This document shows positions 1-48,977 of a stretch of 48,977 nucleotides of DNA, piece after piece. Origin of the DNA: a virus; the IMG/VR virus record IMGVR_UViG_3300025828_000035, positions 1-48,977 of that record; one strand, 5' to 3'. The notes below the pieces were generated by a model. The model had not been told where the DNA came from, did not search any database, and saw only the letters and a program-made list of their open reading frames with translations. Made by a program: the position numbers and the translations under genes. How positions within the stretch are numbered: the first letter of the stretch is position 1; each line of letters begins with the position of its first letter.

Positions 1-863
1 AGTTTTCATTCTACACTGACACAGACTCAACGTTTGTCAGTTCTCTACCTCTCTTGCATAAACGATATCCAGGATTTGACGAAACGGATGAGCAATTCAT
101 GATTGAAAAGACCAATGAAGTTGCAGCTGAAGTTCAAAAACATGTAAATGCAATGTATGACATATATGCAAAGCGTTTTCATAATGTTAATGAACATCGA
201 TTACAAATTAAACAAGAATATGTTGCAAAGTCTGGTTTATGGATTGCAAAGAAAAGATATGCTCAATGGGTGATATTCAAAGAAGGTAAGCCTACTGACA
301 AAATGGATATCAAAGGTTTGGATGTGATTAGATCATCGTTCCCGGAAGATTTCAAGAAAATCATGAAAGAAACACTTTGGTTCATTCTGAAAGAAAAGAA
401 CAAGCAAGAAACTACAGATCTTGTAATGAACTTTAAGAATCGAATCAAAGAATCAGAAGTTCTCAATGTAATGAAAAACTCAGGTGTTAAGAACATTACA
501 AAATATACAAAAGGTAGAGAAGCATTTGGCGGATATATGTCAGGAACACCTGCTCATGTGAAGTCAGCTATCAATTACAATGATCTCATTGAACGATCAG
601 GCACTAAGACGTTTGCACAGTTAATTAATGGAGAAAAGGTTAAGTGGGGCTATCTTAGAGACAATCCATATGGATTTGATACAATGGCGTTACGAGGATA
701 CGAAGACCCACCAGAAATAGTTGAGTTTGTTGAAACATACATTGATCGGAACAAGATATTCGACAGAGAACTTCGAGGTAAATTAGATGACTTTTATGCC
801 GCATTAGGATGGGATAAACTTCCAGAAAATAATAATATGAATAAGTTTTTCAGTTTTCAATGA
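1..863 (+). CDS. 43: Family B DNA polymerase, C-terminal part (T4 gp43-like), 5' truncated by window
   Basis: The frame is open from base 3 to the stop at 863, giving 286 visible residues. It opens with YTDTDS, the family B motif C whose aspartates bind catalytic metal, so the first in-window start-like codon (TTG at 54) is not the true start. The KKRYAQW segment matches the KKrY motif of the palm/thumb boundary in this family. What is visible is therefore the end of the palm and the thumb. The protein would be the replicative polymerase, working with the clamp (4158) and clamp loader (4872, 6172) encoded downstream. The exonuclease and finger domains lie outside the window. Confidence 0.95.
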   Translation, partial: FSFYTDTDSTFVSSLPLLHKRYPGFDETDEQFMIEKTNEVAAEVQKHVNAMYDIYAKRFHNVNEHRLQIKQEYVAKSGLWIAKKRYAQWVIFKEGKPTDKMDIKGLDVIRSSFPEDFKKIMKETLWFILKEKNKQETTDLVMNFKNRIKESEVLNVMKNSGVKNITKYTKGREAFGGYMSGTPAHVKSAINYNDLIERSGTKTFAQLINGEKVKWGYLRDNPYGFDTMALRGYEDPPEIVEFVETYIDRNKIFDRELRGKLDDFYAALGWDKLPENNNMNKFFSFQ

Positions 864-871
864 TATTTATT

Positions 872-957
872 AATGTAGAGTCGGAGCTACATTGTAAAAT
901 ATTTTCAAAGACCATGTGTTTAGTAGAGACTCCGACCTCGAACGGCACATGGTTCTT
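872..957 (+). ncRNA. Predicted kissing-loop RNA structure downstream of the polymerase gene
   Basis: Hairpin 1 is a perfect 7-bp stem (AATGTAG 872-878 with CTACATT 887-893) with loop AGTCGGAG. Hairpin 2 has an 8-bp stem (ACCATGTG 911-918 with CACATGGT 946-953), extended by AAG/CTT across a one-base bulge, around a 27-base loop. Seven of the eight loop-1 bases (GTCGGAG, 880-886) are fully complementary to CTCCGAC (930-936) in loop 2. The two loops can therefore kiss. The element starts 8 bases after the polymerase stop. It could stabilise the 3' end of the polymerase mRNA, act as a small RNA, or control downstream translation; no function can be assigned from sequence. Confidence 0.6.
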
Positions 958-963
958 ACTATT

Positions 964-1032
964 ATGAAACGAAATTGTCCTGAATGTGGAAAAGAAAATT
1001 TACAAAAATCATCAAAATGTGATTTGGATTAA
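964..1032 (+). CDS. 22-residue zinc-ribbon-like peptide, possible endonuclease remnant
   Basis: The short frame starts MKRNCPECGKEN and stops after 22 codons. CPEC plus a later Cys resembles the first zinc knuckle of phage homing-endonuclease-type proteins such as the one at 8641, whose N-terminus carries CPQC. It may be a decayed 5' end of such a gene rather than a functional peptide. The promoter at 1024-1052 overlaps its last codons. No convincing ribosome binding site is visible. Confidence 0.3.
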   Translation: MKRNCPECGKENLQKSSKCDLD

Positions 1033-1052
1033 TCAGTCTATTTTATTATAAT
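1024..1052 (+). promoter_or_regulatory. TTGGAT-class promoter, upstream of gene 1079
   Basis: TTGGAT (1024-1029), 17 bases, TATAAT (1047-1052). The predicted start near 1059 leaves a 20-base AT-rich leader with AAGGA before the ATG at 1079. It would drive the modification and replisome genes. Confidence 0.65.
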
Positions 1053-1078
1053 AAGTTATAAATTTAAGGAATTTAGTT

Positions 1079-1534
1079 ATGTATGGAAAAAAACAGTGGC
1101 GAGGCAGAGAGTGCGAAGGCCGCTACTCTGACTTAATGACAATGTTTGTTAGAGATTTAGAACGTGATGGCAATAAAAATAGTTATGGATTACTTGTCGA
1201 CAATTTAGGAGAGTATCCTCACTATTATTTTACTATTGAGTATATGAAGAAGTGCCATGAAAATACTCCATATATCGATACAGTTAGATGGATATTAGAT
1301 TCTAGCAATATGGCAGTAACTATTGAAGCCGATAAAGACACCATAGAACGCATCCCTCCAGACCTTGTTAATAGATGCCACATTATCTATCGAATTCATG
1401 ATACAGCATTACAAGTGTTGAAAGACACCGATACGCTATCAATTGATGCGGGTTGGTATCGGGTGCATCAAGTAACTAAGTTGAACATGATGGAAATTAC
1501 ACCATCATCATATAAATTTGACGAAGAATTATGA
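1079..1534 (+). CDS. Hypothetical protein, first gene of the QueD-like/GT/TGT operon
   Basis: A 151-residue soluble protein of mixed composition with no membrane segment or signal peptide. I do not recognise a family. It has a 20-base leader behind the TTGGAT promoter, with AAGGA before the start. Its stop overlaps the ATG of the QueD-like gene, so it is translationally coupled to the putative modification genes and may belong to that pathway. It occupies the place where T4 has regA, but no RegA-like features were seen. Confidence 0.8.
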   Translation: MYGKKQWRGRECEGRYSDLMTMFVRDLERDGNKNSYGLLVDNLGEYPHYYFTIEYMKKCHENTPYIDTVRWILDSSNMAVTIEADKDTIERIPPDLVNRCHIIYRIHDTALQVLKDTDTLSIDAGWYRVHQVTKLNMMEITPSSYKFDEEL

Positions 1535-1872
1535 AATATTCAGTATTTGTAACATTTGCAATAGAAGGATTTCATTGTTGGCCTGAAGCTAAAGATGTAT
1601 TTCCAGAAGTAGCATTTTTGTCTGATAGACACAGACATATGTTTCATTTCAAGTGTTATGCTCACGTAACGCATACAGACAGAGATGAAGAGTTTATTCT
1701 AATGCAACGCAGAATAAAAAAGCAACTTAGAAATGCGTTCGGAGGCAACATATTAGAATTCGGCCGGATGAGCTGCGAAGATATTGGTGAGTGGTTGTTA
1801 GAACATAATAATAACTTGTATCGGGTAGAAGTATCTGAGGACAACGAAAATGGAGCGATTGTAGAAAGATGA
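1531..1872 (+). CDS. QueD-like T-fold protein (6-carboxy/6-pyruvoyl-tetrahydropterin synthase family)
   Basis: At 113 residues it has the size of a single T-fold unit. The zinc triad of QueD/PTPS appears in order: H15 in EGFH, then H34 and H36 in RHRH. The C-terminal part, SCEDIGEWLL followed by YRVEVSEDNENGAIV, matches the family layout in which a TSEN-type helix is followed by a strand ending in a conserved Glu (here E103). QueD makes 6-carboxytetrahydropterin on the route to preQ0, the 7-deazaguanine precursor. The gene overlaps its neighbours by four bases, and the DpdA-like TGT two genes downstream would use such a base. Assignment is by motif only. The usual catalytic Cys position is not clear, so it may act on another pterin or be non-catalytic. 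Confidence 0.6.
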   Translation: MKYSVFVTFAIEGFHCWPEAKDVFPEVAFLSDRHRHMFHFKCYAHVTHTDRDEEFILMQRRIKKQLRNAFGGNILEFGRMSCEDIGEWLLEHNNNLYRVEVSEDNENGAIVER

Positions 1873-2882
1873 TTTACGTAGTAGATTTAGAAAGTATTCC
1901 AACACGATACACATCAGAGTGGAAGTGGTTTGTTCCTCAATGGCTTCAAGAAAATGGACTTGAGGTAACTGTTATTGAAGGTGATCAAGAAATTCCAGAA
2001 ATGACTACACCAGGTGCATTCTTGAACTTTGGTGGTACTAATATGTATAAAGCTACTCAAGTCCACCAAATATCTCGATTATTCGTTGAAGACAAAATAC
2101 AAGACGGAGATCAGTTTGTATTTACAGATGCTTGGCATCCCGGTGTTATCAACATCAAGTATATGTCTAAACTATTAGGTAAAGACATTACACTGCATGG
2201 TTTATGGCACGCAGGTTCATATGACCCAAATGATTTCTTAGGTAGATTGATTGGAAATGAAAAGTGGATACGTAATGCAGAAGCTTCTTTCTTCGAAGCA
2301 TTTGATTATAATTGGGTAGCTACTTATTCTCACGAAAAACAAATACGTAATGTATTTCCAGATGTAAAATTACATCATACAGGTTGGCCGATGTCATATA
2401 CACGAGATTTGTTGGACCGAGCTAAGCAAAAGGAAAGAAAGCCTATAATAGTATTTCCGCATCGTATTGCTCCAGAAAAGCGTTTAGATTTATTTGAAGA
2501 ATTATCTAAAAGACCTGAGTTATCTCATTACGAATTTAGAGTTCCTATGCAAGAAAATCTTACAAAGGATCAATATCATAACCTGCTAGGAACAGCTCGT
2601 TTTGCTGTATCATTTGCAGAACAAGAAACATTGGGCATATCAATGTATGAAGCTGCTTGTGCAGGAGCTGTTCCAATTGTTCCAAATAGACTTTCATATG
2701 TTGAAATGTATTATGACGGTTTCAAGACAGATGGCACGGTAGATGCAGTAGTCAATAAAATATTAGAATTAGAATCTCATGATTTGCAGCGTGAAGCAAA
2801 TGACCAAGCTAACTTGTTACATGAGCATTTCTTTTCAGCAACAAAATTACTTAATAAATTAAAGGAAATAAATGCAAGATAA
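1869..2882 (+). CDS. GT-B glycosyltransferase next to the TGT gene
   Basis: A 337-residue two-Rossmann protein. The C-terminal half carries the GT4-type donor-site pattern: the FPHRIAPEKRLDLF segment, then SFAEQETLGISMYEAACAGAVPIVP, in which the conserved E-x7-E glutamates and the small-residue AGA stretch are clear. It overlaps the QueD-like gene by four bases and the TGT gene by 11. This places a glycosyltransferase inside a DNA-replication and base-modification operon, far from the glycan cluster at 10-23 kb. By analogy with T4, whose glucosyltransferases decorate hydroxymethylcytosine, it may glycosylate a modified base in phage DNA. That role is inferred from position only. Confidence 0.75.
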   Translation: MIYVVDLESIPTRYTSEWKWFVPQWLQENGLEVTVIEGDQEIPEMTTPGAFLNFGGTNMYKATQVHQISRLFVEDKIQDGDQFVFTDAWHPGVINIKYMSKLLGKDITLHGLWHAGSYDPNDFLGRLIGNEKWIRNAEASFFEAFDYNWVATYSHEKQIRNVFPDVKLHHTGWPMSYTRDLLDRAKQKERKPIIVFPHRIAPEKRLDLFEELSKRPELSHYEFRVPMQENLTKDQYHNLLGTARFAVSFAEQETLGISMYEAACAGAVPIVPNRLSYVEMYYDGFKTDGTVDAVVNKILELESHDLQREANDQANLLHEHFFSATKLLNKLKEINAR

Positions 2883-4137
2883 AAGGTTTATATATTATCC
2901 TTCATTATCAGCAGGTTCTATGGTATCTGCATTCAAAAAGGATTATAAATTTTCAGATGGTACTCCCGTTAAATTTTATGACTCGAGATACCCAGCAGAA
3001 TGGAGACATCCATACTTTTTGATTACTGCAGGTCATCATTACAAGAAAATGGATTTCCGCGATCAGCTCGGATTAGAAAAAGATGTATTAGTATTTGGCG
3101 ACTCAGGTGGTTATCAGATTGCAACAGGAGCATTGCCATATTCAAATGAATTGAGAGAAAAGATCTTTCATTGGTTAGAAGCTAATTCAGATGTTGCAGC
3201 TAATTTGGATATTCCACCTAAGACTGTATACAAGAACAAGTTTCATGAATGTGCGGATATTTCATTTGATAATTTTAAATGGTTTGAAAAGAATCAATCA
3301 GGAAAGACTGCATTTATTAATATGCTTCAAGGATCTAATTCTGAGGAATATACATGGTGGTATCATAAATTCAAAGACTTTGATTTCAGTGGTTGGGCAA
3401 TTGGTGGCCCGCAAAAGTTAGTAGACTTCATGTTTGCATTAGCTTTAATGCTTCAAGAAAAGGAATTTGAAAAAGAACATAACAAGTACTTGCACTTGTT
3501 GGGTATCAGTAAGATATCAGATTTCTTTATTTTAGCAACATTGCAAAAACTAATGAACAAGTTAACTAATAATAGAATATATGTTAGCACAGATTCATCA
3601 TCGCCAGGACAATATCCAGTATATGGGACATATCTTCATTCTTGGAATTATAAAGTTCAATCATTCAGTGAATTGTATTTTCCTAAAAATAATGAATATC
3701 GTAGACAAACACATATTACACAAGGTAAGACTGCATCTACTCAAGTTGATAAGCATCAACATGTAGCTTGCGGATTAGATTGCCCGGCCTGTAAAGACTT
3801 TACATATGAATATTTAGAAGGCAAAACTGCAGAAGGGTTAGATCGTTATTCACAAGAAGCTATGCCTCGAATGGTAGTTCATAATACACATTTGTATGTA
3901 CGATTAGCAGAAGATATCAATAAGGTTGTTGATAGCCATGTAGAAATGCTAGAAACACTTATTCCAAGAGACTTGTATTCAGTTATTCTATCAATGCATG
4001 AAATGTTTGCAGATCCAGACGCAGCAATGCATGTATATGAAAAATACAAAAAAGTATATAAAAAGTTTGGTGGTGATAGTATATCAACTATCAATGCTAC
4101 ATCATTCAATCAATTCTTTGGACAAAAGACAAATTAA
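2872..4137 (+). CDS. dpdA-like: DpdA-like tRNA-guanine transglycosylase family protein (putative DNA 7-deazaguanine transglycosylase)
   Basis: 421 residues. TGT-family signatures are in order: FGDSGGYQ with D77, NLDIPP with D113, GWAIGGP near 174-180 (the G-G-x-x-x-G-type loop), STDSS with D241 in the place of the nucleophilic Asp, and a Cys cluster at C300, C304 and C307 with His near 337-340 for zinc. Bacterial TGT puts preQ1 into tRNA; the phage DpdA branch is known to insert 7-deazaguanines into DNA. Sitting in the replisome operon just upstream of the clamp favours DNA as substrate. No QueC, QueE or FolE gene is seen in the window. Confidence 0.75.
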   Translation: MQDKRFIYYPSLSAGSMVSAFKKDYKFSDGTPVKFYDSRYPAEWRHPYFLITAGHHYKKMDFRDQLGLEKDVLVFGDSGGYQIATGALPYSNELREKIFHWLEANSDVAANLDIPPKTVYKNKFHECADISFDNFKWFEKNQSGKTAFINMLQGSNSEEYTWWYHKFKDFDFSGWAIGGPQKLVDFMFALALMLQEKEFEKEHNKYLHLLGISKISDFFILATLQKLMNKLTNNRIYVSTDSSSPGQYPVYGTYLHSWNYKVQSFSELYFPKNNEYRRQTHITQGKTASTQVDKHQHVACGLDCPACKDFTYEYLEGKTAEGLDRYSQEAMPRMVVHNTHLYVRLAEDINKVVDSHVEMLETLIPRDLYSVILSMHEMFADPDAAMHVYEKYKKVYKKFGGDSISTINATSFNQFFGQKTN

Positions 4138-4157
4138 TTATAAAAATAGGTTACAAA

Positions 4158-4865
4158 ATGGAGAAAAGTAAACTCGTAAATTTTATTAATCGTTATCATT
4201 TAGCAGGAAACTGTGAAGCGGTTATTGTAAAGGAAAATGAAAACGGCGTAAGCTGTGATTTAATTGACTCTGATCAGACAGTAGTTGGTAATGTTCAATG
4301 GAAAACCGATCCCTTTCTTAAAGGAGAGTTAGGTATCAATCACACAGGTACATTAACAAAGATGTTGTCAGCAGTAAATGAAAACATTGACATCAACGTA
4401 AAGGAAAGTGCTGGAAAGAACTTTTCAATGGAGATCAAAGAAGGATCTACCAAGATGACATTCATGTTGGCAGACACTACAGTTATCCCAGCAGTACCAG
4501 CAATCAATCAACAACCTGATTATGAGGTTAGCATTGACTTAGATGATGTATTCATCAATCGTTTCATTAAAGCAAAGAATGCATTACCAGATGCAAAGAA
4601 CTTTGCCGTTCAAGTAAAAGAAGGTAAAATTCGTTTCATTATCAATTATACAACCATCAATGCAGATAATATTTCATTTGAGATTGATGGCGGGGTGAAT
4701 CCAATGGAACCAATCATGTTCTCAGCAGACAAATTGAAAGAAATTTTGACTGCAAACCGCGGTGATATGGGTACGCTTCATGTTTCATCACAAGGATTGG
4801 CTAAAGTTGAATTTCACGGTCAGGATTTTGATTCTACTTATTTCCTTGTACAATTACAAAACTAA
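4158..4865 (+). CDS. 45: Sliding clamp (T4 gp45-like)
   Basis: 235 residues, close to T4 gp45 (228). It lies immediately before the ATPase clamp-loader gene, as in T4. Visible features are a two-fold repeat of the clamp type, with one unit to about 115 and a second starting near YEVSIDLDDVFINRF, both rich in alternating strands, and a C-terminus ending FLVQLQN. The trimer would encircle DNA and hold the polymerase; in T4 it also takes part in late transcription. It follows the TGT gene by 20 bases, with AGGTTA upstream of the ATG. Identification rests on length, context and strand pattern, since clamps diverge strongly. Confidence 0.85.
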   Translation: MEKSKLVNFINRYHLAGNCEAVIVKENENGVSCDLIDSDQTVVGNVQWKTDPFLKGELGINHTGTLTKMLSAVNENIDINVKESAGKNFSMEIKEGSTKMTFMLADTTVIPAVPAINQQPDYEVSIDLDDVFINRFIKAKNALPDAKNFAVQVKEGKIRFIINYTTINADNISFEIDGGVNPMEPIMFSADKLKEILTANRGDMGTLHVSSQGLAKVEFHGQDFDSTYFLVQLQN

Positions 4866-4871
4866 TTGGAT

Positions 4872-5798
4872 ATGATAGGACAAGTAGAAAATACACTTTG
4901 GGTAGAGTCATTCAGACCTTCAACATTAGATGGATACATTGGTAATGAACATATCATAGAGAAAGTGCGCATCTTCATCGAAAATGGAGATGTGCCACAT
5001 CTTCTCCTTTATGGACCTGCAGGAACGGGTAAAACGACACTTGCAAGGATTATCGCAAACGGCGTTGATTCAGATATTATGTATATCAATGCATCGGATG
5101 AAAACTCTGTTGATACGGTTAGAGATAAAATCAAAAGATATGCATCAACAGTAGGATTCAAGCGTTGGAAGATTGTGATTCTTGATGAGGCCGATTTCTT
5201 AACACCGAATGGTCAAGCAGCATTGCGTAATCTAATGGAAACATATAGCAAGACAACAAGATTTATTCTTACATGTAACTATGTTGAAAAGATCATCGAT
5301 CCAATACAATCAAGGTGTCAAGTATTCGGTATTACTCCACCAAATAAGCGTGATGTAGCACAAAGATTAGTAACGGTTCTTGACGATAAGGGCGTAAAAT
5401 ATGATGTTAAAGATGTAGCAACAATTATCAATGCATCATACCCAGATGTCAGGAGAGCAATCAATGCAGCTCAAGCTCAAGTAGTCAACGGCGAATTGCG
5501 TATTGACAAGCAAAGCACAGTTCAAGCCAATTACATGACTGAAATACTTGAAGTGTTAAAGAATTTGAAAGATAAGAAGAAAGCATTTACTCAAATACGT
5601 CAAATTATAGCTGACAGCAAAGTAAAAGACTTTCAACCACTATTCACATTCTTGTATGATACAATCGACGAGTATGGAACAGGTCATGTTGCTGGTGTTA
5701 TTTTAATATTGGCAGAAGCTCAATACCAAGATGCACACGTCGTTGACCACGAAATTAACATAATGGCAATGTTTGTTAAATTAATGAATGAGTTATGA
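4872..5798 (+). CDS. 44: Clamp loader ATPase subunit (T4 gp44-like, RFC small-subunit family)
   Basis: 308 residues from the ATG at 4872; a TTG two codons earlier (4866) is also possible. AAA+ motifs are clear: Walker A GPAGTGKT at 48-55, Walker B ILDEAD at 103-108, sensor 1 TCNYVEK near 134-140, and the arginine-finger SRC motif at 147-149. It would load the gp45-type clamp onto primer ends together with the gp62-like subunit at 6172. It directly follows the clamp stop codon, and its own stop overlaps the MazG start. Confidence 0.95.
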   Translation: MIGQVENTLWVESFRPSTLDGYIGNEHIIEKVRIFIENGDVPHLLLYGPAGTGKTTLARIIANGVDSDIMYINASDENSVDTVRDKIKRYASTVGFKRWKIVILDEADFLTPNGQAALRNLMETYSKTTRFILTCNYVEKIIDPIQSRCQVFGITPPNKRDVAQRLVTVLDDKGVKYDVKDVATIINASYPDVRRAINAAQAQVVNGELRIDKQSTVQANYMTEILEVLKNLKDKKKAFTQIRQIIADSKVKDFQPLFTFLYDTIDEYGTGHVAGVILILAEAQYQDAHVVDHEINIMAMFVKLMNEL

Positions 5799-6169
5799 AT
5801 ATAAAAGAAATACAACAAGAAATCCACAAAGTCAATGTAGAAAAAGGCTTTTGGGAAGATAGAAAAAATGTAGGTGAAGTTTTAATGTTAATCGTATCAG
5901 AATTAGGTGAAGCATTAGATGCGCATAGAGCTGATAAGAAAGCAGATGTTGAAGAATTTGACGCAAAAGCAATTGATAGAACCGAAGCAGCCGATTATCA
6001 AGCAGATTTTCAACAATGTATAAAAGATACATTTGAAGATGAAATTGCTGATACAGTAATTCGTATTCTTGATATGTGTGAAGGTTTTGGTATTGATTTA
6101 GAACGACACATTGAATTGAAATTGGAGTATAATAGAACAAGACCTTATAAGCACGGTAAAAAATATTAA
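5795..6169 (+). CDS. mazG: MazG-like nucleotide pyrophosphohydrolase
   Basis: 124 residues. The all-alpha NTP-PPase signature is present: LIVSELGEALDAHR near the N-terminus supplies the ExxE pair, and FEDEIADTVIRILDM gives the second ExxD pair. These residues bind magnesium in MazG and dUTPase-like enzymes. It would hydrolyse NTPs or dNTPs to monophosphates, possibly clearing unmodified or aberrant nucleotides. It overlaps the clamp-loader gene by four bases and precedes the gp62-like gene by two. Confidence 0.85.
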   Translation: MNIKEIQQEIHKVNVEKGFWEDRKNVGEVLMLIVSELGEALDAHRADKKADVEEFDAKAIDRTEAADYQADFQQCIKDTFEDEIADTVIRILDMCEGFGIDLERHIELKLEYNRTRPYKHGKKY

Positions 6170-6171
6170 AC

Positions 6172-6618
6172 ATGGCAGAAAAGAAAGCAGCAACTATCTT
6201 TGACTTTATCAATGGAATTACGCATCAAAAGAAAGAATGGTCAGAATGGTCAGATCATGATCAAAAACAGTTCTCTCCATTCATTGTTAATCGATTCTTA
6301 TCAATGCGTATGGAACTAACTGAAGTTATCAATGAGTTACAGCGTTACACAATAGGTTTACTTTCTCCCAAAGATACTTATCGCTTGTATCATGGTCTCC
6401 TCCCATCAAACAAGACCTTCGCTAAATACATAAAAGGCAAGAAGGAAGATAAGTATGAAAAAGAGTTAGTTTCACAAGTAGCCGAACATTATCAGGTTAG
6501 CCTTGCTGAGGCTACAGATTATGTTGATCTTATGTCAAAGGATAGTTGCTCTTTCCTGCTACAACGTTACGGTTATCAACCAAACGAAATTAAAAAACTA
6601 ACTAAAGGAGTGAAATGA
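6172..6618 (+). CDS. 62: Clamp loader small subunit (T4 gp62-like)
   Basis: 148 residues, shorter than T4 gp62 (187). The middle part QFSPFIVNRFLSM, followed by YHGLLP, resembles the gp62 layout in which a KFMVENALS-type stretch is followed by the residues that join the loader ring. The C-terminus KEL/LAEATDYVDLM with a terminal basic tail also fits. The order clamp, ATPase, small subunit matches T4, with MazG inserted. The assignment is from partial motif and strong context. It overlaps the next gene by four bases. Confidence 0.75.
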   Translation: MAEKKAATIFDFINGITHQKKEWSEWSDHDQKQFSPFIVNRFLSMRMELTEVINELQRYTIGLLSPKDTYRLYHGLLPSNKTFAKYIKGKKEDKYEKELVSQVAEHYQVSLAEATDYVDLMSKDSCSFLLQRYGYQPNEIKKLTKGVK

Positions 6619-6965
6619 GCAAATCCAATCAAAGTGCAATTCAATATTGTGAAGAAACATATCCGGAAATGATGGAAGAATACAAAAGGATTATGTGGGA
6701 ACAATATGAAACCTTTTGTAAAAAACAAAGGAATTATGGGCCAGGCAATATTTCAGTAGGTACTGCATTGCAGACTGATGATGATATCAAACTATCACTG
6801 ACAGGTTTATGGTTCAGAATGAATGATAAAATTCAACGACTAAAACAACTAGTAGTACTCGGTCAGCCAGATGAAGTGGGTGAATCAACTCAAGATACTT
6901 ATGCTGATCTTTCAGTATATGGCATCATTGCACAACTAGTTCAAAACGGCAAATGGGCCAAGTAA
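6615..6965 (+). CDS. DUF1599-like (nucleotide modification associated domain 1) protein
   Basis: 116 residues, all helical in appearance. YETFCKKQRNYGPGNIS near 31-47, FRMNDKIQRLKQL in the middle and the terminal pattern E-S-x-x-D-T-x-x-D-L-x-x-Y-x-I-I are the hallmarks of the DUF1599 family. The family is named for its occurrence beside DNA-base hypermodification genes. In this window it shares an operon with MazG and lies 2.5 kb from the QueD-like/GT/TGT group. The biochemical activity is not established. Confidence 0.75.
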   Translation: MSKSNQSAIQYCEETYPEMMEEYKRIMWEQYETFCKKQRNYGPGNISVGTALQTDDDIKLSLTGLWFRMNDKIQRLKQLVVLGQPDEVGESTQDTYADLSVYGIIAQLVQNGKWAK

Positions 6966-6969
6966 TTAT

Positions 6970-6998
6970 TTGGATATTTCAAAGTAATTTCTTATAAT
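6970..6998 (+). promoter_or_regulatory. TTGGAT-class promoter with start next to the ATG of gene 7007
   Basis: TTGGAT (6970-6975), 17 bases, TATAAT (6993-6998), preceded by TTTCT. The predicted start near 7005 is two bases before the ATG at 7007, so the transcript would be leaderless. Confidence 0.65.
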
Positions 6999-7006
6999 AA
7001 AATAAA

Positions 7007-7642
7007 ATGGCAAACGACATTTATTCGATAGTTACAGCAGAGTTTGAGACCGCAGATCAAGCAGAGGCATTCGCAAATAAATTTGGTGAGTGTGAACAAA
7101 TTGATATGGAACTCTACAAATATTTAGGGTTTGACGACTTTCCAACACGTAGTGAAAATTTAGATCATGGCGGTGCAAAATGGTTTTATCTTAATGATTT
7201 GCCAGAGTCATATGACAACAAAGTACATTTCAGCGTAACATCTGCATGGTATATTCCAAACAATTTATTTGAAAAGATTGCTTTGCAAGAAAAATGTTCA
7301 ATAACAGGTTATGCTGAAGATGAATATCGTAATGCATGGACATTGTTTGAGTTCAATCAAGACTTTGATGATCATGAAGTGTATGACTCATTCTTGCGAG
7401 AAGATACCGTATCTGACTTCATTACATGGTGCAAGCATAATACGATAAACTTAGATGAATTGTATGAAGCTGCAGCTGACGCAATGACGTTTGAAGATGA
7501 CGCCAATGGTGGAGAACTAATTAGAGAGTTTCTTATTAAAGACCAAGAATGGTCAGAGTCATTCTTTTTTGGTATGCCTGCAGAATTTACATATACATGG
7601 GGAGATATGGAAATGATCCGAGAAGAAATAGAAGCACGATAA
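7007..7642 (+). CDS. Hypothetical protein, weakly YubB/DUF1281 ferredoxin-fold-like
   Basis: 211 acidic residues. The N-terminus DIYSIVTAEFETADQAEAF, the GGAKWFYLNDLP segment and HFSVTSAWYIPNNLFEKIA recall the YubB/Api92 proteins, in which a strand is followed by a W-x-P-x-N/x-L pattern. The similarity is faint. No catalytic motif is recognised. It is probably leaderless from the promoter at 6970 and sits one base upstream of the RecB-like nuclease gene, so the two are likely co-transcribed. Confidence 0.75.
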   Translation: MANDIYSIVTAEFETADQAEAFANKFGECEQIDMELYKYLGFDDFPTRSENLDHGGAKWFYLNDLPESYDNKVHFSVTSAWYIPNNLFEKIALQEKCSITGYAEDEYRNAWTLFEFNQDFDDHEVYDSFLREDTVSDFITWCKHNTINLDELYEAAADAMTFEDDANGGELIREFLIKDQEWSESFFFGMPAEFTYTWGDMEMIREEIEAR

Positions 7643-7643
7643 A

Positions 7644-8597
7644 ATGCCAGACGTACAATATATTGCACCATTATTCAAATTAGCAAGACGTGATCCATTT
7701 ACGGTACCAACACGCATTTCATATTCACAATGGTCAATGTATGAGAAATGTCCTAAACAATGGGAACTTGCATACATCAAAAAGTTAGCACCATTCACTC
7801 ATAGCATTGAAACAACATTTGGTACTGCATTTCACGAAACAATGCAAGAATACCTTACGGTATTGCTTACAAAAGGTGTGAAGCAAGCAGATTGGATGAA
7901 TTTCCGAAATACGCTTACAGAAAAGCTCAAAGCAGAATATGCGAAAGCTGTTGAACAGACAGGAGAGCATTTTTCCAATAAACATGAATTGGGTGAGTAT
8001 TTAGAAGATGGCGTTGCTATTCTAGAATGGTTTCAGAAGCGTCGAAGACAATACTTTAGCACGAAGAATACAGAGCTGGTTGGTGTCGAATTAGATTTAT
8101 GTGTGCCAGCATCAGAAAAAAATGCAAATGTATTTTGGTACGGATTCATAGATTTAGTAATTAGAAACACTGCAACTAATACCATATCAATCATTGACAT
8201 TAAAACCAGTCGAATGGGCTGGAACAAATGGCAAAAGGCAGACAAATTAAAGGCTGCTCAACTCATAGCATATAAGACATACTTTTCAAAGCAGTATGGC
8301 GTACCAGTAGACAACATTGACATTGAATTTTTTATAGTTAAAAGAAAGCTTCTTGAAGAATCAATGTTTCCGCAAAAGCGAATTCAACAGGTAAGACCGG
8401 CATCTGGAAAACCTTCACGAAACAAAGTACAAAAACAAATTGATCAGTTTGTTGAAGAATGTTTCCAACCCGATGGTAAAAAAGTTGAAGATCGAAAATA
8501 CATGGCTGTTGCTGGCAAAGGGGCAAAGAATTGCAAATATTGCTTCGCAAAAGAACGATATGATTTATGCCCAATGGAAAACCGTATCCGCGAATAA
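7644..8597 (+). CDS. RecB/Cas4-like PD-(D/E)XK exonuclease with Fe-S cluster
   Basis: 317 residues. Nuclease core: GTAFHE at 60-65, GFID with D170, IIDIK with D185 and K187, and the QLIAYK motif with Q206. Four cysteines are placed as in Cas4/AddB-type 4Fe-4S nucleases: C36 in YEKCPKQW, then C297, C300 and C309 at the C-terminus. It would degrade single-stranded or flap DNA in phage recombination or replication. No helicase gene adjoins it, so it probably acts as a separate subunit. Confidence 0.85.
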   Translation: MPDVQYIAPLFKLARRDPFTVPTRISYSQWSMYEKCPKQWELAYIKKLAPFTHSIETTFGTAFHETMQEYLTVLLTKGVKQADWMNFRNTLTEKLKAEYAKAVEQTGEHFSNKHELGEYLEDGVAILEWFQKRRRQYFSTKNTELVGVELDLCVPASEKNANVFWYGFIDLVIRNTATNTISIIDIKTSRMGWNKWQKADKLKAAQLIAYKTYFSKQYGVPVDNIDIEFFIVKRKLLEESMFPQKRIQQVRPASGKPSRNKVQKQIDQFVEECFQPDGKKVEDRKYMAVAGKGAKNCKYCFAKERYDLCPMENRIRE

Positions 8598-8640
8598 CAA
8601 TATTTACAAACTTTACACATATTTATATAAAAAGGTAAAT

Positions 8641-9369
8641 ATGAGTGAATTTAAATTTGAATCTGAATATAGTCGAGAATGTCCGCAATGTAGTGATTTA
8701 ATTTTTCATAAAAATCAAAGGGCATTAAACCAAGCTATTCGAAATGGCAGTAAACCTTGCAAAAAATGTACCGCGAAGAATCAGTATGAAAAACGAGTAC
8801 GTGAAGGAACGTGGAATTGTACAAATAAAGGACAAACATTAAAACGAGATAAGCCGAAATTTTGGAAATTATGTCCATCAGATGGTTGTGATGAATTAAT
8901 GGGATATACAACATTACATATGTTAAAACAAAATCCAACTACTGTTTGTAAAAAGTGTGCGCGTAACACTGATGACGTAAATAACAAGATACGATCAGCA
9001 ATACAAAATGAATCTGCAGAAACTAAACGACGTCGACGTACATCAGCTATCGCTAGATTAGAACGAACTATCACTGAAGACGGGAAAATGTTAGCTCCTA
9101 ATTATAATTTGAAATCAATACCGATATTAGAAACAAAGGCAAAAGAACTGGGTATAACAGATTTACAGCATGCTGAAAATGGTGGTGAATTTTATATTAA
9201 AGAACTTGGTTATTGGGTTGATGGATATTCTAAAGAAAAAAATATTGTATTTGAGTTCGATGAACCAGGCCATTTTGATAAAGATGGTTTATTAAAGAAA
9301 AAAGATCAAATTCGACAAAAAGAAATTGAAGAATATTTAAATTGTACTTTTATTAGGATTCGTGAGTAA
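8641..9369 (+). CDS. Vsr/EDxHD-like endonuclease with N-terminal zinc ribbons (possible free-standing homing endonuclease)
   Basis: 242 residues from the ATG at 8641; the frame continues upstream into the nuclease gene but MSEFKFESEY is the natural start. The N-terminus has paired CxxC knuckles (CPQC with CKKC, then a Cys set ending CKKCARN). The C-terminus, GYWVDGY followed by IVFEFDEPGHF, KDQIRQ and CTFIRI, matches the small Vsr-like nuclease layout of a strand-borne Asp, an E-x-D-x-x-x-H and a final FIRI strand. Such genes are typical mobile endonucleases in T4-like phages. It is flanked by unrelated genes and contains no intron, so it would be a free-standing version. Confidence 0.7.
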   Translation: MSEFKFESEYSRECPQCSDLIFHKNQRALNQAIRNGSKPCKKCTAKNQYEKRVREGTWNCTNKGQTLKRDKPKFWKLCPSDGCDELMGYTTLHMLKQNPTTVCKKCARNTDDVNNKIRSAIQNESAETKRRRRTSAIARLERTITEDGKMLAPNYNLKSIPILETKAKELGITDLQHAENGGEFYIKELGYWVDGYSKEKNIVFEFDEPGHFDKDGLLKKKDQIRQKEIEEYLNCTFIRIRE

Positions 9370-9382
9370 TTTTCATTATATT
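9354..9382 (+). promoter_or_regulatory. TAGGAT/TATATT promoter with start next to the ATG of gene 9391
   Basis: TAGGAT (9354-9359), 17 bases including TTTCAT, TATATT (9377-9382). The predicted start near 9389 lies two bases before the ATG at 9391. It overlaps the end of the endonuclease gene. Confidence 0.55.
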
Positions 9383-9390
9383 ATAGTATA

Positions 9391-9606
9391 ATGTATCAGC
9401 ACAAACACGCATATGTATATGAATATTTAATGAAACGTCATAAGCCTGACAGAGGATATGAACGTTGTTTATATACGTTGCTTACTGATATTGAAGGTCC
9501 TAATAACAAACAAAACAGAGAGATGTTAGAACGAGGATTTCGAATTGGTTATGGTTTCAAACCTAAACACATTCGTTATCGTTATGACGACTATCGAAAA
9601 AAATGA
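9391..9606 (+). CDS. Small basic hypothetical protein
   Basis: 71 residues, rich in Tyr, Arg and Lys, with no recognised motif or membrane segment. It is probably leaderless from the promoter at 9354. It overlaps the SLOG gene by four bases, suggesting coupled expression. Function unknown. Confidence 0.7.
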   Translation: MYQHKHAYVYEYLMKRHKPDRGYERCLYTLLTDIEGPNNKQNREMLERGFRIGYGFKPKHIRYRYDDYRKK

Positions 9607-9998
9607 AAATAGCTGTAATTGGTAGCCGAGATTGGCAGAGTAAAAGAAAACTCCAAGATGTGTTGGGTCGTTTAAAACGATTAGACCAGTCGGTTACTGT
9701 ATTAGGACAGGGAGGCGCAGAAGGTGCACCGCATATGGTAAAAAAGTATTCATTAGAATTTGGACTTCCTTATGTAGAATACAATGCATCATATACAGGT
9801 AAAAATATGTATTCTGCTATGCCAGAAGCATATTATGGCAAAAAGTATCATTTTTCACAGCTTCTTCATCGCATGACACTTATTGCAGATGCTTGCGATA
9901 AGATGATTGTACTTTCTGCAGGTAAATTAGACCCACAACTTGATACAGCAGTTAAACGAGCAAGAAAGAAAAACAAATCGGTTGTTATTCTCAAATAA
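9603..9998 (+). CDS. SLOG/DprA-like Rossmann protein (YspA/DUF2493 type)
   Basis: 131 residues. It opens MKIAVIGSRDW, and then has VLGQGGAEGAPHMVKKY, matching the GSRxW and GGAxGAD motifs of the SLOG nucleotide-binding superfamily; the third motif of a small residue plus IADACDKMIVL and a terminal SVVIL strand are also present. SLOG proteins bind nucleotides or nucleotide-derived ligands and often act in sensing or phage-host conflict. The ligand here is unknown. It is the last gene before the glycan operon. Confidence 0.65.
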   Translation: MKIAVIGSRDWQSKRKLQDVLGRLKRLDQSVTVLGQGGAEGAPHMVKKYSLEFGLPYVEYNASYTGKNMYSAMPEAYYGKKYHFSQLLHRMTLIADACDKMIVLSAGKLDPQLDTAVKRARKKNKSVVILK

Positions 9999-10031
9999 TA
10001 TATTTATATTAAAATAAAGAAAAGGTTACGA

Positions 10032-11483
10032 ATGGCAAAAAAGAAGATTCTGCTTCTGGCAGATGATCTACGGTTACCGTCTGGTATTGGAACTATTAGT
10101 AAAGAGATAGTTTTAAAGACAGTTCACAAATATGATTGGGTTCAAATTGGAGCTGCAATCAAACATCCAGAACAAGGAAAATTAGTTGATGCATCACCAG
10201 AATTTGTAAAAGAAACTGGAGTAGAAGATGCTTCAGTAAAAATTATTCCATGGGATGGTTACGGAGATAGAAATATACTATTTCAAGTAATTGAACATGA
10301 GAAACCAGATGCAATATTCCATTTCACGGATCCGAGATATTGGACATGGCTATATGCTCTAGAGCATGAGCTAAAAACACGATATCATCTTCCAATTATT
10401 TATTATTCAATTTGGGATGATTTGCCATACCCAATGTGGAATGCTCCTTTCTACGGCAGTTCGGATTTGATTATGGGTATTTCAAAACAATCTGACAACA
10501 TTCACAGAGAAGTACTAGGGCAGAATGGGTTCAATGTAGTTGATTTAAATCTAGATGAAGTTCATTTTGAAAAAGACTCATGGAATACTGTATATACTGC
10601 ATATGTTCCTCACGGATTAGATGATACATATTACAAGCCATTGCCTAAAGATGATGATGCATATCAAAAAATGTTCAAGCAACTAAAAACAGATAATGGT
10701 GTTGATTTCTTAGTAATGTGGAACAATAGAAACATTAGAAGAAAACTTCCAGGTGATGTTATTTTATCATTTGAGCATTTCCGAAAATCATTACCAGAAG
10801 ATCAACAAAACCGAGTAGCACTTGTTATGCATACTTCAATAGTAGACGGTAATGGAACTGATTTAAGAGCAGTTTGGAAAGCAGTAGCACCAGATGCTAA
10901 AGTATTATTTTCAGACAAGAAATTGGCTGCAAAAGATCTTAATGCAATGTATAATGTAGCTGATGTTGTCGTAAACATTGCATCAAATGAAGGTTGGGGA
11001 CTTAGTAGCACAGAAGCATTACTTGCAGGTACTGTCATTGTAAATACTGTTACTGGAGGATTGCAAGACCAAATGAGATTTGAGGATGAGAACGGCGATT
11101 GGATTACATTTGATCAGAGTTTCACCACAAACCATACAGGAAAATATAAGAAACATGGGGAATGGGCTAAGCCAGTATTTCCAAGTAATAGATCATTACA
11201 AGGATCGCCGGCTACTCCATATATCTTTGATGATAGAGTTCGTTTTGAAGATGTGGGAAACGCAATACTAGAGTGGTGGGAAACTTCAGACACAAAACGA
11301 CAAGAAGCAGGTATTGCAGGACGAGAATTTTGTTTGACACATGGATTAACAGCCAAGCAGATGGGCGAATCAATGATTCAACATATTGACTTTTTGTTCA
11401 CTCAACCAAAAGACGCTCGGCCTAGATATACATTTAATAAAGTAGAATCCACACAATACGAAAATATAGGTATTACCGAATGA
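10032..11483 (+). CDS. GT-B (GT4-like) glycosyltransferase
   Basis: 483 residues. The N-terminus KKKILLLADDLRLPSGIGTISKEIV is a GT4-type acceptor-domain start with a Gly-rich loop. The C-terminal donor site has NIASNEGWGLSSTEALLAGTVIV with the E-x7-E pattern. It is longer than typical GT4 enzymes, with an insertion near 195-235. It opens the 12.8 kb glycan operon, with AAAGGTTACGA before the start, and its stop overlaps the next GT gene. Donor and acceptor cannot be read from sequence. Confidence 0.85.
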   Translation: MAKKKILLLADDLRLPSGIGTISKEIVLKTVHKYDWVQIGAAIKHPEQGKLVDASPEFVKETGVEDASVKIIPWDGYGDRNILFQVIEHEKPDAIFHFTDPRYWTWLYALEHELKTRYHLPIIYYSIWDDLPYPMWNAPFYGSSDLIMGISKQSDNIHREVLGQNGFNVVDLNLDEVHFEKDSWNTVYTAYVPHGLDDTYYKPLPKDDDAYQKMFKQLKTDNGVDFLVMWNNRNIRRKLPGDVILSFEHFRKSLPEDQQNRVALVMHTSIVDGNGTDLRAVWKAVAPDAKVLFSDKKLAAKDLNAMYNVADVVVNIASNEGWGLSSTEALLAGTVIVNTVTGGLQDQMRFEDENGDWITFDQSFTTNHTGKYKKHGEWAKPVFPSNRSLQGSPATPYIFDDRVRFEDVGNAILEWWETSDTKRQEAGIAGREFCLTHGLTAKQMGESMIQHIDFLFTQPKDARPRYTFNKVESTQYENIGITE

Positions 11484-12730
11484 GAAAAGTAGTTATAGCA
11501 TCACCAGTACAGACACAAAGTGGTTATGGGCATCACGCAAGAGAAGTTATTTCTAATCTAATAGAAAAAAAATCTAAAGAATGGGATATCAAGCTGATTT
11601 CGTTGCCGTGGGGGCATACACCATTTTCATATCCTATTTCAGATGATTGGAAATCAAGATTCATTTCTTCGCAAATGCAAGAACAACCTGATATATGGGT
11701 ACAAATAACAGTTCCTAATGAATTTCAAAAGGTAGGCAAGTTTAACATAGGTGTCACTGCAGCGACAGAAGGCGACATTTGTCCTCCGGATTGGATTGAC
11801 AAAATCAATCAAATGGATGTTACTATTGTGCCAAGTGAATTTACAAAACAAGTAATTCTAAATACAGCACAAGCAACACAGAAATCAGTTGCTAGTAACA
11901 TACAGGTTATTCCAGAATATTTTGATGAAACATGTTATGATAATAGTAAACCGCTGATTGAATTAACAGGAATTGATCAAATAGAAGAATCATTTGCATT
12001 TCTTTCAGTGGGTCATTGGTTGCAAGGCAATTTAGGTCAAGACAGGAAAGACATTTCTGGAATGATACATACATTTTTCAATACATTTAAAAATCAAACT
12101 TCTGCTCCGGCATTGATTTTAAAAACATCAGGTGCAACATATTCAGTTACTGACAGATTTGAGGTTGAAAATAAAATTGCACAGATTAGAGACTTGCATA
12201 AGAAAGATCGTTTACCAAATGTATACTTGTTGCATGGAGATTTAACTGATGATGAAATGAATTCATTGTATAATCACCCAAAGGTAAAGGCAATGGTATC
12301 ATTCACAAAAGGTGAAGGATTTGGACGTCCGCTACTTGAATTTGCAACTACAGGCAAACCTATTATTGCTCCACACTATTCTGGTCCTGCAGACTTCTTG
12401 AACAAAGACTTCATCTGTGCTTTGCCTGGAGGAGTGACTCCAATTGATGCATCCGCACAAAATCAATTTCTATTGAAAGAAGCTAAATGGTTTACTGTTG
12501 ATTATCGTTATGCAGAAAAGATGTTGAAAGAAGTCAAGAAAAATTATAAAAAGTGGCTTGAATTAGCAAAACGTCAAAGATATTATGCAATTAACAATTT
12601 TAGCAAAAAAGCGGTAAGCAAACGATATGACGAATTAATAGAAATTATCGATAAAGGAACAGAGTCAATTCCAATGCAACAAGACTTGAAACTTCCTAAA
12701 TTGAATTTACCAAAATTACAAAAAGTATGA
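11480..12730 (+). CDS. GT-B (GT4-like) glycosyltransferase
   Basis: 416 residues. The N-terminus VVIASPVQTQSGYGHHAREV again has the GT4 Gly-loop. The donor region MVSFTKGEGFGRPLLEFATTGKPIIAP carries the conserved E-G-F-G-x-P-x-L-E motif, with the two Glu residues spaced as expected. It is paired with the preceding GT by a four-base overlap and followed by a 35-codon frame. Substrates unknown. Confidence 0.88.
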   Translation: MRKVVIASPVQTQSGYGHHAREVISNLIEKKSKEWDIKLISLPWGHTPFSYPISDDWKSRFISSQMQEQPDIWVQITVPNEFQKVGKFNIGVTAATEGDICPPDWIDKINQMDVTIVPSEFTKQVILNTAQATQKSVASNIQVIPEYFDETCYDNSKPLIELTGIDQIEESFAFLSVGHWLQGNLGQDRKDISGMIHTFFNTFKNQTSAPALILKTSGATYSVTDRFEVENKIAQIRDLHKKDRLPNVYLLHGDLTDDEMNSLYNHPKVKAMVSFTKGEGFGRPLLEFATTGKPIIAPHYSGPADFLNKDFICALPGGVTPIDASAQNQFLLKEAKWFTVDYRYAEKMLKEVKKNYKKWLELAKRQRYYAINNFSKKAVSKRYDELIEIIDKGTESIPMQQDLKLPKLNLPKLQKV

Positions 12731-12834
12731 GTACACGAGAAATAGCAGAAACTATAGTAGAATTAATTGAATCTACAACTAATACATATGACGCAGTAGA
12801 ACAAGTAGAAAAATATTTAGAACAATTATCATGA
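12727..12834 (+). CDS. 35-residue hypothetical protein within the glycan operon
   Basis: A small acidic helical frame (MSTREIAETIVELIE...) that overlaps the stop of the preceding GT and the start of the next by ATGA junctions on both sides. The double overlap supports it as real. Function unknown. Confidence 0.55.
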   Translation: MSTREIAETIVELIESTTNTYDAVEQVEKYLEQLS

Positions 12835-13475
12835 AAATTTCGTATGCGATACCAGTCTGTAATGAGATTGATGAAATCAAACGATTACTCACATTCTTAA
12901 TCGAAAATAAAAGAGATGAAGATGAAATTGTAATAGTATATGATTCAGTAAACGGCACCAAAGAAGTTAGAGAATATCTTGTTTCAGTAGACCCAGGAAC
13001 ATCGTATCAACCATTACAAGATTATCCTGTTAGATGGTATTCATATGATTTTGATGGTGATTTCGGGAAAATGAAGAATTGGCTTACTGATATGTGTACG
13101 GGAGATTACGTATTTCAGATTGATGCTGATGAGATGGTTGATAATTACTTATTTTCAGCATTACCTCAAGTTTTAGAACATAACCAAGTAGATGTAATAA
13201 TGGTTCCCCGAATCAATACGGTTGAAGGATTGACTCCTCAACACGTGTCAAAATGGGGTTGGCAAGTAAATGAAAAGGGTTATGTAAACTTTCCAGACTA
13301 CCAATGGCGTATTTATCGTAACTCAGAATCAATACGTTGGAAAAATCGAGTACATGAAGTGTTAGATGGGTACAAGACATTGAGTCATTTACCAAGAAAT
13401 CCAGAGTGGTGTTTGAAGCATCACAAAACAATTGCGAGACAAGAAAAACAAAATAATTTTTACGAAACGTTATGA
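12831..13475 (+). CDS. Family 2 (GT-A) glycosyltransferase
   Basis: 214 residues. ISYAIPVCNE starts a GT-A fold and YVFQIDADEMV supplies the DxD metal/nucleotide-sugar motif. A late block around WRIYRNSESIRWKNRVHE resembles SunS/WaaE-type GT2 proteins, which have a WRxhR...H-E segment. It starts at the ATGA overlap with the small frame at 12727. Confidence 0.85.
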   Translation: MKISYAIPVCNEIDEIKRLLTFLIENKRDEDEIVIVYDSVNGTKEVREYLVSVDPGTSYQPLQDYPVRWYSYDFDGDFGKMKNWLTDMCTGDYVFQIDADEMVDNYLFSALPQVLEHNQVDVIMVPRINTVEGLTPQHVSKWGWQVNEKGYVNFPDYQWRIYRNSESIRWKNRVHEVLDGYKTLSHLPRNPEWCLKHHKTIARQEKQNNFYETL

Positions 13476-13485
13476 AAACACTGTT

Positions 13486-14448
13486 ATGGAAAAAGACAAT
13501 TTAATTATATATGTTTCTTCTAGAAATAACTATGATATGCTAGAAGGAGAAGTATTAAAAAACATCGATATTGAAGGGTTTGAGTTTGTTAACGTAGATG
13601 ATAATTCATGTGAAGAGGAATTAGAAAAAGGTAAAGCTATTTGTAAGAAACATGATATAGTTTTCCTAGAAAATAAAGATCGTGGCGTACAAATGGCTAC
13701 ACAAACCTTAATTGATTTTATTAATGAGAATAGATCTAATTGTAAATGGATAGTGTGCTTTCAACATGATATATATCCTATATCTGAAAACTTTTTTAGT
13801 GAACTAGACAGTTATATAAAATCAGATAAATTAGAAGATTTTGGAATAATTGGGTTTAACGTTTTAGATCATGGCGGCTATACATTAAATAGTTATGACT
13901 TATTTCAACAAGGTGAGTCTCCATTGGGAATGATAGGGATGTGCCATTTATCGGTACAAAATCGATCTAAACGATGGCTATGTACAAAACAACAAGCAGA
14001 GTTATTAAAACAAGATGTTTGGAAAACTCCTTTTATAGTAGAATTTCCAATGTGGGCTGCAGTTGGAATTAATGTAAATAATTGGAATGAGTATATCATA
14101 CCAACCAATCAATATCATTTTCATTTGTGGTTACCGGATATAGCAATGCAGTTTAATTATAAAAATAAAGCGTGTTTAATCTTACCAGATTTATATTGTT
14201 TAAACAATCAGTCTTTGAAAGAAAAATACGATATAAATAAAAATTCAGCTCAGGGAGCAATGCGAGGAAATGATTATCATTTTGGAGAATATTCTAACTT
14301 CACCGCATGGAAAGAAAGATGGGGGTGGCATTATGAAAATGTTCATGAAAATTTTAAAGAAATACAAGATCATTACTCGAACACTCTTATTTTAGAATTT
14401 TTTAATCATGATATAAATAACGGACCATTAAGGAGTTTTAACATATGA
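13486..14448 (+). CDS. GT-A-like glycosyltransferase
   Basis: 320 residues from the ATG at 13486 (MEKDNLIIYVSSRN); an upstream in-frame ATG at 13432 would overlap the previous gene by 44 bases and is less likely. The features are a GT2-type start, FVNVDDNS as the first acidic motif, and WIVCFQHDIYPI where the second acidic cluster should be. The canonical DxD is replaced by HDI, so the donor site is unusual. No membrane segment was seen. Confidence 0.7.
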   Translation: MEKDNLIIYVSSRNNYDMLEGEVLKNIDIEGFEFVNVDDNSCEEELEKGKAICKKHDIVFLENKDRGVQMATQTLIDFINENRSNCKWIVCFQHDIYPISENFFSELDSYIKSDKLEDFGIIGFNVLDHGGYTLNSYDLFQQGESPLGMIGMCHLSVQNRSKRWLCTKQQAELLKQDVWKTPFIVEFPMWAAVGINVNNWNEYIIPTNQYHFHLWLPDIAMQFNYKNKACLILPDLYCLNNQSLKEKYDINKNSAQGAMRGNDYHFGEYSNFTAWKERWGWHYENVHENFKEIQDHYSNTLILEFFNHDINNGPLRSFNI

Positions 14449-15398
14449 ATATACTAGTAACAGGAGCAGCTGGATTAGTAGGCAGCCATACAACAGATTT
14501 ATTGCTTGACGCAGGGCATATAGTTGATGGAATTGACGACTTATCATATGGTACATTAGAAAACTTGTCAAATGCTATAAAAAATAAAAATTTTAAATTT
14601 ATACATGACAAAGTAGAAAATATTGAAAACTATAAAACAAAATATGATGTTATATATCATTTTGCATCATTAAAAAAAGCATGGGATGGTAGTGTATTGT
14701 CTGCAGATATATTAGACACAAATTATCATATGACCAAGATCTTGGTTGATCGTTGTTTGCGACACAAAACTAAGTTTATATTCGCATCTACTAGTGATAT
14801 ATACGGCAATTCAAAAACATTTTGTGAAGATGATGACATAACAATGGGTGCTCCTACAAATGTTCGATATTCATATGCATTATCAAAATGGTATAGTGAA
14901 CAACACATACTAAATACCTTTCAACAACAAGGACTAGAATGCACTGTGATACGTATCTTCGGATGTGCTTCAAAACGTTCTTCAAAAACATGGAGTGGAG
15001 GCCATGTACCATTATTTGCAAAATTAGCATCGCAAGGACAAGACATAGTAATACACGGCGATGGAATGCAAACGAGATCAATTTCCCACGCTAATGATAT
15101 TGCTACAGGATTTGTTTCAATATTGAACCATCCAAAAGAAACAAATGGCGAAATTATTAATTTAGGTACTAATGAGCAAACTACCGTAAAATACATTGCA
15201 GAATTTGTTAATTCATATTTCAGAAAAAAATCAAAAATAATATATGTGCCTGCAGAAAAAGTATTTGGTAACTATCAGGAAATATTAGTTAGATTTGCAA
15301 ATATTGATAAAGCTAAAAAAATATTGAATTACACAATTAAAAACAGTACAAATTCAGTAGTTCAAGAAATTTGTTTAGATTTAAAATTTAAAAAATGA
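14445..15398 (+). CDS. NAD-dependent epimerase/dehydratase (extended SDR)
   Basis: 317 residues. NAD-binding TGAAGLVG at 6-13, an ASTSDIYG segment carrying the catalytic Ser/Thr, and the catalytic pair Y144-x3-K148 in YSYALSK define an extended SDR of the GalE/RmlB type. A sugar nucleotide is the likely substrate, being 4-epimerised or dehydrated as the donor for the surrounding transferases. It overlaps both neighbours by four bases. Confidence 0.9.
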   Translation: MNILVTGAAGLVGSHTTDLLLDAGHIVDGIDDLSYGTLENLSNAIKNKNFKFIHDKVENIENYKTKYDVIYHFASLKKAWDGSVLSADILDTNYHMTKILVDRCLRHKTKFIFASTSDIYGNSKTFCEDDDITMGAPTNVRYSYALSKWYSEQHILNTFQQQGLECTVIRIFGCASKRSSKTWSGGHVPLFAKLASQGQDIVIHGDGMQTRSISHANDIATGFVSILNHPKETNGEIINLGTNEQTTVKYIAEFVNSYFRKKSKIIYVPAEKVFGNYQEILVRFANIDKAKKILNYTIKNSTNSVVQEICLDLKFKK

Positions 15399-16339
15399 AA
15401 ATAGCAGTAATAACACCAATTGGTCATTTAAATGGAGTATTAGATCTTCTGCATACAAAAGGAGAGGTAGTTCTTCATGAAACTGCATCAAAAGAGCAAG
15501 TTCGAAATTTATTAATTAATGATAATATCGATACTATACTTTGTAACCCGAATCAACAAACATATAAAATTGATGAAGAGTTATTGCAAGGAACGTCTGT
15601 TAAATTAATTAATACGTGTTCAACTGGTATGAATCATATAGATGTAGAATATTGTAACGATAATGATATCAAAATATTCTCGTTAACAAAAGATTATGAT
15701 TTAATTAAACAGCTTCCATCAACATCTGAATTAGCATTTGGATTAATGATGTCATTGATACGAAATATACCACAAAGCAAACAACATGTTTCTGAATATA
15801 ATTGGGACTATACAAAGTTTGTAGGTCGTGAAGTTAAATCATTAACAATTGGTATCATTGGATATGGTAGGCTTGGAAAAATGATGCATGATTATTGCAA
15901 AGCATTCGGAGCTGATGTAAAAGTATATGATCCGTATATACGAGAAGATATGGATGATGCATTTTTACTCAATACTTATTGCGAATTACCAATTATGTTC
16001 GAACAATGTGATGTTATATCATTACATGTACATGTAACGCCAGAAACGACTTACATGATTAATAAAAAATTACTTGGATATAGTAAAAAATCTCCATATA
16101 TTATTAATACCAGTAGGGGAGAAATAGTTAATGAACAAGATATTATAGAAGCATTGGAAAATAAGGTTATATCGGGATATGGTGCAGATGTAGTTGAAAA
16201 TGAATTTGACAATCTAAAAGCATCTCCTATTATACAAGCAATGAATCGAGGAGAAAACATAATAGTTACACCACATACTGGTGGAATGACGATTGAAGGC
16301 CAAACTAGAGCATATAAATGGGCAGTAAATAAATTATGA
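15395..16339 (+). CDS. D-isomer-specific 2-hydroxyacid dehydrogenase
   Basis: 314 residues. The Rossmann motif GYGRLG lies at 156-161. The catalytic triad is placed as in SerA/PdxB: R241 in NTSRGE, E270 in the VVENE segment and H294 in TPHTGG. It would oxidise a 2-hydroxyacid or reduce a 2-oxoacid with NAD(H). In this operon it may supply or tailor an acidic sugar or a small acyl substituent. The exact substrate is unknown. Confidence 0.9.
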   Translation: MKIAVITPIGHLNGVLDLLHTKGEVVLHETASKEQVRNLLINDNIDTILCNPNQQTYKIDEELLQGTSVKLINTCSTGMNHIDVEYCNDNDIKIFSLTKDYDLIKQLPSTSELAFGLMMSLIRNIPQSKQHVSEYNWDYTKFVGREVKSLTIGIIGYGRLGKMMHDYCKAFGADVKVYDPYIREDMDDAFLLNTYCELPIMFEQCDVISLHVHVTPETTYMINKKLLGYSKKSPYIINTSRGEIVNEQDIIEALENKVISGYGADVVENEFDNLKASPIIQAMNRGENIIVTPHTGGMTIEGQTRAYKWAVNKL

Positions 16340-17001
16340 AACGTCCAAAAAAAATATATTTAGATCAAAATACAATTAATGATTGTATACAATCAATTGA
16401 TAACTTTAAAGTAGAGTTAGATTACATTGAATATGATATTTCATACTTTAAAGAATTCGAACGAATAATTATAGTAGGACTTCAACGTTCCGGCACAACA
16501 TTTACAGCTCAAGCTATTGCAAAAACATTGAATTATAAGTTTATTGATGAAGGCGCATTTGGAGTAAAAAATTCAAAAATATTTAAACAATTGATTCAAC
16601 AATCAAATATCGTTGTTCAAGCTCCTTCAATGACTTATAAAATACAAACGTTGGTATCTGAAAATGATTTAGTAGTTTTTATGAATAGGAAGTGGTCAGA
16701 CATAGTAAAATCAGTTTATCGAAAAAATAACAAATTGAGTAATTGGATTTTCATGAAAACAATGTATGAGGTAGATAAATTTTATTTTACAGACGCAGAT
16801 CCCAATTGTTTGGATACGTTTAACACTCATGTAGATATCAATAGTTATTATCTAGATTCATATTATAAAATTTGGAAACATTATCAATCTAACGTTATTA
16901 AAAATAATATAACATTGGATTATGAATCAATGAAAAATCATCCGTTATGGATTGATAAAACTCAAAGAACTAATTTTTCACCGAAACAAACAGGAATATG
17001 A
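16336..17001 (+). CDS. Sulfotransferase-like P-loop protein
   Basis: 221 residues. VGLQRSGTTF at 47-56 is the 5'-phosphosulfate-binding loop typical of PAPS-dependent sulfotransferases. A following FMNRKWSDIVKSVYR segment fits the 3'-phosphate-binding motif (R-x(8)-S). It would transfer sulfate from PAPS to a sugar hydroxyl. It overlaps both neighbours by four bases. It is slightly shorter than typical carbohydrate sulfotransferases, and a nucleotide kinase role cannot be fully excluded. Confidence 0.75.
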   Translation: MKRPKKIYLDQNTINDCIQSIDNFKVELDYIEYDISYFKEFERIIIVGLQRSGTTFTAQAIAKTLNYKFIDEGAFGVKNSKIFKQLIQQSNIVVQAPSMTYKIQTLVSENDLVVFMNRKWSDIVKSVYRKNNKLSNWIFMKTMYEVDKFYFTDADPNCLDTFNTHVDINSYYLDSYYKIWKHYQSNVIKNNITLDYESMKNHPLWIDKTQRTNFSPKQTGI

Positions 17002-17543
17002 AAATATTAACAATTATACCAGCAAAAACAGATTCAACAAGATTACCTAAAAAAAATATACAAAAAATTAAAGGTAAAACATTAGTTGAATATTCAATTG
17101 ATTATGCAAACTCAAGTAAACATAATGTAGATATAATAGTTTCATCAGAATCTACAGAAGTTAAAAATATTGTAATGTCATACGGAGTTATTTTCCATAA
17201 TAGAAAAAAAGAACTATGCGGAGATACAGAAGTAGTTGATGTATATTTAGATATTGTAACTAATTTAGTCGAAGATTATGATTTAGTAGTATGTTTGCAG
17301 CCAGATAATCCAAATAGATCACACACATTTGATGAATGCATTCAATATATGATTGATAATAATTATGATGATCTAATAACAGTTAATACAGAATATAAAC
17401 GTAGTGGATCTGTACGTATATTTAAATTTGATTATTTGAAATCTGGTCAAGTAAGTAAAAGATTAGGATGTATAAAAGATGATGCAATCGATATACATTA
17501 TCAACAAGATTTAGAACGAGCAACAGAAAGGATACAACAATAA
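16998..17543 (+). CDS. Cytidylyltransferase, CMP-nonulosonate synthetase-like (NeuA family)
   Basis: 181 residues, shorter than NeuA (about 220-230). IPAKTDSTRLPKKNI at 7-21 is the NTP-binding signature of the acylneuraminate and KDO cytidylyltransferases. LVVCLQPDNPNRSHTFDECI matches the next conserved block, in which L-Q-P-x-x-P-x-R-x-x-x-x-I binds the sugar. It would activate a nonulosonic or related acid as a CMP-sugar. The NeuB-like synthase is two genes downstream. Confidence 0.8.
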   Translation: MKILTIIPAKTDSTRLPKKNIQKIKGKTLVEYSIDYANSSKHNVDIIVSSESTEVKNIVMSYGVIFHNRKKELCGDTEVVDVYLDIVTNLVEDYDLVVCLQPDNPNRSHTFDECIQYMIDNNYDDLITVNTEYKRSGSVRIFKFDYLKSGQVSKRLGCIKDDAIDIHYQQDLERATERIQQ

Positions 17544-18130
17544 TGGCATTATTCGGAAAACAAAGATTCCCAGAATCATATCAAAGAGCAGTAGGTATGG
17601 GAGCTAGCGAAGTTTTACATAAAAACTCCCGGGAACTAGTTAATATTTTAAAAAAACATAACGTTTTAAATAGTGAGTCATCAGTTTTTGAATTAGGATC
17701 TGGGCCTGCACGAAATTTATATTATATATACAAAGAATTTGGTATTGATAATTTATTTTGTAGTGATTTGTTTCGAGATGCATCTTTAAATAGTATGTCA
17801 AATGAAATAAAAGATATAGTTACCTTCTTTGAAGGAGACTCACAAGATGTTATTGATAACACTATTATACCTAACTTAGATTTATTTTTGGTTTCTGACC
17901 ATTTAATGCATCTTCAATACGAGAAAGCTGATCATATTATTAAAACTATCATAGAAAAATGGAATCCTCCGTACATTATGATTCGAGAATTGAAAAAAGA
18001 ATTTGAAACGCCAGATCATCCCAGACTGTTTCATAATTATGATCAGTTTTTAACTAGTTATGATATGATTAGTAATACTAGTAGCGAGCAAACAGATGCA
18101 TATTTTATTTGGTTATTAAAAAGGAAATAA
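17543..18130 (+). CDS. SAM-dependent methyltransferase-like protein
   Basis: 195 residues. SVFELGSGPARN near 48-58 is class I methyltransferase motif I, followed by FCSDLFRDA with the acidic residue that binds SAM ribose, and LDLFLVSDHLMHL as the post-II region. It likely methylates a sugar or lipid hydroxyl of the glycan. It starts at a one-base overlap with the cytidylyltransferase gene. Confidence 0.75.
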   Translation: MALFGKQRFPESYQRAVGMGASEVLHKNSRELVNILKKHNVLNSESSVFELGSGPARNLYYIYKEFGIDNLFCSDLFRDASLNSMSNEIKDIVTFFEGDSQDVIDNTIIPNLDLFLVSDHLMHLQYEKADHIIKTIIEKWNPPYIMIRELKKEFETPDHPRLFHNYDQFLTSYDMISNTSSEQTDAYFIWLLKRK

Positions 18131-18928
18131 ATGATAGTTATAGCAGAAATAGGATGGAATCATGGCGGTAATATGCAGTTAGCAAAAGATATGGCAAAAG
18201 CAGCAAAAGATAGCGGTGCCACTTATGCAAAATACCAAACATGGTCAGTAAATAGATTAAAGCCAGGAAGTTGGGATACAGATGGCAGAAGAGAGATTTA
18301 CGAAAAGGCAGAATTATCTAAACAAGATCACATCGAACTTATTGAATATTGTAATCAAATAGGAATTAAATTTTTATCATCGGTTTTTAGTATACCAGAT
18401 GCCAAATTATTAAAAAAATTAGGATGTACTGACGTTAAAATACCAAGCTTTGAGTCTAGAAATTATGAGCTCATTGAATATTGCGGTAAACATTTTAAAA
18501 CAGTGTTTATGTCTACTGGTACTTCTACATTGGATGAAATAAAAGAAAGTAAACGATATTTTGGAACAGCAATTTGGTATTTAATGCATTGTGTTTCTAC
18601 ATATCCATGTGATTATTCAATTGCAAATCTTCCAAAAATGATATCGTTAAAAAAGATGCATGACAGAGTTGGTTACAGTGATCATATACAAGGAATTGAT
18701 TCGGCAAAAATAGCTATCGGATATGGGGCTCAGGTAATAGAAAAACATTTTACCATAGATAATAATCTTCCTGGCAGAGATAATAAATTTGCAATACTAC
18801 CACATGAACTTCTTGGTTTAACACAGTATATTTCATATATTAATAATATGATGATTGATCATGGTACTGGATATAATGAATTAGAAACAGATTCAAGAGA
18901 AAACTATGCAGGTAGATTTAATGGATAA
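18131..18928 (+). CDS. NeuB-like PEP-condensing synthase lacking the SAF domain
   Basis: 265 residues against about 340 for NeuB. AEIGWNHGG at 5-13, AKYQTW, HCVSTYP, GYSDH and IEKHFTID...PGRDNKFA are the barrel motifs of sialic/pseudaminic/legionaminic acid synthases. These enzymes condense phosphoenolpyruvate with an N-acyl hexosamine. The C-terminal antifreeze-like SAF domain that normally covers the sugar site is absent, which suggests an altered substrate or dependence on a partner. It directly follows the methyltransferase stop. Confidence 0.88.
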   Translation: MIVIAEIGWNHGGNMQLAKDMAKAAKDSGATYAKYQTWSVNRLKPGSWDTDGRREIYEKAELSKQDHIELIEYCNQIGIKFLSSVFSIPDAKLLKKLGCTDVKIPSFESRNYELIEYCGKHFKTVFMSTGTSTLDEIKESKRYFGTAIWYLMHCVSTYPCDYSIANLPKMISLKKMHDRVGYSDHIQGIDSAKIAIGYGAQVIEKHFTIDNNLPGRDNKFAILPHELLGLTQYISYINNMMIDHGTGYNELETDSRENYAGRFNG

Positions 18929-19562
18929 CGTTAGTATAATTATACGAAACCGAAATGAATCTGAGTATATTGGATTTGCTATACAATCATGTATAGATCA
19001 TTTCAAAAATCCAGAAATAATCATAGTAGATAATAATTCTACAGATGAGTCATTAGAAATTGTAAATTTATTTATAGACCGAACTGATATAAAAATAGTT
19101 GAAATCACTGATTATACACCAGGTAAGTCAATTAATTTAGGAGTTCAGAATGCTTCGCGCGATATTATATTAGTTTTATCAGCACATTCGCAAATTACTG
19201 AAGTTAATTTAGAAAGAGTACAAGAAATTCTTATTCATCATAAAGCAGTAATGGGCCAACAGAATCCAATATATCGAGGCAAAAAGATTTCAAAACGATA
19301 TATATGGAGTCATTTTATAGACGAACCATGTGTTAACATGTACTCAGATATAGAAAATCGACAATTTTTACATAATGCATTTTGTTTTTATAAACGAGAA
19401 GATTTACTAGAAAATCCAATGCCAGAACAATATCCTGGAAAAGAAGACAGATTCTGGGCTATTGACATAGTAAATCGAGGTTACACCTACTGGTATTCTC
19501 CAGAATTTAAATGTAATCATTTTTATACTAACAATGGCGCAACATGGAAAGGTATAGGATAA
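18921..19562 (+). CDS. Family 2 (GT-A) glycosyltransferase
   Basis: 213 residues from the ATG at 18921 (MDNVSIIIRNRNE), eight bases upstream of the NeuB stop; an ATG five codons earlier is also possible. IIVDNNSTDES is the first GT2 motif. The DxD position reads VLSAHSQI, so it is atypical; GKEDRFWAIDIVNRG resembles the catalytic ED block of GT2 enzymes. Confidence 0.85.
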   Translation: MDNVSIIIRNRNESEYIGFAIQSCIDHFKNPEIIIVDNNSTDESLEIVNLFIDRTDIKIVEITDYTPGKSINLGVQNASRDIILVLSAHSQITEVNLERVQEILIHHKAVMGQQNPIYRGKKISKRYIWSHFIDEPCVNMYSDIENRQFLHNAFCFYKREDLLENPMPEQYPGKEDRFWAIDIVNRGYTYWYSPEFKCNHFYTNNGATWKGIG

Positions 19563-20575
19563 TGAAACAACGTATTTTACTATTGTTTACTAATCATCGT
19601 GTTGCAGAAAAATTATGGCCTATTATACCTGAGTTATCTAAAAACTATGTTATTGATTTGTTTTTAATTGGGTTATTCAGTAACGAGACGCCATGGGTGG
19701 GCGATATAGATGAACGTCAATTAAAACTAAACCAATATAAAGATTACATTGATAACATAATACAAGGTCCGGGGGTTCGGTATCATGGCGATCGGGTAAA
19801 ACAAAGTCTTTGTAATTATGTAGATATAACTAAATATGCATTTGTAATATATGATGACAACAGAAAGAAACCAGAATATGATATTCCAGCATTTTATCAG
19901 TACTGTAAACAAAACAATGTCACAGTAATTGGCAATTCGCATGGAAATGAAAATTCGCCACATAATGAAATTGGAACAGCGTATGACTATCGAATGGATT
20001 TTCATAACGGAGGAATTCCAGCTAATGATACATTAAAACATGTAAAACGTAATAACAAACATATATTAGTTATAACTAACTTTTTGTCAAATCGTAATTC
20101 TATCTTTCCGATTAATTTTGATAAATCATTTATACAACAAACAGGTTTATTAGAATTACAGGAAAAGTTTCAATGTCCTATAAAAGTAAAAATAAAAACG
20201 AGACTTGATAAACCAAATTATGTTGAAGATATTGAATATGTTAAAAGTTTACTTGATTGTGATATTGTTACAAATTGTGAGGATATTGATCAATTGATAG
20301 CAGATTCAAATATAGTAGTCGCTGCACCATCTACACTATGTTTTAAGCCTATACAATTAGGAATACCAACTGTGTTAATTAAAGGTGCAGGTGCAGCAGG
20401 TGCATTTTATTCATATCCTGGATTAGTCGAGATGCAACCAGATATTGTGAAACAGAATATTGAAGAACAAATTAAACATGGTAGATATGATAACTACATA
20501 CAAACAACTATAAAAGGCGGAGAAGAATTTTGTAGTACAAAACATTATATTAAATACATTGAAACATTGATATGA
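19562..20575 (+). CDS. Predicted GT-B glycosyltransferase-like protein
   Basis: 337 residues from the ATG that overlaps the previous stop (TAATG). Two Rossmann-like halves are visible. The second contains DSNIVVAAPSTLCFKPIQLGIPTVLI, a pattern shared by GT-B enzymes and UDP-sugar epimerases of the WecB type, and ends in helical text. GNSHGNENSPHNE in the first half may contact the acceptor. The family is not certain. Confidence 0.6.
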   Translation: MKQRILLLFTNHRVAEKLWPIIPELSKNYVIDLFLIGLFSNETPWVGDIDERQLKLNQYKDYIDNIIQGPGVRYHGDRVKQSLCNYVDITKYAFVIYDDNRKKPEYDIPAFYQYCKQNNVTVIGNSHGNENSPHNEIGTAYDYRMDFHNGGIPANDTLKHVKRNNKHILVITNFLSNRNSIFPINFDKSFIQQTGLLELQEKFQCPIKVKIKTRLDKPNYVEDIEYVKSLLDCDIVTNCEDIDQLIADSNIVVAAPSTLCFKPIQLGIPTVLIKGAGAAGAFYSYPGLVEMQPDIVKQNIEEQIKHGRYDNYIQTTIKGGEEFCSTKHYIKYIETLI

Positions 20576-21279
20576 AGAAAGAAAGATTAGTAGTATATAC
20601 AGCGCTGTTTACAGATGATATTCAACATATATACGGAACATTACCAGAATATGAAGATACTTCTATAGAATTCATATGTTTTACTAATACACCACATTTA
20701 AAATCAGATACATGGGATATTAGATTAGTTGATATCAATGATGATATTTCTCCAAGAAAACAAGCTCGTAAATATAAAATGTTACCACATAACTATTTAC
20801 CGGAATATGATGCATGGATATGGATGGACAACTCATGTTTATTCAGATATGATCCTATAGATTTGTTTGATTTTTATATGAGAGATTCAGATATATGTGT
20901 TCATGAACATTGTGATAGAACTAATATAGAACAAGAAGCACAAGTTATCATACAACGAAATTTAGATGATCCTGACTTAGTAAATAAACAGATACAACGA
21001 TACAAACAAGAAAAATACAAAGATCAAGGATTATATGAGACTGGTATATTAATGAGACGAAACAATAGTGACATTATTGGATTCAATGAATTGTGGTGGC
21101 AAGAAATAAACAATAATTCTATTCGTGATCAAATTTCATTTCCATATGTTTTATGGAAGCATGATCGGATACGTTTAAATGCAATTAAAGAAACATTTGT
21201 AGCTCATCGGTCTCTATTAAACAAAAAACAATCCGAACATTTTTATACAGTACCGAGAAGTAAGGTTAAACTAATATGA
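20572..21279 (+). CDS. TOD1/MUCI70-like (DUF616) glycosyltransferase
   Basis: 235 residues. PRKQARKYKMLPHNYLPEYD and then WIWMDNSCLFRYDP match the DUF616/TOD1 family blocks (yK-lP-yLPeYD; W-D-s). ICVHEHCDRTNIEQEA is the next conserved H...R...Y/E-E block. These are putative GT-A enzymes with the D-N/D pair at the donor site. Substrate unknown. Confidence 0.75.
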   Translation: MKKERLVVYTALFTDDIQHIYGTLPEYEDTSIEFICFTNTPHLKSDTWDIRLVDINDDISPRKQARKYKMLPHNYLPEYDAWIWMDNSCLFRYDPIDLFDFYMRDSDICVHEHCDRTNIEQEAQVIIQRNLDDPDLVNKQIQRYKQEKYKDQGLYETGILMRRNNSDIIGFNELWWQEINNNSIRDQISFPYVLWKHDRIRLNAIKETFVAHRSLLNKKQSEHFYTVPRSKVKLI

Positions 21280-21965
21280 AAATAATATATAGAATATCAG
21301 ACGCAGGTTACAACAAAGTAAAACCAGAATATATCAATAATGAATTATGTTTAAAGAATGCTACTACAGTATTTAAAGATGCTAACTGGAATATTATTGC
21401 TGATAATATTTCTGCAGAAACAAATGATATGATTCAAAAATATAAATCTAGAGATCATATTGATTATGTATCTGTAGGACATGGAGCTGGTACTTTTAAT
21501 TTAGCATTAGATCTTGCTTTAAAATATAATGATGATGAAATTGTTTACTTTATTGAAAATGATTATTTACACAAACCAGATTCTGAAAAAATAATACAAG
21601 AAGGATTTAGTTTAGGAGCATCATTTATAGCTCTATATGATCATCCAGATAAATATTTAGATCCTAGCCATGGAGGCAATCCATTTTGCGGCGGCGGAGC
21701 TGAAGATACTAGAGTTTATTTAACTAATAGTTGTCATTGGAAAATAACAAATAGTACAACAATGACATTTGCTGCAAAAGTATCTACACTAAAACGTGTT
21801 GAGCCTATACTAAGAAAATGGACATCTAGCACACACCCAAATGACTTTCAAATGTTTTTAGATTTAAGACAACAAAATGAATTGCTAATAACATCACTAC
21901 CGGGTTATGCAACTCATGGCGAGACTGCGTGGTTATCACCTTTAACAGATTGGAGTAAAATATGA
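21276..21965 (+). CDS. GT-A-like glycosyltransferase
   Basis: 229 residues. EIVYFIENDYLHKP holds an acidic END in the DxD position and GHGAGTFNLALDLAL may bind the nucleotide. The layout is GT2-like without a clean family fit. It overlaps both neighbours by four bases, consistent with a role in the same glycan. Confidence 0.65.
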   Translation: MKIIYRISDAGYNKVKPEYINNELCLKNATTVFKDANWNIIADNISAETNDMIQKYKSRDHIDYVSVGHGAGTFNLALDLALKYNDDEIVYFIENDYLHKPDSEKIIQEGFSLGASFIALYDHPDKYLDPSHGGNPFCGGGAEDTRVYLTNSCHWKITNSTTMTFAAKVSTLKRVEPILRKWTSSTHPNDFQMFLDLRQQNELLITSLPGYATHGETAWLSPLTDWSKI

Positions 21966-22735
21966 TATCAGTAATAATACCAACATATAAAAGCACAGAA
22001 CATTTAAATTTATGTTTGCAATCTGCATTTTTTGGGGTAGTAAACAGAAGAAATGTACAAATATTAGTTGTTGTCGATGGTACAATGGATATAGTAAAGC
22101 CAGTACTAGATAAATATAGAGACCATGGGGTTGAATATTTAGATCTACAAGAAAACCAAGGATTGTGTCGTGCAACTAATATGGGTGTATACAATGCTCG
22201 TCACGAGAAAATACTTATTGTTAATGACGACAATGTATTTCCAATGCATTGGGATCGAGACTTAGAAGATCTAGTAATGGACCGGGGTTTCGTATTTGCT
22301 CCAAATCAGGTAGAGCCATACCCTAGCATGTTTTCTCAGTTTGTCATACAAGATGACTTAGGAACTACACCAGCTGACTTTGATTTAGAACGTTGGTTTC
22401 GCAGATCCGCACTAATTCAAACGAATCCACAGGGCATTGCAATGAATGGATCAACCCTTCCTATATTTATGCATAAACAAGATTATTTAATGATTGGAGG
22501 ATGGGATGAAAATTATCCTATGGGTATGGTAGCAGATTGGGACTTTTTTTTAAAATGTAAACTAAACGGATTTCAGATGTGGAGAGCATTTGATATTCCA
22601 TTTTACCATTTTGCGTCAGCTTCTGTTAATTCACATGAAAGACAAGTTGCAGAAAGAAACGGACATCAGTATGCGGCGTATAAGTGGGGAACTAATATCA
22701 AGCACAACCCATTAAATAATGAAAAGTATTTATGA
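21962..22735 (+). CDS. Family 2 (GT-A) glycosyltransferase
   Basis: 257 residues. It starts MISVIIPTYKSTEHL, then LVVVDGTMD, NQGLCRATNMGVYNAR, and ILIVNDDNVFP with the DD(N) metal site. GGWDENYPMGMVADWDFFLKC is the catalytic E-D-x-D block near the end. It is a textbook GT2 and the last enzyme of the glycan operon. Confidence 0.9.
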   Translation: MISVIIPTYKSTEHLNLCLQSAFFGVVNRRNVQILVVVDGTMDIVKPVLDKYRDHGVEYLDLQENQGLCRATNMGVYNARHEKILIVNDDNVFPMHWDRDLEDLVMDRGFVFAPNQVEPYPSMFSQFVIQDDLGTTPADFDLERWFRRSALIQTNPQGIAMNGSTLPIFMHKQDYLMIGGWDENYPMGMVADWDFFLKCKLNGFQMWRAFDIPFYHFASASVNSHERQVAERNGHQYAAYKWGTNIKHNPLNNEKYL

Positions 22736-22863
22736 AAAAATTAACACAACAAGACTTAGAAAACTTATTAAATGATGAAGCCGATTCGGATGCGGTAAAT
22801 CGTAAAGAACAAAAGAGCAAAAAGAAAAAACGTAACCATATTTATAATAAAGAATCAGAATAA
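22732..22863 (+). CDS. 43-residue charged hypothetical protein
   Basis: The frame starts at an ATGA overlap with the last GT2 gene. The product has an acidic N-terminal half and a Lys-rich C-terminal half (KSKKKKR). It has no recognised motif. It closes the glycan operon. Confidence 0.5.
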   Translation: MKKLTQQDLENLLNDEADSDAVNRKEQKSKKKKRNHIYNKESE

Positions 22864-22911
22864 GTTATTCTTCTCATCCAGTTATGTCAATGATTCAATA
22901 AAGGGAGTCAT

Positions 22912-23145
22912 ATGGCGTTTAAAGATATTTTCAAAGATAACAACGTGTTTAACGAAAAAAACATTGTAGGCTTTGCATCATTTGCAATCATGGCCGTATT
23001 TGCAGCTGCAGATGTAATTACCGGCTTTATGGGTAAAGAACTTGTTATCAGTGATACCATTTTCAATTCATTTGTAATCATTACATTGGGTTCGTTTGGA
23101 ATCGACGGTGTTACAAAAATATTTCAAAAAAAGGATGAGGAATAA
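22912..23145 (+). CDS. Small membrane protein, holin candidate
   Basis: 77 residues with two hydrophobic segments, about 17-38 and 45-64, and a charged C-terminus (QKKDEE). It has a good AGGGAG site before the ATG, stronger than most starts here. It is directly followed by the cell-wall enzyme gene at 23149, a holin-endolysin arrangement. The family is not recognised. Confidence 0.65.
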   Translation: MAFKDIFKDNNVFNEKNIVGFASFAIMAVFAAADVITGFMGKELVISDTIFNSFVIITLGSFGIDGVTKIFQKKDEE

Positions 23146-23148
23146 TAA

Positions 23149-23757
23149 ATGGCGTGTTTTACAAGAGAACAAATACAACAAGCAGTAGAAGGTAAAGGTT
23201 ATCGTTGGTTTGAAGGCGGTGACTACAATTTGAATATTGTAGGAGTTAGAAATTCAGAAACTGGCGGGAAAGTTACTAATAAATTTGATGACTGCGTAAC
23301 TGTATCATATAGTGTGAATGGCGAAAACAAATTTCACTGTTTTGAAGCAACAACTGACCCTGGTTTACATTGGGAAAGAAACCTATTAAACAAAGATGGT
23401 GTTGCAATCTTAGTACCTGGTCAATATAGAGGTTCTCATACAATTGGGTTACATCAAGGTAAGTATGAAGCTCTTAGACAACATAAACCATTAAAAGTTT
23501 ATAGAGATAAAAACAAAGATGGTGTATATGACTTCTTAGAAGAAAATATTCACGAAGGTATATACGGAATCAATATTCATAGAGCTACTTCCAGAGAAGG
23601 TGGAAAATCTGTACAAATAGATAAATGGTCTGCGGGATGTCAAGTAATTGCAGCAAATGCAGATTTCAAATTGTTTATGGAGTTAGTAAATAAGGCTGCA
23701 AAACTATACGGAAACTCATTTACTTATACATTGATTGAAAGTAAAGATATTTCATAA
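23149..23757 (+). CDS. L,D-transpeptidase-like cell-wall enzyme, likely endolysin
   Basis: 202 residues. GINIHRA (H144) followed by KWSAGCQV (C164) reproduces the H...S-x-G-C pattern of the YkuD-type catalytic site. Earlier blocks TTDPG, ILVPGQY and GLHQGKYEAL resemble a family common in phages. DKNKDGVYDFLE at 120-131 fits an EF-hand-like calcium loop (D-x-N-x-D-G...E). It has no signal peptide, so it would need a holin; candidates flank it at 22912 and 23863. Whether it cuts or exchanges peptide cross-links is not decidable here. Confidence 0.65.
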   Translation: MACFTREQIQQAVEGKGYRWFEGGDYNLNIVGVRNSETGGKVTNKFDDCVTVSYSVNGENKFHCFEATTDPGLHWERNLLNKDGVAILVPGQYRGSHTIGLHQGKYEALRQHKPLKVYRDKNKDGVYDFLEENIHEGIYGINIHRATSREGGKSVQIDKWSAGCQVIAANADFKLFMELVNKAAKLYGNSFTYTLIESKDIS

Positions 23758-23873
23758 TGAAAGAATTATCTGATATATTTATAACAAAAGAGTTCAAAGA
23801 ACTTCGATGGACTCAGCGATTATGGATACGAATAAAAGTGGCATTCATAGAATTAATTCAATATGGGTTCTAA
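23757..23873 (+). CDS. 38-residue hypothetical protein in the lysis block
   Basis: The frame overlaps the enzyme stop by one base and the holin start region, so it is tightly coupled. The product is basic and amphipathic (KELRWTQRLWIRIKVAF) without a clear membrane segment. It may be a lysis accessory peptide, but this rests on position only. Confidence 0.45.
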   Translation: MKELSDIFITKEFKELRWTQRLWIRIKVAFIELIQYGF

Positions 23874-23874
23874 A

Positions 23875-24303
23875 ATGGAATTATTAAAATCAACCTGGAC
23901 ACAGGTTATTATGTCGATTAGTACGGTGTGTGCATTTATGGGTTCATATTTTATGAATTTAACCGCAGATAATACAGAACAATATCTTGCATTAACTTCA
24001 GTAGTTCTATTAGATGGGTTCTTTGGTCTTATTGCTGGAATTAAAAGAGAGGGATTCAAAACATACAAAGCAATTAAAGTTTTAAAAACACTATTTGCTT
24101 GGGTATTAATATTAACAGTAATTCTTTCAGTAGAATTAGGATTTAAAGGCACATCTTGGTTATCAGAAACCATTTTGATGCCTTTTATTGTTTTCCAACT
24201 TATCTCAGCTCTTAAAAACGCCTCAATGGCAGGATTCATCAAAACAGAGTTACTTAATAAGATTCTTGATAAGATTGACCAACATAAAGGAGATAGAAAA
24301 TGA
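23875..24303 (+). CDS. Phage holin-family membrane protein
   Basis: 142 residues from the ATG at 23875; an ATG at 23863 is also in frame. Three hydrophobic segments are seen, near 12-30, 40-58 and 70-92, then an amphipathic tail. The central DGFFGLIAGIKREGFKTYK segment matches the phage holin 4/toxin-secretion family, in which a D-x-x-x-G-x-x-x-A motif joins TM2 to a basic loop. It would form membrane lesions that release or activate the cell-wall enzyme. Confidence 0.75.
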   Translation: MELLKSTWTQVIMSISTVCAFMGSYFMNLTADNTEQYLALTSVVLLDGFFGLIAGIKREGFKTYKAIKVLKTLFAWVLILTVILSVELGFKGTSWLSETILMPFIVFQLISALKNASMAGFIKTELLNKILDKIDQHKGDRK

Positions 24304-24500
24304 AAACGTTACTACAATATATAACATCAACCAGAATGGTTTACTTTCTAATGTCAATGGTATTGATAGTAGGGTATCTATTTCAATCTTGGGAAGTTGT
24401 AATATTTGTTTGTTTGATGTTACAAATCGGCCTTTGGACAGGATTCTGTCCTTCAAAATACTTTTTTGAGAAATGTGGGTTTAAGAAAACGGAGCTGTAA
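24300..24500 (+). CDS. Two-TM membrane protein (DUF2892-like)
   Basis: 66 residues with two hydrophobic stretches (about 13-28 and 32-48), then TGFCPSKYFFEKCGFKK. The T-G-x-C-P motif after the second segment is typical of DUF2892 inner-membrane proteins. It sits between the holin and the histidine kinase with four-base and one-base junctions. Confidence 0.7.
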   Translation: MKTLLQYITSTRMVYFLMSMVLIVGYLFQSWEVVIFVCLMLQIGLWTGFCPSKYFFEKCGFKKTEL

Positions 24501-25421
24501 ATGAACGCTCTGGATGGAATATCTATAAATTCCAAAATCTCCTTAATAGTTGCAGGTCTAATTATGATGACCTTCTTTACAGTACAAACCTGTATTGTAT
24601 TTGGGATATGTGAACCAACCTTATTTCTTGCCAAATTTGGATGGGGTTGTGTTGTATTCTTTATGCCACCATTCTTTAAAGTGGTAAGTGAGTTTATTCA
24701 AAACAAACAACAAATCAAAAACGATTTAAGTAAAAAAAATGTTTATTTAGAACACGCTGCAAAAATTATCAGACATGATATGCATAGTGGTATCAATACT
24801 TACATTCCAAGAGGATTAAATTCACTTCAAAGAAGATTGGATGATGAACAAAAGAAAAAACTAAGAGCACCACTACAATTATTAAGTGATGGTGTTAAGC
24901 ATGCTCAAAAAGTATATAGTGGAGTATATGAATTTACTAATTTAGTAAAAGAAAATGCTCAGATGTCGAAAACACCAAATAACATTAAACAAATCTTAGA
25001 TGAATATTTATCACTTACTGCATATAAAAATCAGGTTCTTTTAGATGATAATTTACCTGTATCATTAGAAGTAAACGAACCACTTTTTTGTACTGCAATT
25101 GATAACTTAATTAGAAATGGATTAAAGTATAATGATTCACCAACAAAATGGGTTAAAATATATTTTGAAGGTAATTATAATAAAGGGAGCTTCATTGTTA
25201 TCGAAGATAATGGTAGAGGTATGACTCAGAGTGAATTTGATGAGTTATCTAAACCATATGTTCGTAAAGAAGGTCAAAAAGAGAAAGGAACGGGTCTTGG
25301 GTTAAATATTTGTAAAGCTATACTAAAGGAGCATGGTTTTGAACTTTCAATTGAAGAAATAGAAGACGACCCCGACACAGTTGAAATTGAAAGTGGAACT
25401 AAAATGAGAATAAAGATATGA
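24501..25421 (+). CDS. Membrane sensor histidine kinase
   Basis: 306 residues. Two N-terminal hydrophobic segments (about 12-36 and 44-64) are followed by a coiled linker. The H box HAAKIIRHDMHSG places the phosphoacceptor at H92. The ATPase half has the N box DNLIRNG (201-207), G1 EDNGRGM (235-241) and G2 KGTGLGL (262-268). All core kinase motifs are intact. The periplasmic part is tiny, so it probably senses a membrane or intracellular cue. The stop overlaps the start of the response regulator gene. It lies inside the lysis block. Confidence 0.93.
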   Translation: MNALDGISINSKISLIVAGLIMMTFFTVQTCIVFGICEPTLFLAKFGWGCVVFFMPPFFKVVSEFIQNKQQIKNDLSKKNVYLEHAAKIIRHDMHSGINTYIPRGLNSLQRRLDDEQKKKLRAPLQLLSDGVKHAQKVYSGVYEFTNLVKENAQMSKTPNNIKQILDEYLSLTAYKNQVLLDDNLPVSLEVNEPLFCTAIDNLIRNGLKYNDSPTKWVKIYFEGNYNKGSFIVIEDNGRGMTQSEFDELSKPYVRKEGQKEKGTGLGLNICKAILKEHGFELSIEEIEDDPDTVEIESGTKMRIKI

Positions 25422-25855
25422 TTGATTCGTTAATGTTAGTAGATGATGAAAATTTGTTTCATCTTGTGTTTGAAGATGCGTGTTCTCTATTAGATATTAC
25501 TCTTGCATTAGAAGCGTTGGATTCTTCTGATGAAGCAGATAAACTTTTTAAGAAATGGTTTACAAATGGACCTGTAGATGAAAGGCCAGATTGTGTATTT
25601 GTTGATTTAAATATAATTGGGTCTTCGTTTGATGGTATTGAACTAATCAGAAAAATAAATTATGATTATGGTAATGGAGTAGTTATCGGAATCATCTCAT
25701 CTTCTCAAGATGAACAAGAAATTGAAAAAGCTAGAGCAGTTGGAGCTCAATTTTGGATTATTAAATCAGATGATATAGAACCTCGTTTAGAAGAATTCAA
25801 AGCTGATTATGAAGGTTATAAAAATAGAACAGCACCTTTCAAAGTGTACAAGTAA
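25418..25855 (+). CDS. CheY-like response regulator, receiver domain only
   Basis: 145 residues. D9/D10 form the acidic pocket, D63 in VFVDLN is the phosphoacceptor, SSS near 94-96 supplies the Ser/Thr switch and K116 in IIKSDD the conserved Lys. There is no DNA-binding or enzymatic output domain, so it acts by protein contact. The four-base overlap with the kinase makes them a cognate pair. The coiled-coil membrane protein encoded next is a possible target. Confidence 0.9.
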   Translation: MIDSLMLVDDENLFHLVFEDACSLLDITLALEALDSSDEADKLFKKWFTNGPVDERPDCVFVDLNIIGSSFDGIELIRKINYDYGNGVVIGIISSSQDEQEIEKARAVGAQFWIIKSDDIEPRLEEFKADYEGYKNRTAPFKVYK

Positions 25856-25864
25856 TGAAGAAAG

Positions 25865-26542
25865 ATGAAAATACAAAAATCTACGAGGGATATTCTATTA
25901 GAAATAGCCAAACATAAGAGAGTTTATGTCGAGGGTAACTTTCTAAAACTCATTGAGCCAGAAGAAGGTGATGAAGAGTTTGAAGAATATTTAAAGTTAT
26001 GTAAAGAAAAAGATTCAACTTCTCGTAGAAAAAGATTAGAAGTTACAAAACAAGTTCAAAAACAAAATTCTGAATTAGAGAAGGCTCAAAAAGAAAACAA
26101 AAGAGTAAATAGACAATTAGAAAAAGCTCTTAACGAAGCTATAGATTCTGCAGAACAATCAAAAAAATCAAAAGAAGAAGCCGAAAAGGCAAAAGAAGAA
26201 TTGGAAGTTGCATTACAACATGCAGAACAATCAAAAGAAGAAGCCCATAAATTAAAGGCTGAAGCAGAACTCGCAAAAGAGGTTGCAGAAACCGACCTCT
26301 CCTTACTTCAAAAGAAAACACAAACCGAATTGATGGGTAACATCGTAAGAGTTGCTCTATGGGTTATTATGGGTGTAGGCTTACTTACTACAGCATTATA
26401 TGTATTTGTGATGGTAAGAGGATTAGATGCTAAAATTATTGAATCAACCTGGTCAAATCTATTTGGTATCTTATTAACAAATTCATTCAGTATTATTGGT
26501 ACTATTATGGGTGTTAAACATGCTACTAAAGACAAAGAATAG
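25865..26542 (+). CDS. Coiled-coil membrane protein after the two-component genes
   Basis: 225 residues. A long Lys/Glu/Ala-rich coiled coil spans about 55-155. Two hydrophobic segments follow, near 160-182 and 195-215. The protein would be anchored by its C-terminus with the coiled coil in the cytoplasm. It starts 9 bases after the receiver gene stop. It may be an effector or scaffold of the phosphorelay; no family is recognised. Confidence 0.8.
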   Translation: MKIQKSTRDILLEIAKHKRVYVEGNFLKLIEPEEGDEEFEEYLKLCKEKDSTSRRKRLEVTKQVQKQNSELEKAQKENKRVNRQLEKALNEAIDSAEQSKKSKEEAEKAKEELEVALQHAEQSKEEAHKLKAEAELAKEVAETDLSLLQKKTQTELMGNIVRVALWVIMGVGLLTTALYVFVMVRGLDAKIIESTWSNLFGILLTNSFSIIGTIMGVKHATKDKE

Positions 26543-26568
26543 GATCTTCCCAATATTTTCATTATAAT
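26540..26568 (+). promoter_or_regulatory. TAGGAT/TATAAT promoter with start at the ATG of gene 26574
   Basis: TAGGAT (26540-26545), 17 bases with TTTCAT at the end, TATAAT (26563-26568). The predicted start near 26575 coincides with the ATG at 26574. The core is nearly identical to the groEL promoter at 38885. Confidence 0.6.
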
Positions 26569-26573
26569 ATGTT

Positions 26574-26921
26574 ATGGATTATAAAAACATACTGTACGGA
26601 GCATTATTCTTTATTTTAGGACAAGCTGTTGTTTGGATTCAAATCAACGGTCCTATCATATGGACTTGGGCTAAAGAATGGAGATGGGCTTTAATGTTGG
26701 TGGGTGTACCTATTACATGGTTCTTTATGGAGGGCACACGCTATCTAGTAGAAGGTTTTAACGGTTCTTTCTGGCCAAGCAGATTCATTTCATTCAGTAT
26801 GGGTATCCTAGTTTTTACGTTGTTTACATGGTTATTTAGGGGCGAAGGCGTATCTCTTAAAACTGCAGTATCGTTAGTACTTGCACTAGGCATCATTTGT
26901 ACACAGCTCTTTTGGAAGTAA
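26574..26921 (+). CDS. Multi-spanning membrane protein
   Basis: 115 residues with about four hydrophobic segments (about 5-22, 38-54, 68-86 and 93-112). It is rich in Trp, with WIQINGPIIWTWAKEWRW near the first loop. No family was recognised. It has its own apparent promoter, and its product is probably leaderless. Confidence 0.75.
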   Translation: MDYKNILYGALFFILGQAVVWIQINGPIIWTWAKEWRWALMLVGVPITWFFMEGTRYLVEGFNGSFWPSRFISFSMGILVFTLFTWLFRGEGVSLKTAVSLVLALGIICTQLFWK

Positions 26922-26959
26922 ACATATTTATAATAAATGAATATGTACAGGAGTATATA

Positions 26960-28789
26960 ATGAATATAGATAATATCATCAGAGAAGAAATTGCTCGATT
27001 AAATGAAGTTTCATTAGACGTAAATAAATTAGGTGATGCTTTAGCAGACGTTGAATCCGGCGGGGGAGATTATACAGTAACAAACCCTAAATCATCAGCT
27101 GCCGGAAAATACCAATTTTTATGGAATACGTGGAGCAAGGATATTGAACGCGTTACGGGCGTTTCTACCAAACAAGAATTTTTAGATTCGCCAGAAGCAC
27201 AAGAGAAGTTTTTTAAATATTATGTTAATAATGAATTAAAGCCTCAAGTTGCACAGTTAAAATCAGACTCAACCAAATCAGATGCAGCATTAGCAGCATT
27301 AGTACATTTTCAAGGACCGAGCGGCGCGAGACGTTATCTTGAAACGGGTGAAGAGACTGCTCCTGAAATTAATATGCCTGTAGAAAAGTATTTAGATCGA
27401 GTTGAAACTGCATATTATGGATCTAAACAAACATCTACTAAAACTACTGATACGGGAGAAGAGATTAAGCCTATACAGCCAAAAGTAGACTCTGATGAAG
27501 AATTAATTGATAAAATACAATTCTATTTAGATTTTGCTGGATTTATTCCGTATATCGGAGACGCTCTAGATTTAATTAATGGATTGATATATATGATCCG
27601 CGGGAAGCATTGGGATGCACTATTAAGCGCTATTGCGTTAGTACCAGGCGTTGGATCTGCAATTGCAGTTCCTATGCGTGTTGCAACTAAGGCAGCAAAA
27701 AAATCATTAGGCGCTGGCGCAATTAAAATTTTAATGAAAGGCGGCCCGAGATTTCAAAACTGGTTAGTTAAACTTGTTAAAAGTGGTAAAGTTGATGCAA
27801 ACATGTTAGAAGAACTTGCAAAAAGTGGTGATAATATTGCAAAAATGCTACAAGATGCATCAAGTAAGTTGCCTGAAGGCGTAGCTAAATATTCAGATGA
27901 ATATATAAAGTTAATAAAAAGTCGATTCAAAGACATAAGTCAGGCAGCTAAAACTAGTAAACGGGCTAAAAAAGCAGATATGATTGATCTTATTGGTAAA
28001 TTAGCAAAAAGAAAAGTTCCGCTGAGCGGAACACTTCGTGGCCTTATAAAATTTACATTATCAAAAAAATTAGTTCGCGGCATTACTAGTCCGAGTGCAT
28101 TAAATGGTATGCGTAAAGGCTTACAAAGTAAATTCGTAAAGAAGCTATCAAAAGAACCAAATATCATTAAGAAGATGATTGGCAACTTAAATACAAAACA
28201 GACTGATAGTTTAGCTAAGTTTTTAAAAGTACCTCCCGCTCAAGTACAAAAATTAATGAGTAATGTAAAGAAATTAAACCCAAAACAAACCGAACGTTTA
28301 CTTGAACATATGTCTGAGAACCCGAAAATATTTAAAGGTATTAATAAACGTTTAACTAGATATAAGAAAGCATATGTTGAACAAGGTCTTTCCCAAATAA
28401 AAAATCTTAGTTTGAAACGAGGTGCTGGCAAGTTTTTATTCAATACAAGTGATAAAGTATTCAGCAACATAAACTTACCAAAGTTACTTTCAAAGTCTAT
28501 ATACATAGCCGCTGCATTATTAGATTCAGATGACCCACAGTTAAAAGATGCGGGTGAAGATTTACAAGAAGCTAATATTGAACAAGCAAAATTAGTAGCT
28601 GCTGTTAGTCTATCTGAACCTGGCGATGAGCAAGCACAAAAAGAAATAATGAATCAACAAGATATTGCTGCTGCTGCACAAGAAAAAGCTGATAGAGCAC
28701 TTGAAACTATAGATTCGATTGATATAGAAGAGCTGAGCGATAGAGATAAAGCGATATTGAACATGTTAATTCGAGAATATAGAAATTAA
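26960..28789 (+). CDS. Transglycosylase-domain protein with hydrophobic pretoxin-like segment and long helical tail (virion candidate)
   Basis: 609 residues from the ATG with AGGAG upstream; the earlier in-frame ATG at 26897 lies inside the previous gene. The N-terminus MNIDNIIREEI leads to a lysozyme/SLT-like domain (about 22-150): ADVESGGGDY supplies a likely catalytic Glu, followed by AAGKYQFLWNTW. Residues about 195-245 (FIPYIGDALDL, LVPGVGSAI) resemble the helical pretoxin segments of polymorphic toxins. The rest is a basic helix-rich tail with repeats of the K-x-L-x-x-P type. It could be a cell-wall-degrading protein injected with DNA. No toxin domain was recognised at the C-terminus. 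Confidence 0.75.
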   Translation: MNIDNIIREEIARLNEVSLDVNKLGDALADVESGGGDYTVTNPKSSAAGKYQFLWNTWSKDIERVTGVSTKQEFLDSPEAQEKFFKYYVNNELKPQVAQLKSDSTKSDAALAALVHFQGPSGARRYLETGEETAPEINMPVEKYLDRVETAYYGSKQTSTKTTDTGEEIKPIQPKVDSDEELIDKIQFYLDFAGFIPYIGDALDLINGLIYMIRGKHWDALLSAIALVPGVGSAIAVPMRVATKAAKKSLGAGAIKILMKGGPRFQNWLVKLVKSGKVDANMLEELAKSGDNIAKMLQDASSKLPEGVAKYSDEYIKLIKSRFKDISQAAKTSKRAKKADMIDLIGKLAKRKVPLSGTLRGLIKFTLSKKLVRGITSPSALNGMRKGLQSKFVKKLSKEPNIIKKMIGNLNTKQTDSLAKFLKVPPAQVQKLMSNVKKLNPKQTERLLEHMSENPKIFKGINKRLTRYKKAYVEQGLSQIKNLSLKRGAGKFLFNTSDKVFSNINLPKLLSKSIYIAAALLDSDDPQLKDAGEDLQEANIEQAKLVAAVSLSEPGDEQAQKEIMNQQDIAAAAQEKADRALETIDSIDIEELSDRDKAILNMLIREYRN

Positions 28790-28790
28790 A

Positions 28791-30137
28791 ATGATACAAG
28801 AATATCAAACACAGAATGAATTGAATCCAAAACTTTGGGATGGCGACCAATTAAAACCTGGTCTTCGTCTCAAACTGCTTAAGATTGCTCAATACTTTTA
28901 TGAGTTCTTGGGCATTGATGCTCCGATTAAAGGAGTTATTCTTACGGGCAGCAATGTAAATTATAATTGGACTGATACTTCTGATATTGACCTTCATGTT
29001 CTTATCAATTATAAAGATGTAAATGACAGCATACCATTTGTCAGAGAATACATGATGGCAAAGAAGAGTATTTGGAACAATACTTATCCATTACAATATA
29101 AAGGTATGCCAATTGAATTGTATGCACAGGATGAAAATGAGCCTCATGCATCAACTGGTGTATATTGTTTGAGTTGTGATAAATGGTTGAAACAACCATC
29201 CCCAGAACAAGTATCAGTAGATGATGTTGAAATAGATCGTAAAGCTGATCCTTATAAGTTTGAGATAGACAATCTTCAAGCAGATGATCCACAACTTGAA
29301 ATGAAGATCAGAAGTCTTAAAAAGAGATTGAAACGAATGCGTCAAACAGGTCTTGAAGCTTCAGGTGAATATTCAGTTGAAAACCTAGCATTCAAGACAC
29401 TTCGTAATTCAGGACATTTAGCTAAACTTAATGATTTGCAACAAGGCAATGTAATGAGTTCATTAGCATTAGAAGCTTCAGTAGATGAAGTGTATGCAGA
29501 TAGTGGTTTAGGTAAATGGTTTGGTAAAGGCAAAAAAGGTGGAGTAGGCGGCGGAGGATGGGATCGTTATGATGCTCAAGGCAATCGTGTTGGCAAATGT
29601 GGAGATGCAAAAGAAGGAGATGCATATTCTGCTTGTTTGTCTAAAGGTAAAGCAGAAAAGTTAGGAAAAGACGGCAGAGCCAAATTTGTACGCAGAAAAA
29701 GAGATGCACAACGTAAAGCAGGCGACTCTAAAAAGGGAGGCGAACGCAAAAAAGGACAAAAGCCAACAAAAGTAAAGACAGAAAACTTTGCTGATGGAAA
29801 GAACCCAGGACGCAAAGGATTATCCAAAAGATTCGGAATCAGTCAAACAATGTCGATTGCAGATTTGGAACGAATAGCAAAAAATTCTACAGGTGAAAAA
29901 CGTAGAATGGCTCAATGGAATTTGAATATGAAACGTGGAAGAATGAAGAAAGAAGAATTAGAAGAACAACTTAATCTATTCTTAGAAAAAAATGTTCCTA
30001 ATGATGCAAGCAAATGGTCATATGCAAAGTCACAAGCAAAAAAGAAGTTTGATGTATATCCGTCAGCATACGCAAATGCTTGGGCAAGCAAAAAATACAA
30101 AGAGCTTGGCGGCACATGGAGGAAATCAAAGAAATGA
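28791..30137 (+). CDS. Nucleotidyltransferase-fold domain joined to phage virion-type domains
   Basis: 448 residues. N-terminal part: TGSNVNYNWTDTSDIDLHV has the G-S...D-x-D pattern of the NTase fold (G53, S54, D65, D67). Middle part: KWFGKGKKGGVGGGG with a Cys-containing, Lys-rich block (about 245-330), known from many T4-like phages. C-terminal part: ASKWSYAKSQAKKKFDVYPSA and its neighbours form a DUF5872-like domain (about 405-446). It may be a DNA-associated packaged protein. A third acidic residue needed for full NTase catalysis is not obvious, so activity is uncertain. Confidence 0.75.
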   Translation: MIQEYQTQNELNPKLWDGDQLKPGLRLKLLKIAQYFYEFLGIDAPIKGVILTGSNVNYNWTDTSDIDLHVLINYKDVNDSIPFVREYMMAKKSIWNNTYPLQYKGMPIELYAQDENEPHASTGVYCLSCDKWLKQPSPEQVSVDDVEIDRKADPYKFEIDNLQADDPQLEMKIRSLKKRLKRMRQTGLEASGEYSVENLAFKTLRNSGHLAKLNDLQQGNVMSSLALEASVDEVYADSGLGKWFGKGKKGGVGGGGWDRYDAQGNRVGKCGDAKEGDAYSACLSKGKAEKLGKDGRAKFVRRKRDAQRKAGDSKKGGERKKGQKPTKVKTENFADGKNPGRKGLSKRFGISQTMSIADLERIAKNSTGEKRRMAQWNLNMKRGRMKKEELEEQLNLFLEKNVPNDASKWSYAKSQAKKKFDVYPSAYANAWASKKYKELGGTWRKSKK

Positions 30138-30553
30138 AACTAAAACATTTAGCATTAGAAGCCAAAACAAAATGTCCTGCACCAACTCAAGACATTGCAC
30201 TCAACTTGAAGAACAGACAGACTGCAATTGATGAATATGGGTATGGTCCTGCTGATCCGTCTCAAAAGAATGAAAAGTTCTGGCAGAAGAAACAGGATAT
30301 GTGGAACACTGATTCTGCAGACGAATTAAAAAATATGATTTGTGGCACATGTGCTGCATTTGACATAACAAACAAAACATTGGATTGTATCAGTAAAGGC
30401 ATCGGAGGTGAGGAAGCAAATGACCCATATGATGTTATCGATGCAGGAAAATTAGGTTATTGCAGATTTCTTAAATTTAAGTGCGCCTCTAAAAGAACTT
30501 GCGATGCTTGGGTATCTGGAGGACCAATAAAAAAGGAAAAGAATGAAAAGTAA
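30134..30553 (+). CDS. Cys-rich phage protein with the shared N-terminal motif
   Basis: 139 residues from the ATG at 30134 (MKLKHLALEAKTKCPAP); the frame extends upstream but only inside the preceding gene. The N-terminus fits the M-x-L-K-x-L-x-L-E-A motif found in other genes of this block. Nine Cys lie mostly in ICGTCAAFD, LDCI, LGYCRFLKFKCASKRTCDAW; this arrangement suggests a metal or Fe-S centre as in small iron-sulfur proteins. Related-looking proteins occur in marine T4-like phages. Function unknown. Confidence 0.75.
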   Translation: MKLKHLALEAKTKCPAPTQDIALNLKNRQTAIDEYGYGPADPSQKNEKFWQKKQDMWNTDSADELKNMICGTCAAFDITNKTLDCISKGIGGEEANDPYDVIDAGKLGYCRFLKFKCASKRTCDAWVSGGPIKKEKNEK

Positions 30554-30707
30554 AGGTTTAGGTGATGACATTGCAAAGATTACGTCAGCAACACGTTTGG
30601 ACAAGTTAGCAGAACGTATCAATGAAATCATTACTGGCGATAAAGACTGCGGATGCAGCAAGAGACAAGATAAATTGAATAAGATATTTCCATATAAGGA
30701 TAAATGA
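30543..30707 (+). CDS. 54-residue conserved-looking phage protein
   Basis: KGLGDDIAKITSATRLDKLAERIN with a later DCGCSKR and LNKIFPYK. This pattern, a helix followed by CGC and a terminal F-P-Y, is familiar from many phage genomes as a hypothetical protein. It overlaps genes on both sides. Two Cys may bind metal with partners. Confidence 0.65.
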   Translation: MKSKGLGDDIAKITSATRLDKLAERINEIITGDKDCGCSKRQDKLNKIFPYKDK

Positions 30708-31315
30708 TGAGCAAGAAAAAATTACAAGAAGGATTTGGAATAGGAGAACTTCCTTCATCTAAACTAATGAAGATGAAAGTGGGACTTAAGGATCTTATGC
30801 CAGAAGGCGATGGTTACCAACCAGTACCAGGCAAAGTATATGACAATCCATATGCAATGGCATTCAAACCGGCATTCAACCCAGTTGATCATGATGACAC
30901 TAAAGGAATGGGTTTGACTCATTCTTATACTACTGATTATGATCATGAAGGCAAAATGGCACGTACACAGCTTGAGCGTTGCATTGACACATCAAAAATG
31001 CTTCGTGGTATGATTGATGAAAAAGCTGAATTGCCGGCATGGGTGCAAGCCAAACTGACTAAAGCAGCAGACTATTTGCAATCAGTTCATAATTACATGG
31101 ATGGTCAAGATGGATTAGCAGATGACGGCCTGTTTCGTAAAAAAGAATTGATTGCTTCTATTCAACAAGACTTAGATGAAAAGATTCGCAAAGTAGAAGA
31201 TGGTTGGGCTGTATATCCAAGTGCGGGAGGAAAACGTTTAGGTACGCATCCTACAAAGAAAGCAGCTCTAAAACAATTGGCAGCAATTGAGATCAGCAAA
31301 CAATCAAAGGGATGA
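30704..31315 (+). CDS. Phage virion-associated-type hypothetical protein
   Basis: 203 residues. The middle segment ARTQLERCIDTSKMLRG then LPAWVQAKLTKAADYLQSVHN (about 85-130) is a helical domain familiar from structural regions of T4-like phages. The C-terminal segment GWAVYPSAGGKRLGTHPTKK is a second small domain seen in similar proteins. The start MMSKKKLQEG may be the second ATG. It is co-transcribed with its overlapping neighbours. Confidence 0.7.
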   Translation: MMSKKKLQEGFGIGELPSSKLMKMKVGLKDLMPEGDGYQPVPGKVYDNPYAMAFKPAFNPVDHDDTKGMGLTHSYTTDYDHEGKMARTQLERCIDTSKMLRGMIDEKAELPAWVQAKLTKAADYLQSVHNYMDGQDGLADDGLFRKKELIASIQQDLDEKIRKVEDGWAVYPSAGGKRLGTHPTKKAALKQLAAIEISKQSKG

Positions 31316-31497
31316 AACTCAAAGAATTGATATACGGGTATCCAAAGTCTGGTGTTGTAGACAAAAACAGCAAACAAGATTTTGACCGAGTACAATTCTA
31401 CAAAGAATATTATGACAATCTAACGCCATCTGAATTTGATGTATATCAAAAAGATGAATTCATCATAATTAAAGTAAAGCCCAGAAAAGATGATTAA
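31312..31497 (+). CDS. Small protein with a partial shared N-terminal motif
   Basis: 61 residues, beginning MKLKELIYGYPKSG. The first ten residues resemble the M-x-L-K-x-L-L-x-E motif of neighbours but lack the Glu at the usual position. The rest is charged with no recognised domain. It overlaps both neighbours. Confidence 0.65.
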   Translation: MKLKELIYGYPKSGVVDKNSKQDFDRVQFYKEYYDNLTPSEFDVYQKDEFIIIKVKPRKDD

Positions 31498-32122
31498 ACT
31501 CAAAGACATATTACTAGAGGCTCCTAAAACAAATTTTAGTGCCGAACTCATTGATTTTAACGAATCAAATGTATCTGCAGGACAAATGATTTTTGACTAT
31601 GTTCGCGGTCATGAAAAGTTTGCGCCGTTTACTTATGATGACCTGGCAGGATATCCTCCAAAGCCATATGATAAATCAAAAGGTGCACCTAAAGGACGTT
31701 TAACAATCGGGTATGGAACTACAGATCCAGAGTATGCATATCCAGGCAACAAGATAACAGAAGAAGAAGCTAAAAGACTTTCTGTTGTTGGTATTAATGA
31801 CGCTGCTGCCTGTATACGAAGATGGCAAGGCAGAACTACTGAGTTTGATGCGCATCAAAGAAAAATAACATTGAGTATGTTTAGAGCCTTAATTGATTTT
31901 GTATACAATGTCGGTTGTCATACAGCTGTAAACGGAGCAGTATTCGAATCGATTGAATCGGGCGATTATGATGATGCATATACTCGTCTCAAAACTGGCG
32001 AATGGGGACATGAGTCTAGACGCACAGATACTGCAGAATTATTTGCACAAGAAGGATTTCCTAGTAGATATATCAATACAGCAAATCCACAGTTCTTGGC
32101 AAATTTCAAAACCAAAAAATAA
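31490..32122 (+). CDS. GH24 (T4-type) lysozyme with candidate capsid-targeting N-terminus
   Basis: 210 residues. YVRGHEKF carries the catalytic Glu (E42), and RLTIGYGTT at 70-78 is the GH24 signature with the substrate-contacting Thr. The IDFVYNVGCH region fits the C-terminal lobe. About 30 extra residues precede the catalytic domain: MIKLKDILLEAPKTN resembles T4 internal-protein targeting sequences with a gp21-type L-x-E/A cleavage site. There is no signal peptide. A role inside the virion at entry, rather than in lysis, is suggested by the N-terminus and by the separate lysis block at 23 kb. Confidence 0.85.
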   Translation: MIKLKDILLEAPKTNFSAELIDFNESNVSAGQMIFDYVRGHEKFAPFTYDDLAGYPPKPYDKSKGAPKGRLTIGYGTTDPEYAYPGNKITEEEAKRLSVVGINDAAACIRRWQGRTTEFDAHQRKITLSMFRALIDFVYNVGCHTAVNGAVFESIESGDYDDAYTRLKTGEWGHESRRTDTAELFAQEGFPSRYINTANPQFLANFKTKK

Positions 32123-32123
32123 T

Positions 32124-32152
32124 TTGGATCTTCCTATATAATTTAGTATAAT
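32124..32152 (+). promoter_or_regulatory. TTGGAT-class promoter at gene 32158
   Basis: TTGGAT (32124-32129), 17 bases, TATAAT (32147-32152). The predicted start near 32159 coincides with the ATG at 32158, so the transcript is leaderless unless the ATG at 32176 is used. Confidence 0.6.
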
Positions 32153-32157
32153 AAAGT

Positions 32158-32361
32158 ATGATAACGGGGTTCGGAATGTATGTAAATCATTTAGATAAAT
32201 TTCTCAAAGTTGTGTTTAGCAATACAGAGGTTTGGCAATGGCCCACATCATGGTCAGAACTTGATAAACTTAAGTTTGTTGATGAAGCATTAGAATATTT
32301 AGAAAAACAAGAAATGTACGAAGAATGCAAAAAGTTATATGAGCTCAAAAAGACGATCTAA
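32158..32361 (+). CDS. Small hypothetical protein upstream of clpS-like gene
   Basis: 67 acidic residues with no recognised domain. The ATG at 32158 sits on the predicted transcription start; an alternative in-frame ATG at 32176 has a short leader. The gene overlaps the ClpS-like gene by 23 bases in another frame, so the two are expressed together. Confidence 0.65.
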   Translation: MITGFGMYVNHLDKFLKVVFSNTEVWQWPTSWSELDKLKFVDEALEYLEKQEMYEECKKLYELKKTI

Positions 32362-32593
32362 GTATCAATTAGTTTTAAAAAACGATGACAAGAATTCATT
32401 TCAACACGTAATTACTTGCTTAATGGAAATTTGTAATCATAACTATTATCAGGCAGGTCAATGTGCAAACATAGTTCATAATATTGGACAATGTTGTGTA
32501 TATATTGGGTGGAAAGATGAAGTAGAAGAAGTATATGAGTTGATGCAGGCAGAGGGGTTGAAATTAGAACTTGTAAAGCATACGAGTCGTTAA
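32339..32593 (+). CDS. clpS-like: ClpS-like N-degron adaptor of Clp protease
   Basis: 84 residues. YQLVLKNDDKNSFQHVITCL (8-28) matches the ClpS core with N15-D16-D17, and QCANIVHNIGQC with H47 gives the second key motif; the final GLKLEL strand is also typical. ClpS binds ClpA or ClpC and hands over substrates with destabilising N-terminal residues. The core resembles Bacteroidota ClpS (H-V-I-x-x-L, Q-A-x-Q-C-A-x-I-V-H). The N-terminal tail is short (about 8 residues), which may alter delivery. A phage copy could redirect host proteolysis. Confidence 0.8.
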   Translation: MSSKRRSKYQLVLKNDDKNSFQHVITCLMEICNHNYYQAGQCANIVHNIGQCCVYIGWKDEVEEVYELMQAEGLKLELVKHTSR

Positions 32594-32650
32594 TGGTATT
32601 CTGAGTCATATGTTTTGTAAAAATACAAGAGACGTAGGATTTGAATAAAG

Positions 32651-32830
32651 ATGTTTAAAGTTATAGCAAATATTAGAATAGGGTTGCTTCATGCAACATT
32701 TCATCGCAATATGAAACGTGCAACAGCTGCACGAAAGACTCAAGATATTGCAAAATTCAAACGTTATATATATGCAGCAGAAGATGCATGGAGAAAATTA
32801 GTTTTAATCAAAGAAAAATACAAATTATAA
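32651..32830 (+). CDS. 59-residue basic hypothetical protein
   Basis: A helical, Lys/Arg-rich product (MFKVIANIRIGLLHATF start) with no known motif. It lies 57 bases after the ClpS-like gene and three bases before the next gene. Function unknown. Confidence 0.6.
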   Translation: MFKVIANIRIGLLHATFHRNMKRATAARKTQDIAKFKRYIYAAEDAWRKLVLIKEKYKL

Positions 32831-32833
32831 GTT

Positions 32834-33217
32834 ATGGGAAAACGAGGATACCAAGGCGAATCGCCAAAAGACAGAGCAACTAACATCATGGATAAGTTTA
32901 TCCAACGATCAGATCGTAAAGCTGCTCAGCAAGAAATAAAACCATTAAGACGAAAAGACCCAAATATTCCAATGGAATTGTGGCCGTTGAAAGATCAAAT
33001 TGAATATTGGGATAATCGTACGCCAGAACAAATATTTCGTGAAAAATACACATACTCTTCTTGGTATAATGAAGTATTAGACAAATCTGGTATGTACCCA
33101 ATCACATTCAGAGACTGTGTAACTAAGCACAAGAGTAGATTGCAAGAATTATTCAATCAATGTACTTCTACTAGAGAAGCAGTTTCAACATTGCAAAAGG
33201 AGAATATCATTCACTAA
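32834..33217 (+). CDS. Hypothetical protein upstream of HNH gene
   Basis: 127 residues, charged, with no membrane segment. IPMELWPLKDQIEYWDNRTPEQIF is the most distinctive segment. Its final base is shared with the start codon of the HNH gene, which suggests coupling. Function unknown. Confidence 0.7.
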   Translation: MGKRGYQGESPKDRATNIMDKFIQRSDRKAAQQEIKPLRRKDPNIPMELWPLKDQIEYWDNRTPEQIFREKYTYSSWYNEVLDKSGMYPITFRDCVTKHKSRLQELFNQCTSTREAVSTLQKENIIH

Positions 33218-33777
33218 TGTGTGCAGATAAGTCACAATACAAGTATGTATATGGCAGAGGCCGTTCTGCATTTAATCTGTCAGAGTCTGATGTACGTTAT
33301 GCAATAGACAATACAAAGTCTAATGCTGAAGCAGCTCGTTTCATGAAAGTGTCATTCACTACATGGAAAAAGTATGCTAAAATGTATACAGATGCAGAGA
33401 CGGGAAAGACTCTATATGATATGCATACTAATATTGCCGGTGTCGGAATATCTAAACGAGCACCTAGAGCATCAGCTGGACCGTATCAAATTGATGAAAT
33501 TCTACAAGGAAAATATCCAAAATATCCTACGTGGAAACTTCGTAACAGACTGTTAGCATTAGGTATCATGGAAGAAGAATGTAATAGTTGTGGATATAAT
33601 GAACATAGAATCACAGATGACACAGTGCCTGTATTGTTAGATCACATCAATGGTGATAACACAGATCATCGTTTAGAAAATTTACAGTTGCTTTGTCTAA
33701 ATTGTTATTATCAACAAGTAGGAAATCCATTCAAGCAAAAATCTCCTAGGTTTTGGAATTACAATGACTTAGATTAA
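33217..33777 (+). CDS. HNH endonuclease
   Basis: 186 residues. The C-terminal zinc-HNH fold is complete: CNSCGY, then LLDHINGDNTDHRLENLQLLC and CLNC. The DH...N...H/N series gives the metal site. The N-terminal half looks like a DNA-binding helix-turn-helix (AARFMKVSFTTWKKY). Such free-standing genes are common mobile endonucleases in T4-like phages. Confidence 0.85.
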   Translation: MCADKSQYKYVYGRGRSAFNLSESDVRYAIDNTKSNAEAARFMKVSFTTWKKYAKMYTDAETGKTLYDMHTNIAGVGISKRAPRASAGPYQIDEILQGKYPKYPTWKLRNRLLALGIMEEECNSCGYNEHRITDDTVPVLLDHINGDNTDHRLENLQLLCLNCYYQQVGNPFKQKSPRFWNYNDLD

Positions 33778-33837
33778 GTAAAGATTAAGACAATAATTCT
33801 TTAAAAGATTGTAGTAGTATACAAAAATCGTTAAGAT

Positions 33838-33866
33838 GAGAGAGGCTTCGGCCTCTTTCTTTTTGT
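33838..33866 (+). terminator. Rho-independent terminator with TTCG tetraloop
   Basis: AGAGGC-TTCG-GCCTCT followed by TTCTTTTT. It separates the HNH transcription unit from the metalloprotease-like gene and rules out the start codon at 33836 for that gene. Confidence 0.85.
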
Positions 33867-33883
33867 TCAATATTTATATGTGT

Positions 33884-34657
33884 ATGATATATTTAAAACG
33901 TTTAATAATTGAAGGTCGTTACGATTCAATAGTAACAGCATTGAGCAGAGAAATGTTGAATGCAATCAAATCTAGTTTTGAATCAACTAAAACAGCAAAC
34001 GGCAAATTTGCGGGAACTAAAATATATTTCCGTAAAGGAGAGCAAATACCTACAATATATGGTGATAATTTCAGTCATATCTATTTTCATGAAGTCGAAA
34101 ATGAACAGATACCATTAGAGTTCAAGATAGCACTACGGGTACAATGGATTGAAGGACTTGATGATTACAGAAAAGGTGGCGATGCATACAATGATCAGAC
34201 CGATGATCCTGCTGATGCAACTACTGATCCATACATAGAAATACGATTTGAATTAGACCCAGCAGATGTTCCAAATATATATAGCAATATTGCAATGGAT
34301 CTAAGAGATACAATCCGACATGAAATAGAACATATTACACAAACTGGCTGGAATTTGTTGCCGGGAAAGTATCTTCCGAGTGATCAAGAACGAAGAAAAC
34401 AAATTGAAACAGGCGAATTGCCTGCTCGAGAATATTTTCTACTTCCAATGGAAATACCAGCTATGATACAAGGAATGTATCTGCAAGCAAAAAAATCAAG
34501 ACAACCATTTTCTAAAATTGTTAATGACTATTTAGATCGTTTCATTGCAATGAAAGATGAAAATGGTAATTCATATATCACTCCAGACGACAAAGAACAG
34601 ATTCTTGCAACGTGGAGAAAACATGTGCCTAAATTGGGACTAAAGGTAAAATTATGA
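33884..34657 (+). CDS. HExxH metalloprotease-like protein with candidate capsid-targeting N-terminus
   Basis: 257 residues from the ATG at 33884; ATG 33878 is also possible, but both lie after the terminator. HEIEH at 146-150 (RHEIEHITQTG) is a zinc metallopeptidase motif; a third ligand is not certain. The N-terminus MIYLKRLIIEGRYD matches the shared motif, with a possible cut at I-I-E/G. Proteins of this type occur in virions or heads of marine T4-like phages. It overlaps the next gene by four bases. Confidence 0.7.
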   Translation: MIYLKRLIIEGRYDSIVTALSREMLNAIKSSFESTKTANGKFAGTKIYFRKGEQIPTIYGDNFSHIYFHEVENEQIPLEFKIALRVQWIEGLDDYRKGGDAYNDQTDDPADATTDPYIEIRFELDPADVPNIYSNIAMDLRDTIRHEIEHITQTGWNLLPGKYLPSDQERRKQIETGELPAREYFLLPMEIPAMIQGMYLQAKKSRQPFSKIVNDYLDRFIAMKDENGNSYITPDDKEQILATWRKHVPKLGLKVKL

Positions 34658-35208
34658 TTAAATTGAAAAGTTTATTAGAGTCAAAAGCGTTGATGTCAGA
34701 AGCAATGCAATATCATTATGATAATAAAATTAGTATTACTGAAAACATATTTCGTGTGCAAAGCGAAGCAAGTTTCAATTTAATTGTTGAAGCACGTGAA
34801 ATGTTTGATGCAGGCCATGCATGGTTTGAAGGACGTGATAAAGAACTTTTTGAAACTACTGATATAGGTAGATTTGCTACATTTGAAGGCAAACGTGTTC
34901 CGTTAGATCACCCAATGGAAATTCCACTCGATGAAGCAGAATACCAAGGCAAAAAAGTAAGTCTAGGAAAGCCAACCAAAGGCGGTCGTAAAAAGTATCA
35001 AGTATATGTTCGCAATAACAAAGGCAATGTAATTAAGATTTCATATGGTGATTCTGGAATGAAGGCAAATTGGAATGACCCTGGCGCCAGAAAGTCATTT
35101 GCAGCTCGTCATAGATGTCATATGAAAAAGGACAGAACTAAAGCTGGTTATTGGGCTTGCCGAGCACATAAAGATTTCGGACGTAACGTTTCAGGCAGAT
35201 TCTGGTAA
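34654..35208 (+). CDS. Virion-type protein with the shared N-terminal motif
   Basis: 184 residues. MIKLKSLLESKALMSEA is the shared N-terminus with a possible L-L-E/S cut. Residues about 20-95 (QYHYDNKISITENIFR, FEGKRVPLDHPMEI) form one phage domain. The C-terminal segment KVYV-type KKYQVYVRNNKGNVIKI, RKSFAARHRCH, TKAGYWACR forms another, seen with Cys and His in T4-like phage virion proteins. A packaged role is inferred. Confidence 0.75.
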   Translation: MIKLKSLLESKALMSEAMQYHYDNKISITENIFRVQSEASFNLIVEAREMFDAGHAWFEGRDKELFETTDIGRFATFEGKRVPLDHPMEIPLDEAEYQGKKVSLGKPTKGGRKKYQVYVRNNKGNVIKISYGDSGMKANWNDPGARKSFAARHRCHMKKDRTKAGYWACRAHKDFGRNVSGRFW

Positions 35209-35214
35209 ACATAT

Positions 35215-35243
35215 TTGGATTTTAAAATATATTTTCTTATATT
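35215..35243 (+). promoter_or_regulatory. TTGGAT-class promoter, upstream of gene 35270
   Basis: TTGGAT (35215-35220), 17 bases ending in TTTTCT, TATATT (35238-35243). The predicted start near 35250 leaves a 20-base A-rich leader. Confidence 0.65.
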
Positions 35244-35269
35244 ATGTTATAATTAAAAACTAAAGAAAA

Positions 35270-35686
35270 ATGAAATCTTTATTATTTTCAGCAATTGCTG
35301 TATTTATTAGCAGTATTGCAATTAGTCAAAGCCATTGGGTAGCACCGGTAAATTATTATCGTTCTGATTTTAAGTCTGAATACATACTACAAACTACTAT
35401 AGGCTGTGAAACAGATTCATGTTATACTCAGTTAGTATTACAATTACCGTATATCAGCGGAGCCGACCTAGAGCCAGATAGCATTTATTGGGTTATTATG
35501 CCAATAGCTAATTGGAAGGATGATACGAATCCATGTACATGCACACTAACCACACCAGATGCAATGTTTAAAGGATTTAAAAAACCATGTGACGAAGGCC
35601 CTTTACCCGGTTCTGCATATAGTTATCTTCGAGTAGTTTGGTCAAATGGATACATACATGAAGAAGAGGGCGAAATTGGTTATTAG
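35270..35686 (+). CDS. Secreted Cys-containing hypothetical protein
   Basis: 138 residues with a Sec signal peptide (MKSLLFSAIAVFISSIAIS, likely cleaved before QSHW). The mature part has six Cys (GCETDSC, CTCTL and a later KPCDE), consistent with disulfides in the periplasm or outside the cell. The fold is beta-rich by composition. It has its own promoter, so it is expressed apart from the flanking packaged proteins. Function unknown. Confidence 0.75.
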   Translation: MKSLLFSAIAVFISSIAISQSHWVAPVNYYRSDFKSEYILQTTIGCETDSCYTQLVLQLPYISGADLEPDSIYWVIMPIANWKDDTNPCTCTLTTPDAMFKGFKKPCDEGPLPGSAYSYLRVVWSNGYIHEEEGEIGY

Positions 35687-35727
35687 TAGATATTTATAAT
35701 ATATAAACAATAACTAGGAGTATTTAA

Positions 35728-36255
35728 ATGATATCATTGAAAAATCTGTTGTTAGAACAATCCAATCCGCAAGTCGATGGTATAATCGGTCAGTATACAT
35801 CAAAATCGAAATGGCCTAGGCCGGTTGCTGGCACAAATATAAGAGATGAATGGACTCCTATATTAACTCGTTATGGTTTAGATATGCAAAAAATGAAATC
35901 ATGGAATGAATTTGTAGATTGGTTACGAGCTAACGGACACGCCAACAAGCCAAAAATGAATAATATAGATTATCAACATAAAATATATCAAACGTATAAA
36001 AAAGACAATCCAGAATTTTGGCTTGAATTTAATACAGATAAAACAAGTGATGATGTACGGAATATTCAACGCGCTTTGATTGATCTTCGCGGTGTTGTAC
36101 TCAAGAATTATAGAGACAATCTGGACCGTATACCACTCCGAAAAAACGGTCAACGGACAAGTGATTTTTATAAAGATAGAACGGCCGAAGAAAATAAGGA
36201 AGCAATTGCGAATTTCATGAAATATTGGAAGGTGCCTAGTCACATAACTAGTTAA
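35728..36255 (+). CDS. Hypothetical packaged protein with the shared N-terminal motif
   Basis: 175 residues, starting MISLKNLLLEQSNPQ. The first ten residues closely match the motif in the lysozyme and metalloprotease genes. The remainder is charged and helical, without a recognised domain. An AGGAG site precedes the ATG. Confidence 0.65.
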   Translation: MISLKNLLLEQSNPQVDGIIGQYTSKSKWPRPVAGTNIRDEWTPILTRYGLDMQKMKSWNEFVDWLRANGHANKPKMNNIDYQHKIYQTYKKDNPEFWLEFNTDKTSDDVRNIQRALIDLRGVVLKNYRDNLDRIPLRKNGQRTSDFYKDRTAEENKEAIANFMKYWKVPSHITS

Positions 36256-36260
36256 AGTAC

Positions 36261-36530
36261 ATGAAAGTGCCGTACGAAAATTTAGAGGTTACAGAAGAAT
36301 ACATTGTTCGCAAGTTCCCACACAACACAGAAGCAGAAGATCTCCTATGGCATCGTGATAGAGAGAATCGCTTGATAGAACATGTGTCAGGAACAGGATG
36401 GAGTTTTCAATATGATAATGAATTACCTATACCAATTGAGCCAAATCATTGCATCCACATTCCAGCTGGTGCTTGGCATCGCATACATCGCGGATCAGAT
36501 GATTTGATAATCAAAATAAATTTCTTATAA
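36261..36530 (+). CDS. Small cupin-like protein
   Basis: 89 residues. LLWHRDRENRLIEHVSGTGWSF, then IPAGAWHRIHRG, gives the two cupin-type His motifs around a Gly-turn. A single-domain cupin of this kind is familiar from marine T4-like phages, where its substrate is unknown. It probably binds a divalent metal. Confidence 0.7.
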   Translation: MKVPYENLEVTEEYIVRKFPHNTEAEDLLWHRDRENRLIEHVSGTGWSFQYDNELPIPIEPNHCIHIPAGAWHRIHRGSDDLIIKINFL

Positions 36531-36531
36531 T
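36503..36531 (+). promoter_or_regulatory. TTTGAT/TATAAT promoter with start at the ATG of gene 36537
   Basis: TTTGAT (36503-36508), 17 bases with TTTCT, TATAAT (36526-36531). The predicted start near 36538 coincides with the ATG at 36537. Confidence 0.55.
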
Positions 36532-36536
36532 AGGAT

Positions 36537-37064
36537 ATGAAATGTCCTTATACAACAGCAAAACGAATGATCGCCTACATTCGCAATGTTTTGTCAGTAC
36601 CATCTGACGATTACGGAGGACTTCCGCCATGCCCATTTGTAAAAGCAGAATTAGATAGTAGAAAACTAATGTTGGCAGAGTTAGATCCAGAACAAGAAAA
36701 TTTACTTGCTATCATACAAGAATTTTCAAAATCCTCATATGAAAGTTTACTTGTAGCTCAGAAGATGCCAGCTGGAGAATCTTTATCAGCTAAAGAAACT
36801 GGGTACTATCAAAAACAAGTTAATCGCATCCTTAAGAAGATAGGTATGAAAGAATATAAATGCATTTGCTTCAACCCAAATGATCGAGTTGGTCGTGTAA
36901 GGCAACAGGCACCGTACTTTTTGATTAACATTGCACGTGCGGATGTTTTGAATGCAGCACACAAGAAAATAATGCAAACAGATTACTTTGCCTATATGTC
37001 AGAAGAGTACGTTAAATTTCTTCATGTAGACCTAAAAAAAGTTACAAGAAAGGTTGGATCTTAA
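36537..37064 (+). CDS. Hypothetical protein, likely leaderless
   Basis: 175 residues. LPPCPFVKAEL near 29-39 and a later CICF are the notable Cys motifs; there is no membrane segment. It precedes the MoxR-type ATPase. The ATG at 36542 is out of frame. No family recognised. Confidence 0.75.
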   Translation: MKCPYTTAKRMIAYIRNVLSVPSDDYGGLPPCPFVKAELDSRKLMLAELDPEQENLLAIIQEFSKSSYESLLVAQKMPAGESLSAKETGYYQKQVNRILKKIGMKEYKCICFNPNDRVGRVRQQAPYFLINIARADVLNAAHKKIMQTDYFAYMSEEYVKFLHVDLKKVTRKVGS

Positions 37065-37082
37065 TTGTATATTTCTTATATT
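37054..37082 (+). promoter_or_regulatory. TTGGAT-class promoter, upstream of the MoxR-type ATPase
   Basis: TTGGAT (37054-37059), 17 bases, TATATT (37077-37082). The predicted start near 37089 leaves a 27-base leader with AAGG before the ATG. Confidence 0.7.
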
Positions 37083-37115
37083 ATAATATAGAAATTAGAA
37101 ATTAAATTTAAGGTT

Positions 37116-38249
37116 ATGAAAAAGAAATTTGGTATTGTTAAAGACGGCATTGTAACGGATGCAACAACAGGAGAAGTAATTACATCACTCTTCCGAGACA
37201 TCATGATTGAAAAGGCTGAAGCAAATGGTCAAGCTCTTGCATTTGATGAAGAAACGGGTAGAGCACGAAGAATTGAAACATCAGAGGTTGAAACAGATCC
37301 AGTTGTAGATGTTCCTAAACAAGAAGTAAATGTAGAAGCAGACCCAGTATTAGCTCTTATTAAGAATTCAGCTGATCTTCGTCCCGAGACACTCGAAATG
37401 ACGGATCTTAAATGGAAGTATCTTGTAAGGTCAGCATTGCGTGGTAAGAATATTATGATGGTTGGTCCTGCAGGATGTGGTAAGACAGAAGCAGCAAAAG
37501 CATTGCCAGCAGCAACGGATCGTCCGTTCTTTTACTTTAACTTGGGAGCAACGCAAGATCCGAGAGCCACTCTTATTGGTAACACTCACTTCAAAGACGG
37601 CGAAACAGCATTTGATCAGTCAGCATTCGTAAAAGCAATTCAGACTGAGAACGCAGTGATTCTGCTTGATGAATTGTCCCGTGCGCATCCAGAAGCATGG
37701 AACATCCTGATGACAGTATTGGATGAAGGTCAAAGATATCTAAGATTAGATGAAGATATTAATGCTCCAACCATTCATGTAGCATCTGGTGTATCCTTTA
37801 TTGCCACAGCAAATATTGGTACGGAGTATACTTCAACCAGAGTATTAGACCGTGCTTTGATGGATCGATTTGAGATTATTGAAGTAGACATTTTGAGCAA
37901 GGAGCGTGAGTCGGCTTTGTTGGCAAAGCGTTTTCCAAAACTTGAAGCTGGGTTGATTGAAGCAGTCGCAGACATTGCAGACTTGACTCGTAAAGAGTGG
38001 AGATCAGAAGAAGGTAAGCTCAATACTATGGTATCCACTCGTATGACGGTGAGAGTATGTGATTTGTTGGCAGATGGATTTACTTTGGCAGAAGCAGCAG
38101 ATGTAGCCATTCTTCCATTCTTTGATCAGTCAGGAGGCACAGACTCCGAGCGTGTTTTTGTGAAGCAAATCATTCAAAAGCATATGGCAACCGCTGAAGA
38201 AGATATCTTCAATACAGGTACGGAAGAGACAATGGAGAATCCATTCTAA
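37116..38249 (+). CDS. MoxR/CobS-type AAA+ ATPase
   Basis: 377 residues. Walker A GPAGCGKT at 117-124, Walker B VILLDE at 181-186, sensor 1 FIATANIGTEY and the R-x-L-x-x-R-F arginine region (DRALMDRF) identify a MoxR/CobS-like AAA+ protein. Such ATPases usually work with VWA-domain partners. A VWA protein is encoded 2.4 kb downstream (40694), with groEL between. CobS-like genes are known in T4-like phages; without the magnesium/cobalt chelatase large subunit, a chaperone or remodelling role is more likely. The first 90 residues are acidic and variable. Confidence 0.88.
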   Translation: MKKKFGIVKDGIVTDATTGEVITSLFRDIMIEKAEANGQALAFDEETGRARRIETSEVETDPVVDVPKQEVNVEADPVLALIKNSADLRPETLEMTDLKWKYLVRSALRGKNIMMVGPAGCGKTEAAKALPAATDRPFFYFNLGATQDPRATLIGNTHFKDGETAFDQSAFVKAIQTENAVILLDELSRAHPEAWNILMTVLDEGQRYLRLDEDINAPTIHVASGVSFIATANIGTEYTSTRVLDRALMDRFEIIEVDILSKERESALLAKRFPKLEAGLIEAVADIADLTRKEWRSEEGKLNTMVSTRMTVRVCDLLADGFTLAEAADVAILPFFDQSGGTDSERVFVKQIIQKHMATAEEDIFNTGTEETMENPF

Positions 38250-38265
38250 AAGTTTTCATAACCGA

Positions 38266-38310
38266 GAAGCAGTCATGTAAGTCGCAACGCATTGGCTGCT
38301 TCTTTTTATT
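38266..38310 (+). terminator. Rho-independent terminator after the AAA+ gene
   Basis: GAAGCAG (38266-38272) pairs with CTGCTTC (38296-38302) across a 23-base loop and is followed by TTTTTATTTG. It ends the ATPase transcript. Confidence 0.75.
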
Positions 38311-38319
38311 TGTTTCGAA

Positions 38320-38634
38320 ATGCAAAAGGAATATTGGACTAAAACACAATGGGAGTTCTTAAAGAAATGTTGTAATTCAAATCTAAGACAATTCAATATT
38401 GAGATTCCGGATGGTGAAGGTGGAATCTATAACTTCAAAGAAGTTGTTTTTGAAACCGTAAGCGAAAGAAAAACATTGCATTCAGGGTGTATTATCATAG
38501 CAAAGCAACCGGGTGATGAAATGTTACACGATTATGAAATACCATCAGAACACTTTAAAGAGAATCATCACATCATGCCTGTATGGGTAAGGTATTTGAT
38601 GAGAACGGTGTATGATAATTGGGAACACGTCTGA
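38320..38634 (+). CDS. Hypothetical protein overlapping a tRNA remnant
   Basis: 104 residues, acidic, with no recognised domain. Its final codons (WEHV then TGA) lie inside the tRNA-Gln-like sequence, with the stop formed by the anticodon stem. Insertion or decay of the tRNA may have fixed its 3' end. Confidence 0.65.
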   Translation: MQKEYWTKTQWEFLKKCCNSNLRQFNIEIPDGEGGIYNFKEVVFETVSERKTLHSGCIIIAKQPGDEMLHDYEIPSEHFKENHHIMPVWVRYLMRTVYDNWEHV

Positions 38635-38676
38635 TTTTGGTTCAGAAGAGTCCAGGTTCGAATCCTTTTGGGTGTA
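38609..38676 (+). pseudogene. tRNA-Gln(UUG)-like remnant lacking a acceptor stem
   Basis: The anticodon arm is perfect: TCTGA (38630-38634), loop TTTTGGT with anticodon TTG, TCAGA (38642-38646). The variable region and GGTTCGAATCC (38655-38665) of the T arm follow, but the outer T-stem pairs are broken. A D-arm-like GTGT...ACAC is present with a 13-base loop. No 7-bp acceptor stem or CCA end can be formed. It is a decayed or recombined tRNA gene rather than a functional one. Confidence 0.55.
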
Positions 38677-38709
38677 CAACTTTATTCTATTCCAATATTT
38701 ATAAGTGTT

Positions 38710-38889
38710 ATGAAAGACAAATACAAGGATAAGACGGCTACGGGCCAGTCATTTGGTGAAGTCATGCACCACATCGGAAAACAAACAACGGAGCAAGTAA
38801 AGAAGTCTAAAAAGAATTATTCTAGAAAGCAAAAACATAAAAATGGCGAATGGGACGATTGGTGTCCTGATTATCCTATGTTTATTTGA
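38710..38889 (+). CDS. 59-residue basic hypothetical protein
   Basis: Starts at the ATG at 38710 (MKDKYKDK); the frame runs further upstream into the tRNA remnant. Very Lys-rich, ending EWDDWCPDYPMFI. No family recognised. The groEL promoter overlaps its last codons. Confidence 0.6.
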   Translation: MKDKYKDKTATGQSFGEVMHHIGKQTTEQVKKSKKNYSRKQKHKNGEWDDWCPDYPMFI

Positions 38890-38913
38890 TCTTACCAATA
38901 TTTTCATTATAAT
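38885..38913 (+). promoter_or_regulatory. TTTGAT/TATAAT promoter of groEL
   Basis: TTTGAT (38885-38890), 17 bases with TTTTCAT, TATAAT (38908-38913). The predicted start near 38920 gives a 26-base leader with AAGGAG, a strong ribosome binding site, before the ATG. Confidence 0.7.
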
Positions 38914-38915
38914 AA

Positions 38916-40562
<1,647 letters not shown>

Positions 40563-40588
40563 GATAACCCCAAGTTAAGTTTAAGTTT

Positions 40589-40620
40589 AAAAGTGTCAGC
40601 AGAAATGTTGGCACTTTTTT
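40589..40620 (+). terminator. Rho-independent terminator of groEL
   Basis: A long stem (AAAGTGTCAGCA with TGTTGGCACTTT, including G-T pairs) with a GAAA loop, followed by a T run. One of the clearest terminators in the window. Confidence 0.9.
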
Positions 40621-40642
40621 ACTATCTTTTTTTACATAATGG

Positions 40643-40671
40643 TTGGATTCGTACGGCTTTTTTCTTATATT
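40643..40671 (+). promoter_or_regulatory. TTGGAT-class promoter, upstream of the VWA gene
   Basis: TTGGAT (40643-40648), 17 bases ending in TTTTCT, TATATT (40666-40671). The predicted start near 40678 leaves a 16-base leader with AGAAG before the ATG at 40694. Confidence 0.7.
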
Positions 40672-40693
40672 ATAATATAATTAAGAAGTAGAT

Positions 40694-42751
40694 ATGAGAA
40701 AGATAAAAAATTACGGATCCAGCTTTTGGTTAGATGATGACTTTGACACAGACTTCACTTCATGGGATGACAGTGGTACAAGGAAAAGAAAGATTGTCGA
40801 TCACACTAAGCTCGCATCCACTCAGAGAGCCATTAGCAACTTTGTTAATATCGTTACCGGCAAGCAGATTCCAGTACGCTTTCAAAGTGCTGATTCAAGT
40901 TACACTGATGGCGAAACCGTTACCATTGGTACCAAGCTAGAAGGAAAGAATTTTGACCCTGCAGTAGGGTTGGCATTGCATGAAGGCTCGCATATTGCTT
41001 TCACTGATTTCAATATTCTTAAAAATTGTAATCAAATTGGTAGTGCATTTCATTCAGCAGTTGCAATGCAAGGTTGTGATCCGGATATGAATATGACTTC
41101 AGAGCAGCTCATGATCATCAAAGACATTTTGAATTGGGTTGAAGATAGAAGAATTGATTATCGTGTATACACCACAGCTCCAGGATACCGAGTGTATTAT
41201 GAAGCAATGTATGACAAATACTTCAACGATAAGGTTATTGACAAAGCATTAGAGTCAGGTGAGAAATGTGAAGAGACATGGGATGATTACCTATTCCATA
41301 TCATCAACTTTACTAATCCGAATAGACAATTAGATGCATTGAAAGCTCTTCGATCAATTTGGAATGTAGTTGATCTCAAGCATATCAATCGATTGAAAAA
41401 CACGCAAGATGCCTTAGTTGTGTCGTGTGAGATTTACAAATTGATTAAAAAGGCAGTAGCAGAAGAAGAATCACAGAATCAAGGATCGGGTCAAAGCAAT
41501 GAAGAATCACAAGAACAAAATGATTCTGAAGCATCTGGCTCAGGTCAAGGAGATGATATTCCAGAAGATGCTGAATTTGAAGTAGCAGAAGGTGATGGTG
41601 CAGGTGGTTCAAGACAATCATCATCTAATTTGAGTCCTATGCAGCAAAGGAAACTTGAGAAAGCAATACAAAAGCAACGAGAGTTTTTGAACGATGACGC
41701 AAAAAAGACAGGTCGTTTATCTAAGAAAGATGCTCGTGTAGTTGAGACATTAAAAAACTCAGGCACAGAGTCAAGAGAGGTAAATGCTGGAGGTAGTGAG
41801 TCTGCTCCAGTGCCAGTTCAGACCACAGTTATCAAAAAATTGAATCAGGCTGTGGTTATGACGCTCGATGATATGTTTGATACATATGCTGCAGAGAGAG
41901 TATTCACACAAGGCATAGATCCATTAAATACAGATAAATGGGGCTTCAGAGGTTATCAAGATATGCACAAGGCAGTAACCGAAGGTATCGTCTTAGGTCG
42001 TCAATTGGGTCGAAAGCTTCAAATTAGAAATGAAGAAAGATCATTGAAGAGTACAAGATTGCAAAGTGGTAAGATCGATAGAAGGTTAGTATCTAGTTTA
42101 GGCTTTGGGAATGATTCAGTATTCCATCGCATTGTAACGGATCGATTCAAGAACTTCTTCATCCATATTTCAATTGATGCATCAGGTTCAATGAACGGTC
42201 GACGTTTTGAAAATGCAATTAAATCTGCAGTAGCAGTTGCACAAGCAGCTTCAATGACAACCGGGATTCGAGTGCAAATTTCATTGAGAGGTACAACGGG
42301 AGACTATAATAGTTCCAAATCAACCACGCTGTATGCATATGATTCAGCTCATGACAAAATGAGCAAGATCAAAACACTGTTCCCTTGGTTGAAAACCTTT
42401 GGAATGACACCAGAAGGTATTGCTTTCGAAAGCATTTACCGAGACATTAAAAAGGATGCAAAAGGAGATGAATGTATCTTTATTAATTATTCAGATGGTA
42501 TGCCAGGCGGTGTTGATGGGGTTTCATATTATTGGGATGGAGTTGAGTATACACGCAGAGTTGTTAACAAGATGAAAGAGATTGGTATTCATATCATTGG
42601 TTATTTTATCGACGGCGATTCTCAAGGTTATTCAGCAGAGTCATTCCGTAAAATGTATGGACAAGAAGCAGAGTTTATTGATCCGACATCACTCACTAAA
42701 GTATCAAGATCATTGAATCGCAAGTTTTTAGAGTTAGGAGAGGCAGCATAA
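40694..42751 (+). CDS. VWA-domain protein with HExxH motif (CobT-like partner of the MoxR ATPase)
   Basis: 685 residues. ALHEGSHIAF gives an HExxH motif at 96-100. A low-complexity acidic region rich in S, E, Q and G lies near 256-312. The C-terminal VWA domain has the MIDAS motif DASGS at 495-499 and later the T and D positions (GMTPEG; NYSDG). CobT-like VWA proteins pair with CobS/MoxR ATPases; the likely partner is at 37116. The HExxH suggests a metallopeptidase-derived N-terminus. Similar pairs are known in T4-like phages with no assigned role. Confidence 0.85.
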   Translation: MRKIKNYGSSFWLDDDFDTDFTSWDDSGTRKRKIVDHTKLASTQRAISNFVNIVTGKQIPVRFQSADSSYTDGETVTIGTKLEGKNFDPAVGLALHEGSHIAFTDFNILKNCNQIGSAFHSAVAMQGCDPDMNMTSEQLMIIKDILNWVEDRRIDYRVYTTAPGYRVYYEAMYDKYFNDKVIDKALESGEKCEETWDDYLFHIINFTNPNRQLDALKALRSIWNVVDLKHINRLKNTQDALVVSCEIYKLIKKAVAEEESQNQGSGQSNEESQEQNDSEASGSGQGDDIPEDAEFEVAEGDGAGGSRQSSSNLSPMQQRKLEKAIQKQREFLNDDAKKTGRLSKKDARVVETLKNSGTESREVNAGGSESAPVPVQTTVIKKLNQAVVMTLDDMFDTYAAERVFTQGIDPLNTDKWGFRGYQDMHKAVTEGIVLGRQLGRKLQIRNEERSLKSTRLQSGKIDRRLVSSLGFGNDSVFHRIVTDRFKNFFIHISIDASGSMNGRRFENAIKSAVAVAQAASMTTGIRVQISLRGTTGDYNSSKSTTLYAYDSAHDKMSKIKTLFPWLKTFGMTPEGIAFESIYRDIKKDAKGDECIFINYSDGMPGGVDGVSYYWDGVEYTRRVVNKMKEIGIHIIGYFIDGDSQGYSAESFRKMYGQEAEFIDPTSLTKVSRSLNRKFLELGEAA

Positions 42752-42764
42752 GTTGCCTTTCCTT

Positions 42765-42793
42765 TTGGAAAAGTAAATATTAATTCATATAAT
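42765..42793 (+). promoter_or_regulatory. TTGGAA/TATAAT promoter with start at the ATG of gene 42799
   Basis: TTGGAA (42765-42770), 17 bases with TTCA, TATAAT (42788-42793). The predicted start near 42800 falls on the MM start (42799 or 42802). Confidence 0.55.
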
Positions 42794-42798
42794 AAGTT

Positions 42799-43335
42799 AT
42801 GATGACGCATAGAATGCAAAAAAATGGACGAGTAATTACATTACCTGTCTATGTAAGTGACCACATCACAGATGAAATGATTGAATGGTTTGTAGAGTCT
42901 GGCCAGGCACTTACAGTGAATGCTGGAAGAATTTCAGAACAAGTTATTCTTCCTTACTTGGAACGACATTTTGGAGTATCCGGAGAAACCGTTGATGCCG
43001 ATGGCTACGATCATTTGTTTGAAAATGGAATTCGCAATGAGCACAAGAAGCTTGTTATCAGAAAGACATCAGCCATTGCCAAGAACATTGGAGACAACAA
43101 AGAGGGCAAATGCGATACTATATCATTTCATCATCCAGCACAGAATGCAATGTATGTGATCGATGCAGATCGATTCTTTCAAGGAATCCAACTCAACTAT
43201 GACAAACGAGCCAATAGTTGGGATGTAGGATTTTATACGGATATGGCATTAGAAGGTAAAGGTAAGCGAGTAGGGTGTGTAACCTGGAAGAATACCAAGT
43301 TATTGTTAGATGAAGCAACAAGAGTAGAGTTATGA
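42799..43335 (+). CDS. Hypothetical protein, likely leaderless
   Basis: 178 residues. GRISEQVILPYLERHFG and KKLVIRKTSAIAKNIGDNKEGKCDTISFHHP are the notable segments, but no family was recognised. Two in-frame ATG codons (42799, 42802) sit on the predicted start. It overlaps the next small gene by four bases. Confidence 0.75.
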   Translation: MMTHRMQKNGRVITLPVYVSDHITDEMIEWFVESGQALTVNAGRISEQVILPYLERHFGVSGETVDADGYDHLFENGIRNEHKKLVIRKTSAIAKNIGDNKEGKCDTISFHHPAQNAMYVIDADRFFQGIQLNYDKRANSWDVGFYTDMALEGKGKRVGCVTWKNTKLLLDEATRVEL

Positions 43336-43451
43336 ATACGTTTTGGATATTAGCAGGGTTGGCGATACACGCTACCATATTTGTGTTGGGTATTGCGTAC
43401 CTGGCCAGAATAATCAAAAAAAATGATAATGATAAATGGTTTGACTTATGA
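43332..43451 (+). CDS. 39-residue single-span membrane peptide
   Basis: One hydrophobic segment (about 4-27: FWILAGLAIHATIFVLGIAY) followed by a charged tail. Starts at ATGA overlap with the previous gene and overlaps the next by four bases. Function unknown. Confidence 0.55.
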   Translation: MNTFWILAGLAIHATIFVLGIAYLARIIKKNDNDKWFDL

Positions 43452-43591
43452 AACAGTTTATTGAATATTCAAAATGGTTTTACCGTACCAGTATGGAGTA
43501 TATGGAAGGGTATTCTAAATGGTACATTTACACCAGGATGCCTATTGCTTATATTAAATTTATGTTGTATCAATATCAAATAATCAAATAA
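43448..43591 (+). CDS. 47-residue aromatic-rich peptide
   Basis: Tyr/Trp/Met-rich (KWFYRTSMEYMEGYSKWYIYTR), with no clear membrane segment. Coupled by overlap to the upstream membrane peptide and ends one base before the lipoprotein start. Function unknown. Confidence 0.5.
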   Translation: MKQFIEYSKWFYRTSMEYMEGYSKWYIYTRMPIAYIKFMLYQYQIIK

Positions 43592-43592
43592 T

Positions 43593-43748
43593 ATGAAAAA
43601 GTTATTAATAGTAGCAGCAATATTAATTGGATGTGAGAAACACGATGATTGCAAATTATACCGATGCGGAACTAAAGAAGTTAATGTTATCAATCATGCA
43701 GCATATTACCAATCAGATAACTGCGAATGTATTGAAAAATTTGAATAA
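43593..43748 (+). CDS. Small lipoprotein
   Basis: 51 residues. MKKLLIVAAILIGC is a lipoprotein signal with a LIGC lipobox, so Cys 14 would be acylated. The mature part has five further Cys-related positions (DDCKLYRC, DNCEC) that may form disulfides. The signal-coding DNA closely resembles that of the T9SS-domain gene just downstream, which suggests duplication. It would sit in the host inner or outer membrane. Confidence 0.7.
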   Translation: MKKLLIVAAILIGCEKHDDCKLYRCGTKEVNVINHAAYYQSDNCECIEKFE

Positions 43749-43749
43749 T

Positions 43750-44088
43750 ATGAAAAAGTTATTAGTAATAGCGGCAATGTTTGTTGGAACAACTGCATTC
43801 GCACAAGATATTTATATTCCAAACGCGTTCACCCCTGATGGTGATATGAGGAATGATTATTGGAAACCTATATTTGATGATACATTGAAGTTTAACGATT
43901 ATGATTTAACAGTATGGACTCGTAGTGGTGAATTAGTATTTGAAACAAAAGACCCTTTTCAATATTGGGATGGTTCTTATTGGAATTCATCAACCGATTC
44001 TCCAATAACATTTGTGTATCAATTATACGTTCACATACCCAATCTTACACCAATGCGTAAAAGAGGGTTCGTAACATTAGTAAGATGA
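43750..44088 (+). CDS. Secreted standalone T9SS type B sorting domain (CHU_C-like) protein
   Basis: 112 residues from the ATG at 43750; the longer frame from 43627 overlaps the lipoprotein. Signal peptide MKKLLVIAAMFVGTTAFAQ is followed by a nearly bare C-terminal sorting domain: IPNAFTPDGDMRND (23-36), WTRSGELVFE (56-65), YWDG (72-75) and terminal GFVTLVR (106-112). These blocks match the gliding-motility C-terminal domain that targets proteins to the type IX secretion system of Bacteroidota. With no cargo domain, it may decorate or block the T9SS translocon or the cell surface. Confidence 0.85.
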   Translation: MKKLLVIAAMFVGTTAFAQDIYIPNAFTPDGDMRNDYWKPIFDDTLKFNDYDLTVWTRSGELVFETKDPFQYWDGSYWNSSTDSPITFVYQLYVHIPNLTPMRKRGFVTLVR

Positions 44089-44372
44089 CACAAGCCCAAT
44101 GGACATGGTTAGCTACTCGTCAAAGAGAAATCACTAACGATGAAGGATATCGATTCAAGTTTATAAATGAATGGGATGATGACGGACTTCCGATAGTGAT
44201 AATCGAAAAACGAGATTCGCGCGGTGTATTTCTTTATTCACATCCTTTTGGGTTTGATGACAACATGGCAGAATCAGTAAGAAACGATTTGCATGATCTT
44301 TGGGAATTAACACGGGAAATTGAGTTGAAATACAAAACTATTATTGAACAAGATAAAATGGGAACATTGTAA
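44085..44372 (+). CDS. Hypothetical protein
   Basis: 95 acidic residues, no recognised domain. RFKFINEWDDDGLPIVIIEKRD near 23-45 is a distinctive strand-rich stretch. It overlaps the T9SS-domain gene by four bases and touches the next gene by one. Confidence 0.7.
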   Translation: MTQAQWTWLATRQREITNDEGYRFKFINEWDDDGLPIVIIEKRDSRGVFLYSHPFGFDDNMAESVRNDLHDLWELTREIELKYKTIIEQDKMGTL

Positions 44373-44719
44373 TGAAAGGAATACACGAAATAGCTGCCCG
44401 TATCGGCTGGAAAACACATAAATGGGATTTCAAGTTTGAGTTACTGACGGTGAGAGCAGGACACCAACAAGAGTATGGGTTTCGAATAGGCACAGTGCAA
44501 CACGAATTCCGAGAACACTCCTTAGTATCCTTTTTTATCTCACTGCCTAACCGTACTACAAGACAACGCATTGTTGTAGAAGAATGGGATGTTCTTTGGT
44601 TGAGAAACAGGTTGTGGAAACGGTATGATAGACTAACGGATAGTTTGATGTGGGGACAAAGAGAACCAAGCAGAACAGAAGCCGTTGAGCTTTGGATATT
44701 GGATCGTTTGTTTCGATAA
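44372..44719 (+). CDS. Hypothetical protein, last gene before the non-coding region
   Basis: 115 residues, rich in Trp and Arg, with no membrane segment. MWGQREPSRTEAVELWILDRLF closes it. Function unknown. A hairpin at 44730 follows. Confidence 0.7.
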   Translation: MKGIHEIAARIGWKTHKWDFKFELLTVRAGHQQEYGFRIGTVQHEFREHSLVSFFISLPNRTTRQRIVVEEWDVLWLRNRLWKRYDRLTDSLMWGQREPSRTEAVELWILDRLFR

Positions 44720-44729
44720 GATCACACAA

Positions 44730-44750
44730 GGAGTAGCCCAAGGTTGCTCC
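44730..44750 (+). terminator. Hairpin after gene 44372 (possible terminator)
   Basis: GGAGTAGCC and GGTTGCTCC form a nine-pair stem (two G-T pairs) around CAA. A clean T run is missing (TCTCTTACT follows), so termination strength is uncertain. Confidence 0.5.
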
Positions 44751-45111
44751 TCTCTTACTGTGCGCTCAAACTAACTAGTAAAGTTGCGCCGGCACGGCTT
44801 ATGAAAGCGAAAAGAAAAACCAGTAATGCGAAGAACACGAAGAGACACGCATACGAATAAAGCATAAAGTATGTATGTATTATATCAGTATACGCATATA
44901 CTCGACTCACACATAACAGCAAGAAACCCAATTTATTAGTATGGTGTCCCCAGGCCCAGGTGTCCCTATTAGAAAACGCAGAGTGGGCAAAGAGTCAGAA
45001 AATCTGAATTATAATTATTAAGCATAGTTCTTGGGTTGAATCGTCCAGGGTTGGGTAGTATTGGACTGTCAGATTAGAAACCCCACTCTTCCGTGTCTCG
45101 CCTAGTTTCCT

Positions 45112-45132
45112 AGAGCATAATGCTCTTTATTC
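45112..45132 (+). terminator. Short hairpin with T-rich tail
   Basis: AGAGCAT and ATGCTCT flank a single A, followed by TTATT. It may end transcripts entering from upstream. Confidence 0.4.
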
Positions 45133-45195
45133 GGATTACCTGGTGCTTAGATACCCTAAAACAATGATAATGCAGTATACGCAGTCTATTTGTGT

Positions 45196-45376
45196 CGTAT
45201 TTTTCGTGTATTTTTCGTGTATAAATGGCGTATTTTTCGTCCATTATTCGCTCGCTGCGCTCGCTACCCAGCACACAGCGTTTATTTTTCGTGTATATTT
45301 CGTCCATTATTAGTGTGTATGCGTGTCTACGTGTAGTCTATTTTTAGTGTATATTTGGCGTATATTTGGCGTACAC
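45196..45376. repeat. Iteron-like degenerate repeat cluster
   Basis: At least seven copies of a GTAT(T/A)TTTCGTG-type unit lie in this stretch, several as TATTTTTCGTG, TATTTTTCGTCC or TATATTTGGCG. TTTCGTCCATTATT occurs twice (about 45235-45248 and 45298-45311). The cluster is interrupted by a GC-rich doublet of CGCTCGCT at 45249-45265. Spacing is irregular, so it is not a CRISPR array. It looks like binding sites for a replication or regulatory protein. Confidence 0.55.
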
Positions 45377-45385
45377 ATGTATCGA

Positions 45386-45470
45386 ACAATGTCTAGTATA
45401 TATAAGAGCTTGGTTTGGTCTCGACGTATAGTACGAGTAAACGTTTCTTCGTATTTTTACTAGGCATTGT
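45386..45470. repeat. 13-bp inverted repeat flanking a 59-base segment
   Basis: ACAATGTCTAGTA (45386-45398) is complementary to TACTAGGCATTGT (45458-45470) with one G-T pair. As RNA it would form a closed stem; as DNA it could be a protein site. The enclosed DNA has TATATAA and CTCG/CGAG elements. Confidence 0.5.
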
Positions 45471-45484
45471 CCGGTGATTTGCGG

Positions 45485-45513
45485 TTGGATCTGTACGGAT
45501 TATTTCTTATAAT
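45485..45513 (+). promoter_or_regulatory. TTGGAT-class promoter of the non-coding RNA
   Basis: TTGGAT (45485-45490), 17 bases ending TTTCT, TATAAT (45508-45513). The only downstream product before a terminator is the structured RNA, with a predicted start near 45520. Confidence 0.7.
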
Positions 45514-45519
45514 ATAATT

Positions 45520-45692
45520 GAGGGAGAAATAGATAAATCCTAGATATATCTAGGTCCGGCCGCAACTGGTTTAATGGCACCGACGGGTGTTCATCATAAG
45601 GGTAGCCCTCGAAATTAGAAAGGGTCGCCGGTGGAGGGTTATAGATGCTCCCGGGTAGGTGCGAAGCCTAGGCAAGTTGGCGGCCTTTTTTC
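45520..45692 (+). ncRNA. Structured non-coding RNA with closing stem and terminator
   Basis: A perfect palindrome CCTAGATATATCTAGG (45539-45554) precedes the body. A long-range stem pairs GGCCGCAACT (45558-45567) with AGTTGGCGGCC (45675-45685, one bulged G), then comes a T run. Inner hairpins are possible at GCACC/GGTGT (45578-45590) and at GGAG/CTCC (45633-45651). The closing stem plus T run doubles as a terminator. No open frame of note lies inside. Length would be about 170 bases. It is not recognised as any known RNA family. Confidence 0.7.
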
Positions 45693-45741
45693 TTTCGAAA
45701 TAAAAGGATTAGATAACAGGGATACTGAGGGATCGATAAAT

Positions 45742-45796
45742 TGTGAATAACTTTTTTTGCAAAATGCTTGACACGTGCACTTTTTTTGCTTATATT
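45742..45796 (+). promoter_or_regulatory. Early promoter E1 with upstream TGTGAATAA box
   Basis: Box TGTGAATAA (45742-45750), 17 bases, TTGACA (45768-45773), 17 bases, TATATT (45791-45796). The start is near 45803, 17 bases before the ATG of gene 45820. Confidence 0.75.
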
Positions 45797-45819
45797 TAAG
45801 TATAATTTAAAAAAGAGAT

Positions 45820-46164
45820 ATGAAGGTATTAGATGTAAAGTATGGTATTGAAATAACCCGTCCGTGGAATCCGGCAATGTACAAGCATAATGAAGAAGTT
45901 GCCACTGAGATGAAGAGGAACTTGGAAGAGGCTTTGAATAAGGCAGAAGCCGCTGATGATAGAGCTGCATTATGTGAATTGGCTAAGATTGTTAATGGGT
46001 ATGGTTATAGTGAAGACTTTACAATTGGTGAGATATGGGAAGAGACTTTATTCGCCCTGGACCATAGAGTAGAGAATTGGTGGTTGAATCAAGAGTATCC
46101 ATATGCCGTAAAGAAAGGCTTTGTACCAGCAGTAGCAAAAGAAATGGTTGGGTATTCCAAATAA
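45820..46164 (+). CDS. Early protein of unknown function
   Basis: 114 acidic residues, helical in appearance, with no membrane segment. LNKAEAADDRAALCELAKIV is the most regular helix. It has its own consensus promoter with a 17-base leader and GAGAT before the ATG. Strong early expression suggests a host-takeover role; the exact function is unknown. Confidence 0.75.
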   Translation: MKVLDVKYGIEITRPWNPAMYKHNEEVATEMKRNLEEALNKAEAADDRAALCELAKIVNGYGYSEDFTIGEIWEETLFALDHRVENWWLNQEYPYAVKKGFVPAVAKEMVGYSK

Positions 46165-46166
46165 AT

Positions 46167-46221
46167 TGTGAATAACTTTTCTCGAGAAATGCTTGACACG
46201 CACACATATTCTTCTTATATT
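46167..46221 (+). promoter_or_regulatory. Early promoter E2 with box and palindrome
   Basis: Box TGTGAATAA (46167-46175), a perfect palindrome TTTCTCGAGAAA (46178-46189), TTGACA (46193-46198), 17 bases, TATATT (46216-46221). Confidence 0.75.
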
Positions 46222-46245
46222 TATGTAAATTAAAAATTAAGAGAT

Positions 46246-46431
46246 ATGATTGCAAGAGGATCCAAAGTTAAGTTTACCGACAAATGGGGATATACGTTAA
46301 GAGGAACATTAAGTGCCTGGACAGCCATGTCGGATATTCCAGGTGTAGCCAGAGTTAATGTTCCCAATCACCCAACGATGGGCGATGTTAATTGTTTAGT
46401 TCAACAATCAAGTTTAACCCTAGTAAAATAA
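46246..46431 (+). CDS. Small early protein, SH3/KOW-like beta-barrel by appearance
   Basis: 61 residues. GSKVKFTDKWGYTLRGTL resembles a KOW-type strand-turn-strand, with further alternating strands after it. It is only a fold impression. It is expressed from promoter E2 and is followed by gene 46437 after five bases. Confidence 0.65.
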   Translation: MIARGSKVKFTDKWGYTLRGTLSAWTAMSDIPGVARVNVPNHPTMGDVNCLVQQSSLTLVK

Positions 46432-46436
46432 GAACA

Positions 46437-46709
46437 ATGTTAGACACTTTAAAATGGGAGTTGGATCAGGCACTCCTAGTATGCGCAGACGGAAAGGATA
46501 TTCCACTCACACAACGTTGGGAGTTGTCGTTGCAAGACATTGAATGCTGGTATGCAGAGATGATCCTGCTAGCAGAGAGTTACGGCAGGACCGTGACACA
46601 CGTATTTACATTCTTCGAAGATGCACCTACCATGTTTTGGTTGGATGACTTGACTGGAGAGCTTAGAGCATTAGATGTTACGGATACAGAGAAAATTCAT
46701 TTAAATTAA
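46437..46709 (+). CDS. Early protein of unknown function
   Basis: 90 acidic residues from the ATG at 46437; a longer frame from 46392 overlaps the previous gene. YAEMILLAESYGRTVTHVF and FEDAPTMFWLDDL are the hydrophobic cores. No family was recognised. It shares promoter E2. Confidence 0.65.
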   Translation: MLDTLKWELDQALLVCADGKDIPLTQRWELSLQDIECWYAEMILLAESYGRTVTHVFTFFEDAPTMFWLDDLTGELRALDVTDTEKIHLN

Positions 46710-46710
46710 T

Positions 46711-46765
46711 TGTGAATAACTTTTCTCGAGAAATGCTTGACACGCATTGAATTTTGTCTTATATT
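46711..46765 (+). promoter_or_regulatory. Early promoter E3 with box and palindrome
   Basis: Box TGTGAATAA (46711-46719), palindrome TTTCTCGAGAAA (46722-46733), TTGACA (46737-46742), 17 bases, TATATT (46760-46765). The box, palindrome and -35 are laid out exactly as in E2. Confidence 0.75.
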
Positions 46766-46791
46766 TAAGTATTATTTTAAAAAAGAAGAAA

Positions 46792-47004
46792 ATGACAGAT
46801 TTAGAATTCACCAGAGACGTTATTAAGCATGACGCAGCCCATATGGATGCCGAAGAGTTCCAATTGTTTTTATATAAGAATGACATTGAGCATGAGTGGC
46901 AAGAAGCTAATCCGGAAAACTTTAATGATGGCGTGTATGATGTGTTTTTGTTTGACTATGAAATGCCAGTACGCTTTATTAATGGCAAGTACATTCCAGA
47001 ATGA
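46792..47004 (+). CDS. Small acidic early protein
   Basis: 70 residues from the ATG at 46792 (MTDLEFTRDV); the upstream in-frame ATG lies in the promoter. Very acidic, which is common among phage proteins that bind host enzymes or mimic DNA. No known family. Confidence 0.65.
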   Translation: MTDLEFTRDVIKHDAAHMDAEEFQLFLYKNDIEHEWQEANPENFNDGVYDVFLFDYEMPVRFINGKYIPE

Positions 47005-47009
47005 CGAAT

Positions 47010-47064
47010 TGTGAATAACTTTGTTTACTTTTCGGTTGACACGCATTGAATTTTGTCTTATATT
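47010..47064 (+). promoter_or_regulatory. Early promoter E4 with upstream TGTGAATAA box
   Basis: Box TGTGAATAA (47010-47018), 17 bases, TTGACA (47036-47041), 17 bases, TATATT (47059-47064). The CTCGAG palindrome is absent here. Confidence 0.75.
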
Positions 47065-47089
47065 TATGTAAATTTAAAAATTAAGAGAT

Positions 47090-47461
47090 ATGGCTACAAG
47101 AAGCAGAATTGGAATGGAACAGCCTAACGGCGAAGTACGAAGCATTTATTGTCATTGGGATGGATATCCTGAGGGAGTAGGAGCAACGCTCCAGGAGCAT
47201 TACGTGGATCCGGAAAAAGTAGAAGCACTCATTGCATTGGGTGATATTAGCTATTTGAGAAAATATGTTGCACCAAAGCCGGGAGTATATCATTCATTCA
47301 ATGAGCCATGCTTAGATGTTACCGTTGCATACCACCGGGATCGATTAGAGGATTTTAGACTTCCACGCGTTGATGCAAGTGTTGAGTCGTTCAGTCGCAG
47401 TGATATTGAAGAGTACGGATATGTGTTTACTCAGTCTGGTGAATGGAAAACATTTTCGTAA
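47090..47461 (+). CDS. Conserved phage early protein (RSRIG...YCHWDGYPEGVG family)
   Basis: 123 residues. The N-terminal part, TRSRIGMEQ then SIYCHWDGYPEGVGATLQEHY, matches a protein seen in many unrelated phages. The DPEKVEALIALGDIS segment that follows is equally typical. The role is unknown. It has its own early promoter E4. Confidence 0.85.
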   Translation: MATRSRIGMEQPNGEVRSIYCHWDGYPEGVGATLQEHYVDPEKVEALIALGDISYLRKYVAPKPGVYHSFNEPCLDVTVAYHRDRLEDFRLPRVDASVESFSRSDIEEYGYVFTQSGEWKTFS

Positions 47462-47478
47462 AAAAGTTTACAAAATGC

Positions 47479-47507
47479 TTGACACGCACGAGAATAGTCC
47501 TTATATT
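47479..47507 (+). promoter_or_regulatory. Early promoter E5
   Basis: TTGACA (47479-47484), 17 bases, TATATT (47502-47507). No TGTGAATAA box is present. It precedes the gene at 47533 and the sigma factor. Confidence 0.7.
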
Positions 47508-47532
47508 TATGTAAATTAAAAGATTAAAGGAT

Positions 47533-47718
47533 ATGAGTAAGAATAGTAGAAATTCCGGAAAGTTTAAGCAAGACGCAGTATTGAGTCAGTTCCGTAGAGA
47601 TGCACGCAGTAGCAACGCAAATTGTGCAGTCATGCAATGCATGAATAGAGCACCCAAAAAGGTTCAGAAGGAAGAACCAGTAAGAATGAGTTTCAATTTT
47701 TTAGCAACCGGCAAATAA
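47533..47718 (+). CDS. Small basic early protein
   Basis: 61 residues, Lys/Arg-rich, with NCAVMQCMNRAPKK in the middle. A nucleic-acid-binding role is possible from charge alone. It is nine bases upstream of the sigma factor gene and expressed from E5. Confidence 0.65.
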   Translation: MSKNSRNSGKFKQDAVLSQFRRDARSSNANCAVMQCMNRAPKKVQKEEPVRMSFNFLATGK

Positions 47719-47727
47719 GAAAAGGTT

Positions 47728-48435
47728 ATGAATAAGATATATGTTACCACAGGCGCAGTAGCCACCGAGACCAAGTCAGTAAAGAAGTATATGGCTGACA
47801 TCAAGAAACCCAAATTACTAACCCGAGAGCAGGAGGCAGATGCTACCCGAGATCAATTGATTGAATCCAATCTGCGATTTGTAGTTCAAGTAGCCAAGCA
47901 GTACCAGGGAATGGGATTAGAGCTAGAGGACCTGATAGGGTTCGGCAATGTAGGATTGTTTGAAGCCGCAGAGCGATTCGATCCAACCAGAAAGATCAAG
48001 TTCATCACATTTGCAGTATGGTATATCCGAGCAGAGATTACCAAGGCATTGAATGATATGGGCCGCACAGTAAGGATCCCATCTCATAGGACAGCCACAG
48101 AAGAATATTCAACCATCTCCACACAGACAGTGATTGGCGATGATGAAGACTCAGAGACTTATGCGGATCGATTCTTGCCGGCAGATCCAGATACAAGCCG
48201 ACAAGACCAAAGAGATCTTAATGACATGATAGCAGCCGCATTGGCTCAGCTCAAACCCAAGCAACGGGAAGCAGTAGCATTGTTTTATGGGATCGGTGTA
48301 GAGTATCCAAGCTGCATGGAAGACATTGCTGAGAAGCTCGGTGTGTCAAATGAGAGAGCCAGACAATTGGTTAGAGCAGGCGAGGATGGGTTGAGGAACC
48401 TATCAGGATTAGAGATCCTGCAACAGTATTTGTAA
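47728..48435 (+). CDS. RNA polymerase sigma factor, sigma-70 family
   Basis: 235 residues. A region 1.2-like stretch (VKKYMADIKKPKLLTREQEA) precedes region 2 (ESNLRFVVQVAKQYQGMGLELEDLI, 46-70; then RFDPTRKIKFITFAVWYIR). RTVRIPSH at 114-120 fits region 3.0. Region 4 is 170-225, with a C-terminal helix-turn-helix (CMEDIAEKLGVSNERARQLV). It is much smaller than a primary sigma, with region 3 reduced. It could direct host RNA polymerase to the TTGGAT-N17-TATAAT promoters found elsewhere here. AAAGGTT precedes the ATG. Confidence 0.93.
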   Translation: MNKIYVTTGAVATETKSVKKYMADIKKPKLLTREQEADATRDQLIESNLRFVVQVAKQYQGMGLELEDLIGFGNVGLFEAAERFDPTRKIKFITFAVWYIRAEITKALNDMGRTVRIPSHRTATEEYSTISTQTVIGDDEDSETYADRFLPADPDTSRQDQRDLNDMIAAALAQLKPKQREAVALFYGIGVEYPSCMEDIAEKLGVSNERARQLVRAGEDGLRNLSGLEILQQYL

Positions 48436-48463
48436 AGCATATCTTTTAATTTTCATATCTCTG

Positions 48464-48494
48464 GGGCGGATCCAACGGCGGGTTCGCCCTTTTT
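48464..48494 (+). terminator. Rho-independent terminator after the sigma factor gene
   Basis: GGGCGGATCC (48464-48473) pairs with GGGTTCGCCC (48480-48489) with two G-T pairs, loop AACGGC, then TTTTT. Confidence 0.88.
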
Positions 48495-48498
48495 CTGC

Positions 48499-48574
48499 TG
48501 TGAATAACTTGTGAATAACTTAGTTAAACTTTTCTTGGATTTTGCTTGACACGCACAAGAATAGTTCTTATATT
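48499..48574 (+). promoter_or_regulatory. Early promoter E6 with tandem TGTGAATAA boxes
   Basis: Boxes at 48499-48507 and 48510-48518, 11 bases apart; then TTGACA (48546-48551), 17 bases, TATATT (48569-48574). The boxes are 38 and 27 bases from the -35, one and two DNA turns beyond the 17 seen at E1-E4. Confidence 0.75.
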
Positions 48575-48631
48575 TATGTAAATTAAAAGATTAAAAGATA
48601 TGGCATTTACAATTAAGACCCAGGAAGAGTT
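48569..48631 (+). repeat. Leader and N-terminus cassette, copy 1
   Basis: These 63 bases, from the -10 element through codon 11 of gene 48600, are repeated at 48861-48923 with one mismatch. The copy includes leader, ribosome binding region and the MAFTIKTQEE coding start. Confidence 0.85.
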
Positions 48632-48830
48632 TGTGGTTTATATTGAAAAAGATAATGGTAGAAAGAAATTACTTCATACGAAAAAATCTCAAAGAGCAGC
48701 TAATATGTTCTTAACTAAAAATGCTGATAAAATACTCAATCAATCTGGCATCAGAGCAATTGGTTCTATGAGTAAATTTCGTTGGGAAAAGGATGAAGCA
48801 CAGTATGCAGAAAATATCAAAAAAGTTTAG
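48600..48830 (+). CDS. Early protein, member of a small paralogous family
   Basis: 76 residues starting MAFTIKTQEEFVVYIEKDNG. The first ten residues are identical to the gene at 48892. The rest is basic, with SQRAANMFLTKNADKI in the middle. Unknown function. Expressed from E6. Confidence 0.7.
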   Translation: MAFTIKTQEEFVVYIEKDNGRKKLLHTKKSQRAANMFLTKNADKILNQSGIRAIGSMSKFRWEKDEAQYAENIKKV

Positions 48831-48837
48831 AAAATGC

Positions 48838-48866
48838 TTGACTCGCATGCGTATTGTCCTTATATT
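48838..48866 (+). promoter_or_regulatory. Early promoter E7
   Basis: TTGACT (48838-48843), 17 bases, TATATT (48861-48866). No upstream box, as with E5. Confidence 0.65.
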
Positions 48867-48923
48867 TATGTAAATTAAAAGATTAAGAGATATGGCATTT
48901 ACAATTAAGACCCAGGAAGAGTT
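48861..48923 (+). repeat. Leader and N-terminus cassette, copy 2
   Basis: Second copy of the 63-base cassette at 48569-48631 (62 of 63 bases identical). The sequences diverge sharply after codon 11 of the two genes. Confidence 0.85.
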
Positions 48924-48977
48924 CAACGAGTGTTTAATGTGGATCAGTGATTTATCCAAAGATGCCTATGGCTTCAG
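48892..48977 (+). CDS. Early protein, N-terminal part, truncated by the window end
   Basis: 28 codons are visible: MAFTIKTQEEFNECLMWISD and on. The start is a duplicate of gene 48600, then diverges. It is expressed from E7. The rest lies beyond the window. Confidence 0.65.
   Translation, partial: MAFTIKTQEEFNECLMWISDLSKDAYGF

Follow-up and report, generated by a model that had tools for sequence, protein, structure and literature searches.

A block of glycan genes in a marine phage probably places an unusual acidic sugar chain on the phage itself or on its host. The window that we analysed, 48,977 nucleotides of IMG/VR record IMGVR_UViG_3300025828_000035, is part of the genome of a T4-like marine phage. 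Its glycan block comprises a conserved stem, with three glycosyltransferases encoded at 10032-13475, and then an island of 9.2 kb (Table 1). Judged by comparison with relatives, the block is a constant stem joined to an island that is exchanged wholesale. It reads as an operon that would make an activated sugar acid and add it to an oligosaccharide, an interpretation that is well supported in silico: the proteins retain their catalytic residues, many genomes have the module in linked and in fused form, and bacterial polysaccharide loci contain it too.

Table 1. Features of the glycan block and its surroundings in the window
Feature	Coordinates	Strand	Evidence
Recombination-exonuclease-like protein, 5' landmark of constant frame	7644..8597	+	PHROG 69
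SLOG-family protein (YAcAr), constant frame	9603..9998	+	Pfam E 4e-6, slightly under cut-off
GT4a, GT-B glycosyltransferase, constant stem	10032..11483	+	PHROG 2170 1e-14; constant in relatives
GT4b, GT-B glycosyltransferase, constant stem	11480..12730	+	GT-group-1 PF13692 over cut-off
GT2a, family-2 glycosyltransferase, final constant-stem gene	12831..13475	+	PF00535 3e-11
Replaceable glycan island	13478..22711	.	Edges 13473-13478 and 22711-22731
GT-A-like protein (GTx338)	13486..14448	+	Motif only, no Pfam family; 17 homologues
SDR nucleotide-sugar epimerase/dehydratase	14445..15398	+	PF01370 6e-39; 86% to L039
D-2-hydroxyacid dehydrogenase	15395..16339	+	PF02826 8e-47 (2-Hacid_dh)
Sulfotransferase-like protein, PAPS motifs, rare accessory	16336..17001	+	PF00685/PF13469 below cut-off
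Short NeuA-like CMP-sugar-acid synthetase, [D/N]IH replacing DID	16998..17543	+	PF02348 5e-22; alignments; fusions
Probable class I SAM methyltransferase, accessory	17543..18130	+	Motif-I-like ELGSGPARN; PHROGs E 0.002; alignment
SAF-less NeuB-like PEP-dependent sugar-acid synthase, swappable slot	18131..18928	+	PF03102 9e-57
GT2b, GT2 transferase, SAH at DxD position; candidate CMP-sugar-acid transferase	18906..19562	+	PF00535 4e-18
GT-B-fold protein (X343; glycosyltransferase or NeuC-like epimerase)	19544..20575	+	AF2 pLDDT 90; Foldseek, VIA-align
TOD1/MUCI70-type glycosyltransferase	20572..21279	+	PF04765 2e-14
GT-A-like protein (X229)	21276..21965	+	Motif only; 73-79% conserved; also in cultured Mel-JY01
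GT2c, family-2 glycosyltransferase, final island gene	21962..22735	+	PF00535 1e-14
3' landmark: small holin-like membrane protein (22912-23145, inferred) and endolysin-like protein (23149-23757)	22912..23757	+	PHROG 33083 endolysin match (endolysin-like protein)

Constant stem and replaceable island

The first-pass annotation had described ordered, overlapping genes, and the block ORFs from 10032 to 22735 are indeed all intact, lie on one strand and in most cases overlap; a 43-aa ORF that follows them, ending at 22863, has no family. As the same gene order and sequence were found again in dozens of independent contigs, the block is not due to chance. An origin as a prophage or as host contamination was rejected, since phage replication and lysis genes flank the block. 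A scan for sigma-70-type promoters and terminators gave signals at or below chance and nothing clear. In a collection of phage records, mostly isolates, there were no close relatives of the window at the DNA level, no relatives of its NeuA, and three distant NeuB proteins. The glycan module is present in Bacteroidetes and Synechococcus single-cell genomes, and the frame that surrounds it occurs in Flavobacterium and Microcystis phages.

The frame and stem are the stable part of the locus. The exonuclease, of the PD-(D/E)XK type, holds the same position in the cultured phages immuto and Mel-JY01, and the SLOG-family gene adjoining GT4a is kept in relatives. GT4a falls 0.4 bits below its Pfam cut-off yet has a clear PHROGs match, and GT4b compares at 42-45% with its counterparts in cultured relatives. 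Beyond the stem, five near relatives lose homology at the 5' edge of the island, and the match to near relatives resumes at the 3' edge. Unrelated glycan genes lie between the same two edges in phages that are 94-97% identical over most of the flanks, with at least three sets, one of them GDP-fucose-type, replacing the island. Each edge is backed by several independent contigs, although these are metagenomic and misassembly is possible. The comparison of relatives for gain or loss of the whole block, which had been proposed at first pass, therefore finds the stem constant and the island replaced whole by other glycan sets.

Island enzymes and the exchange of the synthase

The core of the island is formed by the 2-hydroxyacid dehydrogenase, whose gene adjoins NeuA in nearly all relatives, the short NeuA, the SAF-less NeuB and the transferase GT2b. 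The first-pass identification of the NeuB-like, NeuA-like, SDR epimerase and dehydrogenase proteins holds, all four scoring above their Pfam cut-offs. The NeuB-like protein reaches 192.7 bits for PF03102 (cut-off 22.1). We take E25, K53, K129, H215, H236 and D247 of meningococcal NeuB to be its catalytic residues; in an alignment to 1XUU the phage protein keeps the catalytic positions (E6, K34, K103, H185, H206 and D217), and all six are invariant across 12 aligned sequences. Against the NCBIfam equivalogs it stays below the cut-offs for both NeuB_NnaB (200 vs 400 bits) and PseI (157 vs 340). No SAF domain (PF08666) follows the barrel, as the ORF ends at 265 aa, likewise in direct orthologues. 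In NeuB the SAF domain contributes to the sugar site of the partner subunit. The short NeuA matches PF02348 (CTP_transf_3) at 79.3 bits against a cut-off of 22.6, including the N-terminal nucleotide motif, but at 181 aa, compared with about 220-250, it is without the second metal Asp and the dimerisation insert, and the metal-binding DxD near its C-terminus is replaced by D-I-H (N-I-H in many of the DAHPS-type). With both the SAF domain and these NeuA elements absent, activity could be altered. Together, the core enzymes suggest that a 3-deoxy-ulosonic acid is made, activated as its CMP form and transferred; the operon described at first pass as nonulosonate-like is thus upheld in silico as one adding an activated sugar acid to an oligosaccharide, while the term "nonulosonate" is uncertain.

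GT2b matches PF00535 at 66.3 bits (cut-off 23.3) and usually lies directly 3' of the synthase gene, though not always, and it was not found in locus L091. GT2 enzymes bind metal-diphosphate donors through a DxD motif. In every copy of GT2b aligned, SxH takes the place of this motif, the DxD column having been set by alignment to chondroitin synthase. At least eight glycosyltransferase-type proteins had been counted at first pass. Six are assigned by family, five of them (the three GT2, GT4b and the TOD1/MUCI70-type protein) above the Pfam cut-off; the protein at 19544 has a GT-B fold, and those at 13432 and 21276 look like GT-A proteins by motif only. For the one at 13432 (GTx338), relatives make the ATG at 13486 a likelier start than the TTG at 13432. 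The protein at 19544 has the fold of NeuC (Z 19.9), but GT-B transferases reach Z 17-18, and a PDB profile search with this protein gave no match.

Sulfation and methylation of the glycan are putative and rest on motifs. Of the sulfotransferase and methyltransferase named at first pass, the genes and motifs are confirmed, and the family matches are weak. The former gave E 0.004 (17.9 bits against a cut-off of 27, and 16.8 against 22) and a poor AlphaFold model (pLDDT 57) from which the fold is not readable, but it retains GLQRSGTTF and RKWSDIVKSVYR, both conserved in L074 and L075, and the 5'-PSB and 3'-PB motifs GxQRSGTTFT and RxWSDIxxSVxR are present in all three sulfotransferase-like sequences. 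The methyltransferase-like protein had no Pfam match and a PDB-profile E of 0.006. The set cannot be called complete, as had been suggested, because a NeuC-type epimerase is not established and none of the island genes was recognised as making PAPS.

The view that such a set is unusual on a phage is not supported. A short NeuA adjoins a sugar-acid synthase, or is fused to one, in 45 non-redundant viral contigs, so the pair is no rarity on phages. It also occurs in bacterial polysaccharide loci, and one such locus, from Bacteroidetes, has the same module. Fusions join the short NeuA either to a full NeuB with SAF or to an SxH-type GT2. LPS and glycan clusters in T4-like marine phages have also been published before (PMC3037559, PMC5332604, PMC7029224).

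The NeuB slot is apparently interchangeable with a DAHP-synthase-like enzyme, to judge from the loci of relatives. Such an enzyme, absent from the window, occupies the slot in 14 viral contigs of a 53-row non-redundant set. These proteins match DAHP_synth_1 (PF00793, about 1e-50) but miss the NCBIfam cut-offs (238 vs 268 bits), and KPCT[Y/F]P replaces the erythrose-4-phosphate motif KPRT in 11 of 11 aligned. Every KPCT-type viral locus (L087-L101, 15 contigs) has a short NeuA at most two genes away, and in the more distant DAHPS-like loci (L102-L128) no short NeuA lies within two genes. On the NeuA tree, for which the NeuA half was used where NeuA is fused to GT2 (L066 and L100), the synthase-type label requires five changes on starred branches, and a one-clade arrangement has an AU p of 1e-36. 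The synthase type also differs between two phages with 94-97%-identical flanks. By these comparisons, synthase switching has happened several times. A wider reading, which we offer tentatively, is that phage loci switch type as bacterial capsule loci do and have one slot for either of two PEP-dependent synthases. One would be the SAF-less NeuB and the other an enzyme derived from DAHP synthase that uses a new acceptor, and both would feed one family of minimal CMP transferases and one new family of metal-independent SxH GT-A transferases. If true, the second enzyme would lead to a CMP-activated sugar acid that has yet to be described.

Assembly and target of the glycan

The best explanation, which we regard as reasonably probable, is a T4-like marine phage with a switchable glycan locus, here holding an acidic-type island, and with a virion protein as the likeliest target. 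It builds on the families, catalytic residues, synthase exchange, fusions, island replacement and lack of multi-span membrane proteins seen in the sequences, and from these we infer the substrates, step order, GT2b donor and target. The constant transferases GT4a, GT4b and GT2a would probably start the glycan, and the adjoining island, exchanged whole between phages, would set its type. The SAF-less NeuB may condense PEP and an aldose, which is probably a hexose of the mannosamine type, to a 3-deoxy-2-ulosonic acid, which the short NeuA would activate with CTP and GT2b, with SxH for DxD, would transfer from the CMP donor. The other transferases could lengthen the chain, and the sulfotransferase and methyltransferase could decorate it. 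Among the 879 ORFs of 42 phage loci there was no flippase/polymerase or ABC exporter, and none had four or more predicted spans, compared with 14 of 183 ORFs in cell loci; the window cassette had none either. The lack of multi-span proteins points to assembly in the cytosol, and assembly there without a phage exporter makes a virion protein the likeliest target.

The same biochemistry could serve another acceptor. The operon might change the LPS or capsule of the host during infection and exclude superinfecting phages ("lock-out"), the islands then corresponding to serotypes. Host-surface change has been proposed for phage LPS genes (PMC5332604, PMC7029224), in bacteria the module occurs in polysaccharide loci that also encode multi-span membrane proteins, which suggests a cell-surface sugar, and type switching among close relatives fits serotype competition. 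We consider it possible but somewhat unlikely, since the missing exporter and multi-span proteins mean that host export would have to be borrowed, and lytic infection leaves little time to remodel a surface.

T4-like phages glycosylate their DNA, and glycan-hypermodified phage DNA has been described recently. Glycans on modified bases could thus protect the phage from restriction, and a tRNA-guanine-transglycosylase-like (DpdA-like) protein (2872-4137) beside a glycosyltransferase (1869-2882) makes DNA base exchange possible; cytosolic assembly would fit as well. However, a chain built by many transferases plus a sulfotransferase is large for DNA, and the records of L054 and L061, which have NeuA modules but may be incomplete, showed no DpdA-like gene. 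In five of eight large relatives, PF00303 homologues carry the thymidylate synthase Asn (FNIASY) and not the residue of dCMP hydroxymethylase, although they might still be makers of 5hmU. On balance, DNA is an improbable target.

A further idea, raised for cyanophage LPS genes (PMC3037559), is that such genes are host-derived passenger or stuffer DNA with no function under selection in the phage. It agrees with the lower GC of the island (30.0%, against 34.9% and 34.5% in adjoining DNA), but it is very improbable here: decaying genes were rejected because those of the block are intact and conserved. Their catalytic residues persist across deep divergence, gene order is fixed and the stem constant, and the island is swapped for other glycan sets and not lost.

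The question of whether the LPS-type genes of marine T4-like phages have any effect dates from 2010 (PMC3037559). The replacement of glycan sets in near-identical phages, together with the conserved stem and the apparently equivalent synthase swap, argues for a product that is in use and subject to diversifying selection. Phages would then have "serotypes" themselves. Small, soluble candidates for new sugar-acid enzymology are provided by the SxH GT2 family and the KPCT-type DAHPS-like enzymes.

Comparison with known systems

The cyanophages P-SSM2, S-SSM7 and S-SM2 (PMC3037559) also represent marine T4-like phages with large LPS/glycan gene sets, some of them shared by distant isolates; the sets were placed near hli03 and/or phoH, and whether they work was left open. 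Unlike those clusters, the island of the window has a recombination exonuclease on one side and lysis genes on the other, and it comes with a constant stem, fixed edges and a sugar-acid module. The host recognition cluster of pelagimyophages (PMC7029224) is likewise a hypervariable, glycosyltransferase-rich island of T4-like marine phages, but it is bounded by VrlC and gp14 and accompanied by tail fibres, and its change was judged to be gradual and not a complete replacement, whereas window-type islands are replaced whole between near-identical phages. The 179-kb T4-like ocean virus TARA_ERS478052_N000008 combines NeuA with a KdsA-annotated synthase; its gene list (NeuA, KdsA, Gmd, WcaG, ManC and WaaG), through which alone we compare it, does not describe a slot exchange (PMC5332604).

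Bacterial neuBCA nonulosonate operons share the NeuB barrel and CMP transferase, but the phage block is without an established NeuC, its NeuA is short with [D/N]IH, and the partner is an SxH GT2. The closest solved structure, the SAF-less NeuB of PDB 6NCS (290 aa), is also short. The presence of different blocks at the same spot in near-identical phages resembles bacterial capsule-type switching. Finally, Flavobacterium phage immuto (NC_055915) and Microcystis phage Mel-JY01 (PP395634) have the exonuclease, GT4a, GT4b and GT2a followed by sugar genes. Their islands differ, with aminotransferases, methyltransferases and other glycosyltransferases, and no NeuA or NeuB homologue was found in the stretches examined. 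Mel-JY01 also has homologues of X229 and GT2c at the end of its island, and both phages provide cultured representatives that share the frame.

Operon content and island edges

Between 10032 and 22735, plus-strand ORFs lie in close succession, most overlapping by a few bases, which bears out the ordered, overlapping operon described in the first-pass annotation. Searches of Pfam, NCBIfam and PHROGs identified two GT-group-1 proteins (the first slightly below the Pfam cut-off), three GT2 proteins and a TOD1/MUCI70 transferase, and they confirmed the SDR, D-2-hydroxyacid dehydrogenase (2-HADH), short NeuA-like cytidylyltransferase and NeuB barrel that had been proposed. The accompanying sulfotransferase and methyltransferase calls stand in part: the motifs are present, but the family matches are sub-threshold. 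The window, a virus record of 48,977 bases, also encodes T4-like replication proteins (a DNA polymerase fragment, clamp loader and exonuclease), together with GroEL, a sigma factor and an endolysin.

An exonuclease search returned 80 relatives, and those with enough downstream sequence share a frame of exonuclease, SLOG-family protein and the glycosyltransferases GT4a and GT4b, followed in nearly all that reach that far by GT2a and then by variable genes. In five relatives, 91-99% identical to the window in upstream stretches, DNA homology ends at 13473-13478, just past the GT2a stop at 13475; GT4a, GT4b and GT2a diverge more in some of these (80-88%). Relatives match the window again from 22711-22731, at the end of GT2c, the last island gene. 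Contig 3300025674_006908 covers both edges, with 11.7 kb there versus 9.2 kb in the window; the two islands have no DNA similarity, and only weak protein similarity in GT2c. Its genes encode other transferases, a PIG-L deacetylase and a methyltransferase, while the L210 island encodes Gmd, a WcaG-like epimerase, a DegT aminotransferase and GT10/GT11 fucosyltransferase domains. By its sequence identities, the window island is also a mosaic. The SDR, 2-HADH and X343 (an island protein) are 83-87% identical to those of L039, whose flanks reach only 55-66%; NeuB has 82% identity to that of L002 and NeuA 78% to that of L032. GC content is 30.0% in the island versus 34.9% and 34.5% in adjoining DNA.

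Additional features of the window and related loci
Locus	Position	Feature	Remarks
Window	1869-2882	Glycosyltransferase	Precedes DpdA-like gene
Window	2872-4137	DpdA-like protein	tRNA-guanine transglycosylase (TGT) motif DSGGYQ, zinc-type motif CGLDCPAC; weak TGT matches
Window	8542-9354	~770-base insertion	At exonuclease gene end; absent from near relatives
Window	8641-9369	ORF in insertion	Paired cysteines; no family match
Window	9603-9998	SLOG-family protein	Relatives keep it, flanked by exonuclease and GT4a
Window	24501-25421	HATPase_c domain protein	Downstream of lysis genes
Window	8620, 10001, 22839, 23776, 35691 (+)	TATTTATA	13-80 bases upstream of ORF starts
L061	6223-7035	KdsA-like synthase, KANR motif	Second synthase, besides DAHPS-like enzyme
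L077	7561-9939	792-aa protein: FAD/NAD-binding domain, NeuB, SAF-like end	Short NeuA adjoins; FAD/NAD domain resembles UDP-galactopyranose mutase by eye
L025, L078	5202-6644, 11566-12978	B12-binding radical SAM protein	Next gene after a NeuA-NeuB-SAF fusion; one locus is from a Pelagibacteraceae single cell, the other from a phage; radical SAM cassettes also noted in PMC7029224

The DpdA-like protein resembles phage DpdA proteins, which place 7-deazaguanine into DNA; copies with 71-81% identity occur in three of 12 large relatives. Both reading frames at the insertion end in ...RIRE, and its ORF is perhaps a homing endonuclease. TATTTATA is possibly a promoter element of the window phage, its total count being only a little above chance; 10 of 12 matches to TATAAATA lie on the minus strand.

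The sugar-acid module and its synthase slot

Searches recovered 17 viral loci with the NeuB query and 51 with NeuA, and 13 cell-genome loci; once near-duplicates were removed, the set had 45 viral rows, the window among them, and 8 rows from cell genomes. The most constant part is the order 2-HADH, NeuA, synthase, GT2b. A marine Bacteroidetes single-cell genome (L019) holds these four genes together with the SDR and GTx338, a GT-A-like protein; the surrounding genes, which include multi-span membrane proteins, look like those of a polysaccharide locus. In alphaproteobacterial genomes (L027-L030) a distant NeuA is followed by 2-HADH, a pairing that supports a shared pathway step.

Six window NeuB residues align with meningococcal E25, K53, K129, H215, H236 and D247, the catalytic residues of that enzyme, and are invariant in all 12 aligned sequences. 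The window protein lacks the SAF domain, as first proposed, and the solved structure closest to it, 6NCS, is likewise short at 290 aa. Alignments show that the nucleotide-binding half is retained in the NeuA-like protein, which lacks ~45 residues and has D-I-H where D-x-D is usual, and that GT2b carries S-A-H (an SxH motif) at the exact DxD position of GT2 enzymes. The protein starting at 19544 has a predicted GT-B fold (pLDDT 90), which would fit a NeuC-type epimerase or a GT-B transferase about equally.

In many phages and a Synechococcus single-cell genome (L020), the NeuB slot holds a 268-294 aa DAHP synthetase I family protein (PF00793), under NCBIfam cut-offs, in which KPCT[Y/F]P replaces KPRT (11/11 aligned). 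Because the KPRT arginine of DAHP synthases binds the phosphate of erythrose-4-phosphate, the slot enzyme likely uses a different acceptor. Each of the 15 KPCT-type contigs has the short NeuA no more than two genes away; L102-L128, the more distant DAHPS-like loci, all lack it at that range. Mapped on the NeuA tree, the DAHPS label has to change five times, every change being required by branches with good support, and its grouping in one clade was rejected (p 1e-36). Two 173 kb phages, L054 and L061, have 94% DNA identity on one side of the locus and 97% on the other, yet their slots differ, with NeuB in one and the DAHPS-like enzyme in the other (NeuA 80%, GT2b 67% identical). Fusion proteins join NeuA to NeuB and SAF in Omnitrophota, in phages and in a Pelagibacteraceae single cell; in L066 and L100 the fusion partner of NeuA is an SxH-type GT2. 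Such fusions link synthase, activation and transfer to one another.

Predicted pathway and comparison with known clusters

From these parts, PEP and an aldose would yield an ulosonic acid, which would be activated with CMP and transferred by GT2b, with extension and decoration of the glycan to follow. A simple hydropathy count predicted at least four membrane spans for none of the phage ORFs in 42 loci and for 14 of 183 ORFs in the cell loci, whose stretches extend beyond the loci themselves. Synthesis and use of the glycan are therefore probably cytosolic; on that reading virion proteins are favoured as targets, with DNA second, and an exported polymer is less likely than either. A change of the host surface is a strong rival, put forward by earlier authors (PMC5332604, PMC7029224), but the lack of multi-span proteins in the phage loci argues against it. 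As to DNA as the target, five of the eight large relatives have PF00303 homologues that resemble thymidylate synthase, and the DpdA-like gene was found in some carriers but not in others.

T4-like marine phages were already known to carry glycan clusters (PMC3037559, PMC5332604, PMC7029224). Compared with the part of the literature covered, we provisionally regard four findings as new: near-identical phages have their islands replaced between fixed edges, two kinds of synthase occupy one slot, a minimal NeuA is partnered by an SxH GT2, and the cultured phages immuto and Mel-JY01 share the frame of the window.
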